DNA from: Anaerolineae bacterium
GTDB taxonomy: Bacteria; Chloroflexota; Anaerolineae; DTLA01
Length of the DNA: 48,276 bases
Direction of reading: 5' to 3'
Assembly: GCA_029907165.1 (NCBI GenBank)
Contig: JARYMK010000003.1
Span: 1-48,276 of the forward strand
In this document: positions 1 to 48,276 of the stretch, in pieces
Position numbering within the stretch: the first letter of the stretch is position 1
Layout of the letters: the number at the start of each line of letters is the position of its first letter
Position numbers and translations under genes: made by a program
Notes under the pieces: generated by a model
What the model was told of the DNA's origin: nothing
Database searches by the model: none
The model's input: the letters and a program-made list of their open reading frames with translations, nothing else

Positions 1-74
1 ACCGGTTCCGGAGAGACGAGCGCCTCGCCGTGCACCGTGCCCGCCTTGATGACGCGCCCCCGCAATCTCAGCAC
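1..74 (-). CDS. Aconitase X swivel domain (small subunit, DUF126), N-terminal fragment
   Basis: This is the first 24 codons of a gene that runs off the left edge. Translation from GTG at 74 gives VLRLRGRVIKAGTVHGEALV, the usual N-terminus of the DUF126 swivel protein that pairs with the aconitase X catalytic subunit. A GGAGG Shine-Dalgarno lies about 8 nt upstream, and the GTG overlaps the TGA stop of the upstream large-subunit gene by 7 nt, so the two are translationally coupled. In this family the small subunit completes the active site of a two-chain dehydratase. Only the fragment is visible; identification rests on the N-terminal pattern and gene order. Confidence 0.85.
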   Translation of the reverse strand, partial: MLRLRGRVIKAGTVHGEALVSPEP

Positions 75-1312
75 GCCCCCCTCCTCCGCGGCGGCCAGCA
101 CCCTCGCACCGCCGCATCCAGGCACTCGCCCAGCGTCCCAAGCCGCACCTGGAGGCCCGAATGCGACGGCGCGTAGAAGGCAGCCTTCGCCGAGTTGGTC
201 GCCATCGTCTTGACGCCCAGCGCCTCCACCGGAGCCACCACCAGGCAGGTGTCGCTGACCACATGGCCGCCCGCGTGATCAATCGTTTGCACCCAGCCTG
301 CCGCTTCGGCCCGCCGCCGCGTCTCGCGGGACGTCGTGATCCATAGCAGGCTCCGCACCCGCTTGCCCGCCAGGAACCGCGCCGCATCCCGCAACTCCTC
401 CAGCGACGCATGGGGGCAGCCGATGCTCACGAAGTCAATGCGCTCCAACGGGCTGCTCAAGCGTGCGTACCCCTCGTCCAGCGAGTCAATGGTCAGTTCC
501 TGGGCGTCGGGCCGCACGATGTCATCCAGTTCCGATTCAGGCGTCATCCCCTGCACGTGGAACAGCGCCACCGCGCCCCCCGCGGCCATGGCCGCTGCCA
601 GCGCCCGCAGGTGAAGGGCCGCCGTGATGCCCTCGGCAGTCCAGGCCGCCCCGTCCGCGACGAAGTACGGGATGCCCTTGCCCACACGCCGCCCCACCTC
701 GTAGCCCAGCAGGCCGAAATCTACCTCGGTGCGCACCGGGCAGGCCACACGCACGATGTGGGTGGCGCGACGGTTCTCGGTCAGGTGCAGGCCGTAGCGG
801 GCCGTGCGCCCGCAGATGGCCGCTGCCAGCGCGCTCGGCCCTCCTTCGCGGTTCGTCCGCGCCCCCAGGACCGAATTGGCGAAGGCCACCGCCGACGATT
901 CGCTCCACGCCAGGTGCGACCCCAGGCCCGGCACCTTGCCGATGAGGTACGGCGTGCACGTGCAAGTCATCCCAATCCCCATCTGCGCGTAGGCTTCCAG
1001 CACCTCCATTTGGCGCCGGGCGAACTCCTCCGGCAGGCCCAGCGCCTGCCACTGCTCCAAGTCCACGCCTGCCGGGTTCAGCATGGTGGGCACGCGCACC
1101 CGCGCCCCATCCCGCGCCCATTCCTGAAGGAACAGCAGCCCCGCCTCGCCCAGGTTCTTGTAACTCACGCCCGCCACCTGGACGCTCTCCACCGGCACCA
1201 AATCCTCCGCGCCGTAGATTCTGCCCAGAGCGGTAACGATTTCCATCGCCTTTTGCACGGCCGGGCCTTCCTTGCCCGCCAGCATGTGCTTCTCTTGCCG
1301 CGTGAGGTACAT
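68..1312 (-). CDS. Aconitase X catalytic domain protein (large subunit, DUF521)
   Basis: A 414-aa aconitase X large subunit, predicted to be a cytoplasmic Fe-S dehydratase. The start at MYLTRQEKHM is preferred over an ORF start 26 codons upstream because an AGGAG site lies 11 nt before it. Visible features are the Cys-rich TCTCTPYLIG motif at residues 116-125, with a pair of Cys at 117 and 119, and later Cys in IGCPHAS and SDTCLVV. Characterised members are cis-3-hydroxy-L-proline dehydratase in bacteria and phosphomevalonate dehydratase in archaea. The sequence alone does not decide between these, and no proline-catabolic or mevalonate gene is visible beside it. The gene overlaps the DUF126 subunit start and is divergent from the trpD-like gene. 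Confidence 0.88.
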   Translation of the reverse strand: MYLTRQEKHMLAGKEGPAVQKAMEIVTALGRIYGAEDLVPVESVQVAGVSYKNLGEAGLLFLQEWARDGARVRVPTMLNPAGVDLEQWQALGLPEEFARRQMEVLEAYAQMGIGMTCTCTPYLIGKVPGLGSHLAWSESSAVAFANSVLGARTNREGGPSALAAAICGRTARYGLHLTENRRATHIVRVACPVRTEVDFGLLGYEVGRRVGKGIPYFVADGAAWTAEGITAALHLRALAAAMAAGGAVALFHVQGMTPESELDDIVRPDAQELTIDSLDEGYARLSSPLERIDFVSIGCPHASLEELRDAARFLAGKRVRSLLWITTSRETRRRAEAAGWVQTIDHAGGHVVSDTCLVVAPVEALGVKTMATNSAKAAFYAPSHSGLQVRLGTLGECLDAAVRGCWPPRRRGAC

Positions 1313-1362
1313 GCCCACAGATACTCCTGTCCCGAATGGCGGCCCTGCGCCGCCGGGCCCCC

Positions 1363-1390
1363 ATAATATCACAGCGCCCCAGTTTCGCAA
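1363..1390 (-). promoter_or_regulatory. Putative sigma70 promoter for the aconitase X pair
   Basis: On the minus strand, TTGCGA (1390-1385), a 16-nt spacer and TATTAT (1368-1363). This puts the transcript start about 45-50 nt before the chosen ATG at 1312 and supports that start. Match by eye only. Confidence 0.5.
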
Positions 1391-1457
1391 CCGGCGGGCA
1401 GGCCCAATGACGCCGATTCAGCGGCCCCATTCGCACGGATTCGCGGTTGCTCTGCAT

Positions 1458-1525
1458 TGTCATGCTGAGCGAAGCGAATCTTCTCCGTTGACGAGATTCT
1501 TCGGCGCTTCGCGCCTCAGAAGGAC
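1458..1525. repeat. Dispersed palindromic element (GTCATGCTGAGCGAAGCGAA type)
   Basis: The left arm begins TGTCATGCTGAGCGAAGCGA and the right arm ends TTCGCGCCTCAGAAGGACA, an imperfect inverted repeat around a central TCT...AGA. It occupies the divergent 1313-1641 intergenic region, which also holds promoters for both flanking genes and no other visible gene. From memory, elements with similar arms are scattered through many bacterial genomes. Only one copy is present here, and it differs from the CACCGCAGAG repeat family. Confidence 0.6.
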
Positions 1526-1579
1526 AGCCCACTGGGATTGCCTCCGTCGCCGCATGCCCTCGCAGGACGGTTGCCCGCT

Positions 1580-1608
1580 TTGACGCCGCCCGCCCACTGT
1601 GCTACACT
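1580..1608 (+). promoter_or_regulatory. sigma70-type promoter for the trpD-like gene
   Basis: TTGACG (1580-1585), 17-nt spacer, TACACT (1603-1608). The predicted transcript start is about 27 nt upstream of the ATG at 1642. One of the best promoter matches in the window. Confidence 0.7.
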
Positions 1609-1641
1609 CCACTCAGACCTGACGCACCCGCGAGGAAGACC

Positions 1642-2667
1642 ATGAACTTCAGCGAGATGATTGCGCGCCTCGTCCAGCGGCACGCCCTGGACGAACGAGA
1701 GGCTGAGCAAGCCCTCACCATGGTGCTGGAAGGGGACACCACCCCCGCCCAAACGGCGGCGTTCCTCGTCGCCCTGCGGATGAAGGGCGAGACCATCGCC
1801 GAGATGACCGGCTTCGCGCGGGCCATGCGCAGCAAGGTCATCCCCGTGCGCACGCGCCGCCGCGACCTGGTGGACATCAGCGGGACCGGCGGCGACTACG
1901 CCCGAACGTTCAACATCTCCACCACCGCCGCATTTGTGGCCGCGGGGGCCGGTGCAGCCGTCGCCAAGCATGTGGACCGCTCGGTGTCCAGCCGGTGCAG
2001 CAGCGCCGACCTGTTGGAGCGCCTCGGCATCTGCCTGGCGCTAGACCCCGAACAGATCGCCCGCTGCATTGAGGAGGTGGGCATCGGGTTCCTGTACGCG
2101 CCGCGCCTGCACCCGTCGCTCAAGTACGTGGCCGAAGCCCGCCGCGACCTGGGCATCCAGACGATCTTTGACATCCTGGCGCCGCTCACCAACCCCGCCG
2201 GAGCCGAGGCGCGCGTCCTGGGCGTCTATGCCGGCTCGCTCACCGAACTGCTGGCCGGCGTCCTGCGCGTGCTGGGCGCGGTCTCGGCCTACGTAGTCTA
2301 TGGTGCGGACGGCATGGACGAATTCTCCACGACGGGCGTGAACAAGGTCAGCCGCCTGGAAGGCGGAACCATCACCACGTATGCGCTGGACTCACTGGAA
2401 TTTGACCTGCCGCGGGCGTCGCTGCACGAACTGTCGGGCGGCAGCGTGGACGAGAACGTGGCCATCACGCAGGCCATTCTGTCGGGCGAGCGCGGCGCGC
2501 GGCGCGACATCGTCGTGCTGAACGCCGCCGTGGCGCTGGTGGCCGCCGGCGTCGCCATGGACCTGCGGGAGGGCATCCAGCAGGCCGAGGCCGCCATTGA
2601 CTCCCGAGCCGCCTGGCGCAAACTGCAAGAACTCGGCGCGCTGACGCAGAAACTGAAGGAAGACTGA
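1642..2667 (+). CDS. trpD: Anthranilate phosphoribosyltransferase-like protein (TrpD family, divergent)
   Basis: A 341-aa protein of normal TrpD length that joins anthranilate to PRPP in tryptophan synthesis if the family role holds. PRPP-binding elements are intact: GTGGD at 81-85, NIST at 91-94, the Mg-binding DGMDEFS at 224-229 (family DGLDE), and the IFDILAPLTNPAG segment. The family's KHGNR motif, whose Asn contacts anthranilate, reads KHVDR (109-113), and the following SGSADVLE reads CSSADLLE, so the acceptor site is altered. A GAGGAAG site precedes the ATG. It is probably co-transcribed with the downstream Fe-S aldo/keto reductase (42-nt gap). No other trp gene is nearby. The substrate could be something other than anthranilate. 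Confidence 0.8.
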   Translation: MNFSEMIARLVQRHALDEREAEQALTMVLEGDTTPAQTAAFLVALRMKGETIAEMTGFARAMRSKVIPVRTRRRDLVDISGTGGDYARTFNISTTAAFVAAGAGAAVAKHVDRSVSSRCSSADLLERLGICLALDPEQIARCIEEVGIGFLYAPRLHPSLKYVAEARRDLGIQTIFDILAPLTNPAGAEARVLGVYAGSLTELLAGVLRVLGAVSAYVVYGADGMDEFSTTGVNKVSRLEGGTITTYALDSLEFDLPRASLHELSGGSVDENVAITQAILSGERGARRDIVVLNAAVALVAAGVAMDLREGIQQAEAAIDSRAAWRKLQELGALTQKLKED

Positions 2668-2709
2668 CCCGCGCCTGCCGCTTACACCCCACTCGGAGGA
2701 GGGAACCCC

Positions 2710-3846
2710 ATGCGATACCGTCCGTTCGGCAACACCGGAGCCACCGTGAGCGCCCTGGGATTCGGCGCCATGCGCCTGCCCATGACCCCCGACGGCGAGC
2801 ACGTGGACGAGGACTGCGCCATTCCGGTCATCCAGCGCGCGCTGGAACTGGGCATCAACTACCTGGACACCGCCCCGTACTACTGCAAAGGCGAGAGCGA
2901 AATCGTGCTGGGCAAGGCCATCAAGGGCTGGCGCGACCGCGTGTACATCTCCACCAAGAACCCGCTGGACAACCCTGACCCGGGCGAGTTCCGCAGGTGG
3001 CTGGAGACGTCGCTGCGCAAACTGGACGTGGAATACATTGATTTCTACCACATGTGGGGCATGAACAAGGTCAAGTACGAGACGATGGTCGGCACGCCCG
3101 GCGGGCGGCTGGACGAGGCCCGCAAGGCCAAAGAGGAGGGCCTCATCCGCCACATCAGTTTCTCGTTCCACGACACGCCCGAAGTGCTGGAGTGGTTCAT
3201 TGATACCGGCTACTTTGAGAGCATGACGGTGCAGTACAACCTGCTGGACCGGGCCAACGAGGCCGCCATCGCCCACGCCGCAGCCCGTGGCATGGGCGTC
3301 GTCATCATGGGGCCCGTGGGCGGCGGACGCCTGGCCGAGACCTCGCCCGAAATCCGCAAACTCCTGCCCGCGGGCGTGTCGGGAAGCCCCGAACTGGCCC
3401 TGCGGTTCGTCCTGTCGCACCCGGGCGTGCACGTGGCCCTTTCGGGCATGGGCACCATCCAGATGGTGGAGGAGAACGCCGCCACCGCGTCGCGGGAGGA
3501 GCCGCTGAGCGCCGACGAGCGGGCCGCCATCGCCCGCGCCATGGACCAGATGGCCGCGCTGGCCCAATTGTATTGCACAGGCTGCGGCTACTGCATGCCG
3601 TGCCCCAACGACGTGAACATCCCGGAGAACTTCAAGTACATGAACTACTACCGCGTGTACGGCCTGGCCGAGTACGCGCGGCAAGCATATGCCTTTCTGG
3701 GCGACCCGCGCAACCTGTGGATCAAGGGCCTCAAGGCCGAGGCCTGCGTCCAGTGCGGGGAGTGCGAACCCAAGTGCCCGCAGCACATTCCCATCATGAA
3801 GCAACTGGAGGAGGTGGCCGAGGCCCTGGGCGGCAAGACTCGCTGA
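2710..3846 (+). CDS. Aldo/keto reductase with C-terminal two-[4Fe-4S] domain
   Basis: A 378-aa protein with an AKR barrel (about 1-280) fused to a ferredoxin-like tail. The AKR tetrad is visible as Asp53, Tyr58, Lys83 and His114. The tail carries Cys 289, 292, 295, 298 and Cys 346, 349, 352, 356, enough for two [4Fe-4S] clusters. Such fusions are common in anaerobes and are thought to couple NAD(P)H chemistry to Fe-S electron transfer; the substrate is unknown. A strong GGAGGAGGG site precedes the ATG. It follows the trpD-like gene by 42 nt and is likely in the same transcript. A CACCGCAGAG repeat hairpin follows its stop. Confidence 0.9.
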   Translation: MRYRPFGNTGATVSALGFGAMRLPMTPDGEHVDEDCAIPVIQRALELGINYLDTAPYYCKGESEIVLGKAIKGWRDRVYISTKNPLDNPDPGEFRRWLETSLRKLDVEYIDFYHMWGMNKVKYETMVGTPGGRLDEARKAKEEGLIRHISFSFHDTPEVLEWFIDTGYFESMTVQYNLLDRANEAAIAHAAARGMGVVIMGPVGGGRLAETSPEIRKLLPAGVSGSPELALRFVLSHPGVHVALSGMGTIQMVEENAATASREEPLSADERAAIARAMDQMAALAQLYCTGCGYCMPCPNDVNIPENFKYMNYYRVYGLAEYARQAYAFLGDPRNLWIKGLKAEACVQCGECEPKCPQHIPIMKQLEEVAEALGGKTR

Positions 3847-3877
3847 CGCGCCAGAAACTTCAGCGATGGAAGGGCGC

Positions 3878-3953
3878 TTTCACCGCAGAGTGCACAGAGG
3901 CCGCAGAGACCTTCCAGAACCTTCTCTGCGTTCTCCGCGTTCTCGGCGGTGAA
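3878..3953. repeat. CACCGCAGAG palindromic repeat, copy 1
   Basis: An imperfect inverted repeat. The left arm starts TTTCACCGCAGAG and the right arm ends TCTCGGCGGTGAA. Arms are built from 7-9 nt units of the type CGCAGAGA or GCACAGAGG. It could fold into a long RNA hairpin between the aldo/keto reductase and molybdoenzyme genes. Same family as 10765-10878, 18616-18686, 26999-27072 and 28893-28969. Confidence 0.85.
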
Positions 3954-4000
3954 GGGTGGTTTCCGAGGAAGTATCGCTTTCCCAACCCAGGAGTTGACCC

Positions 4001-4777
4001 ATGAACCGACGACTTTTCATCCGCGCCACCCTGCTCGCCGGCGCGGCCTCGCTGCTGCGGGCCTGCCTCGGCATCCGCGTGGAGGTAACGCCGCCCGCGA
4101 CCGCGACGCCGCCCGCGGGCACGTCTGTGCCCTCGCCAACGCCCGCGCCGCCCACTGCTACGCCCACCGCCGGCCCCAAACTGCTGGGCAACGAGAACCG
4201 ACCGGGTTTTTTCATCCGCTACTACCGCGCCTTCCCCGCCCCTGACCGCAACGCCTGGCGGCTGCGCGTGGAGGGGATGGTGGAGAATCCGGGCGAGTTT
4301 GACTACCAGGCGGTGCTGGGCTGGCCGCGCGTGGCCCAGGTCTCGCGCATGAAGTGCGTGGAGTGCTGGTCGGCCAAGGCCAAGTGGGAGGGGTTCACCT
4401 ACGACACGCTGGCCGCCATCGTGAAGCCGCTCCCAACGGCCACGCACGTGCGGTTTGACTGCGCCGACGAGTACTGGGAAGTGGTGTCCATAGAGGAACT
4501 GCGCGCGCCCCGGGTGCTGTTCGTCCTCAAAATGAACGACGAACTCCTGCCGGACGAGTACGGGGCACCCCTGCGCATGATTCTGCCGTCCAAGTACGGG
4601 TACAAGGGCGCGAAGGCAGTGCACACGCTGACGTTCCAGGACAAGGACGGACCGGGCTATTGGTCATTCGTCGGGCCGTACACCATCAGCGGGGACATTG
4701 AGCCGGGCATGGATCACCCACTGGATTTGGGCGGTGGCGCGCGGCCCATACCCGGCGGTGAGATCACCGAGTATTGA
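4001..4777 (+). CDS. Molybdopterin-dependent oxidoreductase, sulfite oxidase family (exported)
   Basis: A 258-aa protein. The N-terminus MNRRLFIRATLLAGAASLLR has a twin-Arg pattern (RRLFIR) and then a hydrophobic stretch with Cys at about residue 22, so it may be Tat-exported and possibly lipid-anchored. A Pro/Thr linker (27-58) leads to a single sulfite-oxidase-type molybdopterin domain (about 65-255). The probable molybdenum-ligand Cys is in MKCVECWSAKAKWEG. There is no dimerisation or heme domain, as in MsrP (YedY)-like catalytic subunits, but no MsrQ partner is visible. The physiological substrate is not evident. The start is supported by CCAGGAG before the ATG. It converges with the photolyase gene. 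Confidence 0.88.
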   Translation: MNRRLFIRATLLAGAASLLRACLGIRVEVTPPATATPPAGTSVPSPTPAPPTATPTAGPKLLGNENRPGFFIRYYRAFPAPDRNAWRLRVEGMVENPGEFDYQAVLGWPRVAQVSRMKCVECWSAKAKWEGFTYDTLAAIVKPLPTATHVRFDCADEYWEVVSIEELRAPRVLFVLKMNDELLPDEYGAPLRMILPSKYGYKGAKAVHTLTFQDKDGPGYWSFVGPYTISGDIEPGMDHPLDLGGGARPIPGGEITEY

Positions 4778-4903
4778 CGTCGGTCCCCCAAGGGGAAACC
4801 CGGCGTCAGTTACAGGGGTCTGGGCTTATGGCCGCCATCTCTGAAGCGCTATTCCTCGCAGGATTCTTCAGAGGATGAGCCGGAGAGGATACGATAGACG
4901 CCC

Positions 4904-6259
4904 TCAAGGAGCGGCCATGCGCTGCACCTTTCGCACGTAAGCGTCCGCGTCAAACTTCCGCCGCAGGCCGTTGGCGTTTATGTAGCGCACGCTGCCGAAG
5001 ACGGGGCGGCTGGCCCAGGGACGGTCATGCTTGCCAAAGCACCAGGCCACGCCGGCGAACCCGTTGGGGTCTCGGCCATCCAACTCGTACTTGTTGTTCA
5101 GATAGAGCGCGATGCGGAAAGCCTCGGCGGCGGATGGCGTCCACTCCAGAATCTTCTTGCCCCAGTACATCCGCATGTAGCCGTGCATCTTGCCCGTAAC
5201 GATCATCTCGCGCTGGGCCGCGTTCCAGTAGGTGTCGTGCGTCTGCCCGCGCTCCAGTTCGTCCCGTGAGTACAGGTACTCTCGTGCATCCTCCTCGTGC
5301 TCCGCCAGCGTCTTCAGCGCCCACGAAGGCAGGCTATCGGGCGAATCGTAGTGCGGATTGTAGAACACGAAGTTCATGCTCAGTTCGCGGCGCACGATGA
5401 GTTCCTCCAGGTACGCCTCGGCACCCGAGCCGCCTTCCCGCTGAACCTCCAGTGCAATGTACAGGGGCGAAATCTGCCCAAAGTGAAGGTAGGGGCTCAT
5501 GTGGGACGCGGCGTCTTCGTTGGGATCGTTGCGCAGGTCGGCGTAGTGGCGCAGGTGGTTGCGCACGAACTTGGCCAGGCGATGCTTGGCCTCTGCGGTA
5601 CCGCCGCGGAATAGTGGCGAAGGGGGCACGCTGCGGTCAATGTTCAGGAGCGATAGAACAGCCGACTCGTCGGCGAGGGGCACGGAGTCCAGGTTCAACC
5701 CCAGCGAGTCCACGCGGGGCAGGCCCTCGCGGAGCGGCACGAGGAACTCGGCCAGCCGCCTGTGGATTTTGGGTCGCAGGGTGGCCGCCGAGTACTCCTC
5801 CTTCGCCGAAGCCGTCTCCACCGGCACGACCACGTCGCCCTCTACCTGGATCAGCGGGCAGGCCATCCGCTCGGCTGCGCTTGCCCGCCACCGACGCTGA
5901 ATGCGCAGGTAGCCTCGGTCGGTTACGGCGAGGGCGGCCGCGTGCGCAAGTTCTACGGCCACGTCGTCAGGCTGGCCCAGACGCACCGCCATCTGGATGC
6001 CGCGCTCGCGCAGGGCTGCCTGCGTCTCACGAAGACCCTCCAGCATGAAGCGATAATGTCGTAGATTGGCTTCGGGAAATGTGTCCGTCAGCCCGAAGCC
6101 CACCACCAGCGGCTTGTTCCGCTGGTTTGCCAGGTGCAGGGCGTACTCCAGCGCGTGATTGTACTCCGCGCGCTGCGACGCCTGCATCCAGTAGAGCACA
6201 TACTGGCCGGGGCGTTCGGGCTTGCGGTTGAGTATATGGACACGTTCGGGCTGGATCAT
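4904..6259 (-). CDS. phr: Deoxyribodipyrimidine photolyase, class II type
   Basis: A 451-aa flavoprotein that repairs UV-induced cyclobutane pyrimidine dimers with light. The N-terminal Rossmann-like domain begins with RPGQYVLYWMQASQRAEYNH, the pattern of class II photolyases. The C-terminal FAD domain shows YLHFGQISP, ELIVRRELSMNF and KMHGYMRMYWGKKILEW, again class II hallmarks. The start MIQPERVHIL is favoured; the longer ORF would overlap the upstream DUF4012 gene. It lies 55 nt downstream of that gene and may be the last gene of its transcript. An 8-bp inverted repeat (4839-4846 / 4866-4873) lies in the convergent gap after its stop. Confidence 0.93.
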   Translation of the reverse strand: MIQPERVHILNRKPERPGQYVLYWMQASQRAEYNHALEYALHLANQRNKPLVVGFGLTDTFPEANLRHYRFMLEGLRETQAALRERGIQMAVRLGQPDDVAVELAHAAALAVTDRGYLRIQRRWRASAAERMACPLIQVEGDVVVPVETASAKEEYSAATLRPKIHRRLAEFLVPLREGLPRVDSLGLNLDSVPLADESAVLSLLNIDRSVPPSPLFRGGTAEAKHRLAKFVRNHLRHYADLRNDPNEDAASHMSPYLHFGQISPLYIALEVQREGGSGAEAYLEELIVRRELSMNFVFYNPHYDSPDSLPSWALKTLAEHEEDAREYLYSRDELERGQTHDTYWNAAQREMIVTGKMHGYMRMYWGKKILEWTPSAAEAFRIALYLNNKYELDGRDPNGFAGVAWCFGKHDRPWASRPVFGSVRYINANGLRRKFDADAYVRKVQRMAAP

Positions 6260-6314
6260 CGCTGCTCGCCCTGCTAGCAATCCCAAATCCGCGTCTATTC
6301 GCGAGTTCCCGCCC

Positions 6315-8183
6315 CTATGGGACGGCAAACTCCCGATCCACCGTTAGGTCGGTCTGGAACTCGCGCAGCGCCCCGTCCGCGCCCCGGACGACGACCCGCA
6401 GCGGTATGCCCCACGTCCCCGGTTGCTTCTGCACATACAGGCGATAGGTCGCACCCCCCACGACAGACGCGGGCAGCCGGTAGCGGAAGGCCACCTCGTG
6501 CGTTTCGCCGGGCTTGAGCACCAGCAGGCCGTCCCACACCGCAAGGCCGGCCTCGGACTCGGCCAAGTCGCCGTCCTCCAGCCCTTCGCGGCTCATCAGT
6601 TCCGCCCCCGCCGGCACGAACACGCGCACGTAGTCCCAGTAGCAGCGGTCCATCATGTCCTGGTACGTATCGCCGTAGCGCGACTCGTGCACGCACACGT
6701 CCATGCGGGCCTGCGACCCGTGGGCGTAGCGAATCCGCAGCGTGGCGGTGGCGTCGTCCAGGTTCACCGTGTACGTGATGGCCTGCTGGATCATCGGGTT
6801 CACCTTGTTGAACCCCACGTTGCTGTCCACGACGAACAGGTAATCGCCCTGCGCCGGGATGATGCCGCCGTCCCACTTCTGGTCGCGTAGGGTGTCCTGC
6901 ACGGGCGGCAGGTACAGCAGCAGGTGGCGCTCGTCCAGCAGGCGCAGGGCTGTCTGCCCAACCTCGCCCATGTCCAGTTTGGCCGTATCCTTCAGCAGGC
7001 GCTGGACTACGGCCTTCGCCAGCACGCCCATGAAGTTCTTGCGGAGTTTCCACCACTTCGCCTCATCGCTGGTGATGGTCGGGCCGCCCACCGGCGACGC
7101 CCAGTAGTGCTGGATGCGCTCCATCAGGTTGTCGGCGGTGATGGTGTCGTCGTACTCGTCCAGGCGGATGGGGTCGGTCGCGGCGACCAGGAGTTGCAGC
7201 GCGGGCGTGTCCATCGCGATGACCCCATGCACCCGCTGGCCGGTGTCCTGCTCGTACAGTTCCCAGGCCTTGCGGGCCGAGGTGGGGAAGTCGGCCCACC
7301 AGTTGGCGTCGCGCAGCAGGAGAATCTGCGCCCACATGTGGGTCTCCAGCGCGATGGGCGGGATGGGGTGCGGCTTGGTCAAGTCCATGACTGAGTAACT
7401 GTCGGCGAAGGTGATGGACTTGATCTCGCCCCGTTCCACTTCCACAATCCCCACGCCGCTGATGAACCCCCCCGTGGCGCGGATTTCGTCGCTGTTCTGG
7501 GCCAGGATGAGGTAGCGGCGCGGGCCATTGCCCCCCAGCAGTTCGGGCGCGGCAGCCAGCACGTCCGGCGCGGCGGTCAGCACGGGCAGCGCCCTGTCCA
7601 GCAAGGGAGCGAACCGCGCCAGCCTAGGCGACAGGCGGCGCGTGTCCACTCGGCCCCACGCCTCCGCCGCACGCCGCAGGGCCTGCTCGGCGTCGCGCAG
7701 GGCTGCCGTGTCGCCCGATGTGCGCGTCGCCAGCGCGGCCAGCATCGTGCCCATGCCGTCGGGCAGCGCCGCTACCGCTGGCTTTGCCTCGGCATACAGG
7801 AGTGCGCCGCCGTCCAGCAGGTTCTGCGCCATGTCCACCAGATTCGGCAATGCGGCCAGGTCGCCCCCGATGCTGGGTACCCAGCCGAACCACGCGGCCG
7901 TCTGCGCCACGAACCCCCAATCGCGCCGCGCGGCTGCCATCAGACGGCGGGTCGCGTCCAGGTGCGCGCCGAGTTCGTCGGCGGCTCCGGTTCGGCTCAA
8001 CCCGCGAAAGCCTGCGCTTCGCACGGTACTCCAGTAGGCCGCCTCGGCCCGCGCTTGGCGCACCAGCCCCGGAAGACGCACAAGCCGCGGCCCGAAGCCT
8101 ACCAGAAGCCCGGCCAGAAGCCCAACGATGATCCAGAAGATGGCCGAATGGTAGAAGCGGCGAGGCGTGGCGTCCAGGCTCAT
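6315..8183 (-). CDS. DUF4012 domain-containing membrane protein
   Basis: A 622-aa protein with one N-terminal membrane segment (about 14-32) and a long extracytoplasmic region. The core DUF4012 signature NSDEIRATGGFISGVGIVEV lies near residues 230-250. The family is widespread in Chloroflexota and Actinobacteria next to polysaccharide genes and resembles LytR-associated proteins. Its biochemical function is unknown. The ATG overlaps the upstream DUF2723 stop by 4 nt (ATGA), so the GT2, DUF2723 and DUF4012 genes form one coupled unit. An export or envelope-glycan attachment role is inferred from context only. Confidence 0.85.
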   Translation of the reverse strand: MSLDATPRRFYHSAIFWIIVGLLAGLLVGFGPRLVRLPGLVRQARAEAAYWSTVRSAGFRGLSRTGAADELGAHLDATRRLMAAARRDWGFVAQTAAWFGWVPSIGGDLAALPNLVDMAQNLLDGGALLYAEAKPAVAALPDGMGTMLAALATRTSGDTAALRDAEQALRRAAEAWGRVDTRRLSPRLARFAPLLDRALPVLTAAPDVLAAAPELLGGNGPRRYLILAQNSDEIRATGGFISGVGIVEVERGEIKSITFADSYSVMDLTKPHPIPPIALETHMWAQILLLRDANWWADFPTSARKAWELYEQDTGQRVHGVIAMDTPALQLLVAATDPIRLDEYDDTITADNLMERIQHYWASPVGGPTITSDEAKWWKLRKNFMGVLAKAVVQRLLKDTAKLDMGEVGQTALRLLDERHLLLYLPPVQDTLRDQKWDGGIIPAQGDYLFVVDSNVGFNKVNPMIQQAITYTVNLDDATATLRIRYAHGSQARMDVCVHESRYGDTYQDMMDRCYWDYVRVFVPAGAELMSREGLEDGDLAESEAGLAVWDGLLVLKPGETHEVAFRYRLPASVVGGATYRLYVQKQPGTWGIPLRVVVRGADGALREFQTDLTVDREFAVP

Positions 8184-9709
8184 CGGTGCACCCTCAACAA
8201 CGGCCCGGCGGGCTCCAGGGCGAACCCCGCAGGGGCCACATGTTCGCCCGTAACGAAAAACGGGCGGCGATCCAGATTCGCGCCGATAAGTCCGGCCAGG
8301 AACTCATCCTGCGGCAGGGCGGCATTGGGCCACGCGAGGTCGGGGTTGCGGCTCTGTACCTGCGCCCGGTACCAGTCAAACTGGAGCAGGCCGACGGAAA
8401 TCGGCTCGCCCCGGAACGCACCGTCCAGCCCCCAGCAGGCGTACCAGAGAGCGAAGGTCTCGCGGTCGCCGTCGGCCAGGACAATGGCATTGGCGGGGAG
8501 CGCCCCTAGCGCCGCGTCCACGTACTGCTGCGCCTCGCGGTCGCCGCGCAGGTCGCACGCCGCCCAGTCCATCGCCAGCGACAGCGCGGGCAGCGCCACC
8601 AGCGCCGCCGCGATGCCCGCCATCGCCGCGCGTGTCAGGGCCTTGCGCCGTGCCGCGATGCGTTCCGCGATGTCCGCCAGTCCCGCCGCAATCCAGGCCG
8701 CGAACACCGCCAACGCGGGCAGCAGGTACACGTAGGAATCGGTCGTGTTGTATCCGATGGCGTACAGCGTGATGACGGCGAACAGGCCCAGCAGCCCCCT
8801 CGACGCGGCCCTGTCCCGCTCGTGGAGCGCAATCGCGCCCCACAGGCCCAGAGCCACGCCCCAGACCTTGAACTGGCTCAACAGGAGCGCGGCCCACGCC
8901 CCCACGCGCGAAGGCCATTCGGCCAGCGGCAGGGCGAAGACATAATGACGGTACGGCGCAGCCGACACCACCCACCAGAACCCCGCTGGCGTGCGCGCAT
9001 CCCCCCAGTTGACCGGCGGAGAGGCCACCGCCCGCATGGGCAGGTACAGGTAGCAGCACAGTCCCAGCGCCACCAGCCCAGCCGCCTCGCCCCAGGCGCG
9101 CCTGTCCATGCGGCGGCGTTGCTCCCAGGCCCACACAACCGCAGGCACCAGGCACGCGGCGATGAGCAAGTGATGGGCCATGCCCAGCCCAAACAGCAGC
9201 CACGCGCCCCGCCACGCGGCCTTGTACCCCGTGTTGCGCCAGTGGAGCAGCGCCGCCACGAACCCCACGGCCAGCAACGCGCTCAAGGCGTACACCTCGG
9301 CGATGACCGCCTGCCCCCACGGGATCGGCGCGAAGGCCCACATGAGCGCCGCCGACAACGCCAGCGGCCACCGCGCCGGGCCGACCAGCGTTAGGCATAG
9401 CCGGTACAGCGCCCACGCTGCGCCCGCGCCCGCCACCGCCGACAGGAGCGCGACGCGATGCGCCGGCGTGCCCCAGCCCGCCAGCAGGAACAGCCGCGCC
9501 AGGAGCGTGTACAGCGGATACCCAGGCGGGTGCGGGATGCCCAGCGTGCGGGCTGCGGCGATCAGGTCGCCGCCGTCTGCGCCGTCGTGTGCCCATGTGA
9601 GGCCGGGCGGGAGCGTGGCGACGTACACGGCCAGCGGCACGGCGAACGCCGCAATCGCCGCCGCACGCGGGGCAGGGAGCGGGGAGCGGCCAGTCGCGCT
9701 GCGCGTCAT
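8180..9709 (-). CDS. DUF2723 domain multi-pass membrane protein (GT-C-like)
   Basis: A 509-aa polytopic membrane protein with about ten hydrophobic segments. The N-terminal loop TWAHDGADGGDLIAAARTLG followed by PHPPGYPLY is the DUF2723 signature, in the position where GT-C glycosyltransferases carry catalytic acids. The family is related to protein O-mannosyltransferase-type enzymes that use polyprenyl-phosphate sugars. The soluble C-terminus (about 400-509) is probably extracytoplasmic. The start at 9709 overlaps the upstream GT2 stop by 4 nt. Donor and acceptor are unknown. Confidence 0.85.
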   Translation of the reverse strand: MTRSATGRSPLPAPRAAAIAAFAVPLAVYVATLPPGLTWAHDGADGGDLIAAARTLGIPHPPGYPLYTLLARLFLLAGWGTPAHRVALLSAVAGAGAAWALYRLCLTLVGPARWPLALSAALMWAFAPIPWGQAVIAEVYALSALLAVGFVAALLHWRNTGYKAAWRGAWLLFGLGMAHHLLIAACLVPAVVWAWEQRRRMDRRAWGEAAGLVALGLCCYLYLPMRAVASPPVNWGDARTPAGFWWVVSAAPYRHYVFALPLAEWPSRVGAWAALLLSQFKVWGVALGLWGAIALHERDRAASRGLLGLFAVITLYAIGYNTTDSYVYLLPALAVFAAWIAAGLADIAERIAARRKALTRAAMAGIAAALVALPALSLAMDWAACDLRGDREAQQYVDAALGALPANAIVLADGDRETFALWYACWGLDGAFRGEPISVGLLQFDWYRAQVQSRNPDLAWPNAALPQDEFLAGLIGANLDRRPFFVTGEHVAPAGFALEPAGPLLRVHR

Positions 9710-10698
9710 CTCCGCCGCAGCCTCCGAGGCAGGAATCGGGCCATGCCCAGGGCGAAGCCCGCCCCCAGCGCCGCCGCCCGCACCCACAGGAGCAGCGGAG
9801 CGGCCACGCCTACCAGCGCATCCTTGCGGGCCGCCCGCACCGCGAAGGGCAGCGTTGTGGCCGTCAGTGCCAGCGCCGCCGCCACGGGCCACCAGAAGGA
9901 CGCCAAACCCGCTGCCGCGATGATGCACAGCAGGACGGTCAGGTAGAACAGCACCAACTGCACGCGCTGCGACAGGGGCGTGTGAGTGTCGCGGGCCAGT
10001 TTGTTGGGATGCGTGAGGACGATCTTCGCCTTCCAGAACCCGATGCGGAATTTCTTGGACGCATACGCGCGGAGCGACTCCGTGTGACGGTGGTACACGA
10101 TGGCGTCGGGCACGAACACCAGCCGATGACCCCGATTGGCCAGGCGGAAGGAGAAGTCCTGATCTTCGTCAAAGGGGAGCGAGGGGTCAAACCCGCCATT
10201 GGCAAGGAACACCTCGCGGCGGTAGGCGGCAGAGTACGTGTCCACGAAGTCAATGTCCTGTAGGGGCTTGAGGAGCCGGTACTTGTCCTCGTACTCTATC
10301 TGCACGAAGCGGGCGACGAGCGACCGCTGCCGCGTGCGATAGACGCCGCGCGCGCCGGCCACCGACGCATCGGCGAAAGGAGCCGCGAGGCGGGACACCC
10401 AGTCGGGATTGGGCACGCAGTCGGCGTCGGTGAACAGGAGCAGCGCGCCCCGTGCGGCCTCGGCGCCGCGATTGCGGGCCGCCGCGCGTCCGGCGTGGGC
10501 GATGCGCACGACCCGCGCCCCTGCCGCCTCGGCGACGGTAGCCGTGTCATCCGTAGAGCCATCGTCCACCACGATGACTTCAAACCTGGGCGGGCTTCCC
10601 GTTTGGCCGCGCAGCGCGTCCAGACAGGCCGGGAGCGTGGCCGCAGCGTTGCGGGCCGGGATGACGACGGAAACCGTTGGCGATGGGCCTTCGGGCAT
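9706..10698 (-). CDS. Family 2 glycosyltransferase with C-terminal membrane segments
   Basis: A 330-aa protein, first gene of the GT2-DUF2723-DUF4012 unit. The GT-A domain has VSVVIPARN, the nucleotide-binding DDGS (44-47), the DxD-type TDADCVPN near residue 90 and the FDEDQDFSFRLANRG acceptor/base motif. Two or three hydrophobic segments (about 245-320) anchor it in the membrane. It probably adds a sugar to a lipid-linked or membrane glycan; the specificity is not readable. A GGAGGGG site precedes the ATG and a promoter ends about 20 nt upstream. Confidence 0.9.
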   Translation of the reverse strand: MPEGPSPTVSVVIPARNAAATLPACLDALRGQTGSPPRFEVIVVDDGSTDDTATVAEAAGARVVRIAHAGRAAARNRGAEAARGALLLFTDADCVPNPDWVSRLAAPFADASVAGARGVYRTRQRSLVARFVQIEYEDKYRLLKPLQDIDFVDTYSAAYRREVFLANGGFDPSLPFDEDQDFSFRLANRGHRLVFVPDAIVYHRHTESLRAYASKKFRIGFWKAKIVLTHPNKLARDTHTPLSQRVQLVLFYLTVLLCIIAAAGLASFWWPVAAALALTATTLPFAVRAARKDALVGVAAPLLLWVRAAALGAGFALGMARFLPRRLRRR

Positions 10699-10717
10699 GG
10701 GTTCCCCTCCGTCCCGT

Positions 10718-10746
10718 ATTATACCCGCGCGCGGCTAGATGCAAAA
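10718..10746 (-). promoter_or_regulatory. Putative promoter for the GT2-DUF2723-DUF4012 unit
   Basis: Minus strand: TTTTGC (10746-10741), 17-nt spacer, perfect TATAAT (10723-10718). The leader would be about 13 nt. The -35 is weak and the -10 strong. Confidence 0.5.
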
Positions 10747-10764
10747 CGGTGCGCTTGTGGGGTT

Positions 10765-10878
10765 TTTCCACCGCAGAGGCACGGAGAGCACAGAGGAGTG
10801 GGCTTTTTCACCACAGAGACGCTGAGTGCGCAGAGAGAATCCCAATTTTCCCTTTCCTCTGCGTCTCTGCAGTGAAAA
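10765..10878. repeat. CACCGCAGAG palindromic repeat, copy 2 (one half-arm plus one full hairpin)
   Basis: A lone arm (10765-10798, ...CCACCGCAGAGGCACGGAG...) is followed by a full inverted repeat (10804-10878) with arms TTTCACCACAGAGACGCTGA and CTCTGCGTCTCTGCAGTGAA. The tandem half-copy suggests local duplication or partial deletion. It separates the PAS gene from the glycan unit. Confidence 0.8.
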
Positions 10879-10902
10879 CCGTAAGCGCTATCGGCGAGTG
10901 GG

Positions 10903-11517
10903 TTACCCGGAGGGACGCTCGCCCTCGTCCGTGAACAGGTCGGGGTATAGCACCCGCGCGCAATCGGTGCAGATGCCGTGGCTGAAATCCAGGTTGGAGT
11001 GCTTGGAGACGTAAGCCTCTACGCTCTCCCAGTACTCCTCATCGGTGCGGACGCGCTTGCAGTTGGCGCAGATGGGCACGATGTGGCGCAACTCTTCCAG
11101 TTCGGTGATGTCCTCCAGCGTCGCCAGGACAAGCCGCTGGCCTTTGTACTCAAAGGGAGCCGTGCTGATGAGCAGGTGAAACTCCTGTGGCTGGCCCTGT
11201 CGCACCAGGAGCATCTGGGTCTTTCGGCGGATGACGCGGTCGCCCGCCATGGACTCTTTGACCGAGTTGCGCAGCGCGCAGTCGGAACAGAAGGGGCTTG
11301 TCCCGCACCTGCCCGGGCTTTGCAGGGCGTGCACGCATTGCAGGGCGTCGCCGCAGAGTTTGGGCAGGCTCTCCCTGCTTGGCGTGCCCAGCATCTCCAG
11401 CCCGGCCGCGTTGCAGTCCAGTATCTGCACGCGCCGGTCCACGACGAACACCGCCGCCGGAATCGCGTCCATGACGGTGCGAACGTAGTCTTTCACATGC
11501 GGTTGCGCCTGTTCCAC
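10903..11517 (-). CDS. PAS-domain sensor protein with Cys-rich insert and C-terminal Zn-ribbon-like motif
   Basis: A 204-aa soluble protein: a PAS domain (about 10-140) containing a four-Cys insertion (CVHALQSPGRCGTSPFCSDC), then a C-terminal module ICANCKRVRTDEEYWESVEA ... HGICTDC with four Cys. This tail occurs at the ends of many bacterial PAS and response-regulator proteins and probably binds zinc. There is no kinase, cyclase or DNA-binding output domain, so it may act through a partner. It starts at GTG 11517 (TGGAG about 11 nt upstream) under a strong promoter. Monocistronic by position; its signal is unknown. Confidence 0.82.
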   Translation of the reverse strand: MEQAQPHVKDYVRTVMDAIPAAVFVVDRRVQILDCNAAGLEMLGTPSRESLPKLCGDALQCVHALQSPGRCGTSPFCSDCALRNSVKESMAGDRVIRRKTQMLLVRQGQPQEFHLLISTAPFEYKGQRLVLATLEDITELEELRHIVPICANCKRVRTDEEYWESVEAYVSKHSNLDFSHGICTDCARVLYPDLFTDEGERPSG

Positions 11518-11556
11518 AGTGCGTTTGGCTCCAGATTGAATTGAGATGCAGCCAGT

Positions 11557-11585
11557 ATAATATCCCCTAATGAGTGCAAAGTCAA
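11557..11585 (-). promoter_or_regulatory. sigma70-type promoter for the PAS gene
   Basis: Minus strand: TTGACT (11585-11580), 17-nt spacer, TATTAT (11562-11557). The predicted leader is about 33 nt to the GTG start. The remaining gap to 11714 shows no further feature. Confidence 0.7.
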
Positions 11586-11713
11586 ATCACCGAAGAGCCT
11601 GATGCAGACGCTGGAAGGCACGCCTGCGATTGATCGTCTGGGCATCATGTGGCCTTTTTAAGGGTGTGCCCCCACCGTGCTGTGCTGGCTGAGGAGATAG
11701 GAGGGGGCGGTCA

Positions 11714-14700
11714 CTACCGCACCACAATCTCCTCGCCCAGCACGCACCGATCCAGCGGAAGCCATGTCCCGTCCGGCAGGCGCGCGGACAGCCGAGGCGC
11801 ATCCCCAGGTCCGTACAGGCCCACCGCCAGTCGGTACGAGCCTGCGGGGACGCCAGCCAGGCTCAGCACAACCCCGTCCGAGACCACCTCGCCCGGCGCC
11901 CATTGGGACGTTGGGTACGCGCCTCCGCGCGGGGGCGAGTCCACCTGTGCGGCGATGCGCTCCGTGGCGGGGTCAAACAGGTGCACGAACACCGTGCGGT
12001 CGGCGGCGGGCCGCACCTGCGCCTGCCAGTGGAGCGTCAAGTGTAGCGCGGCGCCCTCCCGCCGCAGGTCGTATCCCAGCAGCGCGATCTCCTCGCCGAA
12101 GTTGACGTCCACGCGGCGGGCCATCGCGGGCACGGTGAAGGTCCGCTCGCGCTCGCGGATGGTGATGGCCTCGGGGTGGACATAGGCCCCGACCGCCTGC
12201 CCCGATGCGTCCTCCAGGACGAAAGCCAGGCTGTACGCCCCCCGGGCCAGGTGCAGCGGCACGTCCACCGCGTAGCGGCGTCCCACCAGCGCGTTGGCGG
12301 GGAGCGAGCCTTCGTTCAGCGGCGCGCGCGTCTCCCATACCCCTTGCCCGGCCGCATCGCGGAGTTGCACGCGCACCGTGTACGCCTGCGCCGGGGCGGA
12401 CAGCGCGGCCCACGTGGCGCGGACGGCGATCCGCTCACCCTGCCACGCCTCGGACTTCTCCATCCAGAACGCGCTCAGCGCCCACCCCGCGCCGACTTCG
12501 GCCACAATGGGGTACGTCTCGCGCACGTCCAGGAGCGACAAGCGCACGCCCGGCACAATCGCTGCGCCCAGCGCCGCCAACGTGTTGGCGTCGTACAGTA
12601 CAATCTGGAGCGCATACTCGTCGTCGGTGGAAAGGCCAGGCGGCAAATCCCAATAGTGGCGATCCAGCACCGGCTCGCCGGGCGCCCATAGCGCCGTCGG
12701 GCTGAAGCCGTAGTTGGGCTGGCTGTCATGCTGGACCAGCGTCGTTCCCGCCGAGTCCAGCAGGCGCACCGAGACGGCGTAGTTCTGCGGGAGTTGCCGC
12801 GAGGTTTCCCACGCGAGGGCGACGGCGAGGCGGCCCGGGCCCCTCTGCGTCGCCTGCGCATCGCGGAGAACGACGTCGGGGCCAAACGGCAGGTGCAGCG
12901 AAGCCGTCGCAGGCACTTGCGCCCCGCCCGACACGCGCACCGGCGCAAGGTACGTCTGGCCGATGCGGTTCCCGCGCTCGTCCAGGGGGGTCAACTCCGC
13001 GCCGCCCGCCAGCAGGCGCACGCGCAGCAGGTAGGCCCCAGGCGGCAGCGTGGGCGGAATCCGCATGGCGTGCTGGCTCTGCCCGTCGGCAATGGGCACG
13101 GTCGTCGTGGCCAGCACGTCGGGCACGCCGAACAGCGGCGCAGCCAAGCCTTCCAACGACACCTCAGCCTGCAGACCGTTGGCAGCCGCGTTCCACTCCA
13201 GGACAACGGTGAGGGCATCGCCCGGGGCCAGCCGCTCGGCTGATAGGTGGTAGCGAAGCAGGCGCACGCCGCCTTCATAGAGCACGCCGCCGGGGTTGTG
13301 GCTCAGGTACGGGCCAGCCGCCCAGTCCATCGTCAGGTCATCGGCGGCGTAGCGGGGCGATGCCGCCGTGGACGCCAGGCCGACCAGGGCCGTCAGGACC
13401 AGACCAGCGGCAACCCCCAACCCGACCCGCGCCCAGGCTCGGCGGCGCAATTTCCAGGCCGCAGCCCCCGCGCTCACCGCGAGCACGACAAGCGACACCA
13501 ACTCGGCCGCAAGCCGCCGCCCCGTGCGCCCGAACCGCAGGACAATCTCGTGGCTCCCTTGCGGCACGGACACCGCGATGGCCCCCCACCCGGGCTGCGG
13601 GCCGCATGGAACCTCGCGCCCGTCCACGAAGGCGCGCCAGCCCGGGTAGTACAGCGTCGGGAAGACAAGCCGCGCTTCGGGCGAGCGCACGCCCACGTGC
13701 CACCGCTGGACGACGGACTGCTTCTCGCCCGTCGGCACAACAGTGGCGTCGCCGTCCAGCACGCGCGGCAGGGGCATGCCGTCGCTCCACAGGGCCTCGC
13801 CCGCGTAGGGACGTGGGCTGGCGGCCTGGGGCAGGTACTCGGCGCGCACGGTGGAACCGACGTTGCCCGTGAACGCCTCATACAGGATGAGGCGCTGGGG
13901 CGTAACGTCGGCGTCGCTTATGTAAAGATACGTCGGCTGAATGCTCACCGCCGCGCTCACCGCCAACAGAAGCGCCGCCCCCTGGGCAATCCAGGCCCTC
14001 GTCGGGCGGACGTCGGCGAGGCGGCCGATGACCAGCGCCGCCGCCAGCGCCTGCACCGAGAGGAAGCGCCAGGGGAACTGGGCGAACGGCAGCAGCGGGA
14101 TGCGCGCCCACAGGGGCCGCGACAGGGGCGTGATGAACGCCGTGGCGATGAGGAGAAACGCCAACGCCCACAATCCCGCGCCGTCAACGCAGGGTCGGGG
14201 CGCGGCGTGTTGTTGCATGGACGCCGCGCGATGTCGCAGGGGCGCAGCATGCTGTGCTCCTACAAGAATCATCCACAAGGCCCCCGCAGCCGCCAGGATC
14301 GCCTGCACCAGCCCCATGGCGAAGGGCGTGCCCGCGGCATCCACGCGGTAGTCAAACAGCGGCGTGCGCTGCACCAGGTTGCCCGCGCGGAAATGCTCGC
14401 CGTAGAAGAAATATCCCGTCGTCTGGACTTCCAGATGCACCCAGTTGCGCTCAGCCAGTGCGGGGAACCAGAACCACGCGCTCACGGCGAGGCCCAGCGC
14501 CAGCGCCGCCACCACAACGGCGAATCGGCGCAGGCGATGCCCCCGCCCCGCAAGCCACAGGTACACGAGGAACAGCCCCACGAACGGCGAGAAGATGAGC
14601 GCCGACACGTTGTGCGTCATGACAAGCCCGCCGAACGCCAGCGCGGCGGCGGCCATGCGGCGCAGCGACGGCGCTCCCCACAAGTCCAGCACGGTCAGCA

Positions 14701-15214
14701 AGACGAAGGGGTAGAACGCGAAGGCCCAGAACTCCGACAGGGAATCGCCTCGCACGTACAGGTTGACCAGGTGGAATGGCGCGAAGGTGTAGGCGGCCGA
14801 AGCCAGTAGCGCGCCCCACGGGTTGGGCCACAGGCGCTTCGCCAGCAGGTACGCGCCCAGCCCCGCCACGACCAGCCCCAGCAGTTGCGTGCCCTTGATG
14901 GCGTTGACGTAGGTGAAGCCCAGGAACTTCAGCAGCGCGGCCAGGTAGTAGGGCAGCGAAGCGTAGAAGTTGAAGAAGGGGTAGCCGTAGCCATAGGCGG
15001 CATCGCCCATCCACCGCACAGGGAACACGCCCTCCTTCAGCGCCGCGGCCAACTGGTGGACGCGCACGAGAAGGAAGGGGCTATCGCCGCCTGCGCGCGT
15101 CTCCACCAGGCCCCACGACGCCAGCAGCGGCCATCCCGCCAGAACGCACAGGAGAAGCGCCACGACCAGAGGCCACTCGGTTCGGCTAGCGCTTCTCCTG
15201 CTGTTCGGCCACAT
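11714..15214 (-). CDS. PTPS-related (6-pyruvoyl-tetrahydropterin synthase-related) giant membrane protein
   Basis: A 1166-aa protein. Residues about 15-440 form a GT-C-like polytopic membrane region with the PTPS_related pattern (GGDSPFLLVRVHQLAAALKE, YGYGYPFFNFYASLPYYLAA). A short extracytoplasmic segment and another membrane helix follow (about 545-600). The C-terminal half carries about four successive beta-sandwich-like modules, best seen in the last one (LHLTLHWQAQ ... FVHLFDP ... YPTSQWAPGE). Despite the family name, it is not a pterin enzyme. Members are thought to handle envelope polysaccharides. The terminal module resembles the C-terminus of the GT39 gene at 16558. Function is unproven. 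Confidence 0.78.
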   Translation of the reverse strand: MWPNSRRSASRTEWPLVVALLLCVLAGWPLLASWGLVETRAGGDSPFLLVRVHQLAAALKEGVFPVRWMGDAAYGYGYPFFNFYASLPYYLAALLKFLGFTYVNAIKGTQLLGLVVAGLGAYLLAKRLWPNPWGALLASAAYTFAPFHLVNLYVRGDSLSEFWAFAFYPFVLLTVLDLWGAPSLRRMAAAALAFGGLVMTHNVSALIFSPFVGLFLVYLWLAGRGHRLRRFAVVVAALALGLAVSAWFWFPALAERNWVHLEVQTTGYFFYGEHFRAGNLVQRTPLFDYRVDAAGTPFAMGLVQAILAAAGALWMILVGAQHAAPLRHRAASMQQHAAPRPCVDGAGLWALAFLLIATAFITPLSRPLWARIPLLPFAQFPWRFLSVQALAAALVIGRLADVRPTRAWIAQGAALLLAVSAAVSIQPTYLYISDADVTPQRLILYEAFTGNVGSTVRAEYLPQAASPRPYAGEALWSDGMPLPRVLDGDATVVPTGEKQSVVQRWHVGVRSPEARLVFPTLYYPGWRAFVDGREVPCGPQPGWGAIAVSVPQGSHEIVLRFGRTGRRLAAELVSLVVLAVSAGAAAWKLRRRAWARVGLGVAAGLVLTALVGLASTAASPRYAADDLTMDWAAGPYLSHNPGGVLYEGGVRLLRYHLSAERLAPGDALTVVLEWNAAANGLQAEVSLEGLAAPLFGVPDVLATTTVPIADGQSQHAMRIPPTLPPGAYLLRVRLLAGGAELTPLDERGNRIGQTYLAPVRVSGGAQVPATASLHLPFGPDVVLRDAQATQRGPGRLAVALAWETSRQLPQNYAVSVRLLDSAGTTLVQHDSQPNYGFSPTALWAPGEPVLDRHYWDLPPGLSTDDEYALQIVLYDANTLAALGAAIVPGVRLSLLDVRETYPIVAEVGAGWALSAFWMEKSEAWQGERIAVRATWAALSAPAQAYTVRVQLRDAAGQGVWETRAPLNEGSLPANALVGRRYAVDVPLHLARGAYSLAFVLEDASGQAVGAYVHPEAITIRERERTFTVPAMARRVDVNFGEEIALLGYDLRREGAALHLTLHWQAQVRPAADRTVFVHLFDPATERIAAQVDSPPRGGAYPTSQWAPGEVVSDGVVLSLAGVPAGSYRLAVGLYGPGDAPRLSARLPDGTWLPLDRCVLGEEIVVR

Positions 15215-15274
15215 GGGATGCGTCCCCTCGCGGGACAGGTGCCAAGCCCGCCCGCGGACACTCCGAGATTCGGC

Positions 15275-16534
15275 TTACGATGGCTTGCGGCGGCGCAGGT
15301 ACAGTCCCACGCCCAGACCGATGGCCAGCGCCAGGGTCAGCAGGCCGCTGATTTCGTACAGCCCTTCGCCCAGGGATGCCACCGCCTTCTGCGGAACCGG
15401 CGTCGGCGTGGGCGTGCGCGTGGCGATGGGCGTGCGCGTGGCAGTGGGCGTCGGGGCGTAGCGAGCGCCGAACGTCAGGTCAAACGCTGCGCCCGGCCCC
15501 AGGCTGATGCCCCAGGCCGTCGGGCCGGTGGGTACGTAGGCCGCCGGGAACCTGCCCGTGATCACGTAGTTGGCGGGCGGCAGTTGGTCGTACACCTTCG
15601 GCTCGCTCTTGCCGTCAGTGGTGTAGGCATCCACCTTCGCGCCGTCCGCGGTCTGGAGCGTGAACTCCACGCCGGGCACAAGCACCTCGCCTTCATCGCA
15701 CTGGCCGTTGGCGTTGGCATCCTGGTAGGCCAACAGCGAGATGCGGCCCACGACGGGCGTCGGCGTCGGAGTATTGGTGGGCGTCTGCGTCGGCGTATTG
15801 GTAGCGGCGGGCGTGTTGGTCGGCTTGGGGGTGTTCGTCGCCTTTGGCGTCGGGCGGACGATGGTCAGGCAAGCGTCGTCCCAGTAGGAATCGTTGAACT
15901 TGACGCGGTACTCGTTGCGGCCGCGGAGAAACACCGTAATCGCGTCGGCCTGGGCCTTGGCCTGCACCTGGAGTTTGATCCAGGTGTTGTACTGCATTAC
16001 TTCCTCGGACCAGACGACCGTTCCCGCCGCGCCGTTGGTCCCGCCCGTGGGGTCAATGCCGATGGACACGCGGTAGTTCCCCGGCTCCACCACGGCATCC
16101 GGGCTTGGATCCTGGCTGCTCCAAACCTGCACCCAGACAGAGAAGGTGGCCACACTGCCGGCGGGCACGCTCACGCGCTGGAAAATGCCGCCGGTGTGGG
16201 TGGCGTAGGTGGTGAACCACTTCTGCGCGAACGTGCCCGAATGCACGCGGCGCCTTCCGAAGATGTTCGCGTTCTCGGGTTTGTACTCCGGACGGCGCAG
16301 GAAGCCTTGTTCGGTCTCGGCGGGGCTTCCGTTGATCCACCAGGGCTCCCAGCCATTGGCGACTTCCACCTCGCCCGCGCCGCGCGCGCTGAACCCCTGC
16401 TCAAACCCCGGATTGGCCAGCAGGTTGCCCGGGCAAGCGTCTTGCGATGGCGGAGCCGCCAGCGCGGGCAGCGGAACCAGCGCCAGGAGAAATGCCACGA
16501 CTAGCAGTGCATGGAGCGTTGTGCGACGAATCAT
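15275..16534 (-). CDS. Secreted, membrane-anchored modular protein (CBM-like + SdrD-B-like domain)
   Basis: A 419-aa protein. Order: signal peptide (1-26, ending ALAAPP), a carbohydrate-binding-like beta-sandwich with the opening NLLANPGFEQGF (about 38-225), a Thr/Pro linker, an SdrD-B/Cna-like domain with a Ca-type loop DANANGQCDEGE (about 265-360), a second Thr/Pro linker, a single membrane helix and a basic tail LRRRKPS. This is a surface protein displayed from the cytoplasmic membrane. It lies between two glycan-type membrane genes and has a GGGAGG site before the ATG. The ligand is unknown; an adhesin-like role is inferred. Confidence 0.75.
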   Translation of the reverse strand: MIRRTTLHALLVVAFLLALVPLPALAAPPSQDACPGNLLANPGFEQGFSARGAGEVEVANGWEPWWINGSPAETEQGFLRRPEYKPENANIFGRRRVHSGTFAQKWFTTYATHTGGIFQRVSVPAGSVATFSVWVQVWSSQDPSPDAVVEPGNYRVSIGIDPTGGTNGAAGTVVWSEEVMQYNTWIKLQVQAKAQADAITVFLRGRNEYRVKFNDSYWDDACLTIVRPTPKATNTPKPTNTPAATNTPTQTPTNTPTPTPVVGRISLLAYQDANANGQCDEGEVLVPGVEFTLQTADGAKVDAYTTDGKSEPKVYDQLPPANYVITGRFPAAYVPTGPTAWGISLGPGAAFDLTFGARYAPTPTATRTPIATRTPTPTPVPQKAVASLGEGLYEISGLLTLALAIGLGVGLYLRRRKPS

Positions 16535-16557
16535 TCCCGTTGCCTCCCGAAAAATCT

Positions 16558-18531
16558 CTATGGATTCAGCGCGATGCTATCGCCCGACGGTGTGCCATCT
16601 CGGACTACAGACAGGCGCTGCAAAGTCTCCAGGTCGTACATGCCCACGATGACCTGATCCTGGGCTGGGTCAAAGGGCCGGGGCAATTGTACCACACGTT
16701 CGTCCACAATCCAATCTCCTGCCCTCCAGAAATGCGTCGGATAGTAGCCGCCGCACGCCGGGCCGTCGCCGGTGGTGAGCGGCTGGCCGGGCTGCACCAC
16801 GTGGACGAAGATCATGTAGTTGACGTCCGTCGTGTTGAGGGCCTGCCAGTGGAGCGTAACCGTGAGATCGTCGTCCGCAGGCACCAGGGCCGCGCCCGCC
16901 AGCCGGAACATTTCGCCGACCACCGCGCCCGGCATGATAGGCAGCGCCGCCAGTTCCGACGCAGGCCGCGCGTCAATCGTGATGCTCACCAGGCGCGGCT
17001 CGGCCTCCAAATCTCCCCGCTCCAGCGGGCCGCGCATCACCTGAATGGCGCTGCCGATGGGTAGCAAGCGCAGGCTATCTGCGTACGGCTCGTAGGGCCA
17101 GACCACCAGCCGCACGCGGTAAGTCGGCGGCGCAGGCTCCCCGCCGCCCAGGACGCGCACGGCGTCGGCGTCCGCCAGCAGGAACCGCAGGCTCGGCCAC
17201 GAGTCCCACAGCCGCCGCGCCAGGTACACCGTGCGGTCGCCTGCCCCCGCGCCCGATGTCGCCGTCCAGCCACCCTGCCAGCCCGCGCCCACGTAGGCGT
17301 TCGTCTCTGCGGCGAGTTGTGCGGGGCCTGCCTCAAAGGCGTAGGCCGTGGACGGGTCGCGCGCGTAGCGCATGAAGTAATCGCGCACGGTGAACGCCAA
17401 CCCGCCCACGAGAAGCCCAATAATCACGGCAGTGGCCAGGCGCCGAGAGGTGCGACGGGCCAGGGTCTCCCCCAGCCAGTGCAGGCCCAGCGCGGGGAAG
17501 ACGAACAGCACCGGCAAGATGCCTACGCCGCGTAGGAAGTGGGGCGCGTCCTCGGCCAGGAGCGTCGGCAGGAGCATGACGCCCACCCAGGCCAGCGCGA
17601 GGCGGTCGGCATCGCTGCGGCGGACGGCGGCCACGATGACGCCCAGCAGGAACACAGCCCCCAGCAGCGGGTCAAAGACGGGGCGCAGCGGCACGTTGTG
17701 GCGGGGGATGAAATCGCCGCGCACGTTGAACATGCCCGCGATGCCCACCGCATGGCGCGCCAGCGTGCCCCATAGGTCGCCGCCATTGATGGCAGGGTTG
17801 AACACCGAGACCTGCCCCGCCCGCGCCGAAAACGAGTCCCAGTGGGTGCCCACGTAGGCGGCCAGGGGCGCGAGCACGACGAGGGCCGCCACGGCGAAGA
17901 CCAGCAGGTGCCGCCAGCGGACGGGCGGGGACTGTCGGCTCCCGCGCAGGAGCAGCCACGCCACGAGCGCCACGGGCGTGAACCGCGCGGCCAGGTAGGT
18001 GTAGAAACTCGCGCCGTACAGCACGCCCGCCAGGGCAAAGCGCCACATCTTGCCCGAACGCACGGCGGCCCACAGTTGCCACAGCGCCAGCGCCGTGAAA
18101 AGGGGCAGCGCCACCGCGCGGAATCCGATGCGGCTGAGTTGGATGGGCCACACGGTGAGGGCCAGCGCCGCCGCCCCAACCAGCGCCACGCCGCGGCCGT
18201 ACATCGCGCGGAACAGGAGGTAGGCGGCGGGCAAGGTGAGCGTCCCCAGGATGGCCGCGACGATGCGGATGGCGACAGGCGTTCGCCCCAGGAGCGCCAC
18301 AGCCGCCGAGACGAGGTAGATGAACAGCGGCTCGCGGCCGTTGTTGGCCTCAAAGAACACGGGCGTCGTGCCGCGCAAGACCTGCACGGCGTCCAGGCCG
18401 TTGTACGCCTCGTCGCGGTAGAGGCCAGGGGGGATGTCGCCCAGCGCGACGAAGCGGAGGACGGCGGCAACGGCGACAACGAGAAACAACAAAATCCATT
18501 CCGAGGCATGCGCCCGCGACCTGTGGGTCAA
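16558..18531 (-). CDS. Glycosyltransferase family 39-type (ArnT/PMT-like) membrane protein
   Basis: A 657-aa GT-C enzyme candidate. The first extracytoplasmic loop has the acidic motif YRDEAYNGLD (Asp40, Glu41), typical of dolichyl- or undecaprenyl-phosphate sugar transferases. About ten to twelve membrane helices follow (to about 400), then a soluble C-terminus whose last 130 residues form a beta-sandwich (LTVTLHWQAL ... MIFVHVVQP ... YYPTHFWRAGDW) shared with the PTPS-related protein. The start is TTG at 18531 with GGAGGAGGG 9 nt upstream and a good promoter; the next Met-based alternatives lack such a site. Substrates are not identifiable. Confidence 0.85.
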   Translation of the reverse strand: MTHRSRAHASEWILLFLVVAVAAVLRFVALGDIPPGLYRDEAYNGLDAVQVLRGTTPVFFEANNGREPLFIYLVSAAVALLGRTPVAIRIVAAILGTLTLPAAYLLFRAMYGRGVALVGAAALALTVWPIQLSRIGFRAVALPLFTALALWQLWAAVRSGKMWRFALAGVLYGASFYTYLAARFTPVALVAWLLLRGSRQSPPVRWRHLLVFAVAALVVLAPLAAYVGTHWDSFSARAGQVSVFNPAINGGDLWGTLARHAVGIAGMFNVRGDFIPRHNVPLRPVFDPLLGAVFLLGVIVAAVRRSDADRLALAWVGVMLLPTLLAEDAPHFLRGVGILPVLFVFPALGLHWLGETLARRTSRRLATAVIIGLLVGGLAFTVRDYFMRYARDPSTAYAFEAGPAQLAAETNAYVGAGWQGGWTATSGAGAGDRTVYLARRLWDSWPSLRFLLADADAVRVLGGGEPAPPTYRVRLVVWPYEPYADSLRLLPIGSAIQVMRGPLERGDLEAEPRLVSITIDARPASELAALPIMPGAVVGEMFRLAGAALVPADDDLTVTLHWQALNTTDVNYMIFVHVVQPGQPLTTGDGPACGGYYPTHFWRAGDWIVDERVVQLPRPFDPAQDQVIVGMYDLETLQRLSVVRDGTPSGDSIALNP

Positions 18532-18567
18532 CGCGGTGTGCCCTCCTCCACGCAGCGGCTTGGGGCC

Positions 18568-18595
18568 ATTATACGGGGTGGGGGGCGCGTGTCAA
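18568..18595 (-). promoter_or_regulatory. sigma70-type promoter for the GT39 gene
   Basis: Minus strand: TTGACA (18595-18590), 16-nt spacer, TATAAT (18573-18568). Both hexamers are perfect. It lies just downstream of repeat copy 3. Confidence 0.7.
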
Positions 18596-18615
18596 ACGCC
18601 GCGCAGGCAAACTCG

Positions 18616-18686
18616 TCTCACCGCAGAGGCGCAGAGGACGCAGAGAAAACAGGATTCCCTCTGCGCTCTCTGCGTCTCCGCGGTGT
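18616..18686. repeat. CACCGCAGAG palindromic repeat, copy 3
   Basis: Arms TCTCACCGCAGAGGCGCAGA and CTCTGCGTCTCCGCGGTG form a near-perfect hairpin between the SPFH stop and the GT39 promoter. It could end SPFH transcription, but there is no U-tract. Confidence 0.85.
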
Positions 18687-18693
18687 AATCCGC

Positions 18694-19617
18694 CTACGGC
18701 GCGGGCTGGGCGGGTGGCGTCGGCAGCGCAATCAGCGGGGTCAGCCCCTCGCTGGGCAGGATGCCCCAACTCACGCCCGTCAACTGCTTGATGAACTCCA
18801 GTTGCAGAATCTGCGGGTACTTGTCCAGCGCCTTGCCGCGCTCCTCAATGGCCTGCGCATCGCCGCGAGCGCGTTCAATCTCGGCCTGGGCGTCGCCCTT
18901 GGCCCGCTCAATCTCGGCCTGCGCCTCGCCTTTGGCCAGTTCCACGGTCTTCTCGGCCTGGTACACGGCGGCCTGGGCCTGGTAGCGGGCGGTCTCAATC
19001 TGCTCCTGGGCGATCTGCTGCTGCTCAATGGCGGCGATGTAATCGTCATCAAAGGCGATCTTGCGGAGGGCGAAACTGTCCAGCACCACGCCCTTCTCGG
19101 CGAACAGCGCCTGGAGCCGCCCGGCGATGTCCGACTCCACATTGAACACGTCGCCGCTGTAAAGTTGCTGCGCGGGGTAGCGCTGCATGGTCAGGCGCAC
19201 CACGCTGCGCGAGTGGAACTTTACCACGCGCTCGGTAACCATGTTCATGTTCTCGCCCACCTTGGCGTACACGTCGCGGATGTTCTCCTTGGGCACGTAG
19301 AAGCGCACGCTGAAGGTTACGGTGATGGGCTGCCCGTCGGAAGTCTGGGCGTCCACGAAGACATCGCGGAAATCGGCGTGGCTTTCGGTCGGCTCGCGCG
19401 AGGTCTCGTAGACCATGCCGCGGGTGCTGTAGCAGTTGTACTGCTGGGCGACGGGGATGCGCAGGTGGAAGCCGGGGCCGGCGATGGCGGTGATCTCGCC
19501 GAACGTGGTTACGGCGCACGCCTCGCCCGCGTCCACCACGCGCGCGAACCCTGTGGACGCCAGGACGATGACCACGACGAGCAGGATGATGGCCAGCGGG
19601 CCGAGTTTGCGGGACAT
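18694..19617 (-). CDS. SPFH/Band 7 (prohibitin-like) membrane protein
   Basis: A 307-aa protein with an N-terminal membrane anchor (about 5-25), an SPFH domain (about 28-200; VVDAGEACAVTTFGEITAIA, DVFVDAQTSDGQPITV) and an Ala/Glu/Gln-rich coiled coil (about 200-265) with repeated AKGEAQAEIERAKGDAQ units. The family assembles into ring-like membrane scaffolds and often regulates membrane proteases; no FtsH or NfeD partner is adjacent. ATG at 19617 is chosen for its AAGGAGG site; a Met 19 codons upstream has none. Under its own promoter. Confidence 0.88.
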   Translation of the reverse strand: MSRKLGPLAIILLVVVIVLASTGFARVVDAGEACAVTTFGEITAIAGPGFHLRIPVAQQYNCYSTRGMVYETSREPTESHADFRDVFVDAQTSDGQPITVTFSVRFYVPKENIRDVYAKVGENMNMVTERVVKFHSRSVVRLTMQRYPAQQLYSGDVFNVESDIAGRLQALFAEKGVVLDSFALRKIAFDDDYIAAIEQQQIAQEQIETARYQAQAAVYQAEKTVELAKGEAQAEIERAKGDAQAEIERARGDAQAIEERGKALDKYPQILQLEFIKQLTGVSWGILPSEGLTPLIALPTPPAQPAP

Positions 19618-19707
19618 TTTGCCTCCTTCGGTGGGGACTTGGGTAACGAATCGGATGTTGGGTTTCTTTTGCATAGGCCGCCTCGCGATCTGGGATTCCG
19701 GTGGCGA

Positions 19708-19736
19708 ATTGTAGCAGAGGCGGGGCCAGGGAGCAA
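19708..19736 (-). promoter_or_regulatory. Putative promoter for the SPFH gene
   Basis: Minus strand: TTGCTC (19736-19731), 17-nt spacer, TACAAT (19713-19708). It shares the 19618-19963 intergenic region with the divergent promoter of the secreted modular gene; nothing else is evident there except a small GGTAC-TTTC-GTACC hairpin near 19834-19847. Confidence 0.55.
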
Positions 19737-19847
19737 GTGGGCGGAGAGACGGCGCTTGCCGCCAATAGATTGCCTCAATGCCGCGGTGGCAGCCAAAGGC
19801 AAGCAACCCCCTTGAAGGAGTACTGTCAAAGTCGGTACTTTCGTACC

Positions 19848-19877
19848 TTGTGCCGGGGTGGATTACCGTGGTATAAT
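19848..19877 (+). promoter_or_regulatory. Putative promoter for the secreted modular protein
   Basis: TTGTGC (19848-19853), 18-nt spacer, perfect TATAAT (19872-19877). The leader to the ATG at 19964 is about 80 nt. A 5-bp inverted repeat GGTAC/GTACC lies just before the -35 and could be an operator. Confidence 0.5.
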
Positions 19878-19963
19878 AGATTATCATTGGTGTTGTTGCC
19901 TCACTGCTTCCTCGTCGCCCGAAACACTTGGAAGGCTGCTTGTACCAACCGAGGAGGTGTAAG

Positions 19964-22132
19964 ATGCGGACGAAGGTTTCCATCGTGCTGCGGTTGTGGG
20001 TTCCGCTATTGTTGGCGTTTGGGGTCGTCGCGGTGGAGCCGAGTGTGTCTAGAAGGCCGCAGTCGGTAGTGCAAGCGGGGCCAGAGGAAGGGTGCGGTGA
20101 ACCTGGCGCACTTGGGAACTGCGATCCGAATGTTGGATGTTCGATCCCCGCGAGCAACCCGTATTCCTATCCCTGTCAATGCGTGTACAGGGCCTGGGAT
20201 CTTGCTGCAGCCGCGGGTCACAGGTTGCCCCGATTCGGTAATGCGTGCGCTTGGCGTCAAGGGGCCTTGAATTGTGGATATACGGTTGTAGATTCGCTCA
20301 GTAGTGCCTGCGTCAACTCAATAGCTGTATGGGGGCCACGGGTAGGCGGTGCATACGAATACGGCCATGTTGCATGGGTTACTGCAGTTGATGGCAATCG
20401 TTTCTACGTCAAGGAAAGGAACTGGGCGGTAAGTTGCGGCGATAGTGAGCGATGGGTAACTTGGGTAAGTGGCATCTCTTTCATTGTCTTTGGCAGTGGC
20501 AGTAACTGCTCTCTTACCAGCGTCCCTTCAGGCTACCACCAATGCGCCGACGAGGGCGGGCGGTGCAACTTCAGCGGCACGGCGAATGTGATCTATGGTG
20601 CGAACAACTGCTACACAGCGCCACGCTCTTTTGCGAATGGGGTAGACTGCAACAACGGAGTCTTCGGCGACCCGCTCCCTGGTGTGCACAAGTACTGCTA
20701 TACCAATGCCTCGGGGGGTGGCTGCAACAACCCAAGTCCCAACAGCGACCAAATCGGTTTGTATGAACATCCGGACTACTGCGGCGCATACAAAATCCTG
20801 GGCGTCGGTGAGTACCCCAACCCAGGTGCGATTGGACTCGCCAACGACAGCATCTCGTCTGTCAAGGTTGGGAGCAATGTAAAAGCCATTCTTTGTGAGC
20901 ACGACGGTTTTCAGGGCCGCTGCGAGGAGTTCCTCAACAACGACCCCAATTTGAGCGATAACTACGTCGGCAACGATAGCGTGTCTTCTGTGAAGGTGCA
21001 ATCACGTGTTACTACCTGCCCCGTGCCATCACCATCCAGTCCGAACGGGGCGCGGATACCCCAAACCCAGAGTGTGAACTTCACGTGGAGCGGGTCTTGC
21101 TCCCAGTATCGCGTCAAGTACTGGGGCGGCCCTTACTCGGGTGAGTTGTATTCGCCGTGGGTGGGCGGATCTTCGTGGACGCCGGGCACGCTGTGGTGCG
21201 GCAACTACTCCTGGCAAGTGCAGGGCAAGAGCAGCAGTGGGGCAGAGACAGGCTGGAGCGGGACACTGAACTTCACGGTCGCGCCCAACACTCCGACTGG
21301 TCTCACTGCTACTGCGGTTTCCCAGTCCCAGATCAACCTCTCGTGGAACGGGGTCCCCGGGCAGGTTGAAGGGTACAAAGTGTACCGCAACGGTTCGTAC
21401 ATTGGCAGTACCACAGGCACCTCATACCAGGCAACGGGGCTGAGTTGCAACACCGATTACTCGTTCCAAGTGAAGGCGTATGCGGTTGGCATTGATTCCA
21501 ACCCTAGCAACACCGCCAGCGCACGAACACATGCCTGTCCGCCGCAATTATGTCCCGCCCCAGGCAATTTGACAGCCACGACGTTGTCCCAAAGTTCTAT
21601 TCGCCTGGGCTGGCAGGACACCTGTGGCAACGAGGACTCCTTCAAGATCTACCGAAACGACACCCTGGTCAACACCGTGGGCGCGGGAACTACTACATGG
21701 ACTGACACTGGCCTCTCCTGCGGCACCACGTACTCCTACTATGTCAAGGCCCATAACGCCGCAGGGGACTCGCCCGCGAGCAACACCGTCAGTGCGCGCA
21801 CGCAGAACTGTCCTGATACTTGCCCTGGCGGCGACGCGGGCAATAGTTTTGACGGCGCGACGCTCGTCTATCCGCCTGTTGACAGGGCAGAGTACATCTG
21901 CCCTGTCAATGACGAAGACTGGTATCGGTTTTCGGCGAGCACTGGGCAGATGATACGAGTAACGTTGACCAGTTTGCCCGGTGATTACGATCTGTACCTT
22001 TACAGACCCAATGCGAGTCAGGCGAATGGCGCGTCAAGGTGGTTGGCTATGCAGGAGCATACAGTGCCACCGATTCGTACATACTGCACATTGGGATTGA
22101 ATCTCCGCAGACTGAGCAGAAAATCGGCCTAG
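19964..22132 (+). CDS. Secreted modular CHAP / beta-gamma-crystallin / FN3 / PPC protein, N-terminal part (frameshifted)
   Basis: 722 codons, starting at ATG 19964 after an excellent GAGGAGGTG site. Order: signal peptide (about 1-38); CHAP amidase-like domain (about 60-180) with candidate Cys73, His135 and Asn153; a Cys-rich module (about 185-250); two beta/gamma-crystallin motifs (265-346) with Ca-clamp sequences NDSISS and NDSVSS; a short Cys-bounded beta domain (about 352-440); two FN3 domains (about 441-522 and 530-613); and a pre-peptidase C-terminal (PPC) domain from about 620. The PPC domain breaks off at LYLYRPNASQ (about 677-686), after which the frame is wrong until the stop. The rest continues in another frame (next entry). 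CHAP suggests peptidoglycan or peptide amidase activity outside the cell. AT-richer than neighbours. Confidence 0.8.
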   Translation: MRTKVSIVLRLWVPLLLAFGVVAVEPSVSRRPQSVVQAGPEEGCGEPGALGNCDPNVGCSIPASNPYSYPCQCVYRAWDLAAAAGHRLPRFGNACAWRQGALNCGYTVVDSLSSACVNSIAVWGPRVGGAYEYGHVAWVTAVDGNRFYVKERNWAVSCGDSERWVTWVSGISFIVFGSGSNCSLTSVPSGYHQCADEGGRCNFSGTANVIYGANNCYTAPRSFANGVDCNNGVFGDPLPGVHKYCYTNASGGGCNNPSPNSDQIGLYEHPDYCGAYKILGVGEYPNPGAIGLANDSISSVKVGSNVKAILCEHDGFQGRCEEFLNNDPNLSDNYVGNDSVSSVKVQSRVTTCPVPSPSSPNGARIPQTQSVNFTWSGSCSQYRVKYWGGPYSGELYSPWVGGSSWTPGTLWCGNYSWQVQGKSSSGAETGWSGTLNFTVAPNTPTGLTATAVSQSQINLSWNGVPGQVEGYKVYRNGSYIGSTTGTSYQATGLSCNTDYSFQVKAYAVGIDSNPSNTASARTHACPPQLCPAPGNLTATTLSQSSIRLGWQDTCGNEDSFKIYRNDTLVNTVGAGTTTWTDTGLSCGTTYSYYVKAHNAAGDSPASNTVSARTQNCPDTCPGGDAGNSFDGATLVYPPVDRAEYICPVNDEDWYRFSASTGQMIRVTLTSLPGDYDLYLYRPNASQANGASRWLAMQEHTVPPIRTYCTLGLNLRRLSRKSA

Positions 22133-23925
22133 AGGCGGAACAGGGATCGCTTACGTCTCCGATGACCACTGGGTCCGACGCACAGGCATCAAACTGCCGC
22201 TACGTTTACAGTCCACAGGGCAACCTGGGCTCGGTGGAACTACAGTTCTCAGTCGCCCAGGCCGGAAACTACTACTTCTGGGCGCGGGGCATGGGCCTCA
22301 CGGACTACAACGAGAACTCCTTTTGGGCCTCTGTGGACGGTGGGGCGCGCTACCATTATGAGATCCCTGCCCCGGGTGGACAATGGCACTGGAGCCGTCT
22401 CTTTGGCGTCGCCACGCCTATTTGGCTCACGGCTGGCTGGCATACCATACGCTTTGACGGGCGCGAGCAGGGAGCACGATTGGACAAAGTACTGATCGTG
22501 AACACCGTGAATTACCAGCCTGGTGGTCAGGATGTAACGCCTTGTGTCATGCCAACAACCACGCCAACACGAAGCCGCACACCACAACCAACCGCGACAC
22601 CGACTCGCACGCGAACGCCAACGGCGACACCATCCATACCCTGCGGTCCCAACCAATGGCGTGCGGAGTACTTCAACAACGAGACCCTCTCGGGGCCACC
22701 CGTCGTCGTCAAATGCTACGACCAAGTCAATTTTGAGTGGGCAACTGGCGCGCCGGAGCCCGGGGTGAATGCCGACCATTTCTCAGCGCGCTTCTCGCGG
22801 TCTGTGAACTTCGCCGCGGGACGCTACAGATTCACCGTCTTCCGCGACGATGGTGCTCGCCTGTACCTGGACGGTACGCGGATTTTGGACGAATGGCGAT
22901 GGGGGCGTGAAGAGCACACGGTTGAAAGGGATATTCCCGCCGGTGCGCACGATGTGGTGCTTGAGGTCTACGAGATAGATGGCTGGGCCGCGGCGAAACT
23001 CTCCTGGCAACTGCTGGGCAGCAATGCGCCCTCCATTGGGAGCATTCAACCCGCCTGCGGCCGCAGCGACGCCTACCAAACCGTCAACTTCCAGACTGTG
23101 GCATCCGACCCCGATGGATGGCAGGACATCAAAATCATCTACTTTGTGGTCAATACCGCACCATCTTTTGCTGGCGGGGCGGCAGTGGCGTACAACGCCG
23201 AAATCAACCGTATGGTGATGAGGAACGAGAGTGGCACATCGTGGCTCGTGGGCGGGGCGCCAGGCTCCTCGGGCACGCTTGAGACGTCGCGCGCTCGCCT
23301 GGACATCGGGGCAAGCAGCAGAACTGTGGCGGGGAATCAAATGACTCTCACTTGGAGTCTGCAATTCAAGGCGCCGATGACAGGGCCTCAGAATCTGTAT
23401 ATGCTCGTGGTGGATAGGGCGAACAGACACACTGGCTGGCAGGTGGTTGGTTCGTGGGGAGTCGGCACCAGCGGCTCGCCGCCGTGCGTGGGCGCGGTAA
23501 CGCCGTCCAGCGGGCAGAGTGCGGCAGGGGTGCAAGCGCTCGTGGATACCGAATTCGGCGACCCGGATGGCTGGGAGGATCTGAAGATCGGGTACTTCTT
23601 GATCGCGCCGATACCGAACGCCAATTCGGACTGTGTTTACCTGGCGTACAACCAGGATGTGAACAAGATACTCCTGCGCAACGACCAGAACAACGCATGG
23701 TTGGGCGGATTCGCTCCGGGGACAAACGCCACGATCCAGAACAGCAATGTGATCGTTGACGTAGCCGACTGCTCGGTGAGCCATACAGCGCAGGGCCTTA
23801 CCGTCCGCTGGGCATTGCGCTTCAAGAATGAGTTCCGCGAGACTTACACCATGTACGCGATGGCGTTGGACAACCGCAACTACGTGGCCACGTGGCAGAA
23901 GAAGGGTACCTGGACGATACAGTAA
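22039..23925 (+). CDS. C-terminal continuation of the secreted modular protein (PPC end, CBM-like, PA14, duplicated domain)
   Basis: This ORF begins mid-domain: RVKVVGYAGAYSATDSYILH (from about 22034) is the usual final strand of the PPC domain left unfinished by the preceding ORF, so this is not an independent gene start and no Shine-Dalgarno is seen. A CBM-like beta-sandwich follows (AEQGSLTSPMTTG ... WHTIRFDGREQGARLDKVLI), then a Thr/Pro/Arg linker, a PA14 domain (WRAEYFNNETLSGPPVV ... RYRFTVFRDDGARLYLDG), and two related domains of about 130 aa, each opening with a Cys-containing strand and DPDGWQDIKI or DPDGWEDLKI. Probably extracellular and carbohydrate- or surface-binding. A terminator follows. 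Confidence 0.75.
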   Translation: MVGYAGAYSATDSYILHIGIESPQTEQKIGLEAEQGSLTSPMTTGSDAQASNCRYVYSPQGNLGSVELQFSVAQAGNYYFWARGMGLTDYNENSFWASVDGGARYHYEIPAPGGQWHWSRLFGVATPIWLTAGWHTIRFDGREQGARLDKVLIVNTVNYQPGGQDVTPCVMPTTTPTRSRTPQPTATPTRTRTPTATPSIPCGPNQWRAEYFNNETLSGPPVVVKCYDQVNFEWATGAPEPGVNADHFSARFSRSVNFAAGRYRFTVFRDDGARLYLDGTRILDEWRWGREEHTVERDIPAGAHDVVLEVYEIDGWAAAKLSWQLLGSNAPSIGSIQPACGRSDAYQTVNFQTVASDPDGWQDIKIIYFVVNTAPSFAGGAAVAYNAEINRMVMRNESGTSWLVGGAPGSSGTLETSRARLDIGASSRTVAGNQMTLTWSLQFKAPMTGPQNLYMLVVDRANRHTGWQVVGSWGVGTSGSPPCVGAVTPSSGQSAAGVQALVDTEFGDPDGWEDLKIGYFLIAPIPNANSDCVYLAYNQDVNKILLRNDQNNAWLGGFAPGTNATIQNSNVIVDVADCSVSHTAQGLTVRWALRFKNEFRETYTMYAMALDNRNYVATWQKKGTWTIQ

Positions 23926-23949
23926 CATCGCTTGAATGCATTCGGCGCG

Positions 23950-23984
23950 AGAGCCGTGGGGACTTCCTCACGGCTCTTTGTTTC
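23950..23984 (+). terminator. Rho-independent terminator after the secreted modular gene
   Basis: A 9-bp perfect stem AGAGCCGTG (23950-23958) / CACGGCTCT (23969-23977) with a 10-nt loop, then TTGTTTC. It closes the AT-richer unit 15-60 nt after the stop. Confidence 0.8.
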
Positions 23985-24006
23985 TGCACGCGATTCCGCA
24001 TCCTCT

Positions 24007-24035
24007 TTGCGCCCATCCACTTCCCATGCTACAAT
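24007..24035 (+). promoter_or_regulatory. Putative promoter for the FAD-linked oxidase
   Basis: TTGCGC (24007-24012), 17-nt spacer, TACAAT (24030-24035). The leader to the ATG at 24094 is about 52 nt. Confidence 0.55.
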
Positions 24036-24093
24036 CATTCGCAGCGATTCGCGTGCATTCGCGGTTACAACCCATCCGCTCAGGAGGTCTGCC

Positions 24094-25467
24094 ATGTCCG
24101 ACGCCACGCTGGAATTTTTGCGCTCCGTCGTGGGCGACGAGAACGTGTCCGTAACCCTCGCCGACCGCGAGGCCCACTCGCTGGACGAGTCGCATCACCC
24201 GCCTCACCTGCCCGACTACGTCGTCTGGCCCGATAACGAGGAGCAGGTCAGCCGTATCCTCGCCTACGCCAACGAGCACCGCATCCCCGTAACCGCACGC
24301 TCCGGTGGCTCGTCGCTGGACGGCAACCCGATTCCCGTGTTCGGCGGCATCGTCCTGTGCTTCTACCGCTGGGACAAGATTTTGGAGGTGCGCCCCGAGG
24401 ACATGCTCTGCGTCGTCCAGCCCGGCATCGTGTACGACGAACTGAACCGCCAACTGGCCCGCTACGGCCTCATGTACCCGCCCGCGCCCGCCAGCCACGA
24501 CGTGGCCACCATCGGCGGGATGGTCAACAACGGCTCCGGCGGGATGCACGCCTTCCGCTACGGCGTAACCCGCGACTACGTCCTGCAACTGCGCGTCGTC
24601 CTGGCCGACGGGCGCATCCTGAAAGTCGGCTCGCAGGCGGCCAAGTCGGCCAGCGGGTACGACCTCGTGCGGCTGTTCGTGGGCAGCGAGGGGACGCTGG
24701 GCATCATCACCGAGGTTACGCTGAAACTGCGCGCCATCCCCGAGAAGTCGGCGGCGCTGGCGGTCTTCCCAACGGTGGAGGATGCGGCCCGAGCGGCGTC
24801 GCAGATCATCGCCGCGGGCATCATCCCGGGCGCCATGGAACTCATGGACGCCGAGACGGTCGCCTTTGCCAACCGCTACTGCAACCTGGACATGCCCGAA
24901 TCGCCCATGCTGGTCATGGAGTTCCACGGCACGCCGTCCAGCGTCCGCGAGGACGTGGAGGTGGTGAAGGAGATCGCCGCCGAGTGCGGGTGCACGCTGT
25001 ACCAGCCCGCCACCACCGCCGAGGAGCGGGAGAACGTCTGGCGGGCGCGCAGCCAGGCCCACCTGGCCGTGAAGGAACTCAACCGCGACTGCGTCGTTAC
25101 CATCGGCGACATCGTCGTGCCCATCTCCAAGTACCCCGACGCCGTGAAGAAGGCCCACGCCCTGGGCAAGAAGTACGGCATCCGCGTGTGCACCTTCGGC
25201 CACGCGGGCGACGGCAACGTCCACACCGACACCATCGCCCGCCGCGATGTGCCGGGCGAACCCGAGCGTGCCCACCAGGTCCATGCCGAACTCATCCGCT
25301 GGGCGGTGGAGGTGGGCGGGACGTGCACCGGCGAGCACGGCATCGGCCTGGGCAAGCGCGAGTTCCTGGAATTGGAGCACGGCCCAGCGGTGGCGGTCAT
25401 GCGGGAAATCAAGCGCCTGTTTGACCCCAACGGAATCCTGAACCCGGGGAAGATATTCCTGGCTTAA
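24094..25467 (+). CDS. FAD-binding oxidase, GlcD / D-lactate dehydrogenase type
   Basis: A 457-aa flavoprotein of the PCMH/VAO class. The FAD-binding half shows PVTARSGGSSLDGNP, VQPGIVYDELN and PPAPASHDVATIGGMVNNGSG; the C-terminal half shows FGHAGDGNVHTD and GGTCTGEHGIGLGKREFLEL with the metal/substrate His residues, and ends NPGKIFLA. Family members oxidise glycolate, D-lactate or related 2-hydroxyacids and pass electrons to a carrier or a GlcF-type partner. No Fe-S partner gene is adjacent, so the electron acceptor is unknown. ATG 24094 has CAGGAGG 7 nt upstream; the longer upstream ORF crosses the promoter. Confidence 0.9.
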   Translation: MSDATLEFLRSVVGDENVSVTLADREAHSLDESHHPPHLPDYVVWPDNEEQVSRILAYANEHRIPVTARSGGSSLDGNPIPVFGGIVLCFYRWDKILEVRPEDMLCVVQPGIVYDELNRQLARYGLMYPPAPASHDVATIGGMVNNGSGGMHAFRYGVTRDYVLQLRVVLADGRILKVGSQAAKSASGYDLVRLFVGSEGTLGIITEVTLKLRAIPEKSAALAVFPTVEDAARAASQIIAAGIIPGAMELMDAETVAFANRYCNLDMPESPMLVMEFHGTPSSVREDVEVVKEIAAECGCTLYQPATTAEERENVWRARSQAHLAVKELNRDCVVTIGDIVVPISKYPDAVKKAHALGKKYGIRVCTFGHAGDGNVHTDTIARRDVPGEPERAHQVHAELIRWAVEVGGTCTGEHGIGLGKREFLELEHGPAVAVMREIKRLFDPNGILNPGKIFLA

Positions 25468-25515
25468 TCCATGGTGTCAGGTAGACCTCTCGGCCTGCGC
25501 AGAGGCGGCTCGCTG

Positions 25516-25544
25516 TTGACGCAATTCCGAACGGCGCGTACAAT
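25516..25544 (+). promoter_or_regulatory. sigma70-type promoter for the MNT/HEPN pair
   Basis: TTGACG (25516-25521), 17-nt spacer, TACAAT (25539-25544). The transcript would start only about 12 nt before the ATG at 25563, within or just before the GGGAGGA site. Confidence 0.7.
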
Positions 25545-25562
25545 GATGCCGGGAGGAACAAC

Positions 25563-25853
25563 ATGGTCGCCCTGCCTTTTGACGTCAATCGGCTGATAGA
25601 AATCTGCCGCCGCAACGATGTGGCGCGGCTAGCAATTTTCGGCTCTGTCGCGCGAGGCGAGTTCACGGACGAGAGCGATGTGGATCTCCTGGTGGAATTC
25701 TCCAAGCGCAAGAGTCTGCTTGCATTGGTCGCCCTGGAGCGCCAGTTGTCCGCGGCAATCGGGCGGAAGGTGGACCTGCTAACCGAGGCTGCCATCAGTC
25801 CCTACTTGCGCGACCGCATCAAGCGTGACCAAAGGGTGATCTATGAAGCGTGA
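25563..25853 (+). CDS. mntA: MntA-type nucleotidyltransferase antitoxin (MNT domain)
   Basis: A 96-aa minimal nucleotidyltransferase. The signature GS-x10-DxD is exact: Gly27-Ser28 ... Asp39-Val-Asp41, with a third acidic residue at Asp71 (KVDLLT). In the characterised MntA/HepT type VII systems this enzyme AMPylates the HEPN toxin on a Tyr and neutralises it. It overlaps the downstream HEPN gene by 11 nt, the expected toxin-antitoxin arrangement. The start has GGGAGGA 6-7 nt upstream and its own promoter. Confidence 0.88.
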   Translation: MVALPFDVNRLIEICRRNDVARLAIFGSVARGEFTDESDVDLLVEFSKRKSLLALVALERQLSAAIGRKVDLLTEAAISPYLRDRIKRDQRVIYEA

Positions 25854-26118
25854 TGACTCGGTGTACCTCCGTCACATGCGGGACGCCATAGCCAAGATTG
25901 AGGCGTACCTTGCGGATGTCAGCGAAACCGATTTCTACAAGCACAGTATGGTTCAAGATGCTGTAATCCGCCAACTTGAGATCATTGGCGAGGCCGTGCG
26001 ACACGTTTCGGAAGAACTACAGAATGCGTATCCAGAGATACCCTGGCAGGATATTGCGGGGATGCGCAACAAGCTCATCCATGACTATTTCGGTGTCGAC
26101 ATTGAAAAGTCTGGCTGA
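25843..26118 (+). CDS. hepT: HepT-type HEPN RNase toxin, C-terminus lost by a 1-nt frameshift
   Basis: 91 codons. The HEPN catalytic and AMPylation motif Rx4HxY is intact: Arg75, His80, Tyr82 in RNKLIHDY. The frame ends early at IEKSG. If one A is added to the A-run at 26105-26108, translation continues as VWLTATEDIALLKAEVLRIL and stops at 26180, exactly the ending expected of a DUF86 HEPN protein of about 112 aa. So either the gene carries a single-base deletion in a homopolymer or the sequence has an error there. The truncated form would lack the last helix but keep the active site. Confidence 0.85.
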   Translation: MKRDDSVYLRHMRDAIAKIEAYLADVSETDFYKHSMVQDAVIRQLEIIGEAVRHVSEELQNAYPEIPWQDIAGMRNKLIHDYFGVDIEKSG

Positions 26119-26233
26119 CTGCCACGGAAGACATCGCGCTTCTCAAAGCAGAGGTGTTGAGAATCCTCCAGGAATCATAGAATGCCCTCTCATCCGACGC
26201 GCTTGCTCGCCAACCTGGCCGCCGGGGGACAGC

Positions 26234-26974
26234 ATGGTGGCGGCCAGCGGTAACACCCCGATACACCTACTGGCTACCCTTCTCCTCCGTCGCGGCGCGG
26301 GCCTTGTGGGGTTCGCCGACCTGGCCGAAATCCCTGCCCACATCCGCCAGGGTCTGCCCCGCGCCGTGTCCATCGCGGTCCCGCTCAACCCGCACGTCAT
26401 CGCCGGAATCCGCCATGGTCCCACCCGCGAGTACCTGGCCGAATACCACCGAGCCAACGCCCTGCTCGGCGAACTGGCGCAGGCCGCCGTCGATGCCCTG
26501 TGCAGGGGCGGGTTCCGGGTAGCGTACGGCACGGCCACGGTCGCAGGCGTGGAATTTGGCCAGTACGACACGCCCCTGCCCCACAAGACCGTGGCCACCC
26601 GCGCCGGCCTGGGCTGGATCGGCCGCTGCGCGCTGCTGGTAACCGAGCGGTACGGGTCGGCGGTGCGGCTGATGACGGTGCTCACCGACGCGCCACTGGA
26701 CACCGCCGCGCCCGTGAACGACAGTCGTTGCGGCGAGTGCGTGGCGTGCGTGCAGGCGTGTCCGGGGCAGGCCATCACGGGCGGGCTTTGGCGCGCGGGA
26801 CTCCCCCGCGAGGCGATGGTGGATGCCGACGCCTGCTACCGCACGACGCGGCAATTCGCCCCGGCCATCGGCGCGGAGCCAAGCATCGGCATCTGCGGCG
26901 CATGCATCGCCGCCTGCCCATGGACGCAGCGGTACATCCGCGCGGCGTCGGGCGGGATGCGGGACGAGACATGA
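26234..26974 (+). CDS. Short epoxyqueuosine-reductase-like protein with two [4Fe-4S] clusters
   Basis: A 246-aa protein. It carries PHKTVATRAGLGWIGRCALL (117-134), the motif that precedes the ferredoxin part in QueG-related proteins, and eight Cys for two clusters: Cys 166, 169, 172, 176 and Cys 201, 221, 224, 228. It is shorter than full QueG (about 350-380 aa) and lacks the C-terminal HEAT-like part, so a queuosine role is doubtful; it belongs to the broader 4Fe-4S double-cluster family. ATG 26234 with GGGGGAC upstream is chosen because the longer ORF overlaps the HEPN gene. Confidence 0.8.
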   Translation: MVAASGNTPIHLLATLLLRRGAGLVGFADLAEIPAHIRQGLPRAVSIAVPLNPHVIAGIRHGPTREYLAEYHRANALLGELAQAAVDALCRGGFRVAYGTATVAGVEFGQYDTPLPHKTVATRAGLGWIGRCALLVTERYGSAVRLMTVLTDAPLDTAAPVNDSRCGECVACVQACPGQAITGGLWRAGLPREAMVDADACYRTTRQFAPAIGAEPSIGICGACIAACPWTQRYIRAASGGMRDET

Positions 26975-26998
26975 GGCCGGCGACGAAGCAGCGAACCA

Positions 26999-27072
26999 TT
27001 TTCACCGCCGAGAACGCAGAGAGCGCAGAGAGACGGGGGTAAACCTCTCTCATCTCTGCGCTCTCTGCCGAA
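26999..27072. repeat. CACCGCAGAG palindromic repeat, copy 4
   Basis: Arms TTTCACCGCCGAGAACGCAG and ATCTCTGCGCTCTCTGCCGA form a hairpin between the convergent QueG-like and thrS genes. No U-tract; it may end transcription in both directions. Confidence 0.8.
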
Positions 27073-27108
27073 GAGCCACACTGCCAGAATGCCGCGCCTT
27101 GGCTTATG

Positions 27109-28872
27109 CTACCAGATCGCCTTGCTCCGCACGTCCTCGGCGAGCATCGCCATGAACTCGTCCAGCGGCTTCGCCTTGAGGTCCTCGCCCGTGCGCTTGC
27201 GGACGGCCACGGCCCCCGCTTCCATCTCGCGGTCGCCGATGATGAGCATATACGGCACCTTGTCCAACTGCGCCTTGCGAATCTTGGCGTTCATGCGCTC
27301 GCTGGAGTCGTCCACGACCACGCGGTAGCCGGCATTCTTGAGTTTCTGCGCCACACTGTGCGCGTAGGCGTTGTGCCGGTCGGCGATGGGGATGAGCACG
27401 GCCTGCACCGGCGCGAGCCACACCGGAAACGCGCCGGCGTACTGTTCTACCAGGCCCGCGACAAACCGCTCCATGGAGCCCAGCACCGTGCGATGCACCA
27501 TGACCGGGCGGTGGGGCTGGCCGTCCTCGCCCACATACGTCAGGTCAAACCGCTCCGGGAAGTTGAAGTCCACCTGGATTGTGGGTCCCTGCCAGGCGCG
27601 GCCCAGCGCGTCCTTCATCTTTATGTCAATGGCTGGGCCGTAGAACTTGGCCTCGCCCTCCATGCGCGTGAACGACAGCCCCTCGCGCTCCAGCGCGCGC
27701 AGCAGCGCCTGCTCGGCCAGAATCCAATTCTCCCCCGAGCCGACGTACTTGGCCTTGTTCTGCGGGTCGCGCACCGACAGTTCAATCAGGTACTCGTCAT
27801 ACCCGAACGTCTTGAGCATGAACTGCGCCAGGTTGATGACGCCGACGATCTCGTCCTCCAGTTGGTCCGGGCGGCAGAAGATGTGGGCATCGTCCTGCGT
27901 GAACCCGCGCACGCGCAGCATCCCGTGGAGTACGCCCGACCGCTCGTAGCGGTACACTGTGCCCAGTTCGCCCCAGCGTAACGGCAGGTCCCGATAGGAG
28001 CGCGTCTGCGTTTTGTAGATGAGGACCGCGAACGGGCAGTTCATCGGCTTGAGCAGGTATTCCTGCCCCTCAATGTCCATGGGCGAGTACATGTTCTCGC
28101 GGTAGAAGTCCCAGTGGCCGCTGATCTTCCACAGGTCCACGCGCCCGATGTGGGGCGTGTACAGGATATCGTAGCCGCGGCGGAAGTGCTCCTCGCGCCA
28201 GAACTGCTCAATAATGTAGCGGATGCGCGCGCCCTTGGGATGCCAATAGGCCAGTCCCGCCCCGCCGATTTCGTGGAAACTGTACAGGTCCAGTTGCTTG
28301 CCCAGTTTCCGATGGTCGCGGCGTTCAATCTCGGCCAGTTTGGCCAGGTACGCGTCCAGCTCCGCCTTCGTCGGCCAGGCCGTGCCGTAGATGCGCTGGA
28401 GCATGGGGCGCTTCTCATCGCCGCGCCAGTAGGCCCCTGCCACACTCAGCAGTTTGATGCCCTCGGGGTTGATCTGCCCCGTGCTGGCTACGTGCGGCCC
28501 CGCGCACAGGTCCGTGAACCCGTCGTGCGAGTAAATGGAAATCTCCTCGCCCTCCGGAATCTCGCGGATGAGTTCCAGTTTGTACGGCTGGTCGGCGAAC
28601 AGGGCCTCGGCCTCGCTGCGGCTGACGACGCGCCGCACGAAGGGATGGTCGGCGCGGATGGCCTCGCGCATGCGGGCCTCAATCTGCTCCAGGTCCTCCG
28701 GAGTCAGCGGCCTGGGCAGGTCAAAATCGTAGTAGAACCCGTCCTCAATTGCGGGGCCGATGGCCAGTTTCGCGCCCGGAATCAGGTCCATCACGGCCTT
28801 GGCCATGACGTGCGACGCCGAGTGGCGCATGCGGTCCAGTTCGCTGTGCTCGTCCATGTGTTCGTGTTCCAT
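27109..28872 (-). CDS. thrS: Threonyl-tRNA synthetase (no TGS domain)
   Basis: A 587-aa class II aminoacyl-tRNA synthetase that charges tRNA-Thr. The N2 editing domain is at the very start, with HSASH (His17, His21), Cys122 and His126 (LCAGPH). The catalytic core carries the Zn ligands Cys278 (MNCP), His329 (DDAH) and the His of MVHRTVLGS, followed by the anticodon-binding domain. The N-terminal TGS domain of the common 640-aa form is absent: translation starts right at the editing domain, and the upstream sequence is leader RNA. ATG 28872 has a strong GGAGGAGAG site. It is controlled by a T-box leader. Confidence 0.95.
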   Translation of the reverse strand: MEHEHMDEHSELDRMRHSASHVMAKAVMDLIPGAKLAIGPAIEDGFYYDFDLPRPLTPEDLEQIEARMREAIRADHPFVRRVVSRSEAEALFADQPYKLELIREIPEGEEISIYSHDGFTDLCAGPHVASTGQINPEGIKLLSVAGAYWRGDEKRPMLQRIYGTAWPTKAELDAYLAKLAEIERRDHRKLGKQLDLYSFHEIGGAGLAYWHPKGARIRYIIEQFWREEHFRRGYDILYTPHIGRVDLWKISGHWDFYRENMYSPMDIEGQEYLLKPMNCPFAVLIYKTQTRSYRDLPLRWGELGTVYRYERSGVLHGMLRVRGFTQDDAHIFCRPDQLEDEIVGVINLAQFMLKTFGYDEYLIELSVRDPQNKAKYVGSGENWILAEQALLRALEREGLSFTRMEGEAKFYGPAIDIKMKDALGRAWQGPTIQVDFNFPERFDLTYVGEDGQPHRPVMVHRTVLGSMERFVAGLVEQYAGAFPVWLAPVQAVLIPIADRHNAYAHSVAQKLKNAGYRVVVDDSSERMNAKIRKAQLDKVPYMLIIGDREMEAGAVAVRKRTGEDLKAKPLDEFMAMLAEDVRSKAIW

Positions 28873-28892
28873 CTCTCTCCTCCGACGTTTTG

Positions 28893-28969
28893 TTTCACCG
28901 CAGAGACCACTGAGAACGCGGAGAATATCGGGTTTCCCCTCTGCGGTCTCCGTGTGCTCCGCGGTGAAA
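28893..28969. repeat. CACCGCAGAG palindromic repeat, copy 5, inside the thrS leader
   Basis: Arms TTTCACCGCAGAGACCACTG and GGTCTCCGTGTGCTCCGCGG lie between the T-box terminator (28976) and the thrS ribosome binding site (about 28880). It would be transcribed only on readthrough and would fold into a long hairpin just before the Shine-Dalgarno. Confidence 0.85.
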
Positions 28970-28975
28970 GAATAG

Positions 28976-29003
28976 AAAAACCCCACGCCCAAGGGGCGAG
29001 GGG
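28976..29003 (-). terminator. T-box-controlled intrinsic terminator before thrS
   Basis: Stem CCCCTCGCCC / GGGCGTGGGG with one T-T mismatch, 3-nt loop and a run of five T. Its 5' arm directly follows the T-box bulge sequence, so antiterminator and terminator are mutually exclusive. Confidence 0.9.
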
Positions 29004-29229
29004 TCGTCTCGCGGTTCCACCCAAGGTTGAGAGCGTATGCGCTCCCATCTCGTTGCGCCGATAACGGGGGCGGCCCGGGCGGCCTTACTTGCGGCATCGC
29101 GTTCTGGCGCCGGCTCCCAGGGGGTTTTCCCACAGCCCGGTGCGAAGGGGGCTTCCAGTCAGCGACCCCCTCTCCCTGACGCCCGGCATCCGGGTACTCG
29201 TCCTGATCATCGCCTTTGCTGTGTCCGGT
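28976..29229 (-). ncRNA. T-box riboswitch leader of thrS
   Basis: On the minus strand the T-box sequence GGGTGGAACCGCG is at 29022-29010, matching the antiterminator consensus that pairs with the tRNA acceptor end. Immediately after it is an intrinsic terminator: a 10-bp stem (29003-28994 with 28990-28981, one mismatch) followed by TTTTT (28980-28976). Upstream is a stem I region with GCGATGA...GAGTAC (29210s-29190s) and an AGAGGGGG...CCCCCTT hairpin. A Thr codon ACC (29141-29139) after that hairpin is the candidate specifier. Uncharged tRNA-Thr would favour the antiterminator and raise thrS expression. Confidence 0.92.
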
Positions 29230-29236
29230 TGCAAGA

Positions 29237-29265
29237 AGTGTACCACGAGTTGCGGCGGGTGTCAA
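29237..29265 (-). promoter_or_regulatory. sigma70-type promoter of the thrS T-box transcript
   Basis: Minus strand: TTGACA (29265-29260), 17-nt spacer, TACACT (29242-29237). The -35 overlaps the stop codon of the PfkB kinase gene (29262-29264). The transcript would start near 29230. Confidence 0.8.
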
Positions 29266-30224
29266 AAATCGCCGCGACGCCCTCGCAGCAGCCGCTCCAC
29301 CTGCCGCGGCGTGGGCATGGCGGGAATCGCCCCGCGGCGAGTCGTCGCCAGCGCCCCCACCGCATTGGCATAGCGCAGAATCCCCCGCAGGCGCGCCTCG
29401 TCACCCCAGGCTTCAGGCGTCTCCAGCAGGCCCTTCAGCATCCCCGCGACGAATCCATCGCCCGCGCCGGTCGTGTCCACCGTGCGCACGGAGAAGCCGG
29501 GCACGTCGCCCGACAGGGCAGGCGTTACGTATGTGCACCCTGCCCGGCCGCGCGTAACCACCAGCAGGCGCAGGGCGTCGTGCCATAGCCGTCGCGCGGC
29601 CTCCGGCTCGTCGCCGCCCAGGAACGCCAGTTCCTCCTCGCTGACCTTGATGACATGCGCCAGTCGCCACCCCCGCAGGATACCCTCCCTCGCTGCCTGT
29701 GCGCTGGGCCACAGGGCCAGCCGCAGGTTGGGGTCGTAGGAAACCAGCAGCCCGGCGTCCCGGGCCGTCTCTGCCGCCAGGAGCGTGGCGCTGCGCGAAG
29801 GCTCTCCGATGAGGCTGATGGAGCCGAAGTGGAATACCTTGGCCCCGCAGATGTACGCGAGGTCCACGTCGTCGGGGCGGTACAGCATGTCGGCGCTGGG
29901 GTGGCGGTAGAACGCGAAGTCGCGCTCGCCGTCGGCGCGGAGCGACACAAACGCGAGGGCCGTCCGCGCCTCAGCCGACCAGCGCACGGCGGCCGTGTCC
30001 ACGCCGAGCGCGCGGAGCGTGTCCACGAGGAAGTGGCCGAAGGGGTCGTCGCCCACCTTGCCCATGAACCCAGCGGACACGCCAAGCCGGGCCAGCGCGG
30101 CCGCTACGTTCGCCGGGGCACCGCCGGGCGCTTTTTTGAAGGCGGGCGCATCGGCCAGAGACACCCCCGACACGGTCGCCACGAAATCCACGAGCACTTC
30201 GCCGAGGGTGATCACGTCGGGCAT
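29262..30224 (-). CDS. PfkB-family carbohydrate kinase (fructokinase-like)
   Basis: A 320-aa cytoplasmic sugar kinase. It has the N-terminal substrate segment GGAPANVAAALARLG (34-48), the central YDPNLR (163-168) typical of bacterial fructokinases and related enzymes, and the catalytic/anion-hole motif DTTGAGDGF with Asp256 as base. The fructose assignment is a family-level guess; other ketoses or nucleosides are possible. It lies 12 nt after DUF2177 and is likely co-transcribed with it. Its stop codon is embedded in the thrS promoter. Confidence 0.88.
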   Translation of the reverse strand: MPDVITLGEVLVDFVATVSGVSLADAPAFKKAPGGAPANVAAALARLGVSAGFMGKVGDDPFGHFLVDTLRALGVDTAAVRWSAEARTALAFVSLRADGERDFAFYRHPSADMLYRPDDVDLAYICGAKVFHFGSISLIGEPSRSATLLAAETARDAGLLVSYDPNLRLALWPSAQAAREGILRGWRLAHVIKVSEEELAFLGGDEPEAARRLWHDALRLLVVTRGRAGCTYVTPALSGDVPGFSVRTVDTTGAGDGFVAGMLKGLLETPEAWGDEARLRGILRYANAVGALATTRRGAIPAMPTPRQVERLLRGRRGDF

Positions 30225-30236
30225 GGACGGACTCTC

Positions 30237-30644
30237 TTACCCCAGCCACCGCCCGATGAGGAAGCCTACTGCCGAGACGGCAGCCGTCAGCACCGTGCCC
30301 CAGATCAGGTCAATGACCGTGATGAGCAGGGGCCACTCCTTGACCGTCGCCAGGTTCGTCAGGTCGTAAGTAGCGTAGGCGACCAGGCCGAGGAGCGCAC
30401 CCAGCAGCGCCGCCCGCCCCAGCGACCCCGCCTGCAGCCCGGGCAGCACGGCGAAGACGAGCACGCCTACCACATATAGCAGGTAGAACAGAATCGCCGC
30501 GGGCCACACGGTCTTCGGCGTCATCAGATAACCCAGGTACTTGCTGTACAGGTTGCGCGCGACCAGGCCGAGCCACACGCCGTCAATGGCAAGGAACGCA
30601 ACAAGTGTCAGGAAATAGAGTTTCGCGTAATAGCCGAATGTCAT
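30237..30644 (-). CDS. DUF2177 family small membrane protein
   Basis: A 135-aa integral membrane protein with four predicted helices (about 5-27, 45-68, 75-95, 105-130). It shows the family pattern DGVWLGLVARNLYSKYLGYL and YATYDLTNLATVKEWPL. The function of DUF2177 is unknown. GGGAGG precedes the ATG. It sits between DUF2284 (44 nt upstream) and the PfkB kinase (12 nt downstream), probably as one short operon. Confidence 0.85.
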   Translation of the reverse strand: MTFGYYAKLYFLTLVAFLAIDGVWLGLVARNLYSKYLGYLMTPKTVWPAAILFYLLYVVGVLVFAVLPGLQAGSLGRAALLGALLGLVAYATYDLTNLATVKEWPLLITVIDLIWGTVLTAAVSAVGFLIGRWLG

Positions 30645-30688
30645 TGCAACCTCCCTAGTTGGGCTTGGGCCCGTGCTGTCATCCCACC

Positions 30689-31228
30689 CTATTCCACCAG
30701 TAGAAACGCGTACCGGTTCATCGTCTGCGCATAATCCGACAATACCTCAATGGGATAGCCGAGTTTGCGAACCGTGGTAAAAACATCAACTGCCATCCCC
30801 TCCGGTGTGGGACGCGCAAGCTTCGGGTGCTTGCACTCGGCCCGCGCGGGGACGCAAGTGTCGCACAGGGAGCAAGGGGCCATCAGCAAAAGAAACGCCT
30901 TGAAGTGGCCTGACAGAAAGACATCTCGCTCCAGTTGCATAAGCCCACGATTGACTTCTCTGGTCCAGGGCAGCCGGTCTTCTGTCTCGTCTACTCTTCT
31001 TGCGAAGTGAAACACCGCCGCCACGGCATACTCGTGGAAGAACTGGCGACAATCCGCGACCGAGGGCAAATTCGGCGGGCAAGCCGCCTTTCGGCCGTAA
31101 CTGCTGCAACCGTAGGCACACTTCATTCGCACCCACTCGGCCACAGCGATCTCCGTCGGGTCAATCCAGCGGAGATCGCTGAACCCATGCTCGCCGAATA
31201 GAGATTCCAGTTGTTCGTGATGGGTCAT
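30689..31228 (-). CDS. DUF2284 Cys-rich metal-binding protein
   Basis: A 179-aa soluble protein with eight conserved-type Cys in two groups: Cys 37, 41, 50, 60 (KCAYGCSSYGRKAACPP) and Cys 119, 122, 125, 132 (APCSLCDTCVPARAEC). The family is annotated as metal-binding and is common in anaerobes; an Fe-S cluster or zinc is possible. The enzymatic role is unknown. GGAGGG precedes the ATG. It lies 70 nt downstream of argH on the same strand. Confidence 0.85.
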   Translation of the reverse strand: MTHHEQLESLFGEHGFSDLRWIDPTEIAVAEWVRMKCAYGCSSYGRKAACPPNLPSVADCRQFFHEYAVAAVFHFARRVDETEDRLPWTREVNRGLMQLERDVFLSGHFKAFLLLMAPCSLCDTCVPARAECKHPKLARPTPEGMAVDVFTTVRKLGYPIEVLSDYAQTMNRYAFLLVE

Positions 31229-31298
31229 CCGTCGCCCTCCGTGCAGAGTACCTCAGACGATCAGGGCTACTTGCCCAACCTTTCCGTTCGCTGAAGCC

Positions 31299-32666
31299 TC
31301 ACTCCCCCACCATCACCCGCGCGCGGTGAATCTGCGCCCGCACTGCCTCGGGCGACGTGCCACCCCGCGCCTGCCGCATCCCCGCCGACCGCCCGAAGTC
31401 AAACACGGCGTACAGGTCCTCGCCGAACGCGGGGTGAATCGCCCGGTACTCGGCCAGCGGCATCTGACCCAGGGGCACGCCCAGCGCCTCGGCCCGCTTG
31501 ACCGCCTGGCCCACCAGGTGGTGGCTCTCGCGGAAGGGCACGCCCTGCCGCACCAGGTAGTCGGCCAGGTCGGTGGCCAGCATCCCGTCGTCCAGGGCCG
31601 CCGCCATCCGCTCCGCATTGACCTTCAGCGTGCGGATGATGCCCGCCGCGATGGGTAATTCCAGCGCCAGCGTGTCCACCGCGTCAAACAGCGGCTCCTT
31701 GTCTTCCTGTAGGTCCTTGTCATATCCCGACGGGATTCCCTTCAGCGTGGCGAGGAATCCCGACAAGTGGCCGATGAGCCGCCCCGCCTTGCCGCGCATC
31801 AGTTCCAGCGGGTCGGGGTTCTTCTTCTGCGGCATCAGGCTGGAGCCGGTGGAGTAAGCGTCGTCCAGCGTTACGAAGCCGAACTCACGGCTGGCCCAGA
31901 TGATGAGGTCCTCGGCCAGCGTGCTCAGGTGCGTCTGCACCAGCGCGGCCCAGGCCAGGAACTCCGCGACGAAGTCCCGGTCGGCGACGGCGTCCACGCT
32001 GTTCTCGGCCACGGCGGCGAACCCCAGTTCGGCGGCCAGCGCCTCGCGGTCAATGGCGAAGGGCGTCCCGGCGATGGCCCCGCATCCCAGCGGCAGGACG
32101 GATGTCCGTCGCGCCACGTCAGCCAGCCGCTCACGGTCGCGCTGGAACCGCCAGAAGAAGGACATCAGGTAGTGGCTGAACAGCACCGGTTGCGCTTGCT
32201 GCATGTGGGTATAGCCGGGCATGAGGACGTCCAGGTGCGCCTCGGCCTTGTCCACGACAGCCCGCTGAAGGTCGGCAAGCGCCGCATCCAGTGCGCGCAT
32301 CTGCTCCAGCAGGTACAGGCGCAGGTCGGTGGCTACCTGGTCGTTGCGCGAGCGGCCGGTGTGGAGTTTGCCCGCCGTCGGCCCGATGAGTTCGCCCAGC
32401 CTGCGCTCCACGGCGGTGTGGATGTCCTCGTCGCCGGGCTGGATTTGGAACGTGCCCGCGTCAAACTCGGCGCGCACCTGCTCCAGGCCCGCCACGATTT
32501 GGTCGCGCTCGGCGTCGGTGAGCAGGCCCGCCCGCGCCAGCGCCCCCGCCCACGCGATGCTGCCGCGGATGTCCGCAGCGTACAGCCGCACGTCAAAGGC
32601 GATAGAGTCGCCAAAACGCCGCATGGCATCATCTGGCTTGCCGGAAAACCGCCCACCCCAGAGCAT
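31299..32666 (-). CDS. argH: Argininosuccinate lyase
   Basis: A 455-aa enzyme that splits argininosuccinate into arginine and fumarate, the last step of arginine synthesis. It has the fumarase/aspartase superfamily signature [13 protein letters not shown] (274-286) with the catalytic Ser loop, HTGRSRNDQ (102-110) and YTHMQQAQP with His154. The start at [10 protein letters not shown] is supported by GAGGAACGG upstream. No other arg gene is in the window. A promoter lies about 100 nt upstream. Confidence 0.95.
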
Positions 32667-32766
32667 GGCCCGTTCCTCGCTTGAAGGTCGTTCCCTCCGC
32701 ACGGGTTCTCCTTGCGCACTCCCGCCCTCTCGGCGGTGAATGCCGCGTCATCCGTGCGGCTAGCTG

Positions 32767-32796
32767 ATTATACCGTTTGGCCTGCGTCGCGCGCAA
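32767..32796 (-). promoter_or_regulatory. Putative promoter for argH
   Basis: Minus strand: TTGCGC (32796-32791), 18-nt spacer, TATAAT (32772-32767). The leader is about 95 nt; no riboswitch or ARG-box was recognised in it. Confidence 0.5.
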
Positions 32797-32805
32797 AACG
32801 GCCTT

Positions 32806-33732
32806 CTACTCCTCGCAGATGGGCGCAAATAGCCCGGCCCAGTAGCCCAGCACCTTCTGGGCGCGGCAGATGGCCAGTTCGGGGGGCTGGCCGGCCCGCC
32901 GTGCCGAGACCCACGCGGCCGGCTCACGCACGACAGCAAGCCCTGTCCGCGCTACGGCCATCCCCAGCGCGAAAGCCCAGCCTCGGTGGATGCGGTCCAG
33001 CAACGCTAACGTCTTCCCTTCCCACCAGGCGCGGCGGTGCAGGAAGGCTGGCGTGAGCCGCGACGCCGGGATGATGTGGTGGACGACGGCGCGGGGCGTG
33101 TAGGCCACCGTGCCCCCCGCGCGAAGCACGCGGCGGAACAGGTCTATCTCCTCGCCCGACAGGAGCGAGCCGGGTTGCCGTCCCAGGGCCGGGCGGAATA
33201 GGCCCACGCGGTCAAATACGAAGCGACGGATGGCCAGGTTCGCGCCGCATGGGAATATAGGCCCGCGCAGGGAGTGGATTTCATCGCCCAGGTCTATGAT
33301 GCTGAGCAAGTAGCGCAGTTGGGGATGCAGCCAGGCGGGCGCTTCGCCGGGCCAGCGGGGGAGCACGCGCCCGCCCAGGCACCACGCTCCCGCGCGCTCC
33401 AAGTCCTCAGCCATCGCCGCGATCCACCCCGGCGCGGCCACGGCGTCGTCGTCCAGGAACGCGAGGGCGTCGCCCTGGGCGTGGGCCACGGCGGCGTTGC
33501 GCGCCCGCGAGAGGCCGGGCGTCGGCTCGCGCACCACACGCACGCGCGCCACCAGACTGTCCGGGAGCGTAACCCGGGGCACGGGGTTGTTATCCACGCA
33601 GAGGATTTCCACGCGCGCGCCCGCGGGCGGTTCCTGGGCTGCCAGCGACGCCAGCACATCAGCCAGATGCGGGGCCTCGCCGTAGGTGCACACCGCCACG
33701 GTTATGGCGCGCACGGGCCTGCCATCGGTCAT
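32806..33732 (-). CDS. Family 2 glycosyltransferase
   Basis: A 308-aa GT-A enzyme: ITVAVCTYGEAPHL at the start, CVDNN (45-49), DxD-type FLDDDAVAAPGW near 92-103, and the acceptor-side motif LSGEEIDLFRRVLRAGG. One hydrophobic segment near residues 255-270 may associate it with the membrane. Its ATG overlaps the O-antigen ligase stop by 4 nt. It likely builds the same polysaccharide as the neighbouring ligase; the sugar is unknown. Confidence 0.9.
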   Translation of the reverse strand: MTDGRPVRAITVAVCTYGEAPHLADVLASLAAQEPPAGARVEILCVDNNPVPRVTLPDSLVARVRVVREPTPGLSRARNAAVAHAQGDALAFLDDDAVAAPGWIAAMAEDLERAGAWCLGGRVLPRWPGEAPAWLHPQLRYLLSIIDLGDEIHSLRGPIFPCGANLAIRRFVFDRVGLFRPALGRQPGSLLSGEEIDLFRRVLRAGGTVAYTPRAVVHHIIPASRLTPAFLHRRAWWEGKTLALLDRIHRGWAFALGMAVARTGLAVVREPAAWVSARRAGQPPELAICRAQKVLGYWAGLFAPICEE

Positions 33733-35210
33733 GGCTGCGTACCCGTTTTCGCGGCGAAAGCTTCAGGCAGCGCCATCAGAGGCCAGAAGACCCAGCCCAC
33801 CGTCGGGTTGTTCAGCAAGTCGGCGGAGAGGCTGTTGACCAGGTAGCCAGCGGCCATCGCAAGAAACGCCGCCGCAAGGAGCGACACGGGCAGGTCGGAC
33901 GCGCACCGCCAGAACCCGAATAGCCGCCGCGCCAGCGCGCCCCACAACCACACGAAAGCGCCAAGCCCCAACAACCCCATTTCTGCGCATACGCGCACGA
34001 AGTCGTTGTGCGGCGTTACTGCGGACCCTACCAACCTGGGGGACTGGACGGGAAAGCCGCCGAGGCCAAGGCCGACCAGGGGGCGTTCCATCGCCAGAGT
34101 AGCAGCGAACCGCCACAGGCTCAGCCGCCACGAGATGGAGTTCAGCGCGGGGGCGGGGCGGGGCGACGGCACCGTCGGGCCTGCCTGCGGCGTGCCGGCG
34201 AGGGGCGGCGTTGGAGTAGGACGAGGAGGCTTCACTTGCCCTGCGGGCACGGGTTCCACAGTGCGGTACAGGAACGGTGTGAGCAAGTCCTGAATGCGGC
34301 CGGCCAGCAGCACCACGACGAGGAAGACCACAGCCATCCCCACCAGCCCCGCGCGCACGCCGGCGGTCTCGCGCCGCGCTACGAGTGCCAGCACGATGAG
34401 TGAGCCGAACATGGCGAGCGCCGGGCCGCGTGAGTACGAGAAGAACAAGAGCGCCAGGCTGGCGATCACCCAGAACCCCAGCAGCGCCCTGGTCTTCCCG
34501 CGCTCGCTGATTCGGAAAAGGTAGATTGTGAGCGCAACAATGATGCCCAGATACACCCCGTAGGCGATGGGGTGCGAGAGTGTGCCCAGCATGCGGTTTT
34601 GCCCTGGCCCGGCGATGACATTGTGATAGCCCCTGTAGGTGAGTCCCTGGTAGATAGATACGATGGCTGGCCACACGCCGGACGCCACAAGGGCCCCCAC
34701 CCACACGCGGGCGCGGCTGGGCGCTTCGCGGAACAGGTCTGCGGCCACGACGTAGAGGCCGGCCAGCGGCAGCATCCGCGTCCAGTCGCGCAGGCCGGCG
34801 AACGGGCTGGATGAGAAGGGGATGCTGATAAGCCCTGCCGCTAGAAACGCGGCGAAGGGCAGGGTCAGCGGCGCCAGTCTGGGCCGGCGGCGGATGATGT
34901 ACAGCGCACTCAGCGCCGTGATGACCAGATTGGCGAGGCCGGCCTGGTTGATATTGTAGGGCTTGTCTTGGAACAGGACGAACGCCCGGCCCCAATCGGC
35001 GGCCATCACGTTGAGGAACACCAGACCCAGCGTGCCCGCGAAGGGGTTGACAACGAAGACCGCCGTGGCGATCCCCGCCCACGCGAGGAACATCCCGTAG
35101 GGGATGCCAACGACCCCCGCCACTGCGGCGCTCACCGCAAGCCACGCGATGGCAAGGGCAATCCATGTGCGCCTTGGAAGCGTCAGTTTGAAGAGAGGCT
35201 CGCTCGCCAT
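33729..35210 (-). CDS. O-antigen ligase / polymerase-like membrane protein (Wzy_C type)
   Basis: A 493-aa polytopic protein with about twelve membrane segments. The large extracytoplasmic loop between about 320 and 400 contains a Pro/Thr-rich stretch (PPRPTPTPPLAGTP) and is followed by ERPLVGLGLGGFPVQSPRLV ... TPHNDFVRVCAEMGLLG, the usual WaaL/Wzy_C motif with the essential His. It joins or polymerises lipid-linked glycans outside the membrane. AGGAGA precedes ATG 35210; a Met 23 codons upstream is less likely. Confidence 0.9.
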   Translation of the reverse strand: MASEPLFKLTLPRRTWIALAIAWLAVSAAVAGVVGIPYGMFLAWAGIATAVFVVNPFAGTLGLVFLNVMAADWGRAFVLFQDKPYNINQAGLANLVITALSALYIIRRRPRLAPLTLPFAAFLAAGLISIPFSSSPFAGLRDWTRMLPLAGLYVVAADLFREAPSRARVWVGALVASGVWPAIVSIYQGLTYRGYHNVIAGPGQNRMLGTLSHPIAYGVYLGIIVALTIYLFRISERGKTRALLGFWVIASLALLFFSYSRGPALAMFGSLIVLALVARRETAGVRAGLVGMAVVFLVVVLLAGRIQDLLTPFLYRTVEPVPAGQVKPPRPTPTPPLAGTPQAGPTVPSPRPAPALNSISWRLSLWRFAATLAMERPLVGLGLGGFPVQSPRLVGSAVTPHNDFVRVCAEMGLLGLGAFVWLWGALARRLFGFWRCASDLPVSLLAAAFLAMAAGYLVNSLSADLLNNPTVGWVFWPLMALPEAFAAKTGTQP

Positions 35211-35295
35211 AGATTCTCCTTTCTGTCCTGTGGCGTGGTCTTGTCCCTCACGGGCCCGAAGACCGGCAGACGATGACATCCGATGCCGGCGTTGC

Positions 35296-36283
35296 CTATG
35301 CGTCTCCGACGGCTAGCGCGTGAATTTCCCGCGCCACGCGCAGGGCAGCCTTCCCGTCCAGCGGCCCTGCGTAGGCCGGCAGGAACGCCTCGCGGGCGCG
35401 TGCCAGGCGCTGGCGTGCGTCTCCGTCTTGGAGCACTTCCCGGAGACGCCGGGTGAGTTCCTGGGCGCTCTGTGCCCGGAGCGCAGCGCCGGTTTCTGAG
35501 TACGGGATGGGTTCGGGCATGATGCCCAAGTCCAGCAGCACCACCGGCTTGCCGAGGGCGATGGCCTCCAGCGCCGTGGACGAGATGAGCGTAACCAGGA
35601 CATCCGCCCTCCACAGCAGGCTCATCACATCCGCATCGCGGGTCATCGTCCATTCGGGCGAGAAGTCGTCGCCCAGCCAGCGGCGCGTCTGTTGCAGGTC
35701 TTCGGCAGGGTGGAGTTTGGCGACCAGGTGATGCCCCGCGCCCAGGCCCCTCACGCCGTCGGCTACCGTGCGCCAGATGCTCCTGGCCTCCGCCTCGCCG
35801 CAAACATTGTAGCGCAGGTATGGCTGCGAACAAAATAGAACGATCCTCTCGCCTTCGGGAAGATTCGGGGCATCCGGCCCTTCGTCCGGCGCGGTAGCCT
35901 GCCGCATGGCGTGGAGGGCGTCGTAGCGGGGCTGCCCGGTAACAGTGATGCGCTCGGCCGGGACCCCCTGCCCGGCCAGCCAGGAGGCCACGGCATCGCC
36001 CATGACGGCGATGCGGTCCGCGCCGTTCTGGCCGTAGGGTTTGGGGTCGGGCAGGCGCAAGCCGAGCAGGGTCAGCGCAGCGCGGGCCACGCTCCGTGGG
36101 AGCGACACGGGCGGCGCGGGCATTGGCCGCAGGGCGATGACGCCGTCCTGCACGAGGAGCGACGGGATGCCCAGGCGACGCGCCTCGGCGATGAACAGCC
36201 GCTCCAGAATCCCCATGTCATTGCCCAGGATGACGACGCTGGGGCGCTCCGCACGCAGGAACGTTCGGACAGCCCGCCGCCCC
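35296..36283 (-). pseudogene. GT-B-type glycosyltransferase / capsule-type transferase missing its 5' end
   Basis: Family-like sequence reads in one frame from about 36283 (AVRTFLRAERPSVVILGNDM) through an in-frame ATG at 36216 to the stop at 35296. The C-terminal part shows RIVLFCSQPYLRYN, LVAKLHPAEDLQ and LISSTALEAIALGKPVVLLD, as in CDP-glycerol-transferase- or epimerase-like GT-B folds. The N-terminal half expected of the family is absent; upstream DNA abruptly becomes a glycoamylase-like gene in a different frame. The 306-aa ORF from 36216 might be translated but would lack half the fold. It belongs with the ligase and GT2 genes downstream. Confidence 0.7.
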
Positions 36284-36785
36284 TGTCCGGGTTGTAGGCC
36301 ATGCGGAACAGCGTCCTGTCGCCCCGCGTGAAGACGATGAAGTGCCAGTCCACGCGCTCCAGCAGTTGTTGCGCCAGGTCGGCGACTTCCGCGTCCTGGT
36401 CAAAATAGGCGGCGGCAGTGATGACCCCGTTCAGGCAGAGGGCGGTGTCTATCGTGGAATACTCGCACTTGCGGAACCGCTCGCCGTTCTCCATGTGCAG
36501 GAAGTGGGCGAAGAATCCGCGATGGTGCGCGGCGGCATTGCAGAGCGTGCGGAGCGTCCCGCGCACGATGGCGCGCGCCTCGGCTGCGGGCAGGAAGCCG
36601 CGCTCGCAGGCGATCACCCACGCGGTGAGCGCGAAGCCCACCGCCGCGATGGATGCGACGCTCGGCCGCTTGGTGGAATCCGCCGTCAGCCCGAAGCCGG
36701 GGCTGTCGGGGGTCAGATTGGTGTAGTCCAGGAAGAATTGGAGGGAGCCCCTCAATTCCCTGTCAAGAAGCATAGGGGCCTTCAT
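36072..36785 (-). pseudogene. Glycoamylase-family (PF10091-like) protein, truncated after about 165 residues
   Basis: Begins with ATG 36785, 1 nt after the LacI stop, so coupled to it. Residues 1-165 align by eye with the lipoprotein at 37783-39171: SPGFGLTADSTKRPSVASIA vs SPGYGLIRDRYPGSPGISSI, YSTIDTALCLNGVITAAAYF vs VSSIDTAILLMGVLSVGEYF, and TLFRMAYNPDRGGG vs KMFYMAYRPEKGFE. Likeness ends at PDRGGG (about 36285), after which the frame reads through a glycosyltransferase gene in the wrong frame. The second half of the domain is missing. No signal peptide, unlike its paralogue. Confidence 0.7.
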
Positions 36786-36786
36786 G

Positions 36787-37776
36787 TCATATCACCGGAT
36801 GCGACGCGAGATTTCGGCTGGAAGACTGGCGCTGAATGAACTCGGCGGGAATACGGCGGGTATCAAAGGCAGGCCCGTTTTCCAGGAAGTCAATCAGGCG
36901 CGCGGCGGCGGCCGATCCCCATCCGACGCGCGAGACGCGGACTGTGGACAGGGATGGCTGCATGTACCGGGCGAGGGGAATGTCATCAAAGCCAACGATG
37001 GCCACATCGTCGGGCACGCGAATGCGGTGCTCCTTCAACGCCTCAATGAACCCGATGGCCATCTGGTCGTTGGCGCAGAAGATGGCCTCTGGCAAGTTGC
37101 CGGACGCAATCGCCCCTTGCGCGGCCTCGTAGCCGGACGGCTGGGTGAAATTCCCCTCGTAGCAGACGACCGAGAGGCCGTTCCTCTCCGCCTCTTCCAG
37201 GAAGGTTGTCCGCCGCTCGGCGTTGTCAAACGAATCGGCAGCGCCGGACACGAAGGCGAGCCGCCGCGCTCCCTGCTCGTACAGGTGCCGGAACACCTCC
37301 CGCGTGCCGGTGGGGTTATCCACCAGCACCGGAAAGACAAAATCGGCTTCCATGTAGCGATCCAACGTAACGATGGGGAATCGCTTCCAGGCCAGCCGCG
37401 CGATGAGGTCGCTGGAAATCTTCGTATCAAACACGATGGCGCCATCCACCTGGCGGTAGGTCAGGATGCGGCGCGTGGTGCGCGTCTCGGGGCAGATGAG
37501 GAGTTCATAGTCGGTTTGCAGGATGGCGTTGTGGATGCCCTCCAGAACCTCCTCGTAGAACAGGCCGCCCAGTCGGGTGATGAAGACCCCGATGGTGCGC
37601 GTTCTGCGCTTCCTGAGGTGCCGCGCGAACGCATTCGGGTGGTAGTTGAGTTCTTCGGCTGCCGCCAGAACGCGCTGGCGGGTGGCCTCGCTGATGTTCC
37701 CCTTGCCATTCAGCGCGTAGGACGCGGTGGTGATGCTGACACCTGCCCTCTTGGCGACGTCTTTGATGGTGATCAT
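36787..37776 (-). CDS. LacI-family transcriptional regulator
   Basis: A 329-aa regulator: LacI helix-turn-helix (TIKDVAKRAGVSITTASYAL, hinge NYHPNAFARHLRK, residues 2-57) followed by a periplasmic-binding-protein-like sugar-sensing domain (about 60-329; IGVFITRLGGLFYEEVLEGI, FDDIPLARYMQPSLSTV). It is encoded inside the operon between two glycoamylase-like genes (6-nt gap upstream, 1-nt gap downstream), so it most likely controls this operon in response to a sugar made from the glycan. Its operator would be near the operon start, which is not preserved in the window. Confidence 0.93.
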   Translation of the reverse strand: MITIKDVAKRAGVSITTASYALNGKGNISEATRQRVLAAAEELNYHPNAFARHLRKRRTRTIGVFITRLGGLFYEEVLEGIHNAILQTDYELLICPETRTTRRILTYRQVDGAIVFDTKISSDLIARLAWKRFPIVTLDRYMEADFVFPVLVDNPTGTREVFRHLYEQGARRLAFVSGAADSFDNAERRTTFLEEAERNGLSVVCYEGNFTQPSGYEAAQGAIASGNLPEAIFCANDQMAIGFIEALKEHRIRVPDDVAIVGFDDIPLARYMQPSLSTVRVSRVGWGSAAAARLIDFLENGPAFDTRRIPAEFIQRQSSSRNLASHPVI

Positions 37777-37782
37777 CGGCGC

Positions 37783-39171
37783 TTACTCTGCTCGCTTCGT
37801 GAACTGAAGGCGCTCCAGGCCCTTCTGGATGTGCGCGTTCCGCATCGTGATGGTGTAGATGAAATCGCTCTGGTAGTTCGCCAGCATGAGCAGGGAGATG
37901 CCCTTATCTATGCCGATCACGTCGGTCGCGAACCAGCCTCTGCTCAAGTTGAACGCATCGCGGAACCCGTAGGGGCCTTTGAGCCGCTCAAACGAATAGT
38001 AGTGTACCATAGCCTGTTCGGCCTGTTTCGGCAAAAACACGATGGAGCCAATGGCGCCGGCCGGCGGCACCGTATCGTCCACGTAGTGCGACTTGTAGTC
38101 ATAGCCCGACGGCGGCGCGCCGTAGCGGCCCTCGTATCCATCGGGGCCGTCGCATGCCGTCAGCCCCCAGGCCAGCGGGCCGATGGTTTCGTACTTGTCA
38201 TCCACGGCCACGGCGAAATTGTAGTGCGCCAGCGAAGCCTCCACCGAGTTGTCAAACCAGTTGACCCCGTCCCGGTCGTAGTAGTTTCTGAAATCTATCC
38301 ACGCGTGGCTGAACTGGTAGGTGAAAATGGAGCCGAACCACGAGTGGATGAACGGCTTGCCGTCCCCGTACTTGGCGCGGTGTCTTGTGAACGAGTAGTA
38401 AACGGCGGGGTCAATGGGGTGAGTATCCGAACCGGCCGCGAGAATGTAGAGCATCAGTTGCTCGGCGTAGAAATCCCAGTATCCCTCAAACCCCTTTTCG
38501 GGCCTGTAGGCCATGTAGAACATCTTGCGCGACTTGTCCACGAACCACGGCCAGTTGACCTCATCGTAGATGCGCTGGGCCTTGGCCTCAATGTCGCCGC
38601 CGAAGTACTCGCCCACCGACAGGACGCCCATCAGGAGGATGGCCGTGTCAATGCTGGAGACCTCGCTGTTCCAGGCCCGCTTGCCGCTACGCATGTCCAG
38701 GTAGTGGTAGTAGAACCCGTTGACGCGCTCCAGCGAGAGCAGCGTGTCCAGCGTCCCGCTGACCCGCTCGTAAACCTCCTGCTGGGACACATACCCCTTC
38801 TGGATGCCGACAAGGTATGCGGTCAGCCCGAAGCCCACCGACGCAATGCTGGAAATCCCCGGCGAGCCCGGATACCGGTCGCGGATGAGTCCGTAGCCCG
38901 GGCTGCCCGCTTCGGTGTTGGCCTGCTCCCAGAAGAATCGGAATGCCCCCGACATCTCAAACTCAATCACGTCGCCCACGGGCACCGGCGTCGGCGTGGC
39001 CGTCGGCGCGGCCGTTGGCGTGGGCGTCGGCTCGGGTGTCGCCGACGGGGTCGCGGTGGCCGCCGGCGTGTCGGTCGCCGCGGGGACGACCGCGGTCGGC
39101 GTGGCCACGGGCGCAGCGCACCCGCTCACCAGCAGCAGCAAGACAAGCGTCAGGGCAAGGGTTTTATTCAC
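37783..39171 (-). CDS. Glycoamylase-family (PF10091-like) lipoprotein, putative glycoside hydrolase
   Basis: 462 aa from GTG 39171, chosen because it gives a clean lipoprotein signal MNKTLALTLVLLLLVSGC (lipid Cys18); an upstream TTG would add seven residues. A Thr/Pro/Ala linker (about 20-65) leads to an alpha/alpha-barrel-like domain (about 70-460) with GSPGYGLIRDRYPGSPGISS, SSIDTAILLMG, FYMAYRPEKGFEGYWDFYAE and FDNSVEASLAHYNFAVAVDD. PF10091 includes GH144 endo-beta-1,2-glucanases, so a beta-glucan target is possible but not shown. The start overlaps the upstream permease stop by 8 nt. Confidence 0.82.
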   Translation of the reverse strand: MNKTLALTLVLLLLVSGCAAPVATPTAVVPAATDTPAATATPSATPEPTPTPTAAPTATPTPVPVGDVIEFEMSGAFRFFWEQANTEAGSPGYGLIRDRYPGSPGISSIASVGFGLTAYLVGIQKGYVSQQEVYERVSGTLDTLLSLERVNGFYYHYLDMRSGKRAWNSEVSSIDTAILLMGVLSVGEYFGGDIEAKAQRIYDEVNWPWFVDKSRKMFYMAYRPEKGFEGYWDFYAEQLMLYILAAGSDTHPIDPAVYYSFTRHRAKYGDGKPFIHSWFGSIFTYQFSHAWIDFRNYYDRDGVNWFDNSVEASLAHYNFAVAVDDKYETIGPLAWGLTACDGPDGYEGRYGAPPSGYDYKSHYVDDTVPPAGAIGSIVFLPKQAEQAMVHYYSFERLKGPYGFRDAFNLSRGWFATDVIGIDKGISLLMLANYQSDFIYTITMRNAHIQKGLERLQFTKRAE

Positions 39172-40171
39172 CGACGATCCCCGTCCTTTCAACGGATTCC
39201 ACGAACCACTTCTGCAGGATGAAGTACATGATGAGCAGCGGCAGGATGTTCAGGAACGTGCCGCTCAACTTGACCGCCTCGTTGATGCGGTCAAAGATGT
39301 TGACCATCCCCGGCGGGTACAGGTTCTCGTAGGCCTGGACGAACTTGGACAGTTGCATGGGCAAGGTCTGAATGCCACCCTCCAGGAAAACGACCGTCAG
39401 GTAGGTCTCGTTCCAGTACCAGACGACGGAAAAGATGAAGGACACGATGTATGCGGGGATGGCGCTTGGCACGGCGATCTTGAGGAAGACCTTGAGGTCG
39501 GAAGCGCCGTCCAGCCGCGCCGCCTCTTCCAGCACCTTGGGCAGCGACAGGAAGGTCTGGTAGAAGATCAGGATGAAGATCGCGCTCCGGAACCCCTGAC
39601 CCATGGACGCGGGCAGGATGAGGCACAGGATGTTGCCCAGAAGCCCCAACTGCCGGTATGTCAGCATCTGCGGGATGACCGTGTTCTGGGGCGGGATGAT
39701 GAACGTGGCCAGGATGAGCGCGAACAGCAGGCCCTTGCCCCAGAACCGGTAGCGCGCGAGGCCGTAGCCGATGACCGAGCACACCATGGTCTGGATCACC
39801 GACGGCACGACGCTCACGAGGATGGAAGCGAGCAGGGTTGACGGGTAGTTCAGGACGCGGAACGCCTTGACATAATTGCCTAAGTACCATTGGGTCGGCA
39901 CCCATTGCACCATCGGGTTCAGCAAGTCGGTGGGACTCTTGAAACTGGTGATGAGCATGAACAGGAGCGGGTACAGGTAAACGAACCCGATGGCCACCAG
40001 CACGGCGTAGAGCAGAACGGTAACGATGAGGCCGCGCCTGGATCGCGAGCCGAAGAGGAAGCCCCTCACGGTGTCCTGATGCTGCCGGGCCCACCGCGCG
40101 GCGTTCGCCACGTGCGTCGCCACCAGGCCGAGCCGAGCGTTGTCTCTCAGAGATCGCAGTCGGGATGTCAT
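39164..40171 (-). CDS. Carbohydrate ABC transporter permease (MalG-like)
   Basis: A 335-aa inner-membrane permease with six segments and the cytoplasmic EAA loop EEAARLDGASDLKVFLKIAV ahead of P-x-P. The N-terminal extension of about 50 residues is polar and charged. It overlaps the MalF-like gene by 4 nt (ATGA) and the glycoamylase lipoprotein start by 8 nt. It should form a heterodimer with the MalF-like protein and need an ATPase encoded elsewhere. Confidence 0.92.
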   Translation of the reverse strand: MTSRLRSLRDNARLGLVATHVANAARWARQHQDTVRGFLFGSRSRRGLIVTVLLYAVLVAIGFVYLYPLLFMLITSFKSPTDLLNPMVQWVPTQWYLGNYVKAFRVLNYPSTLLASILVSVVPSVIQTMVCSVIGYGLARYRFWGKGLLFALILATFIIPPQNTVIPQMLTYRQLGLLGNILCLILPASMGQGFRSAIFILIFYQTFLSLPKVLEEAARLDGASDLKVFLKIAVPSAIPAYIVSFIFSVVWYWNETYLTVVFLEGGIQTLPMQLSKFVQAYENLYPPGMVNIFDRINEAVKLSGTFLNILPLLIMYFILQKWFVESVERTGIVGE

Positions 40172-41058
40172 GCGGACACCCTCCTGACGCGCGATGCCAA
40201 CAGAAGGTAGATGAGCAGCAGGATCAGCACAAGGGCCGCCAGGTACAGGAAGGACATGGCGCTGGCGTAGCCGATCCCGCCCCTGATGACATACGTCTGG
40301 CTGTAGATGTACTTGACGACCTTGTTCTCGGAGAAGTGCGACAGCGTGATGACAGTGTAAATCGCCACGACGATGTTGGTGGTGGACAGGGATGGCAGGG
40401 TAATCTTCCAGAACGCCTCCCACGCCGATGCGCCGTCAATCGCCGCCGCTTCGTAGATGCTCTTGTCTATCTTCTGCAGGCTGGCCAGATAGATGAGAAT
40501 CTGCACGCCGGAAAACCACAGGATGAGGATGAAAGAACTCAACAGGTACTGTACCGGATTCCGGATGGCGGTCGGGAGTTGCGCCAGAAAGTCCAGCAGC
40601 GCCGCCGACCGGGCAATCTGGGGCACGGAGGCCGCGCCCTGTGCCACGAGTTCCTTGATCACCGGGCCGCTGGTGATGACCACCGGCAGGAAGAAGATAA
40701 TCCTGAATGCTCCCCTGAGCCTGAACTTCAGATTCAGGAACATGGCGATGAGCATGGAGAAGATGAGCACAATCGGCACGGATACCAGGGTCTCAATACT
40801 GTATTCCACCAGCAGTTGCACGAAGGTAGGGTCGGTGAACAGGGCTCGCGTGTAGTTCTTCCACTCGGCGTACTGCATTCGGATTCCCGTGGCCTCCACG
40901 ACCACGTCGTGAAGGCTGTACCGGAACGTCTGCACCAGCGGCGTCAGCGTGAAAAGGGCGAACCCGATGATCCAGATGAGGACGAACAGGTATCCGTACG
41001 ACGCCTCGCGGAGTCGGTACCTGGTCTGAATCGGGCGGAAACCCCTGCGCACGTTCAT
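40168..41058 (-). CDS. Sugar ABC transporter permease (MalF-like)
   Basis: A 296-aa permease with six membrane segments and the EAA motif YEAAAIDGASAWEAFWKITL. It pairs with the MalG-like permease directly downstream. ATG 41058 overlaps the DUF5696 gene stop by 4 nt. No solute-binding protein is encoded beside it, unusual for this CUT1-type importer class. Confidence 0.92.
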   Translation of the reverse strand: MNVRRGFRPIQTRYRLREASYGYLFVLIWIIGFALFTLTPLVQTFRYSLHDVVVEATGIRMQYAEWKNYTRALFTDPTFVQLLVEYSIETLVSVPIVLIFSMLIAMFLNLKFRLRGAFRIIFFLPVVITSGPVIKELVAQGAASVPQIARSAALLDFLAQLPTAIRNPVQYLLSSFILILWFSGVQILIYLASLQKIDKSIYEAAAIDGASAWEAFWKITLPSLSTTNIVVAIYTVITLSHFSENKVVKYIYSQTYVIRGGIGYASAMSFLYLAALVLILLLIYLLLASRVRRVSA

Positions 41059-43247
41059 GGCACTGCCTCCCTGAGGAGCGCATCCCTGGCCGGGATGACA
41101 AGGCCGTCGGCGCGGAAGGGCTTGTCGTTGTAGTTGACGATGATCTGCTTCCCGTTGCTATACGTGGTCGCCACCACTCCTTCGGCCAGATTCTGCCTTG
41201 CCACGATACTGGCGCCCTTGACGGGGGCCAGCAAGCGATTCAACCATGCGTAACTCTCGCGGATTTCGTCCCCCAACTGGTGGAAGGCCGAGAGGTAAAT
41301 CCAACTGGAGCGGGTGTTGAGAATCCGCGCCGTCTCCTCGTAACTGACGAAGAACGACGGATACACGCCGAAATCGGCATGGCGCAGAAGGTCGCCCCGC
41401 ACGTCGGGGGAAAAGTTCAGCGCAGTGCCGAAGTAGGGGACGTAGCCCGACAGCGCGATTTGCAGGAACGGCACAGGCCCACTGGTGTACGTGTAGCCGC
41501 TGTCCGTCAGGGGCATGTCGTAGTACGCGGCTGCGTAGCCCAGCGCGTAATCGTTGGGCGTGTAGAATGCCAGGCTTCCGTCGGTCTGGGCCAGCAGTTC
41601 CCGATAGTGGCCGATGGCGTCCTCGCGGTTCACGACGCGGCCACCCCTGAAGTCGCTGTAGAGCGTGTCGCCAATCCCGTCCAGCGCCAGGCCGGCCTGG
41701 AGTTTGGCGCTGACGTCCCGCCGCAGGGAAGCGAGGCGATCCCGCAGGGCCGCAAGAGTGAAGTAATAGTTGGCTTTGTTGCGGTTGTAGCCCTCCATGT
41801 ACAGGCCCGTGATGGACATCGCCAGGTCGTAGCGCGAGGAGTAACCGCCTTCTCCCTTCAGCGCAGCCTGCGGGTCCAGGTAGAGGTAGAACGTGCCTCC
41901 CTTGGCGGCCACCTGCTCGGAGAACGCCCGCAACTCGGCGAGCGTGCCCAGTTTGGGGTCCAGCGCCAGGCGGGCGGGCGGCATGGCGGAAGCGCCCAGG
42001 GGTTGCCAGCCGTAGTAGATGACCTGCGGACTTCCCACGTCCAGCGCCGCGAACATGTCGCTCATCTGGCGGATCGTGGTCATGGGGATGGTGCGGTACC
42101 AGAACAGGACCCTTTCGCGTTCCGCGCCCAGGAACTCAAGCCTAATGCCGATCCTGTCGCCCACGTCGGCGCGCTTGTGCAACCGCCCGCTCTGGAGCAG
42201 GTACTGCTGGTAACTCCGCGCCATGCCCACGTAGTCCGCGTCCTTGCCCGCCAGGAACCGGTAGTGAACCTTCACGTCAAACGCATTGGTTCGGGGCTGC
42301 AAGACCGTAACCCCGTCGCCGGCGCGGCTGGTGGGCTGGAAGTAACTCTCGTTGTAGATGAAGGTATTGTAGATGAAATTGAAATTCGTGATGATGCCCG
42401 AGGGGTGCGCCCGGATTTCCCCGTAAGATGCGCCTTTCTCCAGGACGGCGATGTAGGCGTTCTGCCCCGGCCCGTGCACCATGCCGATGACCGGGATGGA
42501 CATGGAGTAGGGTCGCCGAACGGTGGGGTCATACGGCAGGCTGGTGAGCATCCCCAGGTCGGCGCCGTAGTATCGCCCGTAGAACATGTTCTGCGCTTTG
42601 GTCGTGGCGGCGAACTGGATGAGGGTGCCGCAGCCATCGGGGATGAACATGTAGCCCGGCACCTGGTCGCCCCGGGTCGCGCCCATGAACGGGTACAGGT
42701 GGAGCAGGCCGAGTTTGAACTCCCCACGTTCCGCGATGGAACTGAACGGCACTTCCACGCTCACGCCTGTATCCTCCAGGCGGAGCACAAGCCCCACCGA
42801 GATAGCCGGCTGGCTGAAGGTTACAAGCGCCTCAATGCCCTGGTCAATCGGCTTCACGTCCAGGGTATGTTCGGCGTTGGTGATGGACGCGCGTCGGCTG
42901 ACGGCCTTCTGGTCCAGGTAGTCAATGCTGAAGCCGCTCTGCGCGAACGCCTGCCACGTCCTGTTGAGGCGGTCGCCGGGCGCCAGTTCGTCCAGATTGG
43001 AGTGCCAGACGTATCCGTTCCGCTTGTCCACCACCTTGAACGCCAGCGTGGTCTTGTTCACGTAGAGTTGGAACATGGCGTTCTCGGCAACGCGGTCGTA
43101 GGACGCCGGTATCTCGCCGTCCAGCCGCCGGAACAGCGCCGAACCTGAGCCGGCGCCTGTGGCCGAGGCCGCCGCCACCTCGGGGCACAGCCCCAGAATC
43201 AGGCCGATCGCCATCAGAACCCGAGCCAGTCTCCACACCCTAGCCAC
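41055..43247 (-). CDS. DUF5696 domain-containing secreted protein, putative glycan-active enzyme
   Basis: A 730-aa protein with a signal peptide (about 1-27, ending AAAS) and a long beta-rich N-terminal half followed by a barrel-like region (about 390-640; [18 protein letters not shown]-type segments, [17 protein letters not shown]). It starts at GTG 43247 with AGAGGT upstream and overlaps the NHL-YIP1 stop by 8 nt. As I recall, DUF5696 genes recur beside sugar permeases, chiefly in Firmicutes; the activity is undescribed. The layout resembles glycoside hydrolases with an N-terminal supersandwich and a TIM barrel, but no catalytic pair is assigned. Confidence 0.72.
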
Positions 43248-45246
43248 GCAGTCTTACCTCTCGCGAAATCGTTACAACGAAGTCAAACAGTTGATTGAAC
43301 AGCACGTACAGGATGTACCCCGTGAGCAGCATGACCGCCATCGTGAACACCGTGTACAGGATGTTGCGGATGGTCTCCGACACGGAGTAGTTGTGAATCT
43401 CCTTCACCATCAGGAAGAGCATCAGCGCGACCCAGGCATCCACCAGCCGGATTGAGAAGGTGTAGATGAAGACCTCGTTGAGCGTCAACACGTTGGACAG
43501 CAGCGCGATGGGCAGGGTGAACAGGGCGTAGGGGAACAGGCTGTAGGCCGTGCCGATGATCACGTCTCGGACGCGGCCCTCGCCGTCGCTGATGGTGGAG
43601 ACGAGGTAGTTGGCGCTGTTCCACAGCACGATGAGCAGGGCCGAGTACAGAATCTCATTCTGCGGCCGGATGGCCGACGGGACAGGGTAGCGGTTGAAGA
43701 TGAACCCCGTCAGGTACAGCGCCAGCACCCTGCTCGCGATCACCCAGGCGTACAGCAGGAAGGCGAAGGTCAGGCTCCCGCGCAGTTTCTGCTTGATGTA
43801 GTAGAAACTATCCGCCGGCTGTTTGATGAAGCGGAACATGAACACGAAATCGTCCACAAGCCGCACCCGCGCCAGCGCCCTCACGCCGTTCCTGACGGGG
43901 GCAAACCACCCGTAGCGGCGGTCAACACGCGCCAGCGCGCTCTGCACCACGCCCAGGCCGATCATGGCCAGGATGGCGCTGCCCAGGTACCGCTGCAACA
44001 GGTTGTTGCGCAGTTCCCAGAAGGCTTCGGAGTAGCCGTTCCTGTCTTCCGCATACCGGTAGTTCACGAACGCCTGGGCGTAGTCGCCTTCTTTGAAGTA
44101 GGCGTCGGCGATGGCCTGATAGGCCATTCGGTACGCGCCGTTGTACTTCAGCACCTGCTCAAAATACGGCTTGGCTTCCCTGTAGAAGCCCTCGGTGTAC
44201 AGGCGAACACCCTCGTGAACCAGGGTGGCAAACCTGGTGGCCCGATAGATGACGATGGCGTTCTTGTCCTTGTCCAGCACGTAGAGGTCCTTGTCGTGGT
44301 ACGCGATGGCGGTGGGATTGCGCAGGGTTCCCAGGCGCTGTTCGCCCCTATCCTTGGCCCCGAAGACGAACAGCAGCATGCCCTTGACGTCGTACTCGTA
44401 GATCAGCCCGTCTGCGTCCACGGCGACCACCAAGCCGGTGTCGCTGACGTCAATATCGCGGAACGTGGTTGACCCGTAGGCGTCCGGGAAGATGTTGTCG
44501 CCCGCCACCGTGAAGCGGCGGATCGCCCGCGTTCGCGCCGTGCCGGCCGTTACGGTGAACACCATGGAATCCGGGTCAATGGCCACGTTGGACGGCGAGG
44601 CCGCCTCGCTCTTGATGAACTGGGCCAGTTGCTCCTTGGTCAGGAACATCCTTTGCAAAATCATCTTGAGCGACATGGTGGCCGGGTTCGCGCCGAAATA
44701 CCCGATGAAGTTGCCGTTGAGGTTCATCTTGACCAGGCCGTTCACCGAGCCTTCGCTGACCACGTAGAGATTCTGGCGGACATCCACGGCGATCTTGCGG
44801 GGCAGGAATTGCGTGTCCTTGCCGAAAAGCGGTTCGCTGGGCCGGCCAAACTGCTTCCGAACGTTCCCGTCGGAATCCAGAATCACGATGGCGTTGGCCT
44901 TGGCGTCGGCCACGTACAGCGTCCCCTCACCGTCCACGTAAATCCCCGTTGGGCCTTTCAGCGCGCCCTTGCCATACGAGGCGACCTCGGCGAAATCCCG
45001 CAGAACGAGAATGCGGGCGTTGCCGGTATCCGCGATGTAGATGGTGCCATCGCGGGCGATGAACATGTCTTCCGCGCCGGATATGGGGAGGTCCACCTCG
45101 GCGACGGGGATGTAGGCGTCCTGGGTCAGGTGCAGCCGCCCGCCCGGCCCCATGGCGCGGGTGGTGTAGGGGGCTTCGGCGCTTGCGCCCGCTGCCAACG
45201 CCACGTATGCGATTAGCACCGCGAGGATCAGCGCGATACGCTTCAT
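43240..45246 (-). CDS. NHL beta-propeller - TPR - YIP1 membrane fusion protein
   Basis: A 668-aa protein. Order: signal peptide (1-23), NHL-type propeller (about 45-335) with repeated units such as [32 protein letters not shown] and [16 protein letters not shown], two TPR-like helices pairs (about 345-415; [20 protein letters not shown]), a membrane helix (about 425-442), then a YIP1-type domain with five or six helices (about 475-655). The propeller should face outside. It is embedded between permease genes (ATGA overlap with the upstream one). No enzymatic motif; a receptor or scaffold role in uptake is inferred. Confidence 0.8.
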
Positions 45247-45905
45247 TTGATTCCCGAATGCGACATGGTGCTCATGACCTGGCTCTGCAGGAAGATGAAC
45301 ATGAGCAGGTTCGGCACGAACATGATGAGCGTGGCGGCTGCGGCAAGGCCCTGGCCGGCCACGATGTTGGCCCCCGAAGCGGTGGACGTCAGGGTGGTCA
45401 GGTAGAACGCAAAGGTCTTCAGCGTCTCGTTGTTGATGTACAGCGCCGACGTGTCCGCGTTGTTCCAGGTGGCCTGGAAGGTGAGGATGGCGATGGTGGC
45501 GATGGCTGGCTTGATCATCGGCAGGACAATCCGCCAGTAGATGTCCAGGTCGGATGCGCCGTCAATCTGGGCGGCCTCAATGACCTCGTCGGGGACGCCG
45601 TCGGTGAACTGCTTCATCAGGAAGACGCCCACCGGCATGACCAGGGCGGGGAGGATGTGCACCAGGAACGAGTCCATCAGGTGCAGCCGCACGATGACCA
45701 GAAAACGCGGAATCGTTACCGCGATGGGCACGAACATCAGGGCCACGGTGTTGATCGCGAACAGCGTCTTCTTGAGTTTGAACCGCTTCTTGGAGAGCGC
45801 GTAGGCCGCCGCCGTGGAGACCAGGATGGACGCAGCCACCGATGCCGCCGTGATGAGAACGCTGTTGAACAGGTAGCGGCTCACGGGCACGCCCGAAGTT
45901 GACAT
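45243..45905 (-). CDS. Carbohydrate ABC transporter permease (MalG-like), 5'-truncated
   Basis: 220 codons from ATG 45905, but permease-like coding continues upstream in frame ([17 protein letters not shown]) to about 45985, where an in-frame TAG appears. The first membrane helix and cytoplasmic N-terminus (about 50-70 residues) expected of the family are missing. The rest holds four or five helices and the EAA loop [20 protein letters not shown]. Its usual MalF-type partner would be expected upstream but is replaced by unrelated WD40/kinase genes. Probably nonfunctional as it stands, or broken by misassembly. Confidence 0.8.
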
Positions 45906-46057
45906 AAGACCGAACAGGTCCGTGAAGTTCTTGAGCGTGGGGTTGACGACGAAGAAGCCCGGCGTGCCGGGACCGAGCAGAACCTAGCCCCGCGAGGCCG
46001 CTACAGCACGTCCACCCCGGGCGAACGCGCACAGTCTCCGCTGCAGCAGAACTCCGC

Positions 46058-46669
46058 CTACTCCTTCGCCACGCCCCACAGGCGCACGGTGCCATCCATG
46101 GACCCCGATGCCAGGAGGGAGCCATCGGGCGAGAACGCCACGCTCTCCACCCGATGCGTGTGTCCCTCCAGGGAGCGCACGAGGGAGCCGTCGGCGACGC
46201 GCCAGACCCGGACGGTGTAGTCGGCCGACCCCGAGGCCAGGAGGGAGCCATCGGGCGAGAACGCCACGCTGTACACAGGGCTAGTCGTCTCCAGGAAGCG
46301 CGCTTCCTTCAGCGTTCCGGCATCGTACAGGTATATCCCAAGGGAACTTCCAGCAGCCAGGAGCCGCCCATCGGGGGAATATGCCACTTGCATTATCGCG
46401 CCCTTGCCCCAGCGCGCCAGTTGCGTCATCCGCTCGGCGTTGGACGGGGAGATGACGCCCGCCGGTACCGGCACCGGCGTACCGGCCAGTACAGGGAGTT
46501 GCGGCGTGGTCGTGGATGGTACTGGCGTATCGGTCGGGTGCGGCGTGGTGCTCGCTTTTGCCCGATACGGCGGCGGGGCCGTGGGCGTCGCCTTCGGCGC
46601 GCAGCCGATGAGCAGCGATGCGACGACGACCAGTGTCGCCAGAATGGTAACAATTTTCCTTGCAGACAT
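46058..46669 (-). CDS. WD40-repeat lipoprotein with about three blades
   Basis: A 203-aa protein with a lipoprotein signal (LLIGC, Cys23), a Thr/Pro/Ala linker (about 25-75) and about three WD40 units (IMQVAYSPDGRLLAAGS, VYSVAFSPDGSLLASGSADY, VESVAFSPDGSLLASGSMDG), ending LWGVAKE. A closed propeller needs six to eight blades, so it is incomplete unless it oligomerises. Two units share an identical 34-nt stretch 126 nt apart, so repeat collapse in assembly or recombinational loss is likely. AAGGAGA precedes the ATG. It follows the Ser/Thr kinase gene by 115 nt; 45986-46057 holds no recognisable gene. Confidence 0.78.
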   Translation of the reverse strand: MSARKIVTILATLVVVASLLIGCAPKATPTAPPPYRAKASTTPHPTDTPVPSTTTPQLPVLAGTPVPVPAGVISPSNAERMTQLARWGKGAIMQVAYSPDGRLLAAGSSLGIYLYDAGTLKEARFLETTSPVYSVAFSPDGSLLASGSADYTVRVWRVADGSLVRSLEGHTHRVESVAFSPDGSLLASGSMDGTVRLWGVAKE

Positions 46670-46784
46670 CTTTCATTCTCCTTTGTGCAACTCTATGTCT
46701 TGAAACATCCGGTGCGCTGGATCGGGTAAGTCGCGTAATCACTCTTCCTGCACATCTCCCCTTTCCAGACGGTCGGGGCTTCGG

Positions 46785-47900
46785 TTACACTTCCCAAGGC
46801 CCCCGCAGCAACTGAACGACATCCTCCACCGCGACCTGGAAATACTCACGCATCGTTTTCTCGTCGCGCTCGTACTCCCCGCCGCCGGTTCCGTCGCCAA
46901 GACGTTCCCGTATCTCACGCGGCGTCAGGCTGTGGTAGTCGGTCCAGTCCACATCGGGCTTGCGTCCCGCGGTGTCGGGCGTCATCACGGGCCTGCGCTT
47001 CTCGGCCTGGTGGACCTCCTGCTCTCGCCTTGCGCGCTCCTCTGCTTCCGCGCGGTGCTGGGCCTCTTGCTGCCGTCTATTCTCTGCCTCTTGCAGTCCC
47101 GTCTGCAGTGCCGCGGCCATTTCCGCCGCGGTCTCATACCGCTCCCAACGGTCCTCCTGGAGCGCCTTCGCCAGAATGTCCTCCAACCACGATGGCACTG
47201 CAGGGTTCAGCGAACTGGCCCGCATCCCCGGCCGAACCCTCTGGTACTTCTTCTCCGTAAGCATCTCAAACAGCACACACCCCACCGTGTACAGGTCGCT
47301 GGCGGGGGTCAAGTACCCCAGCGTCCGATCCTGCTCCGGCGACCTGTACCCCAATGTCCCTGGATGTGGCTGTCCCGTTCCCATGGATCTTCCGCTCTCC
47401 CCCGTCTGCGCCAGCCCGAAGCCGGCCAATTTGGCGTGACCATCCTCGGTGAACAGGATGTTGCTGGGTTTGATGTCTCGGTGCACGATATCCAGTTTCT
47501 CGTGCGCCACCTCCAGCGCAGCCAGGACCTCCAGCGTTACGCGCACCGCCTCGTCCACCGGCAGGGGGCCTTTCTTCAGCCTGTCGGCTAGGGTTCCACC
47601 GCCGCAGTATTCCATGACGAGCAGGGTCTGGCCCTCGTGCTCTTCCACCGTCAACACGCGCACGACATTGGGCACATCCGCCTTGAAGATGCGGCCGCTG
47701 AGGCGGAGTTCGCGCTGGAAACGCGTCTCCAGTTCCTCGCGCTCCATGGGCGACAGGACGGGCAGGGGTTCCTTGATGGCGACCTCCAGCCCGCGTTTCA
47801 CCTCTTGCGCCAGCCACACGCGGGATTGCCCGCCTTCACCGAGCAGGCGGATGATTTCATACTTGCCGTTGCAAATGGTCTGTCCTTCATCAATAGGCAT
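46785..47900 (-). CDS. Ser/Thr protein kinase-like protein with altered DFG motif
   Basis: A 371-aa Hanks-type kinase domain (about 14-280) plus a Glu/Gln/Arg-rich coiled coil (about 285-325) and a short acidic tail. The Gly-loop LLGEGGQSRVWL, ATP-anchoring Lys43 (VAIK), catalytic HRD (140-142) with DIKPSN, and the GTLGYRSPEQ segment are intact. The metal-binding Asp of DFG is Gly160: the motif reads LAGFGLAQ (codon GGC instead of GAC). That predicts loss or strong reduction of activity, or a pseudokinase. No membrane segment. ATG 47900 has GGAGGG 7 nt upstream; the longer ORF is less likely. Confidence 0.88.
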   Translation of the reverse strand: MPIDEGQTICNGKYEIIRLLGEGGQSRVWLAQEVKRGLEVAIKEPLPVLSPMEREELETRFQRELRLSGRIFKADVPNVVRVLTVEEHEGQTLLVMEYCGGGTLADRLKKGPLPVDEAVRVTLEVLAALEVAHEKLDIVHRDIKPSNILFTEDGHAKLAGFGLAQTGESGRSMGTGQPHPGTLGYRSPEQDRTLGYLTPASDLYTVGCVLFEMLTEKKYQRVRPGMRASSLNPAVPSWLEDILAKALQEDRWERYETAAEMAAALQTGLQEAENRRQQEAQHRAEAEERARREQEVHQAEKRRPVMTPDTAGRKPDVDWTDYHSLTPREIRERLGDGTGGGEYERDEKTMREYFQVAVEDVVQLLRGPWEV

Positions 47901-48126
47901 GGCGGACCCTCCGAAGGAAAACAAGAGGAATGGAACAGGTGAGCAACGATCGCAGTCGCCTTTTTGCCAACGAGATGCAGGACTCGGAGCCGATGGCGCA
48001 GGGTGAGATGTCACGGCGGTTGCACATAGCGGTTAGCGACAAGCGAACAAGCGTTGTCATGAATGTCCCCCGGCGCGAACGTTCTAGCATCATTAATATC
48101 ACATTCGGCACCCTGGTGCAAGGGAT

Positions 48127-48276
48127 TGTACTCGTTCAGTACCTTAGTGACACATCCTCCTTTCCCAGGATTCCATTGTGCACGAGGTACTGGAGTGGTG
48201 TCAAGTATCCCAACGCCTGGTGCGGCCTAACCGTGTTGTAGATCTCCTCCCATTCGCTCTGAGCGGCCCGTATCCC
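48127..48276 (-). mobile_element. Insertion sequence, one end
   Basis: The transposase stop lies inside TGTACTCGTTCAGTACCTTA (from 48127), which begins with TGTA, contains a small GTAC/GTAC inverted repeat and could be the terminal inverted repeat. The other end is outside the window, so the boundary is a guess. Between here and the kinase start (47901-48126) no gene is recognisable. Confidence 0.5.
48136..48276 (-). CDS. Transposase C-terminal fragment (IS3/IS481-type integrase core)
   Basis: The last 46 codons of a DDE transposase that runs off the right edge: AQSEWEEIYNTVRPHQALGY followed by LTPLQYLVHNGIL and the stop TGA (48138-48136). The WEEIYNTVRPHQALGYLTP pattern is the usual end of the rve/rve_3 integrase domain, including the final part after the catalytic Glu. 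Family assignment between IS3 and IS481 cannot be made from this piece. Confidence 0.9.
   Translation of the reverse strand, partial: GIRAAQSEWEEIYNTVRPHQALGYLTPLQYLVHNGILGKEDVSLRY

Follow-up and report, generated by a model that had tools for sequence, protein, structure and literature searches.

Many bacterial CHAP proteins are autolysins. The part of PMC6403190 used in this study assigns to CHAP enzymes a peptidase activity, an amidase activity, or both toward peptidoglycan, and the described activities are directed at its cross-bridges or at the muramoyl amide bond. A second described group of relevance is the rhamnose-binding (SUEL) lectins, including 5h4s, CSL3 (2zx0), and latrophilin, where, in the part of PMC2430599 used here, rhamnose is reported to be contacted by Glu42, Tyr63, Gly117, and Lys120 of latrophilin. 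With the CHAP/peptidase C51 cell-wall hydrolases, the protein analyzed here shares the fold family by sequence, the catalytic Cys-His-Asn residues, and predicted secretion. However, those enzymes carry LysM or SH3 domains, whereas here an N-terminal CHAP head is placed on lectin, crystallin, FN3, PPC, CBM35-like, and PA14 modules. As a point against a wall enzyme, neither LysM nor SH3 nor PG_binding was detected when the protein was scanned with Pfam. Among the matches listed in a literature search on CHAP, crystallin, PA14/FN3, and Chloroflexota predation, as far as their partial texts go, this architecture was not described.

Sediments and sludge are rich in uncultured Chloroflexota, and to our knowledge little is known of how these act on their neighbors. 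The window analyzed in this study, a stretch of 48,276 nucleotides from an Anaerolineae bacterium, includes one gene that belongs with the modular CHAP hydrolases but has an unusual set of binding modules. With moderate confidence, it was interpreted as a horizontally gained, modular, secreted peptidoglycan hydrolase that would have arisen by head swapping and is now truncated or mis-assembled.

Insertion site and neighboring genes

A DNA alignment against the congeners G001 and G002 revealed an insertion (no strand assigned) from 19755 to about 24080 of the window, these being the outer limits given by the homology breaks. It lies between the gene of an SPFH/Band 7 protein (18694 to 19617, reverse strand; Pfam match at 7.5e-28; 98% and 91% identical in the two congeners) and that of an FAD-linked oxidase-like protein named by eye (24094 to 25467, forward strand). 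Both flanking genes were kept in both congeners, and the aligned flanking segments were about 93–97% identical in G002 and 78–91% in G001. On the left, homology stopped at 19754 against G002 and at 19725 against G001; on the right, it restarted at 24081 in both. The G001 genome contains the empty site, with about 130 bases between the break points, and no match to the 351-residue N-terminal part of the protein was found in the genome of either congener. In G002, about 800 bases separate the break points and include a gene for an IS200-type transposase domain (Y1_Tnp, Pfam).

The original prediction had described a cargo-like unit at 19840 to 23985 and had only inferred its horizontal origin. 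The unit is real, while the insert is wider, reaching from 19755 to 24020–24080, and "cargo-like" applies in the sense of a single-gene insert but not of one with a mobility gene: no transposase or integrase frame was found in 19755 to 24080 when the open reading frame list was read by eye and Pfam was scanned. The insert edges had no match elsewhere in the sample of the own genome. The empty site and the base composition described below support well a gain by horizontal transfer of one gene, complete with a promoter and a terminator. Acquisition in the lineage of the window after its split from G002 is the most parsimonious history, and separate losses in G001 and G002 are less likely. With a site that is empty in near relatives, this gene, observed after it arrived, illustrates cleanly how transfer can bring in a secreted wall-type enzyme.

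Two side observations concern the borders. The insertion point is intergenic and lies where G002 has the transposase gene. Additionally, a short shared piece, catgctacaatc, indicates that the right edge of the insert may sit near 24020.

Regulatory signals and base composition

All features of the inserted gene lie on the forward strand. An extended -10 element, TGGTATAAT, was found at 19869 to 19877 (TATAAT at 19872). TGnTATAAT occurs nowhere else in the window on either strand, and a look for a -35 box gave no good candidate. A ribosome-binding site, GAGGAGG, was read from the sequence at 19951 to 19957, before the ATG at 19964. A terminator scan identified an intrinsic terminator at 23949 to 23978, with a stem of 13 pairs (8 GC) followed by TGTTTCTG, which was the longest stem among the six candidates found (3.7 expected). 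The earlier description of a unit with its own promoter and strong terminator is thereby borne out by the unique promoter element and the 13-pair stem.

The region from 19840 to 23985 has a G+C content of 58.3%, compared with an own-genome mean of 65.1% (sd 2.1), and all 642 overlapping windows of 4146 bases sampled from this genome (36 loci, 470 kb) had higher values; the contigs L066–L069 contributed no window to the statistics. GC3 was 0.66 in the first and 0.71 in the second of the two frames of the gene, compared with 0.826 (sd 0.052) among 286 native ORFs called mechanically by GC3 without a gene finder; lower values occurred in three and eight of these ORFs, respectively. Domain type does not explain the shift, because seven native genes sharing the PA14, CBM-like, or C-terminal domains had GC3 values of 0.78–0.88. 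The compositional departure from the flanks claimed earlier was hence confirmed, and neither a composition equal to the genome mean nor a vertical distribution in the close relatives was found.

By composition, no part of the gene is more foreign than the CHAP head. Its GC3s of 0.48 compares with 0.83 expected from its amino acids (z -10.7), only one of 741 native 140-codon stretches was as low, and both adjoining parts, the signal peptide (p 0.006) and the lectin module (p 0.0005), have a different composition. This contrast depends on cutting at module borders, since fixed 140-codon blocks of the gene had GC3s values of 0.56–0.735, a range of 0.175 that is ordinary beside 18 native genes, whose ranges averaged 0.15 and reached 0.40 at most. 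The Thr/Pro linker had a GC3s of 0.475, the remaining modules showed no significant difference from one another (p 0.10), and the last domain, at 0.80, was near native.

Reading frames and the break in the PPC domain

The protein is encoded in two open frames. The first, P0001, has 722 residues in frame 2 (19964 to 22132) and runs from a signal peptide-like N-terminus (19964 to 20083, read by eye without a predictor) through the CHAP, Cys-rich, beta/gamma-crystallin, Ig-like, and two FN3 modules to the first half of a PPC domain. The second, P0002, has 645 residues as translated in frame 1 (21988 to 23925) and includes the remaining PPC part, the CBM35-like domain, the PA14 domain, and two copies of an unnamed domain. 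The string of domains proposed originally was recovered by Pfam, by alignment to the protein L078, and by alignment of the two C-terminal copies.

The PPC domain (21818 to 22113; Pfam match at 4e-6) is broken at about 22019–22024, where frame 2 gives way to frame 1. The Pfam match in frame 2 covers only positions 1–38 of the 70 in the profile, and the last strands are read in frame 1. The two halves abut here, while 19, 20, and 21 residues separate them in the three alignable relatives; about 20 residues would therefore be missing, which corresponds by frame arithmetic to about 58–61 bases, one more than a multiple of three. Hence, the protein that had been expected to be simply rejoined is split over two frames and lacks part of its PPC domain, rather than being merely mis-framed. 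A simple sequencing slip between the frames was ruled out, as the halves abut with about 20 residues missing. Programmed -1 frameshifting was ruled out by reading, as frame 2 is junk where frame 1 shows the end of the PPC domain, and no slippery heptamer was seen by eye at the break.

The break may be a natural deletion or an assembly fault. If it is real, a ribosome that begins at the good start would stop at 22132, and the protein would lack its C-terminal binding half. A rather doubtful but not negligible reading is that of a decaying gene, in which a deletion and a frameshift have inactivated the transferred protein and left either no function or only an unstable fragment. The missing residues with the change of frame, the lack of a good start for the second half (a possible GTG at 22039 has no ribosome site by eye), the mixed composition, and the absence of a copy in relatives would all fit such decay. 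Against it, apart from the break no stop interrupts the 722 and 645 residues of the two halves, the promoter, ribosome site, and terminator show no damage, the first half by itself still comprises the enzyme, lectin, and crystallin parts, and an assembly fault is possible in the own genome, a MAG of 303 contigs. A hydrolase, truncated or mis-assembled, remained the preferred reading.

The CHAP head

The CHAP head (20084 to 20503; Pfam match at 2e-11) scored 44.7 bits against PF05257, above the Pfam curated cut-off of 26. It includes Cys73 (20180), His135 (20366), Glu151, and Asn153 (20420), of which Cys73, His135, and Asn153 were invariant in the five aligned relatives. Its best solved relatives were the C51/CHAP proteins 9eum, 5t1q, 2k3a, and LysK (4csh).

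The nearest curated models were PcsB and ScrM, both well under their cut-offs. These models, together with the frequency of autolysins among CHAP proteins, would suit an enzyme acting on the wall of its own cell, as an autolysin or separation enzyme, rather than on others. This interpretation was considered quite unlikely: absence from both congeners implies that the gene is not needed for growth of the genus, and the foreign composition and the large sugar-binding part also argue against it.

Relatives and mosaic origin

The 351-residue N-terminal part had matches in 49 of 396 class genomes, the own genome included, mostly through the crystallin or lectin modules. The CHAP part was matched in only four of them, namely the own genome (G000), G030, G090 (two genes), and G023. 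Among 400 phylum genomes, 103 had some CHAP match, where the best outside the own genome reached an E-value of 8e-16, compared with 7e-69 for the own. Pattern scans over one genome per species, which need short conserved stretches, returned three loci for the CHAP alignment, all from Chloroflexota (Anaerolineae or Anaerolinea), and nothing for the 351-residue query; both scans may omit the own genome and would miss more divergent copies. In the class-genome search and the pattern scan, the CHAP subfamily of this gene was hence found only in Chloroflexota MAGs.

Other modules pointed to other relatives. For example, the lectin and crystallin stretch was 62% identical in G364, where it belongs to a protein with a NAGPA head. 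The gene thus reads as a mosaic of modules with different nearest relatives. The module composition also agrees with a mosaic.

A phage-derived lysin captured by the bacterium is very improbable. An N-terminal CHAP domain is the usual phage order in the part of PMC6403190 used here, but no match was found in 50,697 phage records or in IMG/VR pattern scans with the 351-residue part or the CHAP alignment, and the signal peptide and binding modules are common to cellular Chloroflexota proteins. A single plasmid match was confined to the lectin module and spanned 18% of the query.

The cysteine-rich module

The Cys-rich module (20504 to 20734) was assigned from profile matches and structure comparison as a probable shortened lectin of the rhamnose-binding type. 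It had no convincing Pfam match, none of the 10 members matched PF02140 over the curated cut-off, and a PF02140 search of 199 class genomes gave one weak match, outside the own genome. A profile of 10 sequences searched against the PDB up to an E-value of 10 retrieved three distinct sequences, 5h4s (3.5e-7), 2zx0 (4e-4), and RemA (0.06), where the small E-values owe much to repetition, because single lectin repeats score only 11–14 bits over the FGDP motif. In hhalign, a SUEL alignment of one Pfam-positive sequence, one like it, and one weak sequence gave a probability of 95 over 25 columns; without the weak sequence, and with another alignment of the module, the probability was 94 over 20 columns.

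An AlphaFold model of the module (pLDDT 73) had no significant Foldseek match. When 1000 chains were realigned (VIA), second place went to the sea-urchin lectin 5h4s, with a Z of 4.0 over 60 residues at 27% identity, and tenth place to the latrophilin lectin (Z 3.1), although Z alone does not discriminate here, because a de novo design ranked first (Z 4.3).

The likeness to SUEL lectins lies in a retained C-terminal FGDP-x-x-G-x-x-K motif and in four residues of P0001, E197, Y211, G240, and K243, which were invariant in 10 homologues and may be the counterparts of the sugar-contacting residues of latrophilin; in IMG/VR rows, the Tyr counterpart is sometimes Phe. The module differs from those lectins in its length of about 65–70 residues, in that the long loop 1 and the helix appear to be missing, and in falling under Pfam detection. 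It is probably a shortened rhamnose-type lectin and, if so, a possible short bacterial relative of the animal rhamnose-binding lectins.

The crystallin module and proposed function

The beta/gamma-crystallin domain (20735 to 21019; Pfam match at 6.4e-9; alignment of 15 sequences) scored 36.3 bits against PF00030, above the curated cut-off of 25. Among 21 class proteins with the crystallin module, a set excluding L052, L200, and weaker crystallin matches, seven had wall-cutting heads, namely M23 in five (one under the Pfam cut-off), CHAP in one, and Amidase_3 in one. Five others had heads of other kinds only, including NAGPA in three (one also with S8), trypsin in one, and an Rv2525c-like head in one, and nine had no recognized head. 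None of these heads occurred in 15 PA14 control proteins of the same class, where LysM was found in one and SH3 in three. The difference in wall-cutting heads (7/21 vs 0/15) gave a two-sided p of 0.027, or 0.030 without the sub-threshold M23, for sets that are small and unmatched in length and in which four of the 21 crystallin proteins are cut by the end of a stretch. A testable rule would be that crystallin modules in this class tend to mark secreted wall hydrolases.

The same crystallin module was found in the Chloroflexota secreted proteins L105, L182, L183, L186, L188, and L197, and in L103, L104, and L185, which differ from the present protein in their catalytic heads (M23, Amidase_3, or NAGPA). 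In L103 and L105, it is preceded by the same Cys-rich module as here. A CHAP head does occur in the 1304-residue protein L184 of G358 (CHAP, crystallin, PKD, and PPC), which also resembles the present protein in a crystallin domain followed by an Ig-like spacer (43% identity) and in its PPC domain. However, no PA14 or lectin module was found in L184, and its CHAP head had no BLAST match to this one, so that the CHAP-crystallin pairing probably arose separately. The composition of the CHAP head and the presence of other heads on the same crystallin module make it probable that head swapping placed the CHAP head on a scaffold that was already there.

The protein would be a modular enzyme exported by the Sec pathway. 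Most likely, the CHAP head at its N-terminus hydrolyzes peptidoglycan, as an amidase or endopeptidase, and this activity was proposed because the crystallin module keeps wall-cutting heads as company. The short lectin, crystallin, CBM35-like, and PA14 domains may hold the enzyme near glycan-rich targets, with the Ig, FN3, and PPC domains as presumed spacers. The enzyme would thus dock on glycan-coated cells or debris and then cut peptide or amide bonds of peptidoglycan, with the wall of another bacterium or of a dead cell as its most likely target. The wall-lytic function suggested in the original prediction is plausible and gained indirect support from the intact catalytic residues and from the wall heads on the crystallin module in relatives, and a role in predation or in biofilms may be envisaged.

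A protein that is no wall enzyme, either an adhesin or matrix protein or one whose CHAP domain cleaves a different amide bond, for example in secreted peptides or in glycoconjugates, was considered unlikely. Binding and spacer domains do make up most of its length, and the crystallin module of the class also carries trypsin, S8, and NAGPA heads; yet the catalytic residues were kept in all five aligned relatives, and the CHAP activities described in the part of PMC6403190 used here are all on peptidoglycan bonds. With peptidoglycan hydrolysis as the preferred function, a broader proposal can be made tentatively: in Anaerolineae-type Chloroflexota, the lectin and crystallin scaffold might be a common docking module that exchanges wall-cutting (CHAP, M23, Amidase_3) and other hydrolase heads, and single-gene lysins might move between lineages as promoter-to-terminator units, for antagonism or scavenging of neighbors.

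Spacer and C-terminal domains

Between the crystallin and PPC domains are an Ig-like spacer (21020 to 21277), which was 67% identical in G018, and two FN3 domains (21278 to 21817; Pfam match at 5.8e-20, in two stretches). The PPC domain is followed by the CBM35-like domain (22114 to 22527), assigned through L078, whose CBM_35 part it matches at 49% identity: residues 49–184 of P0002 aligned with residues 960–1091 of L078, where the Pfam CBM_35 match covers 960–1063. A Thr/Pro linker, read from the translation (22528 to 22650), and the PA14 domain (22651 to 23025; Pfam match at 1.2e-12) complete the part before the C-terminus.

At the C-terminus, an unnamed domain of about 147 residues occurs twice in tandem (23026 to 23922), as recognized by alignment and profile searches. 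It had no convincing Pfam match and thus represents a domain absent from Pfam, and a viral scan with it found nothing. A model of the domain (pLDDT 62, from two sequences) had only weak Ig-like matches in Foldseek, with a best E-value of 0.004. The two copies are 31% identical to each other, the domain was present in 18 of 396 class genomes, and the nearest matches to the pair were native proteins from within the genus (50–52% identity).

The unnamed domain of about 147 residues encoded at the C-terminal end of the CHAP gene (window 23026-23922) was found in 18 of the 396 class genomes, mostly arranged in tandem and with up to 10 scored copies per genome, and searches of Pfam and the PDB returned no convincing match to it. 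Further copies were observed on two other contigs of the window's own genome (G000:C292 and G000:C235) and on many contigs of another class genome, G008. The CHAP subfamily itself recurred in two adjoining genes of the class genome G090 (L100:6822-9239, on contig C146), whose products each start with a signal-like segment and end in a Pro-rich tail; no binding domain was seen by eye in either protein. Additionally, 14 IMG/VR contigs filed as viral (L147-L160) encoded secreted proteins that contain either the lectin-like Cys-rich module or the FGDP motif belonging to it, including three tandem modules in L151 and a true SUEL_Lectin match in L156.

In the congener G002, the intergenic site matching that of the CHAP gene holds an IS200-type (Y1_Tnp) transposase gene (L047:13941-14585, on contig C77), whose product appeared RAYT-like when its sequence was inspected by eye. 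To the right of the insert, the window encodes an NTP_transf_2 nucleotidyltransferase and a HepT-like ribonuclease (25563-26118, forward strand), a pair that is probably an MNT/HepT toxin-antitoxin module. The pair was covered by the alignment to G002; the segment containing it (25466-26278) was skipped in the alignment to the other congener, G001. A separate ORF on the reverse strand (window 30692-31252) had a low GC3 of 0.66 and unusual codon use, and its adjoining genes were native-looking.

What the first reader, a model, noticed from the sequence alone, without database searches (positions are those of the whole stretch)
36785..45985. Coupled operon: NHL-TPR-YIP1 fusion, DUF5696 protein, duplicate permeases, glycoamylase-type enzymes and LacI, but no binding protein or ATPase
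Seen: eight minus-strand genes linked by 4-8 nt overlaps or 1-6 nt gaps. Known: CUT1 sugar importers normally pair MalF/MalG permeases with a solute-binding lipoprotein; PF10091 includes GH144 beta-1,2-glucanases; YIP1 and DUF5696 are poorly characterised. Inference: the exported NHL propeller tethered to a YIP1 membrane domain could capture or present substrate, and DUF5696 plus the glycoamylase lipoprotein could process an extracellular glucan before import. This would be an unusual receptor-importer arrangement. The absent binding protein may instead have been lost at the broken 5' end.
Basis: partly seen in the sequence, partly recalled or inferred. Interest (0 to 1): 0.8.

Follow-up and report, generated by a model that had tools for sequence, protein, structure and literature searches.

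The report
Fragment of a beta-1,2-glucan uptake operon
The genes are the middle part of a widespread sugar-eating operon of Anaerolineae bacteria, cut at both ends so that its binding proteins are missing here; the intact version pairs two ordinary sugar importers with two unstudied proteins, a membrane-anchored propeller and a sugar-enzyme-like protein that seems to have lost its active site.

Summary
The eight-gene, minus-strand, tightly coupled set is real. Its outer two genes are fragments: a MalG cut at 45964 and a PF10091 enzyme cut at 36275.

In the same genus the operon is complete over two overlapping contigs: GH94 - SBP1 - SBP2 - MalF1 - MalG1 - NHL-TPR-YIP1 - DUF5696 - MalF2 - MalG2 - PF10091 lipoprotein - LacI - cytosolic PF10091 - GH35. 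The order recurs across Anaerolineae. So the missing binding proteins are a truncation effect, and the "receptor instead of binding protein" reading fails.

Four enzymes or binding proteins match beta-1,2-glucan proteins of known structure, so the substrate is most likely beta-1,2-glucan oligosaccharides.

Still unexplained is a fixed core (NHL-YIP1, DUF5696, second permease pair) that also occurs in Paenibacillus and Butyrivibrio with other enzymes. All 32 surveyed genomes with DUF5696 also have NHL-YIP1. DUF5696 is a remote GH129 relative without the catalytic acid/base Glu. Yip1 proteins have a precedent as ABC-transporter assembly subunits (YknW).

Best reading: a CUT1 importer with a membrane-anchored, glycan-docking accessory complex. 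The operon identity is solid; the accessory role is inferred.

The parts
45243..45964 (-). MalG1: C-terminal part of a CUT1 permease; first transmembrane region missing (possible internal start ATG at 45905)
   Evidence: BPD_transp_1 57 bits; homology to the intact 305-aa MalG1 of the same genus ends at 45964; 19 synonymous against 2 amino-acid-changing codons versus that copy
43240..45246 (-). NHL-TPR-YIP1 fusion (668 aa): signal peptide, exported NHL beta-propeller (about 30-336), TPR-like helices (338-397), transmembrane helix (about 416-434), basic loop, Yip1-type membrane domain (468-668)
   Evidence: (NHL 45.7 bits; Yip1 26.6, below cut-off), AlphaFold2 pLDDT 75, Foldseek NHL of TRIM2 E 5.5e-14, split homologues in Butyrivibrio
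41055..43247 (-). DUF5696 (730 aa): exported, remote GH129/GH101-type glycosidase-fold protein, probably without catalytic acid/base
   Evidence: PF18952 558 bits; profile match to GH129 NagBb E 2e-9; hhalign to GH129 99.6% over 579 columns; residue check
40168..41058 (-). MalF2: CUT1 permease with intact EAA loop
39164..40171 (-). MalG2: CUT1 permease with intact EAA loop (start ATG at 40171, 4-nt overlap with MalF2)
37783..39171 (-). PF10091 lipoprotein, GH144-like endo-beta-1,2-glucanase
   Evidence: PF10091 204 bits; best solved relative XcSGL/XCC2207, 227 bits; lipobox VSGC
36787..37776 (-). LacI-family regulator
   Evidence: PF00356 and PF13377
36275..36785 (-). 5' fragment of the second, cytosolic PF10091 enzyme (frame runs on to 36072 in unrelated sequence)
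   Evidence: HMM match; 96% identity to G002:C83 and 95% to G002:C112, ending at 36275

Best explanation
The region is the middle of a conserved Anaerolineae operon for using beta-1,2-glucan, cut at both ends in this contig by deletion, rearrangement or misassembly. In the intact operon a GH144-like lipoprotein cuts extracellular beta-1,2-glucan; solute-binding proteins SBP1 and SBP2 capture the oligosaccharides; two CUT1 permease pairs import them, driven by a shared MalK-type ATPase encoded elsewhere; a cytosolic PF10091 enzyme, a GH94 phosphorylase and a GH35 glucosyltransferase degrade them; LacI regulates. The second permease pair carries an accessory complex. NHL-TPR-YIP1 anchors a beta-propeller and TPR platform at the outer face of the cell membrane and, through its Yip1 domain, helps assemble or tune the transporter. 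DUF5696, an exported GH129-fold protein that looks catalytically disabled, docks there and holds glycan for hand-over. Shown by sequence: operon content and order, substrate class by homology, fold relationships, absence of the catalytic Glu. Inferred: docking, hand-over and the assembly role.
For: Intact operon in the same genus: G002:C60 overlaps C83 and C112 by 77 bp. [quoted passage not shown] The Ignavibacterium album beta-1,2-glucan cluster holds the same enzyme set (PMC8861115). DUF5696 and NHL-YIP1 co-occur in 32 of 32 DUF5696-positive genomes. Core shared with Paenibacillus and Butyrivibrio. DUF5696 is GH129-like with variable nucleophile and substrate positions and no acid/base Glu. 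Yip1 precedent: YknW modulates assembly of the ABC transporter YknXYZ (PMC4887032). EAA loops found in most copies of all four permeases.
Against: No binding, transport or expression data. The DUF5696 structure model is poor (pLDDT 50), so loss of catalysis rests on sequence alignment at about 17% identity, and the identity of the GH129 catalytic pair is recalled, not tested. In the beta-1,2-glucan clade the nucleophile-position Asp (D523) is invariant, which fits an enzyme with an altered mechanism. Two genomes have NHL-YIP1 without a detected DUF5696: G239 (gene runs off the contig) and G100 (no DUF5696 in the 532 bp that follow); in G266 the two genes lie on separate contigs. YknW belongs to an exporter, not an importer.
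Confidence: 0.5

Rival explanations
1. DUF5696 is an active exported glycosidase of a new GH129-related family that trims surface-bound oligosaccharides before import; NHL-YIP1 merely anchors it.
For: GH129/GH101 relationship; D523 (nucleophile position) invariant in 15 of 15 beta-1,2-glucan-clade members and D532, R541, N565, Y567 invariant across all 14 diverse members.
Against: The D523 position is R, N, D or T in more distant members; no Glu at the acid/base position; D566 is not invariant. GH129 and GH101 act on alpha-linkages (established knowledge of these families), whereas this operon's enzymes point to beta-1,2-glucan.
Confidence: 0.25
2. NHL-YIP1 and DUF5696 form a sensor or signalling unit that reports substrate or transporter occupancy, rather than taking part in transport.
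For: NHL propellers occur as extracellular sensor domains, for example Mycobacterium tuberculosis PknD (1rwl); the pair is fixed in order.
Against: No kinase, anti-sigma or other output domain in the pair; the Anaerolineae operon has its own LacI regulator; the pair directly precedes MalF2/MalG2, usually with a 4-nt overlap.
Confidence: 0.15
3. One reading: NHL-YIP1 is a tethered receptor that replaces the solute-binding protein.
For: In this window no binding protein is present.
Against: Intact relatives carry SBP genes next to the permeases, including the divergent copies L094-L099 and both Firmicutes loci.
Confidence: 0.05

Closest known systems
Ignavibacterium album beta-1,2-glucan cluster (IALB_1177-1187; PMC8861115)
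   Same: GH144-type enzymes, GH94 SOGP-like phosphorylase, GH35 beta-1,2-glucosyltransferase and a sophorooligosaccharide-type binding protein with an ABC transporter.
   Different: The passages read do not mention NHL-YIP1, DUF5696 or a second permease pair; one passage also lists a putative GH3 beta-glucosidase.
Listeria innocua SOGP cluster with Lin1841 sophorooligosaccharide-binding protein
   Same: CUT1-type ABC uptake of beta-1,2-glucooligosaccharides; SBP2 has Lin1841 as its best solved relative.
   Different: Here SBP2 is about 960 aa with a large N-terminal extension, there are two SBPs, two permease pairs and the NHL-YIP1/DUF5696 pair.
Maltose-type CUT1 ABC importer (MalFGK)
   Same: MalF/MalG permeases with EAA loops, exported binding protein, MalK-type ATPase (here unlinked, probably shared).
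   Different: Two permease pairs plus two accessory proteins not known in the maltose system.
YknWXYZ of Bacillus (PMC4887032)
   Same: A Yip1-family membrane protein works with an ABC transporter and modulates its assembly.
   Different: YknWXYZ is a MacAB-like exporter; no NHL or TPR domain is described for YknW.
GH129 (NagBb, ZgGH129) and GH101
   Same: Full-length profile homology and fold order with DUF5696.
   Different: Acid/base Glu absent in DUF5696; nucleophile and -1 subsite Asp positions not conserved across the family.

Membership tests
Beta-1,2-glucan utilisation locus | GH94 of the SOGP / cyclic-glucan-synthase phosphorylase type | tested here: met
   In intact relatives, best solved match 8rf9/8rf0 (584 bits) above cellobiose phosphorylases (508 bits); absent from the window itself
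Beta-1,2-glucan utilisation locus | Endo-beta-1,2-glucanase of GH144 or the same clan | tested here: met
   Window PF10091 lipoprotein best matches GH144 XcSGL at 227 bits; activity not tested
Beta-1,2-glucan utilisation locus | GH35 beta-1,2-glucosyltransferase (IaSGT group) | tested here: met
   7vkw 253 bits, next group 184 bits; in relatives, not in the window
Beta-1,2-glucan utilisation locus | Growth on or binding of beta-1,2-glucan | not testable with these tools
   -
CUT1 ABC importer | MalF/MalG-type permeases with EAA loop | tested here: met
CUT1 ABC importer | Exported solute-binding protein | tested here: met
   Met in intact relatives; not met in the truncated window
CUT1 ABC importer | MalK-type ATPase with OB domain | tested here: met
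   Unlinked: three places in the same genome, two above the cut-off; linked in Paenibacillus
GH129 / GH101 | Full-length fold homology | tested here: met
   hhalign probability 99.6, E 6.6e-24; hmmsearch E 2e-9; Foldseek E 3.4e-14 on a low-confidence model
GH129 / GH101 | Conserved nucleophile Asp and acid/base Glu | tested here: not met
   Asp position D/R/N/T across 14 members; no Glu at the acid/base site; identity of the catalytic pair taken from memory
Yip1 family (PF04893) | Yip1 domain above the curated cut-off | tested here: inconclusive
   Window protein 26.6 against 28.6 bits; the separate Butyrivibrio homologue 50.4 bits, aligned to the window family at 99.1% probability
NHL propeller | NHL repeats forming a beta-propeller | tested here: met
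   PF01436 45.7 bits; Foldseek to TRIM2 NHL E 5.5e-14

The most novel reading that the evidence does not exclude
NHL-TPR-YIP1 plus DUF5696 is a previously undescribed accessory complex of CUT1 sugar importers, shared by Chloroflexota and Bacillota, in which a disabled GH129-fold protein acts as a second glycan receptor docked on a Yip1-anchored propeller and feeds a dedicated permease pair.
Probability: 0.3. Interest if true: 0.8.

Novelty: new variant of a known kind. Interest (0 to 1): 0.55.

Why it matters
It gives a substrate and an operon context to DUF5696, for which no paper was found in the searched library, and a testable role to a bacterial Yip1-domain protein. It suggests that some bacterial sugar importers need extra surface parts beyond binding protein, permeases and ATPase. 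It also predicts that many uncultured Anaerolineae live partly on bacterial beta-1,2-glucans. For the first-stage reading it removes the surprise of an importer without a binding protein.

Tried and rejected
Receptor-without-binding-protein model: rejected because intact relatives encode SBPs. Search for the missing 5' half (GH94, SBP1, SBP2, MalF1, 5' MalG1) elsewhere in the same assembly: no counterpart, only short weak matches, so deletion and an unbinned or misassembled piece cannot be told apart. PF10091 in the same genome: only the window copy. Structure of DUF5696 from 15 sequences: poor model, not used alone. Search of GH129 in 399 genomes of the phylum: three genomes only, too few for a good GH129 profile; GH129 among plasmids: none. 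Papers on DUF5696: none; on NHL plus Yip1 with carbohydrate ABC transporters: none relevant. Source and ligand of the closely related solved SBP (22hh) could not be found. The 812-aa plus-strand ORF at 36784-39222 lies antisense over LacI and PF10091 and was set aside, without a separate test, as a probable product of high G+C.
Full report
Observation. The eight minus-strand frames are present with the stated coupling: MalG1 fragment, NHL-TPR-YIP1, DUF5696, MalF2, MalG2, PF10091 lipoprotein, LacI, and a second PF10091 frame that is only a fragment. Pfam supports the naming except that Yip1 and TPR fall below cut-off in this protein. An AlphaFold2 model (pLDDT 75) shows the expected order: signal helix, propeller, helical pairs, transmembrane helix, then a helical membrane domain. 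Foldseek finds NHL domains of TRIM2 and Brat. In Butyrivibrio the same protein is two adjacent genes, which independently marks the two modules and suggests that they work together.

The window is a fragment of a larger operon. DNA similarity to the same-genus genome G002 (94-96%) runs from 36275 to 45964 and stops inside a gene at both ends. In G002 the complete operon lies on C60 and on C83 or C112, which share an identical 77-bp end with C60: GH94, SBP1, SBP2, MalF1, MalG1, NHL-TPR-YIP1, DUF5696, MalF2, MalG2, PF10091 lipoprotein, LacI, PF10091, GH35. The own assembly holds no counterpart of the missing 5' part, only short weak matches, and no other PF10091 gene. The neighbouring sequence also looks patched: the kinase ORF at 46785-48014 ends with the C-terminus of a creatininase-like gene found intact in G001 and G002. 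I cannot decide between a true rearrangement and a misassembly. The retained genes still show mostly synonymous changes against G002, so any break is recent or artificial. The absence of a binding protein here therefore carries no functional meaning.

Conservation. A scan of public genomes gave 14 related loci, all Chloroflexota MAGs; 18 more long loci came from a class survey. Wherever the contig allows, the order is the same, although some loci lack one of the PF10091 genes or have GH35 beyond the fetched stretch. In 396 Anaerolineae genomes DUF5696 occurs in 32, and all 32 also have NHL-YIP1. Two further genomes have NHL-YIP1 only: in G239 the gene runs off the contig, and in G100 the 532 bp before the contig end show no DUF5696; in G266 the two genes lie on separate contigs. 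Divergent copies (23-27% identity in DUF5696) keep the block NHL-YIP1, DUF5696, MalF2, MalG2. Three of them place the block SBP2, MalF1, MalG1 after it instead of before it, and each divergent copy of L094-L099 has an SBP gene next to the block or in its flank. The Paenibacillus and Butyrivibrio plasmid copies have the Anaerolineae order, with other enzymes around. So there are two sub-modules, each probably with its own binding protein. The permease tree shows two old, separate MalF/MalG pairs rather than duplicates; MalG1 as one clade is not ruled out but not shown.

Substrate. [quoted passage not shown] The PF10091 lipoprotein matches best XcSGL, a GH144 endo-beta-1,2-glucanase (PMC12102758). 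The GH35 matches best the beta-1,2-glucosyltransferase IaSGT, and SBP2 the sophorooligosaccharide-binding protein Lin1841. SBP1 has a close solved relative, 22hh (736 bits), whose ligand I could not find. The same enzyme set forms the Ignavibacterium album cluster (PMC8861115). These are homology inferences; activity was not tested.

The two unusual proteins. DUF5696 is exported, with no hydrophobic segment besides its signal peptide. Its profile matches GH129 NagBb (E 2e-9) and aligns full length to GH129-like proteins (99.6%). Foldseek points the same way, but on a poor model. The position of the GH129 nucleophile Asp is D523 here, invariant in the beta-1,2-glucan clade but D, R, N or T elsewhere; the Asp-Gly-Trp motif has Y, F, L, V, E, A or S in place of Asp; the acid/base Glu is replaced by a segment with invariant Asn and Tyr (N565, Y567). 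The identity of the GH129 catalytic pair is recalled from the NagBb work; the 43-residue spacing in the G037 protein (sequence) fits it. This suggests a disabled enzyme that may bind glycan. For the Yip1 domain there is a precedent: YknW modulates assembly of an ABC transporter in Bacillus (PMC4887032; PMC4338810).

Mechanism and alternatives. I favour an accessory complex of a CUT1 importer, with NHL-TPR-YIP1 as anchor and assembly factor and DUF5696 as docked glycan holder. The enzyme and sensor alternatives remain open. The operon identity I hold at about 0.9, the accessory mechanism at about 0.4; the stated 0.5 is for the whole.

Verdict. The headline oddity of the finding (importer without binding protein or ATPase) is explained by truncation and by ordinary unlinked ATPases. 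What remains is a conserved, apparently undescribed accessory pair of sugar importers in two phyla, worth an experiment.

Noticed in passing
window 46785-46972 and 46058-46669: The kinase ORF ends with the C-terminus of a creatininase-like gene that is intact in G001 and G002, and the WD40 ORF starts with a lipoprotein leader from the same place; the contig end looks patched together.
   Followed up: partly
window about 48120-48276: The last 150 or so bases recur at the ends of about 30 contigs of the same assembly; probably an unresolved interspersed repeat.
   Followed up: no
window 33081-33157: Identical to the first 77 bases of contig C110 of the same genome, the same length as the contig-end overlaps in G002: probably an assembly branch point (k = 77).
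   Followed up: no
L113 and L114 (G002:C83, C112): Two different versions of the operon's 3' half, both overlapping the same 5' contig by 77 bp: two strains or two copies in that MAG.
   Followed up: partly
L094, L095, L096: The two sub-modules (NHL-YIP1/DUF5696/MalF2/MalG2 and SBP2/MalF1/MalG1) appear in swapped order, with two or three SBP paralogues upstream, at least one with a Tat-type signal.
   Followed up: partly
window 35296-36216: Glycosyltransferase-like ORF that lacks its N-terminal half (profile match starts at 157 of 367), joined to the PF10091 fragment; G001:C40 is collinear with it up to 36285.
   Followed up: partly
window 19928-23925, plus strand: Less G+C-rich stretch (0.58-0.60 against about 0.65) with a CHAP/fn3/crystallin protein and a PA14 protein; possible surface or cell-wall proteins.
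   Followed up: no
L022:3489-3623 and several G000 contigs: Lipoprotein leader and Pro/Thr-rich linker DNA of SBP1 is repeated at 74-88% identity at many loci of the genus.
   Followed up: no
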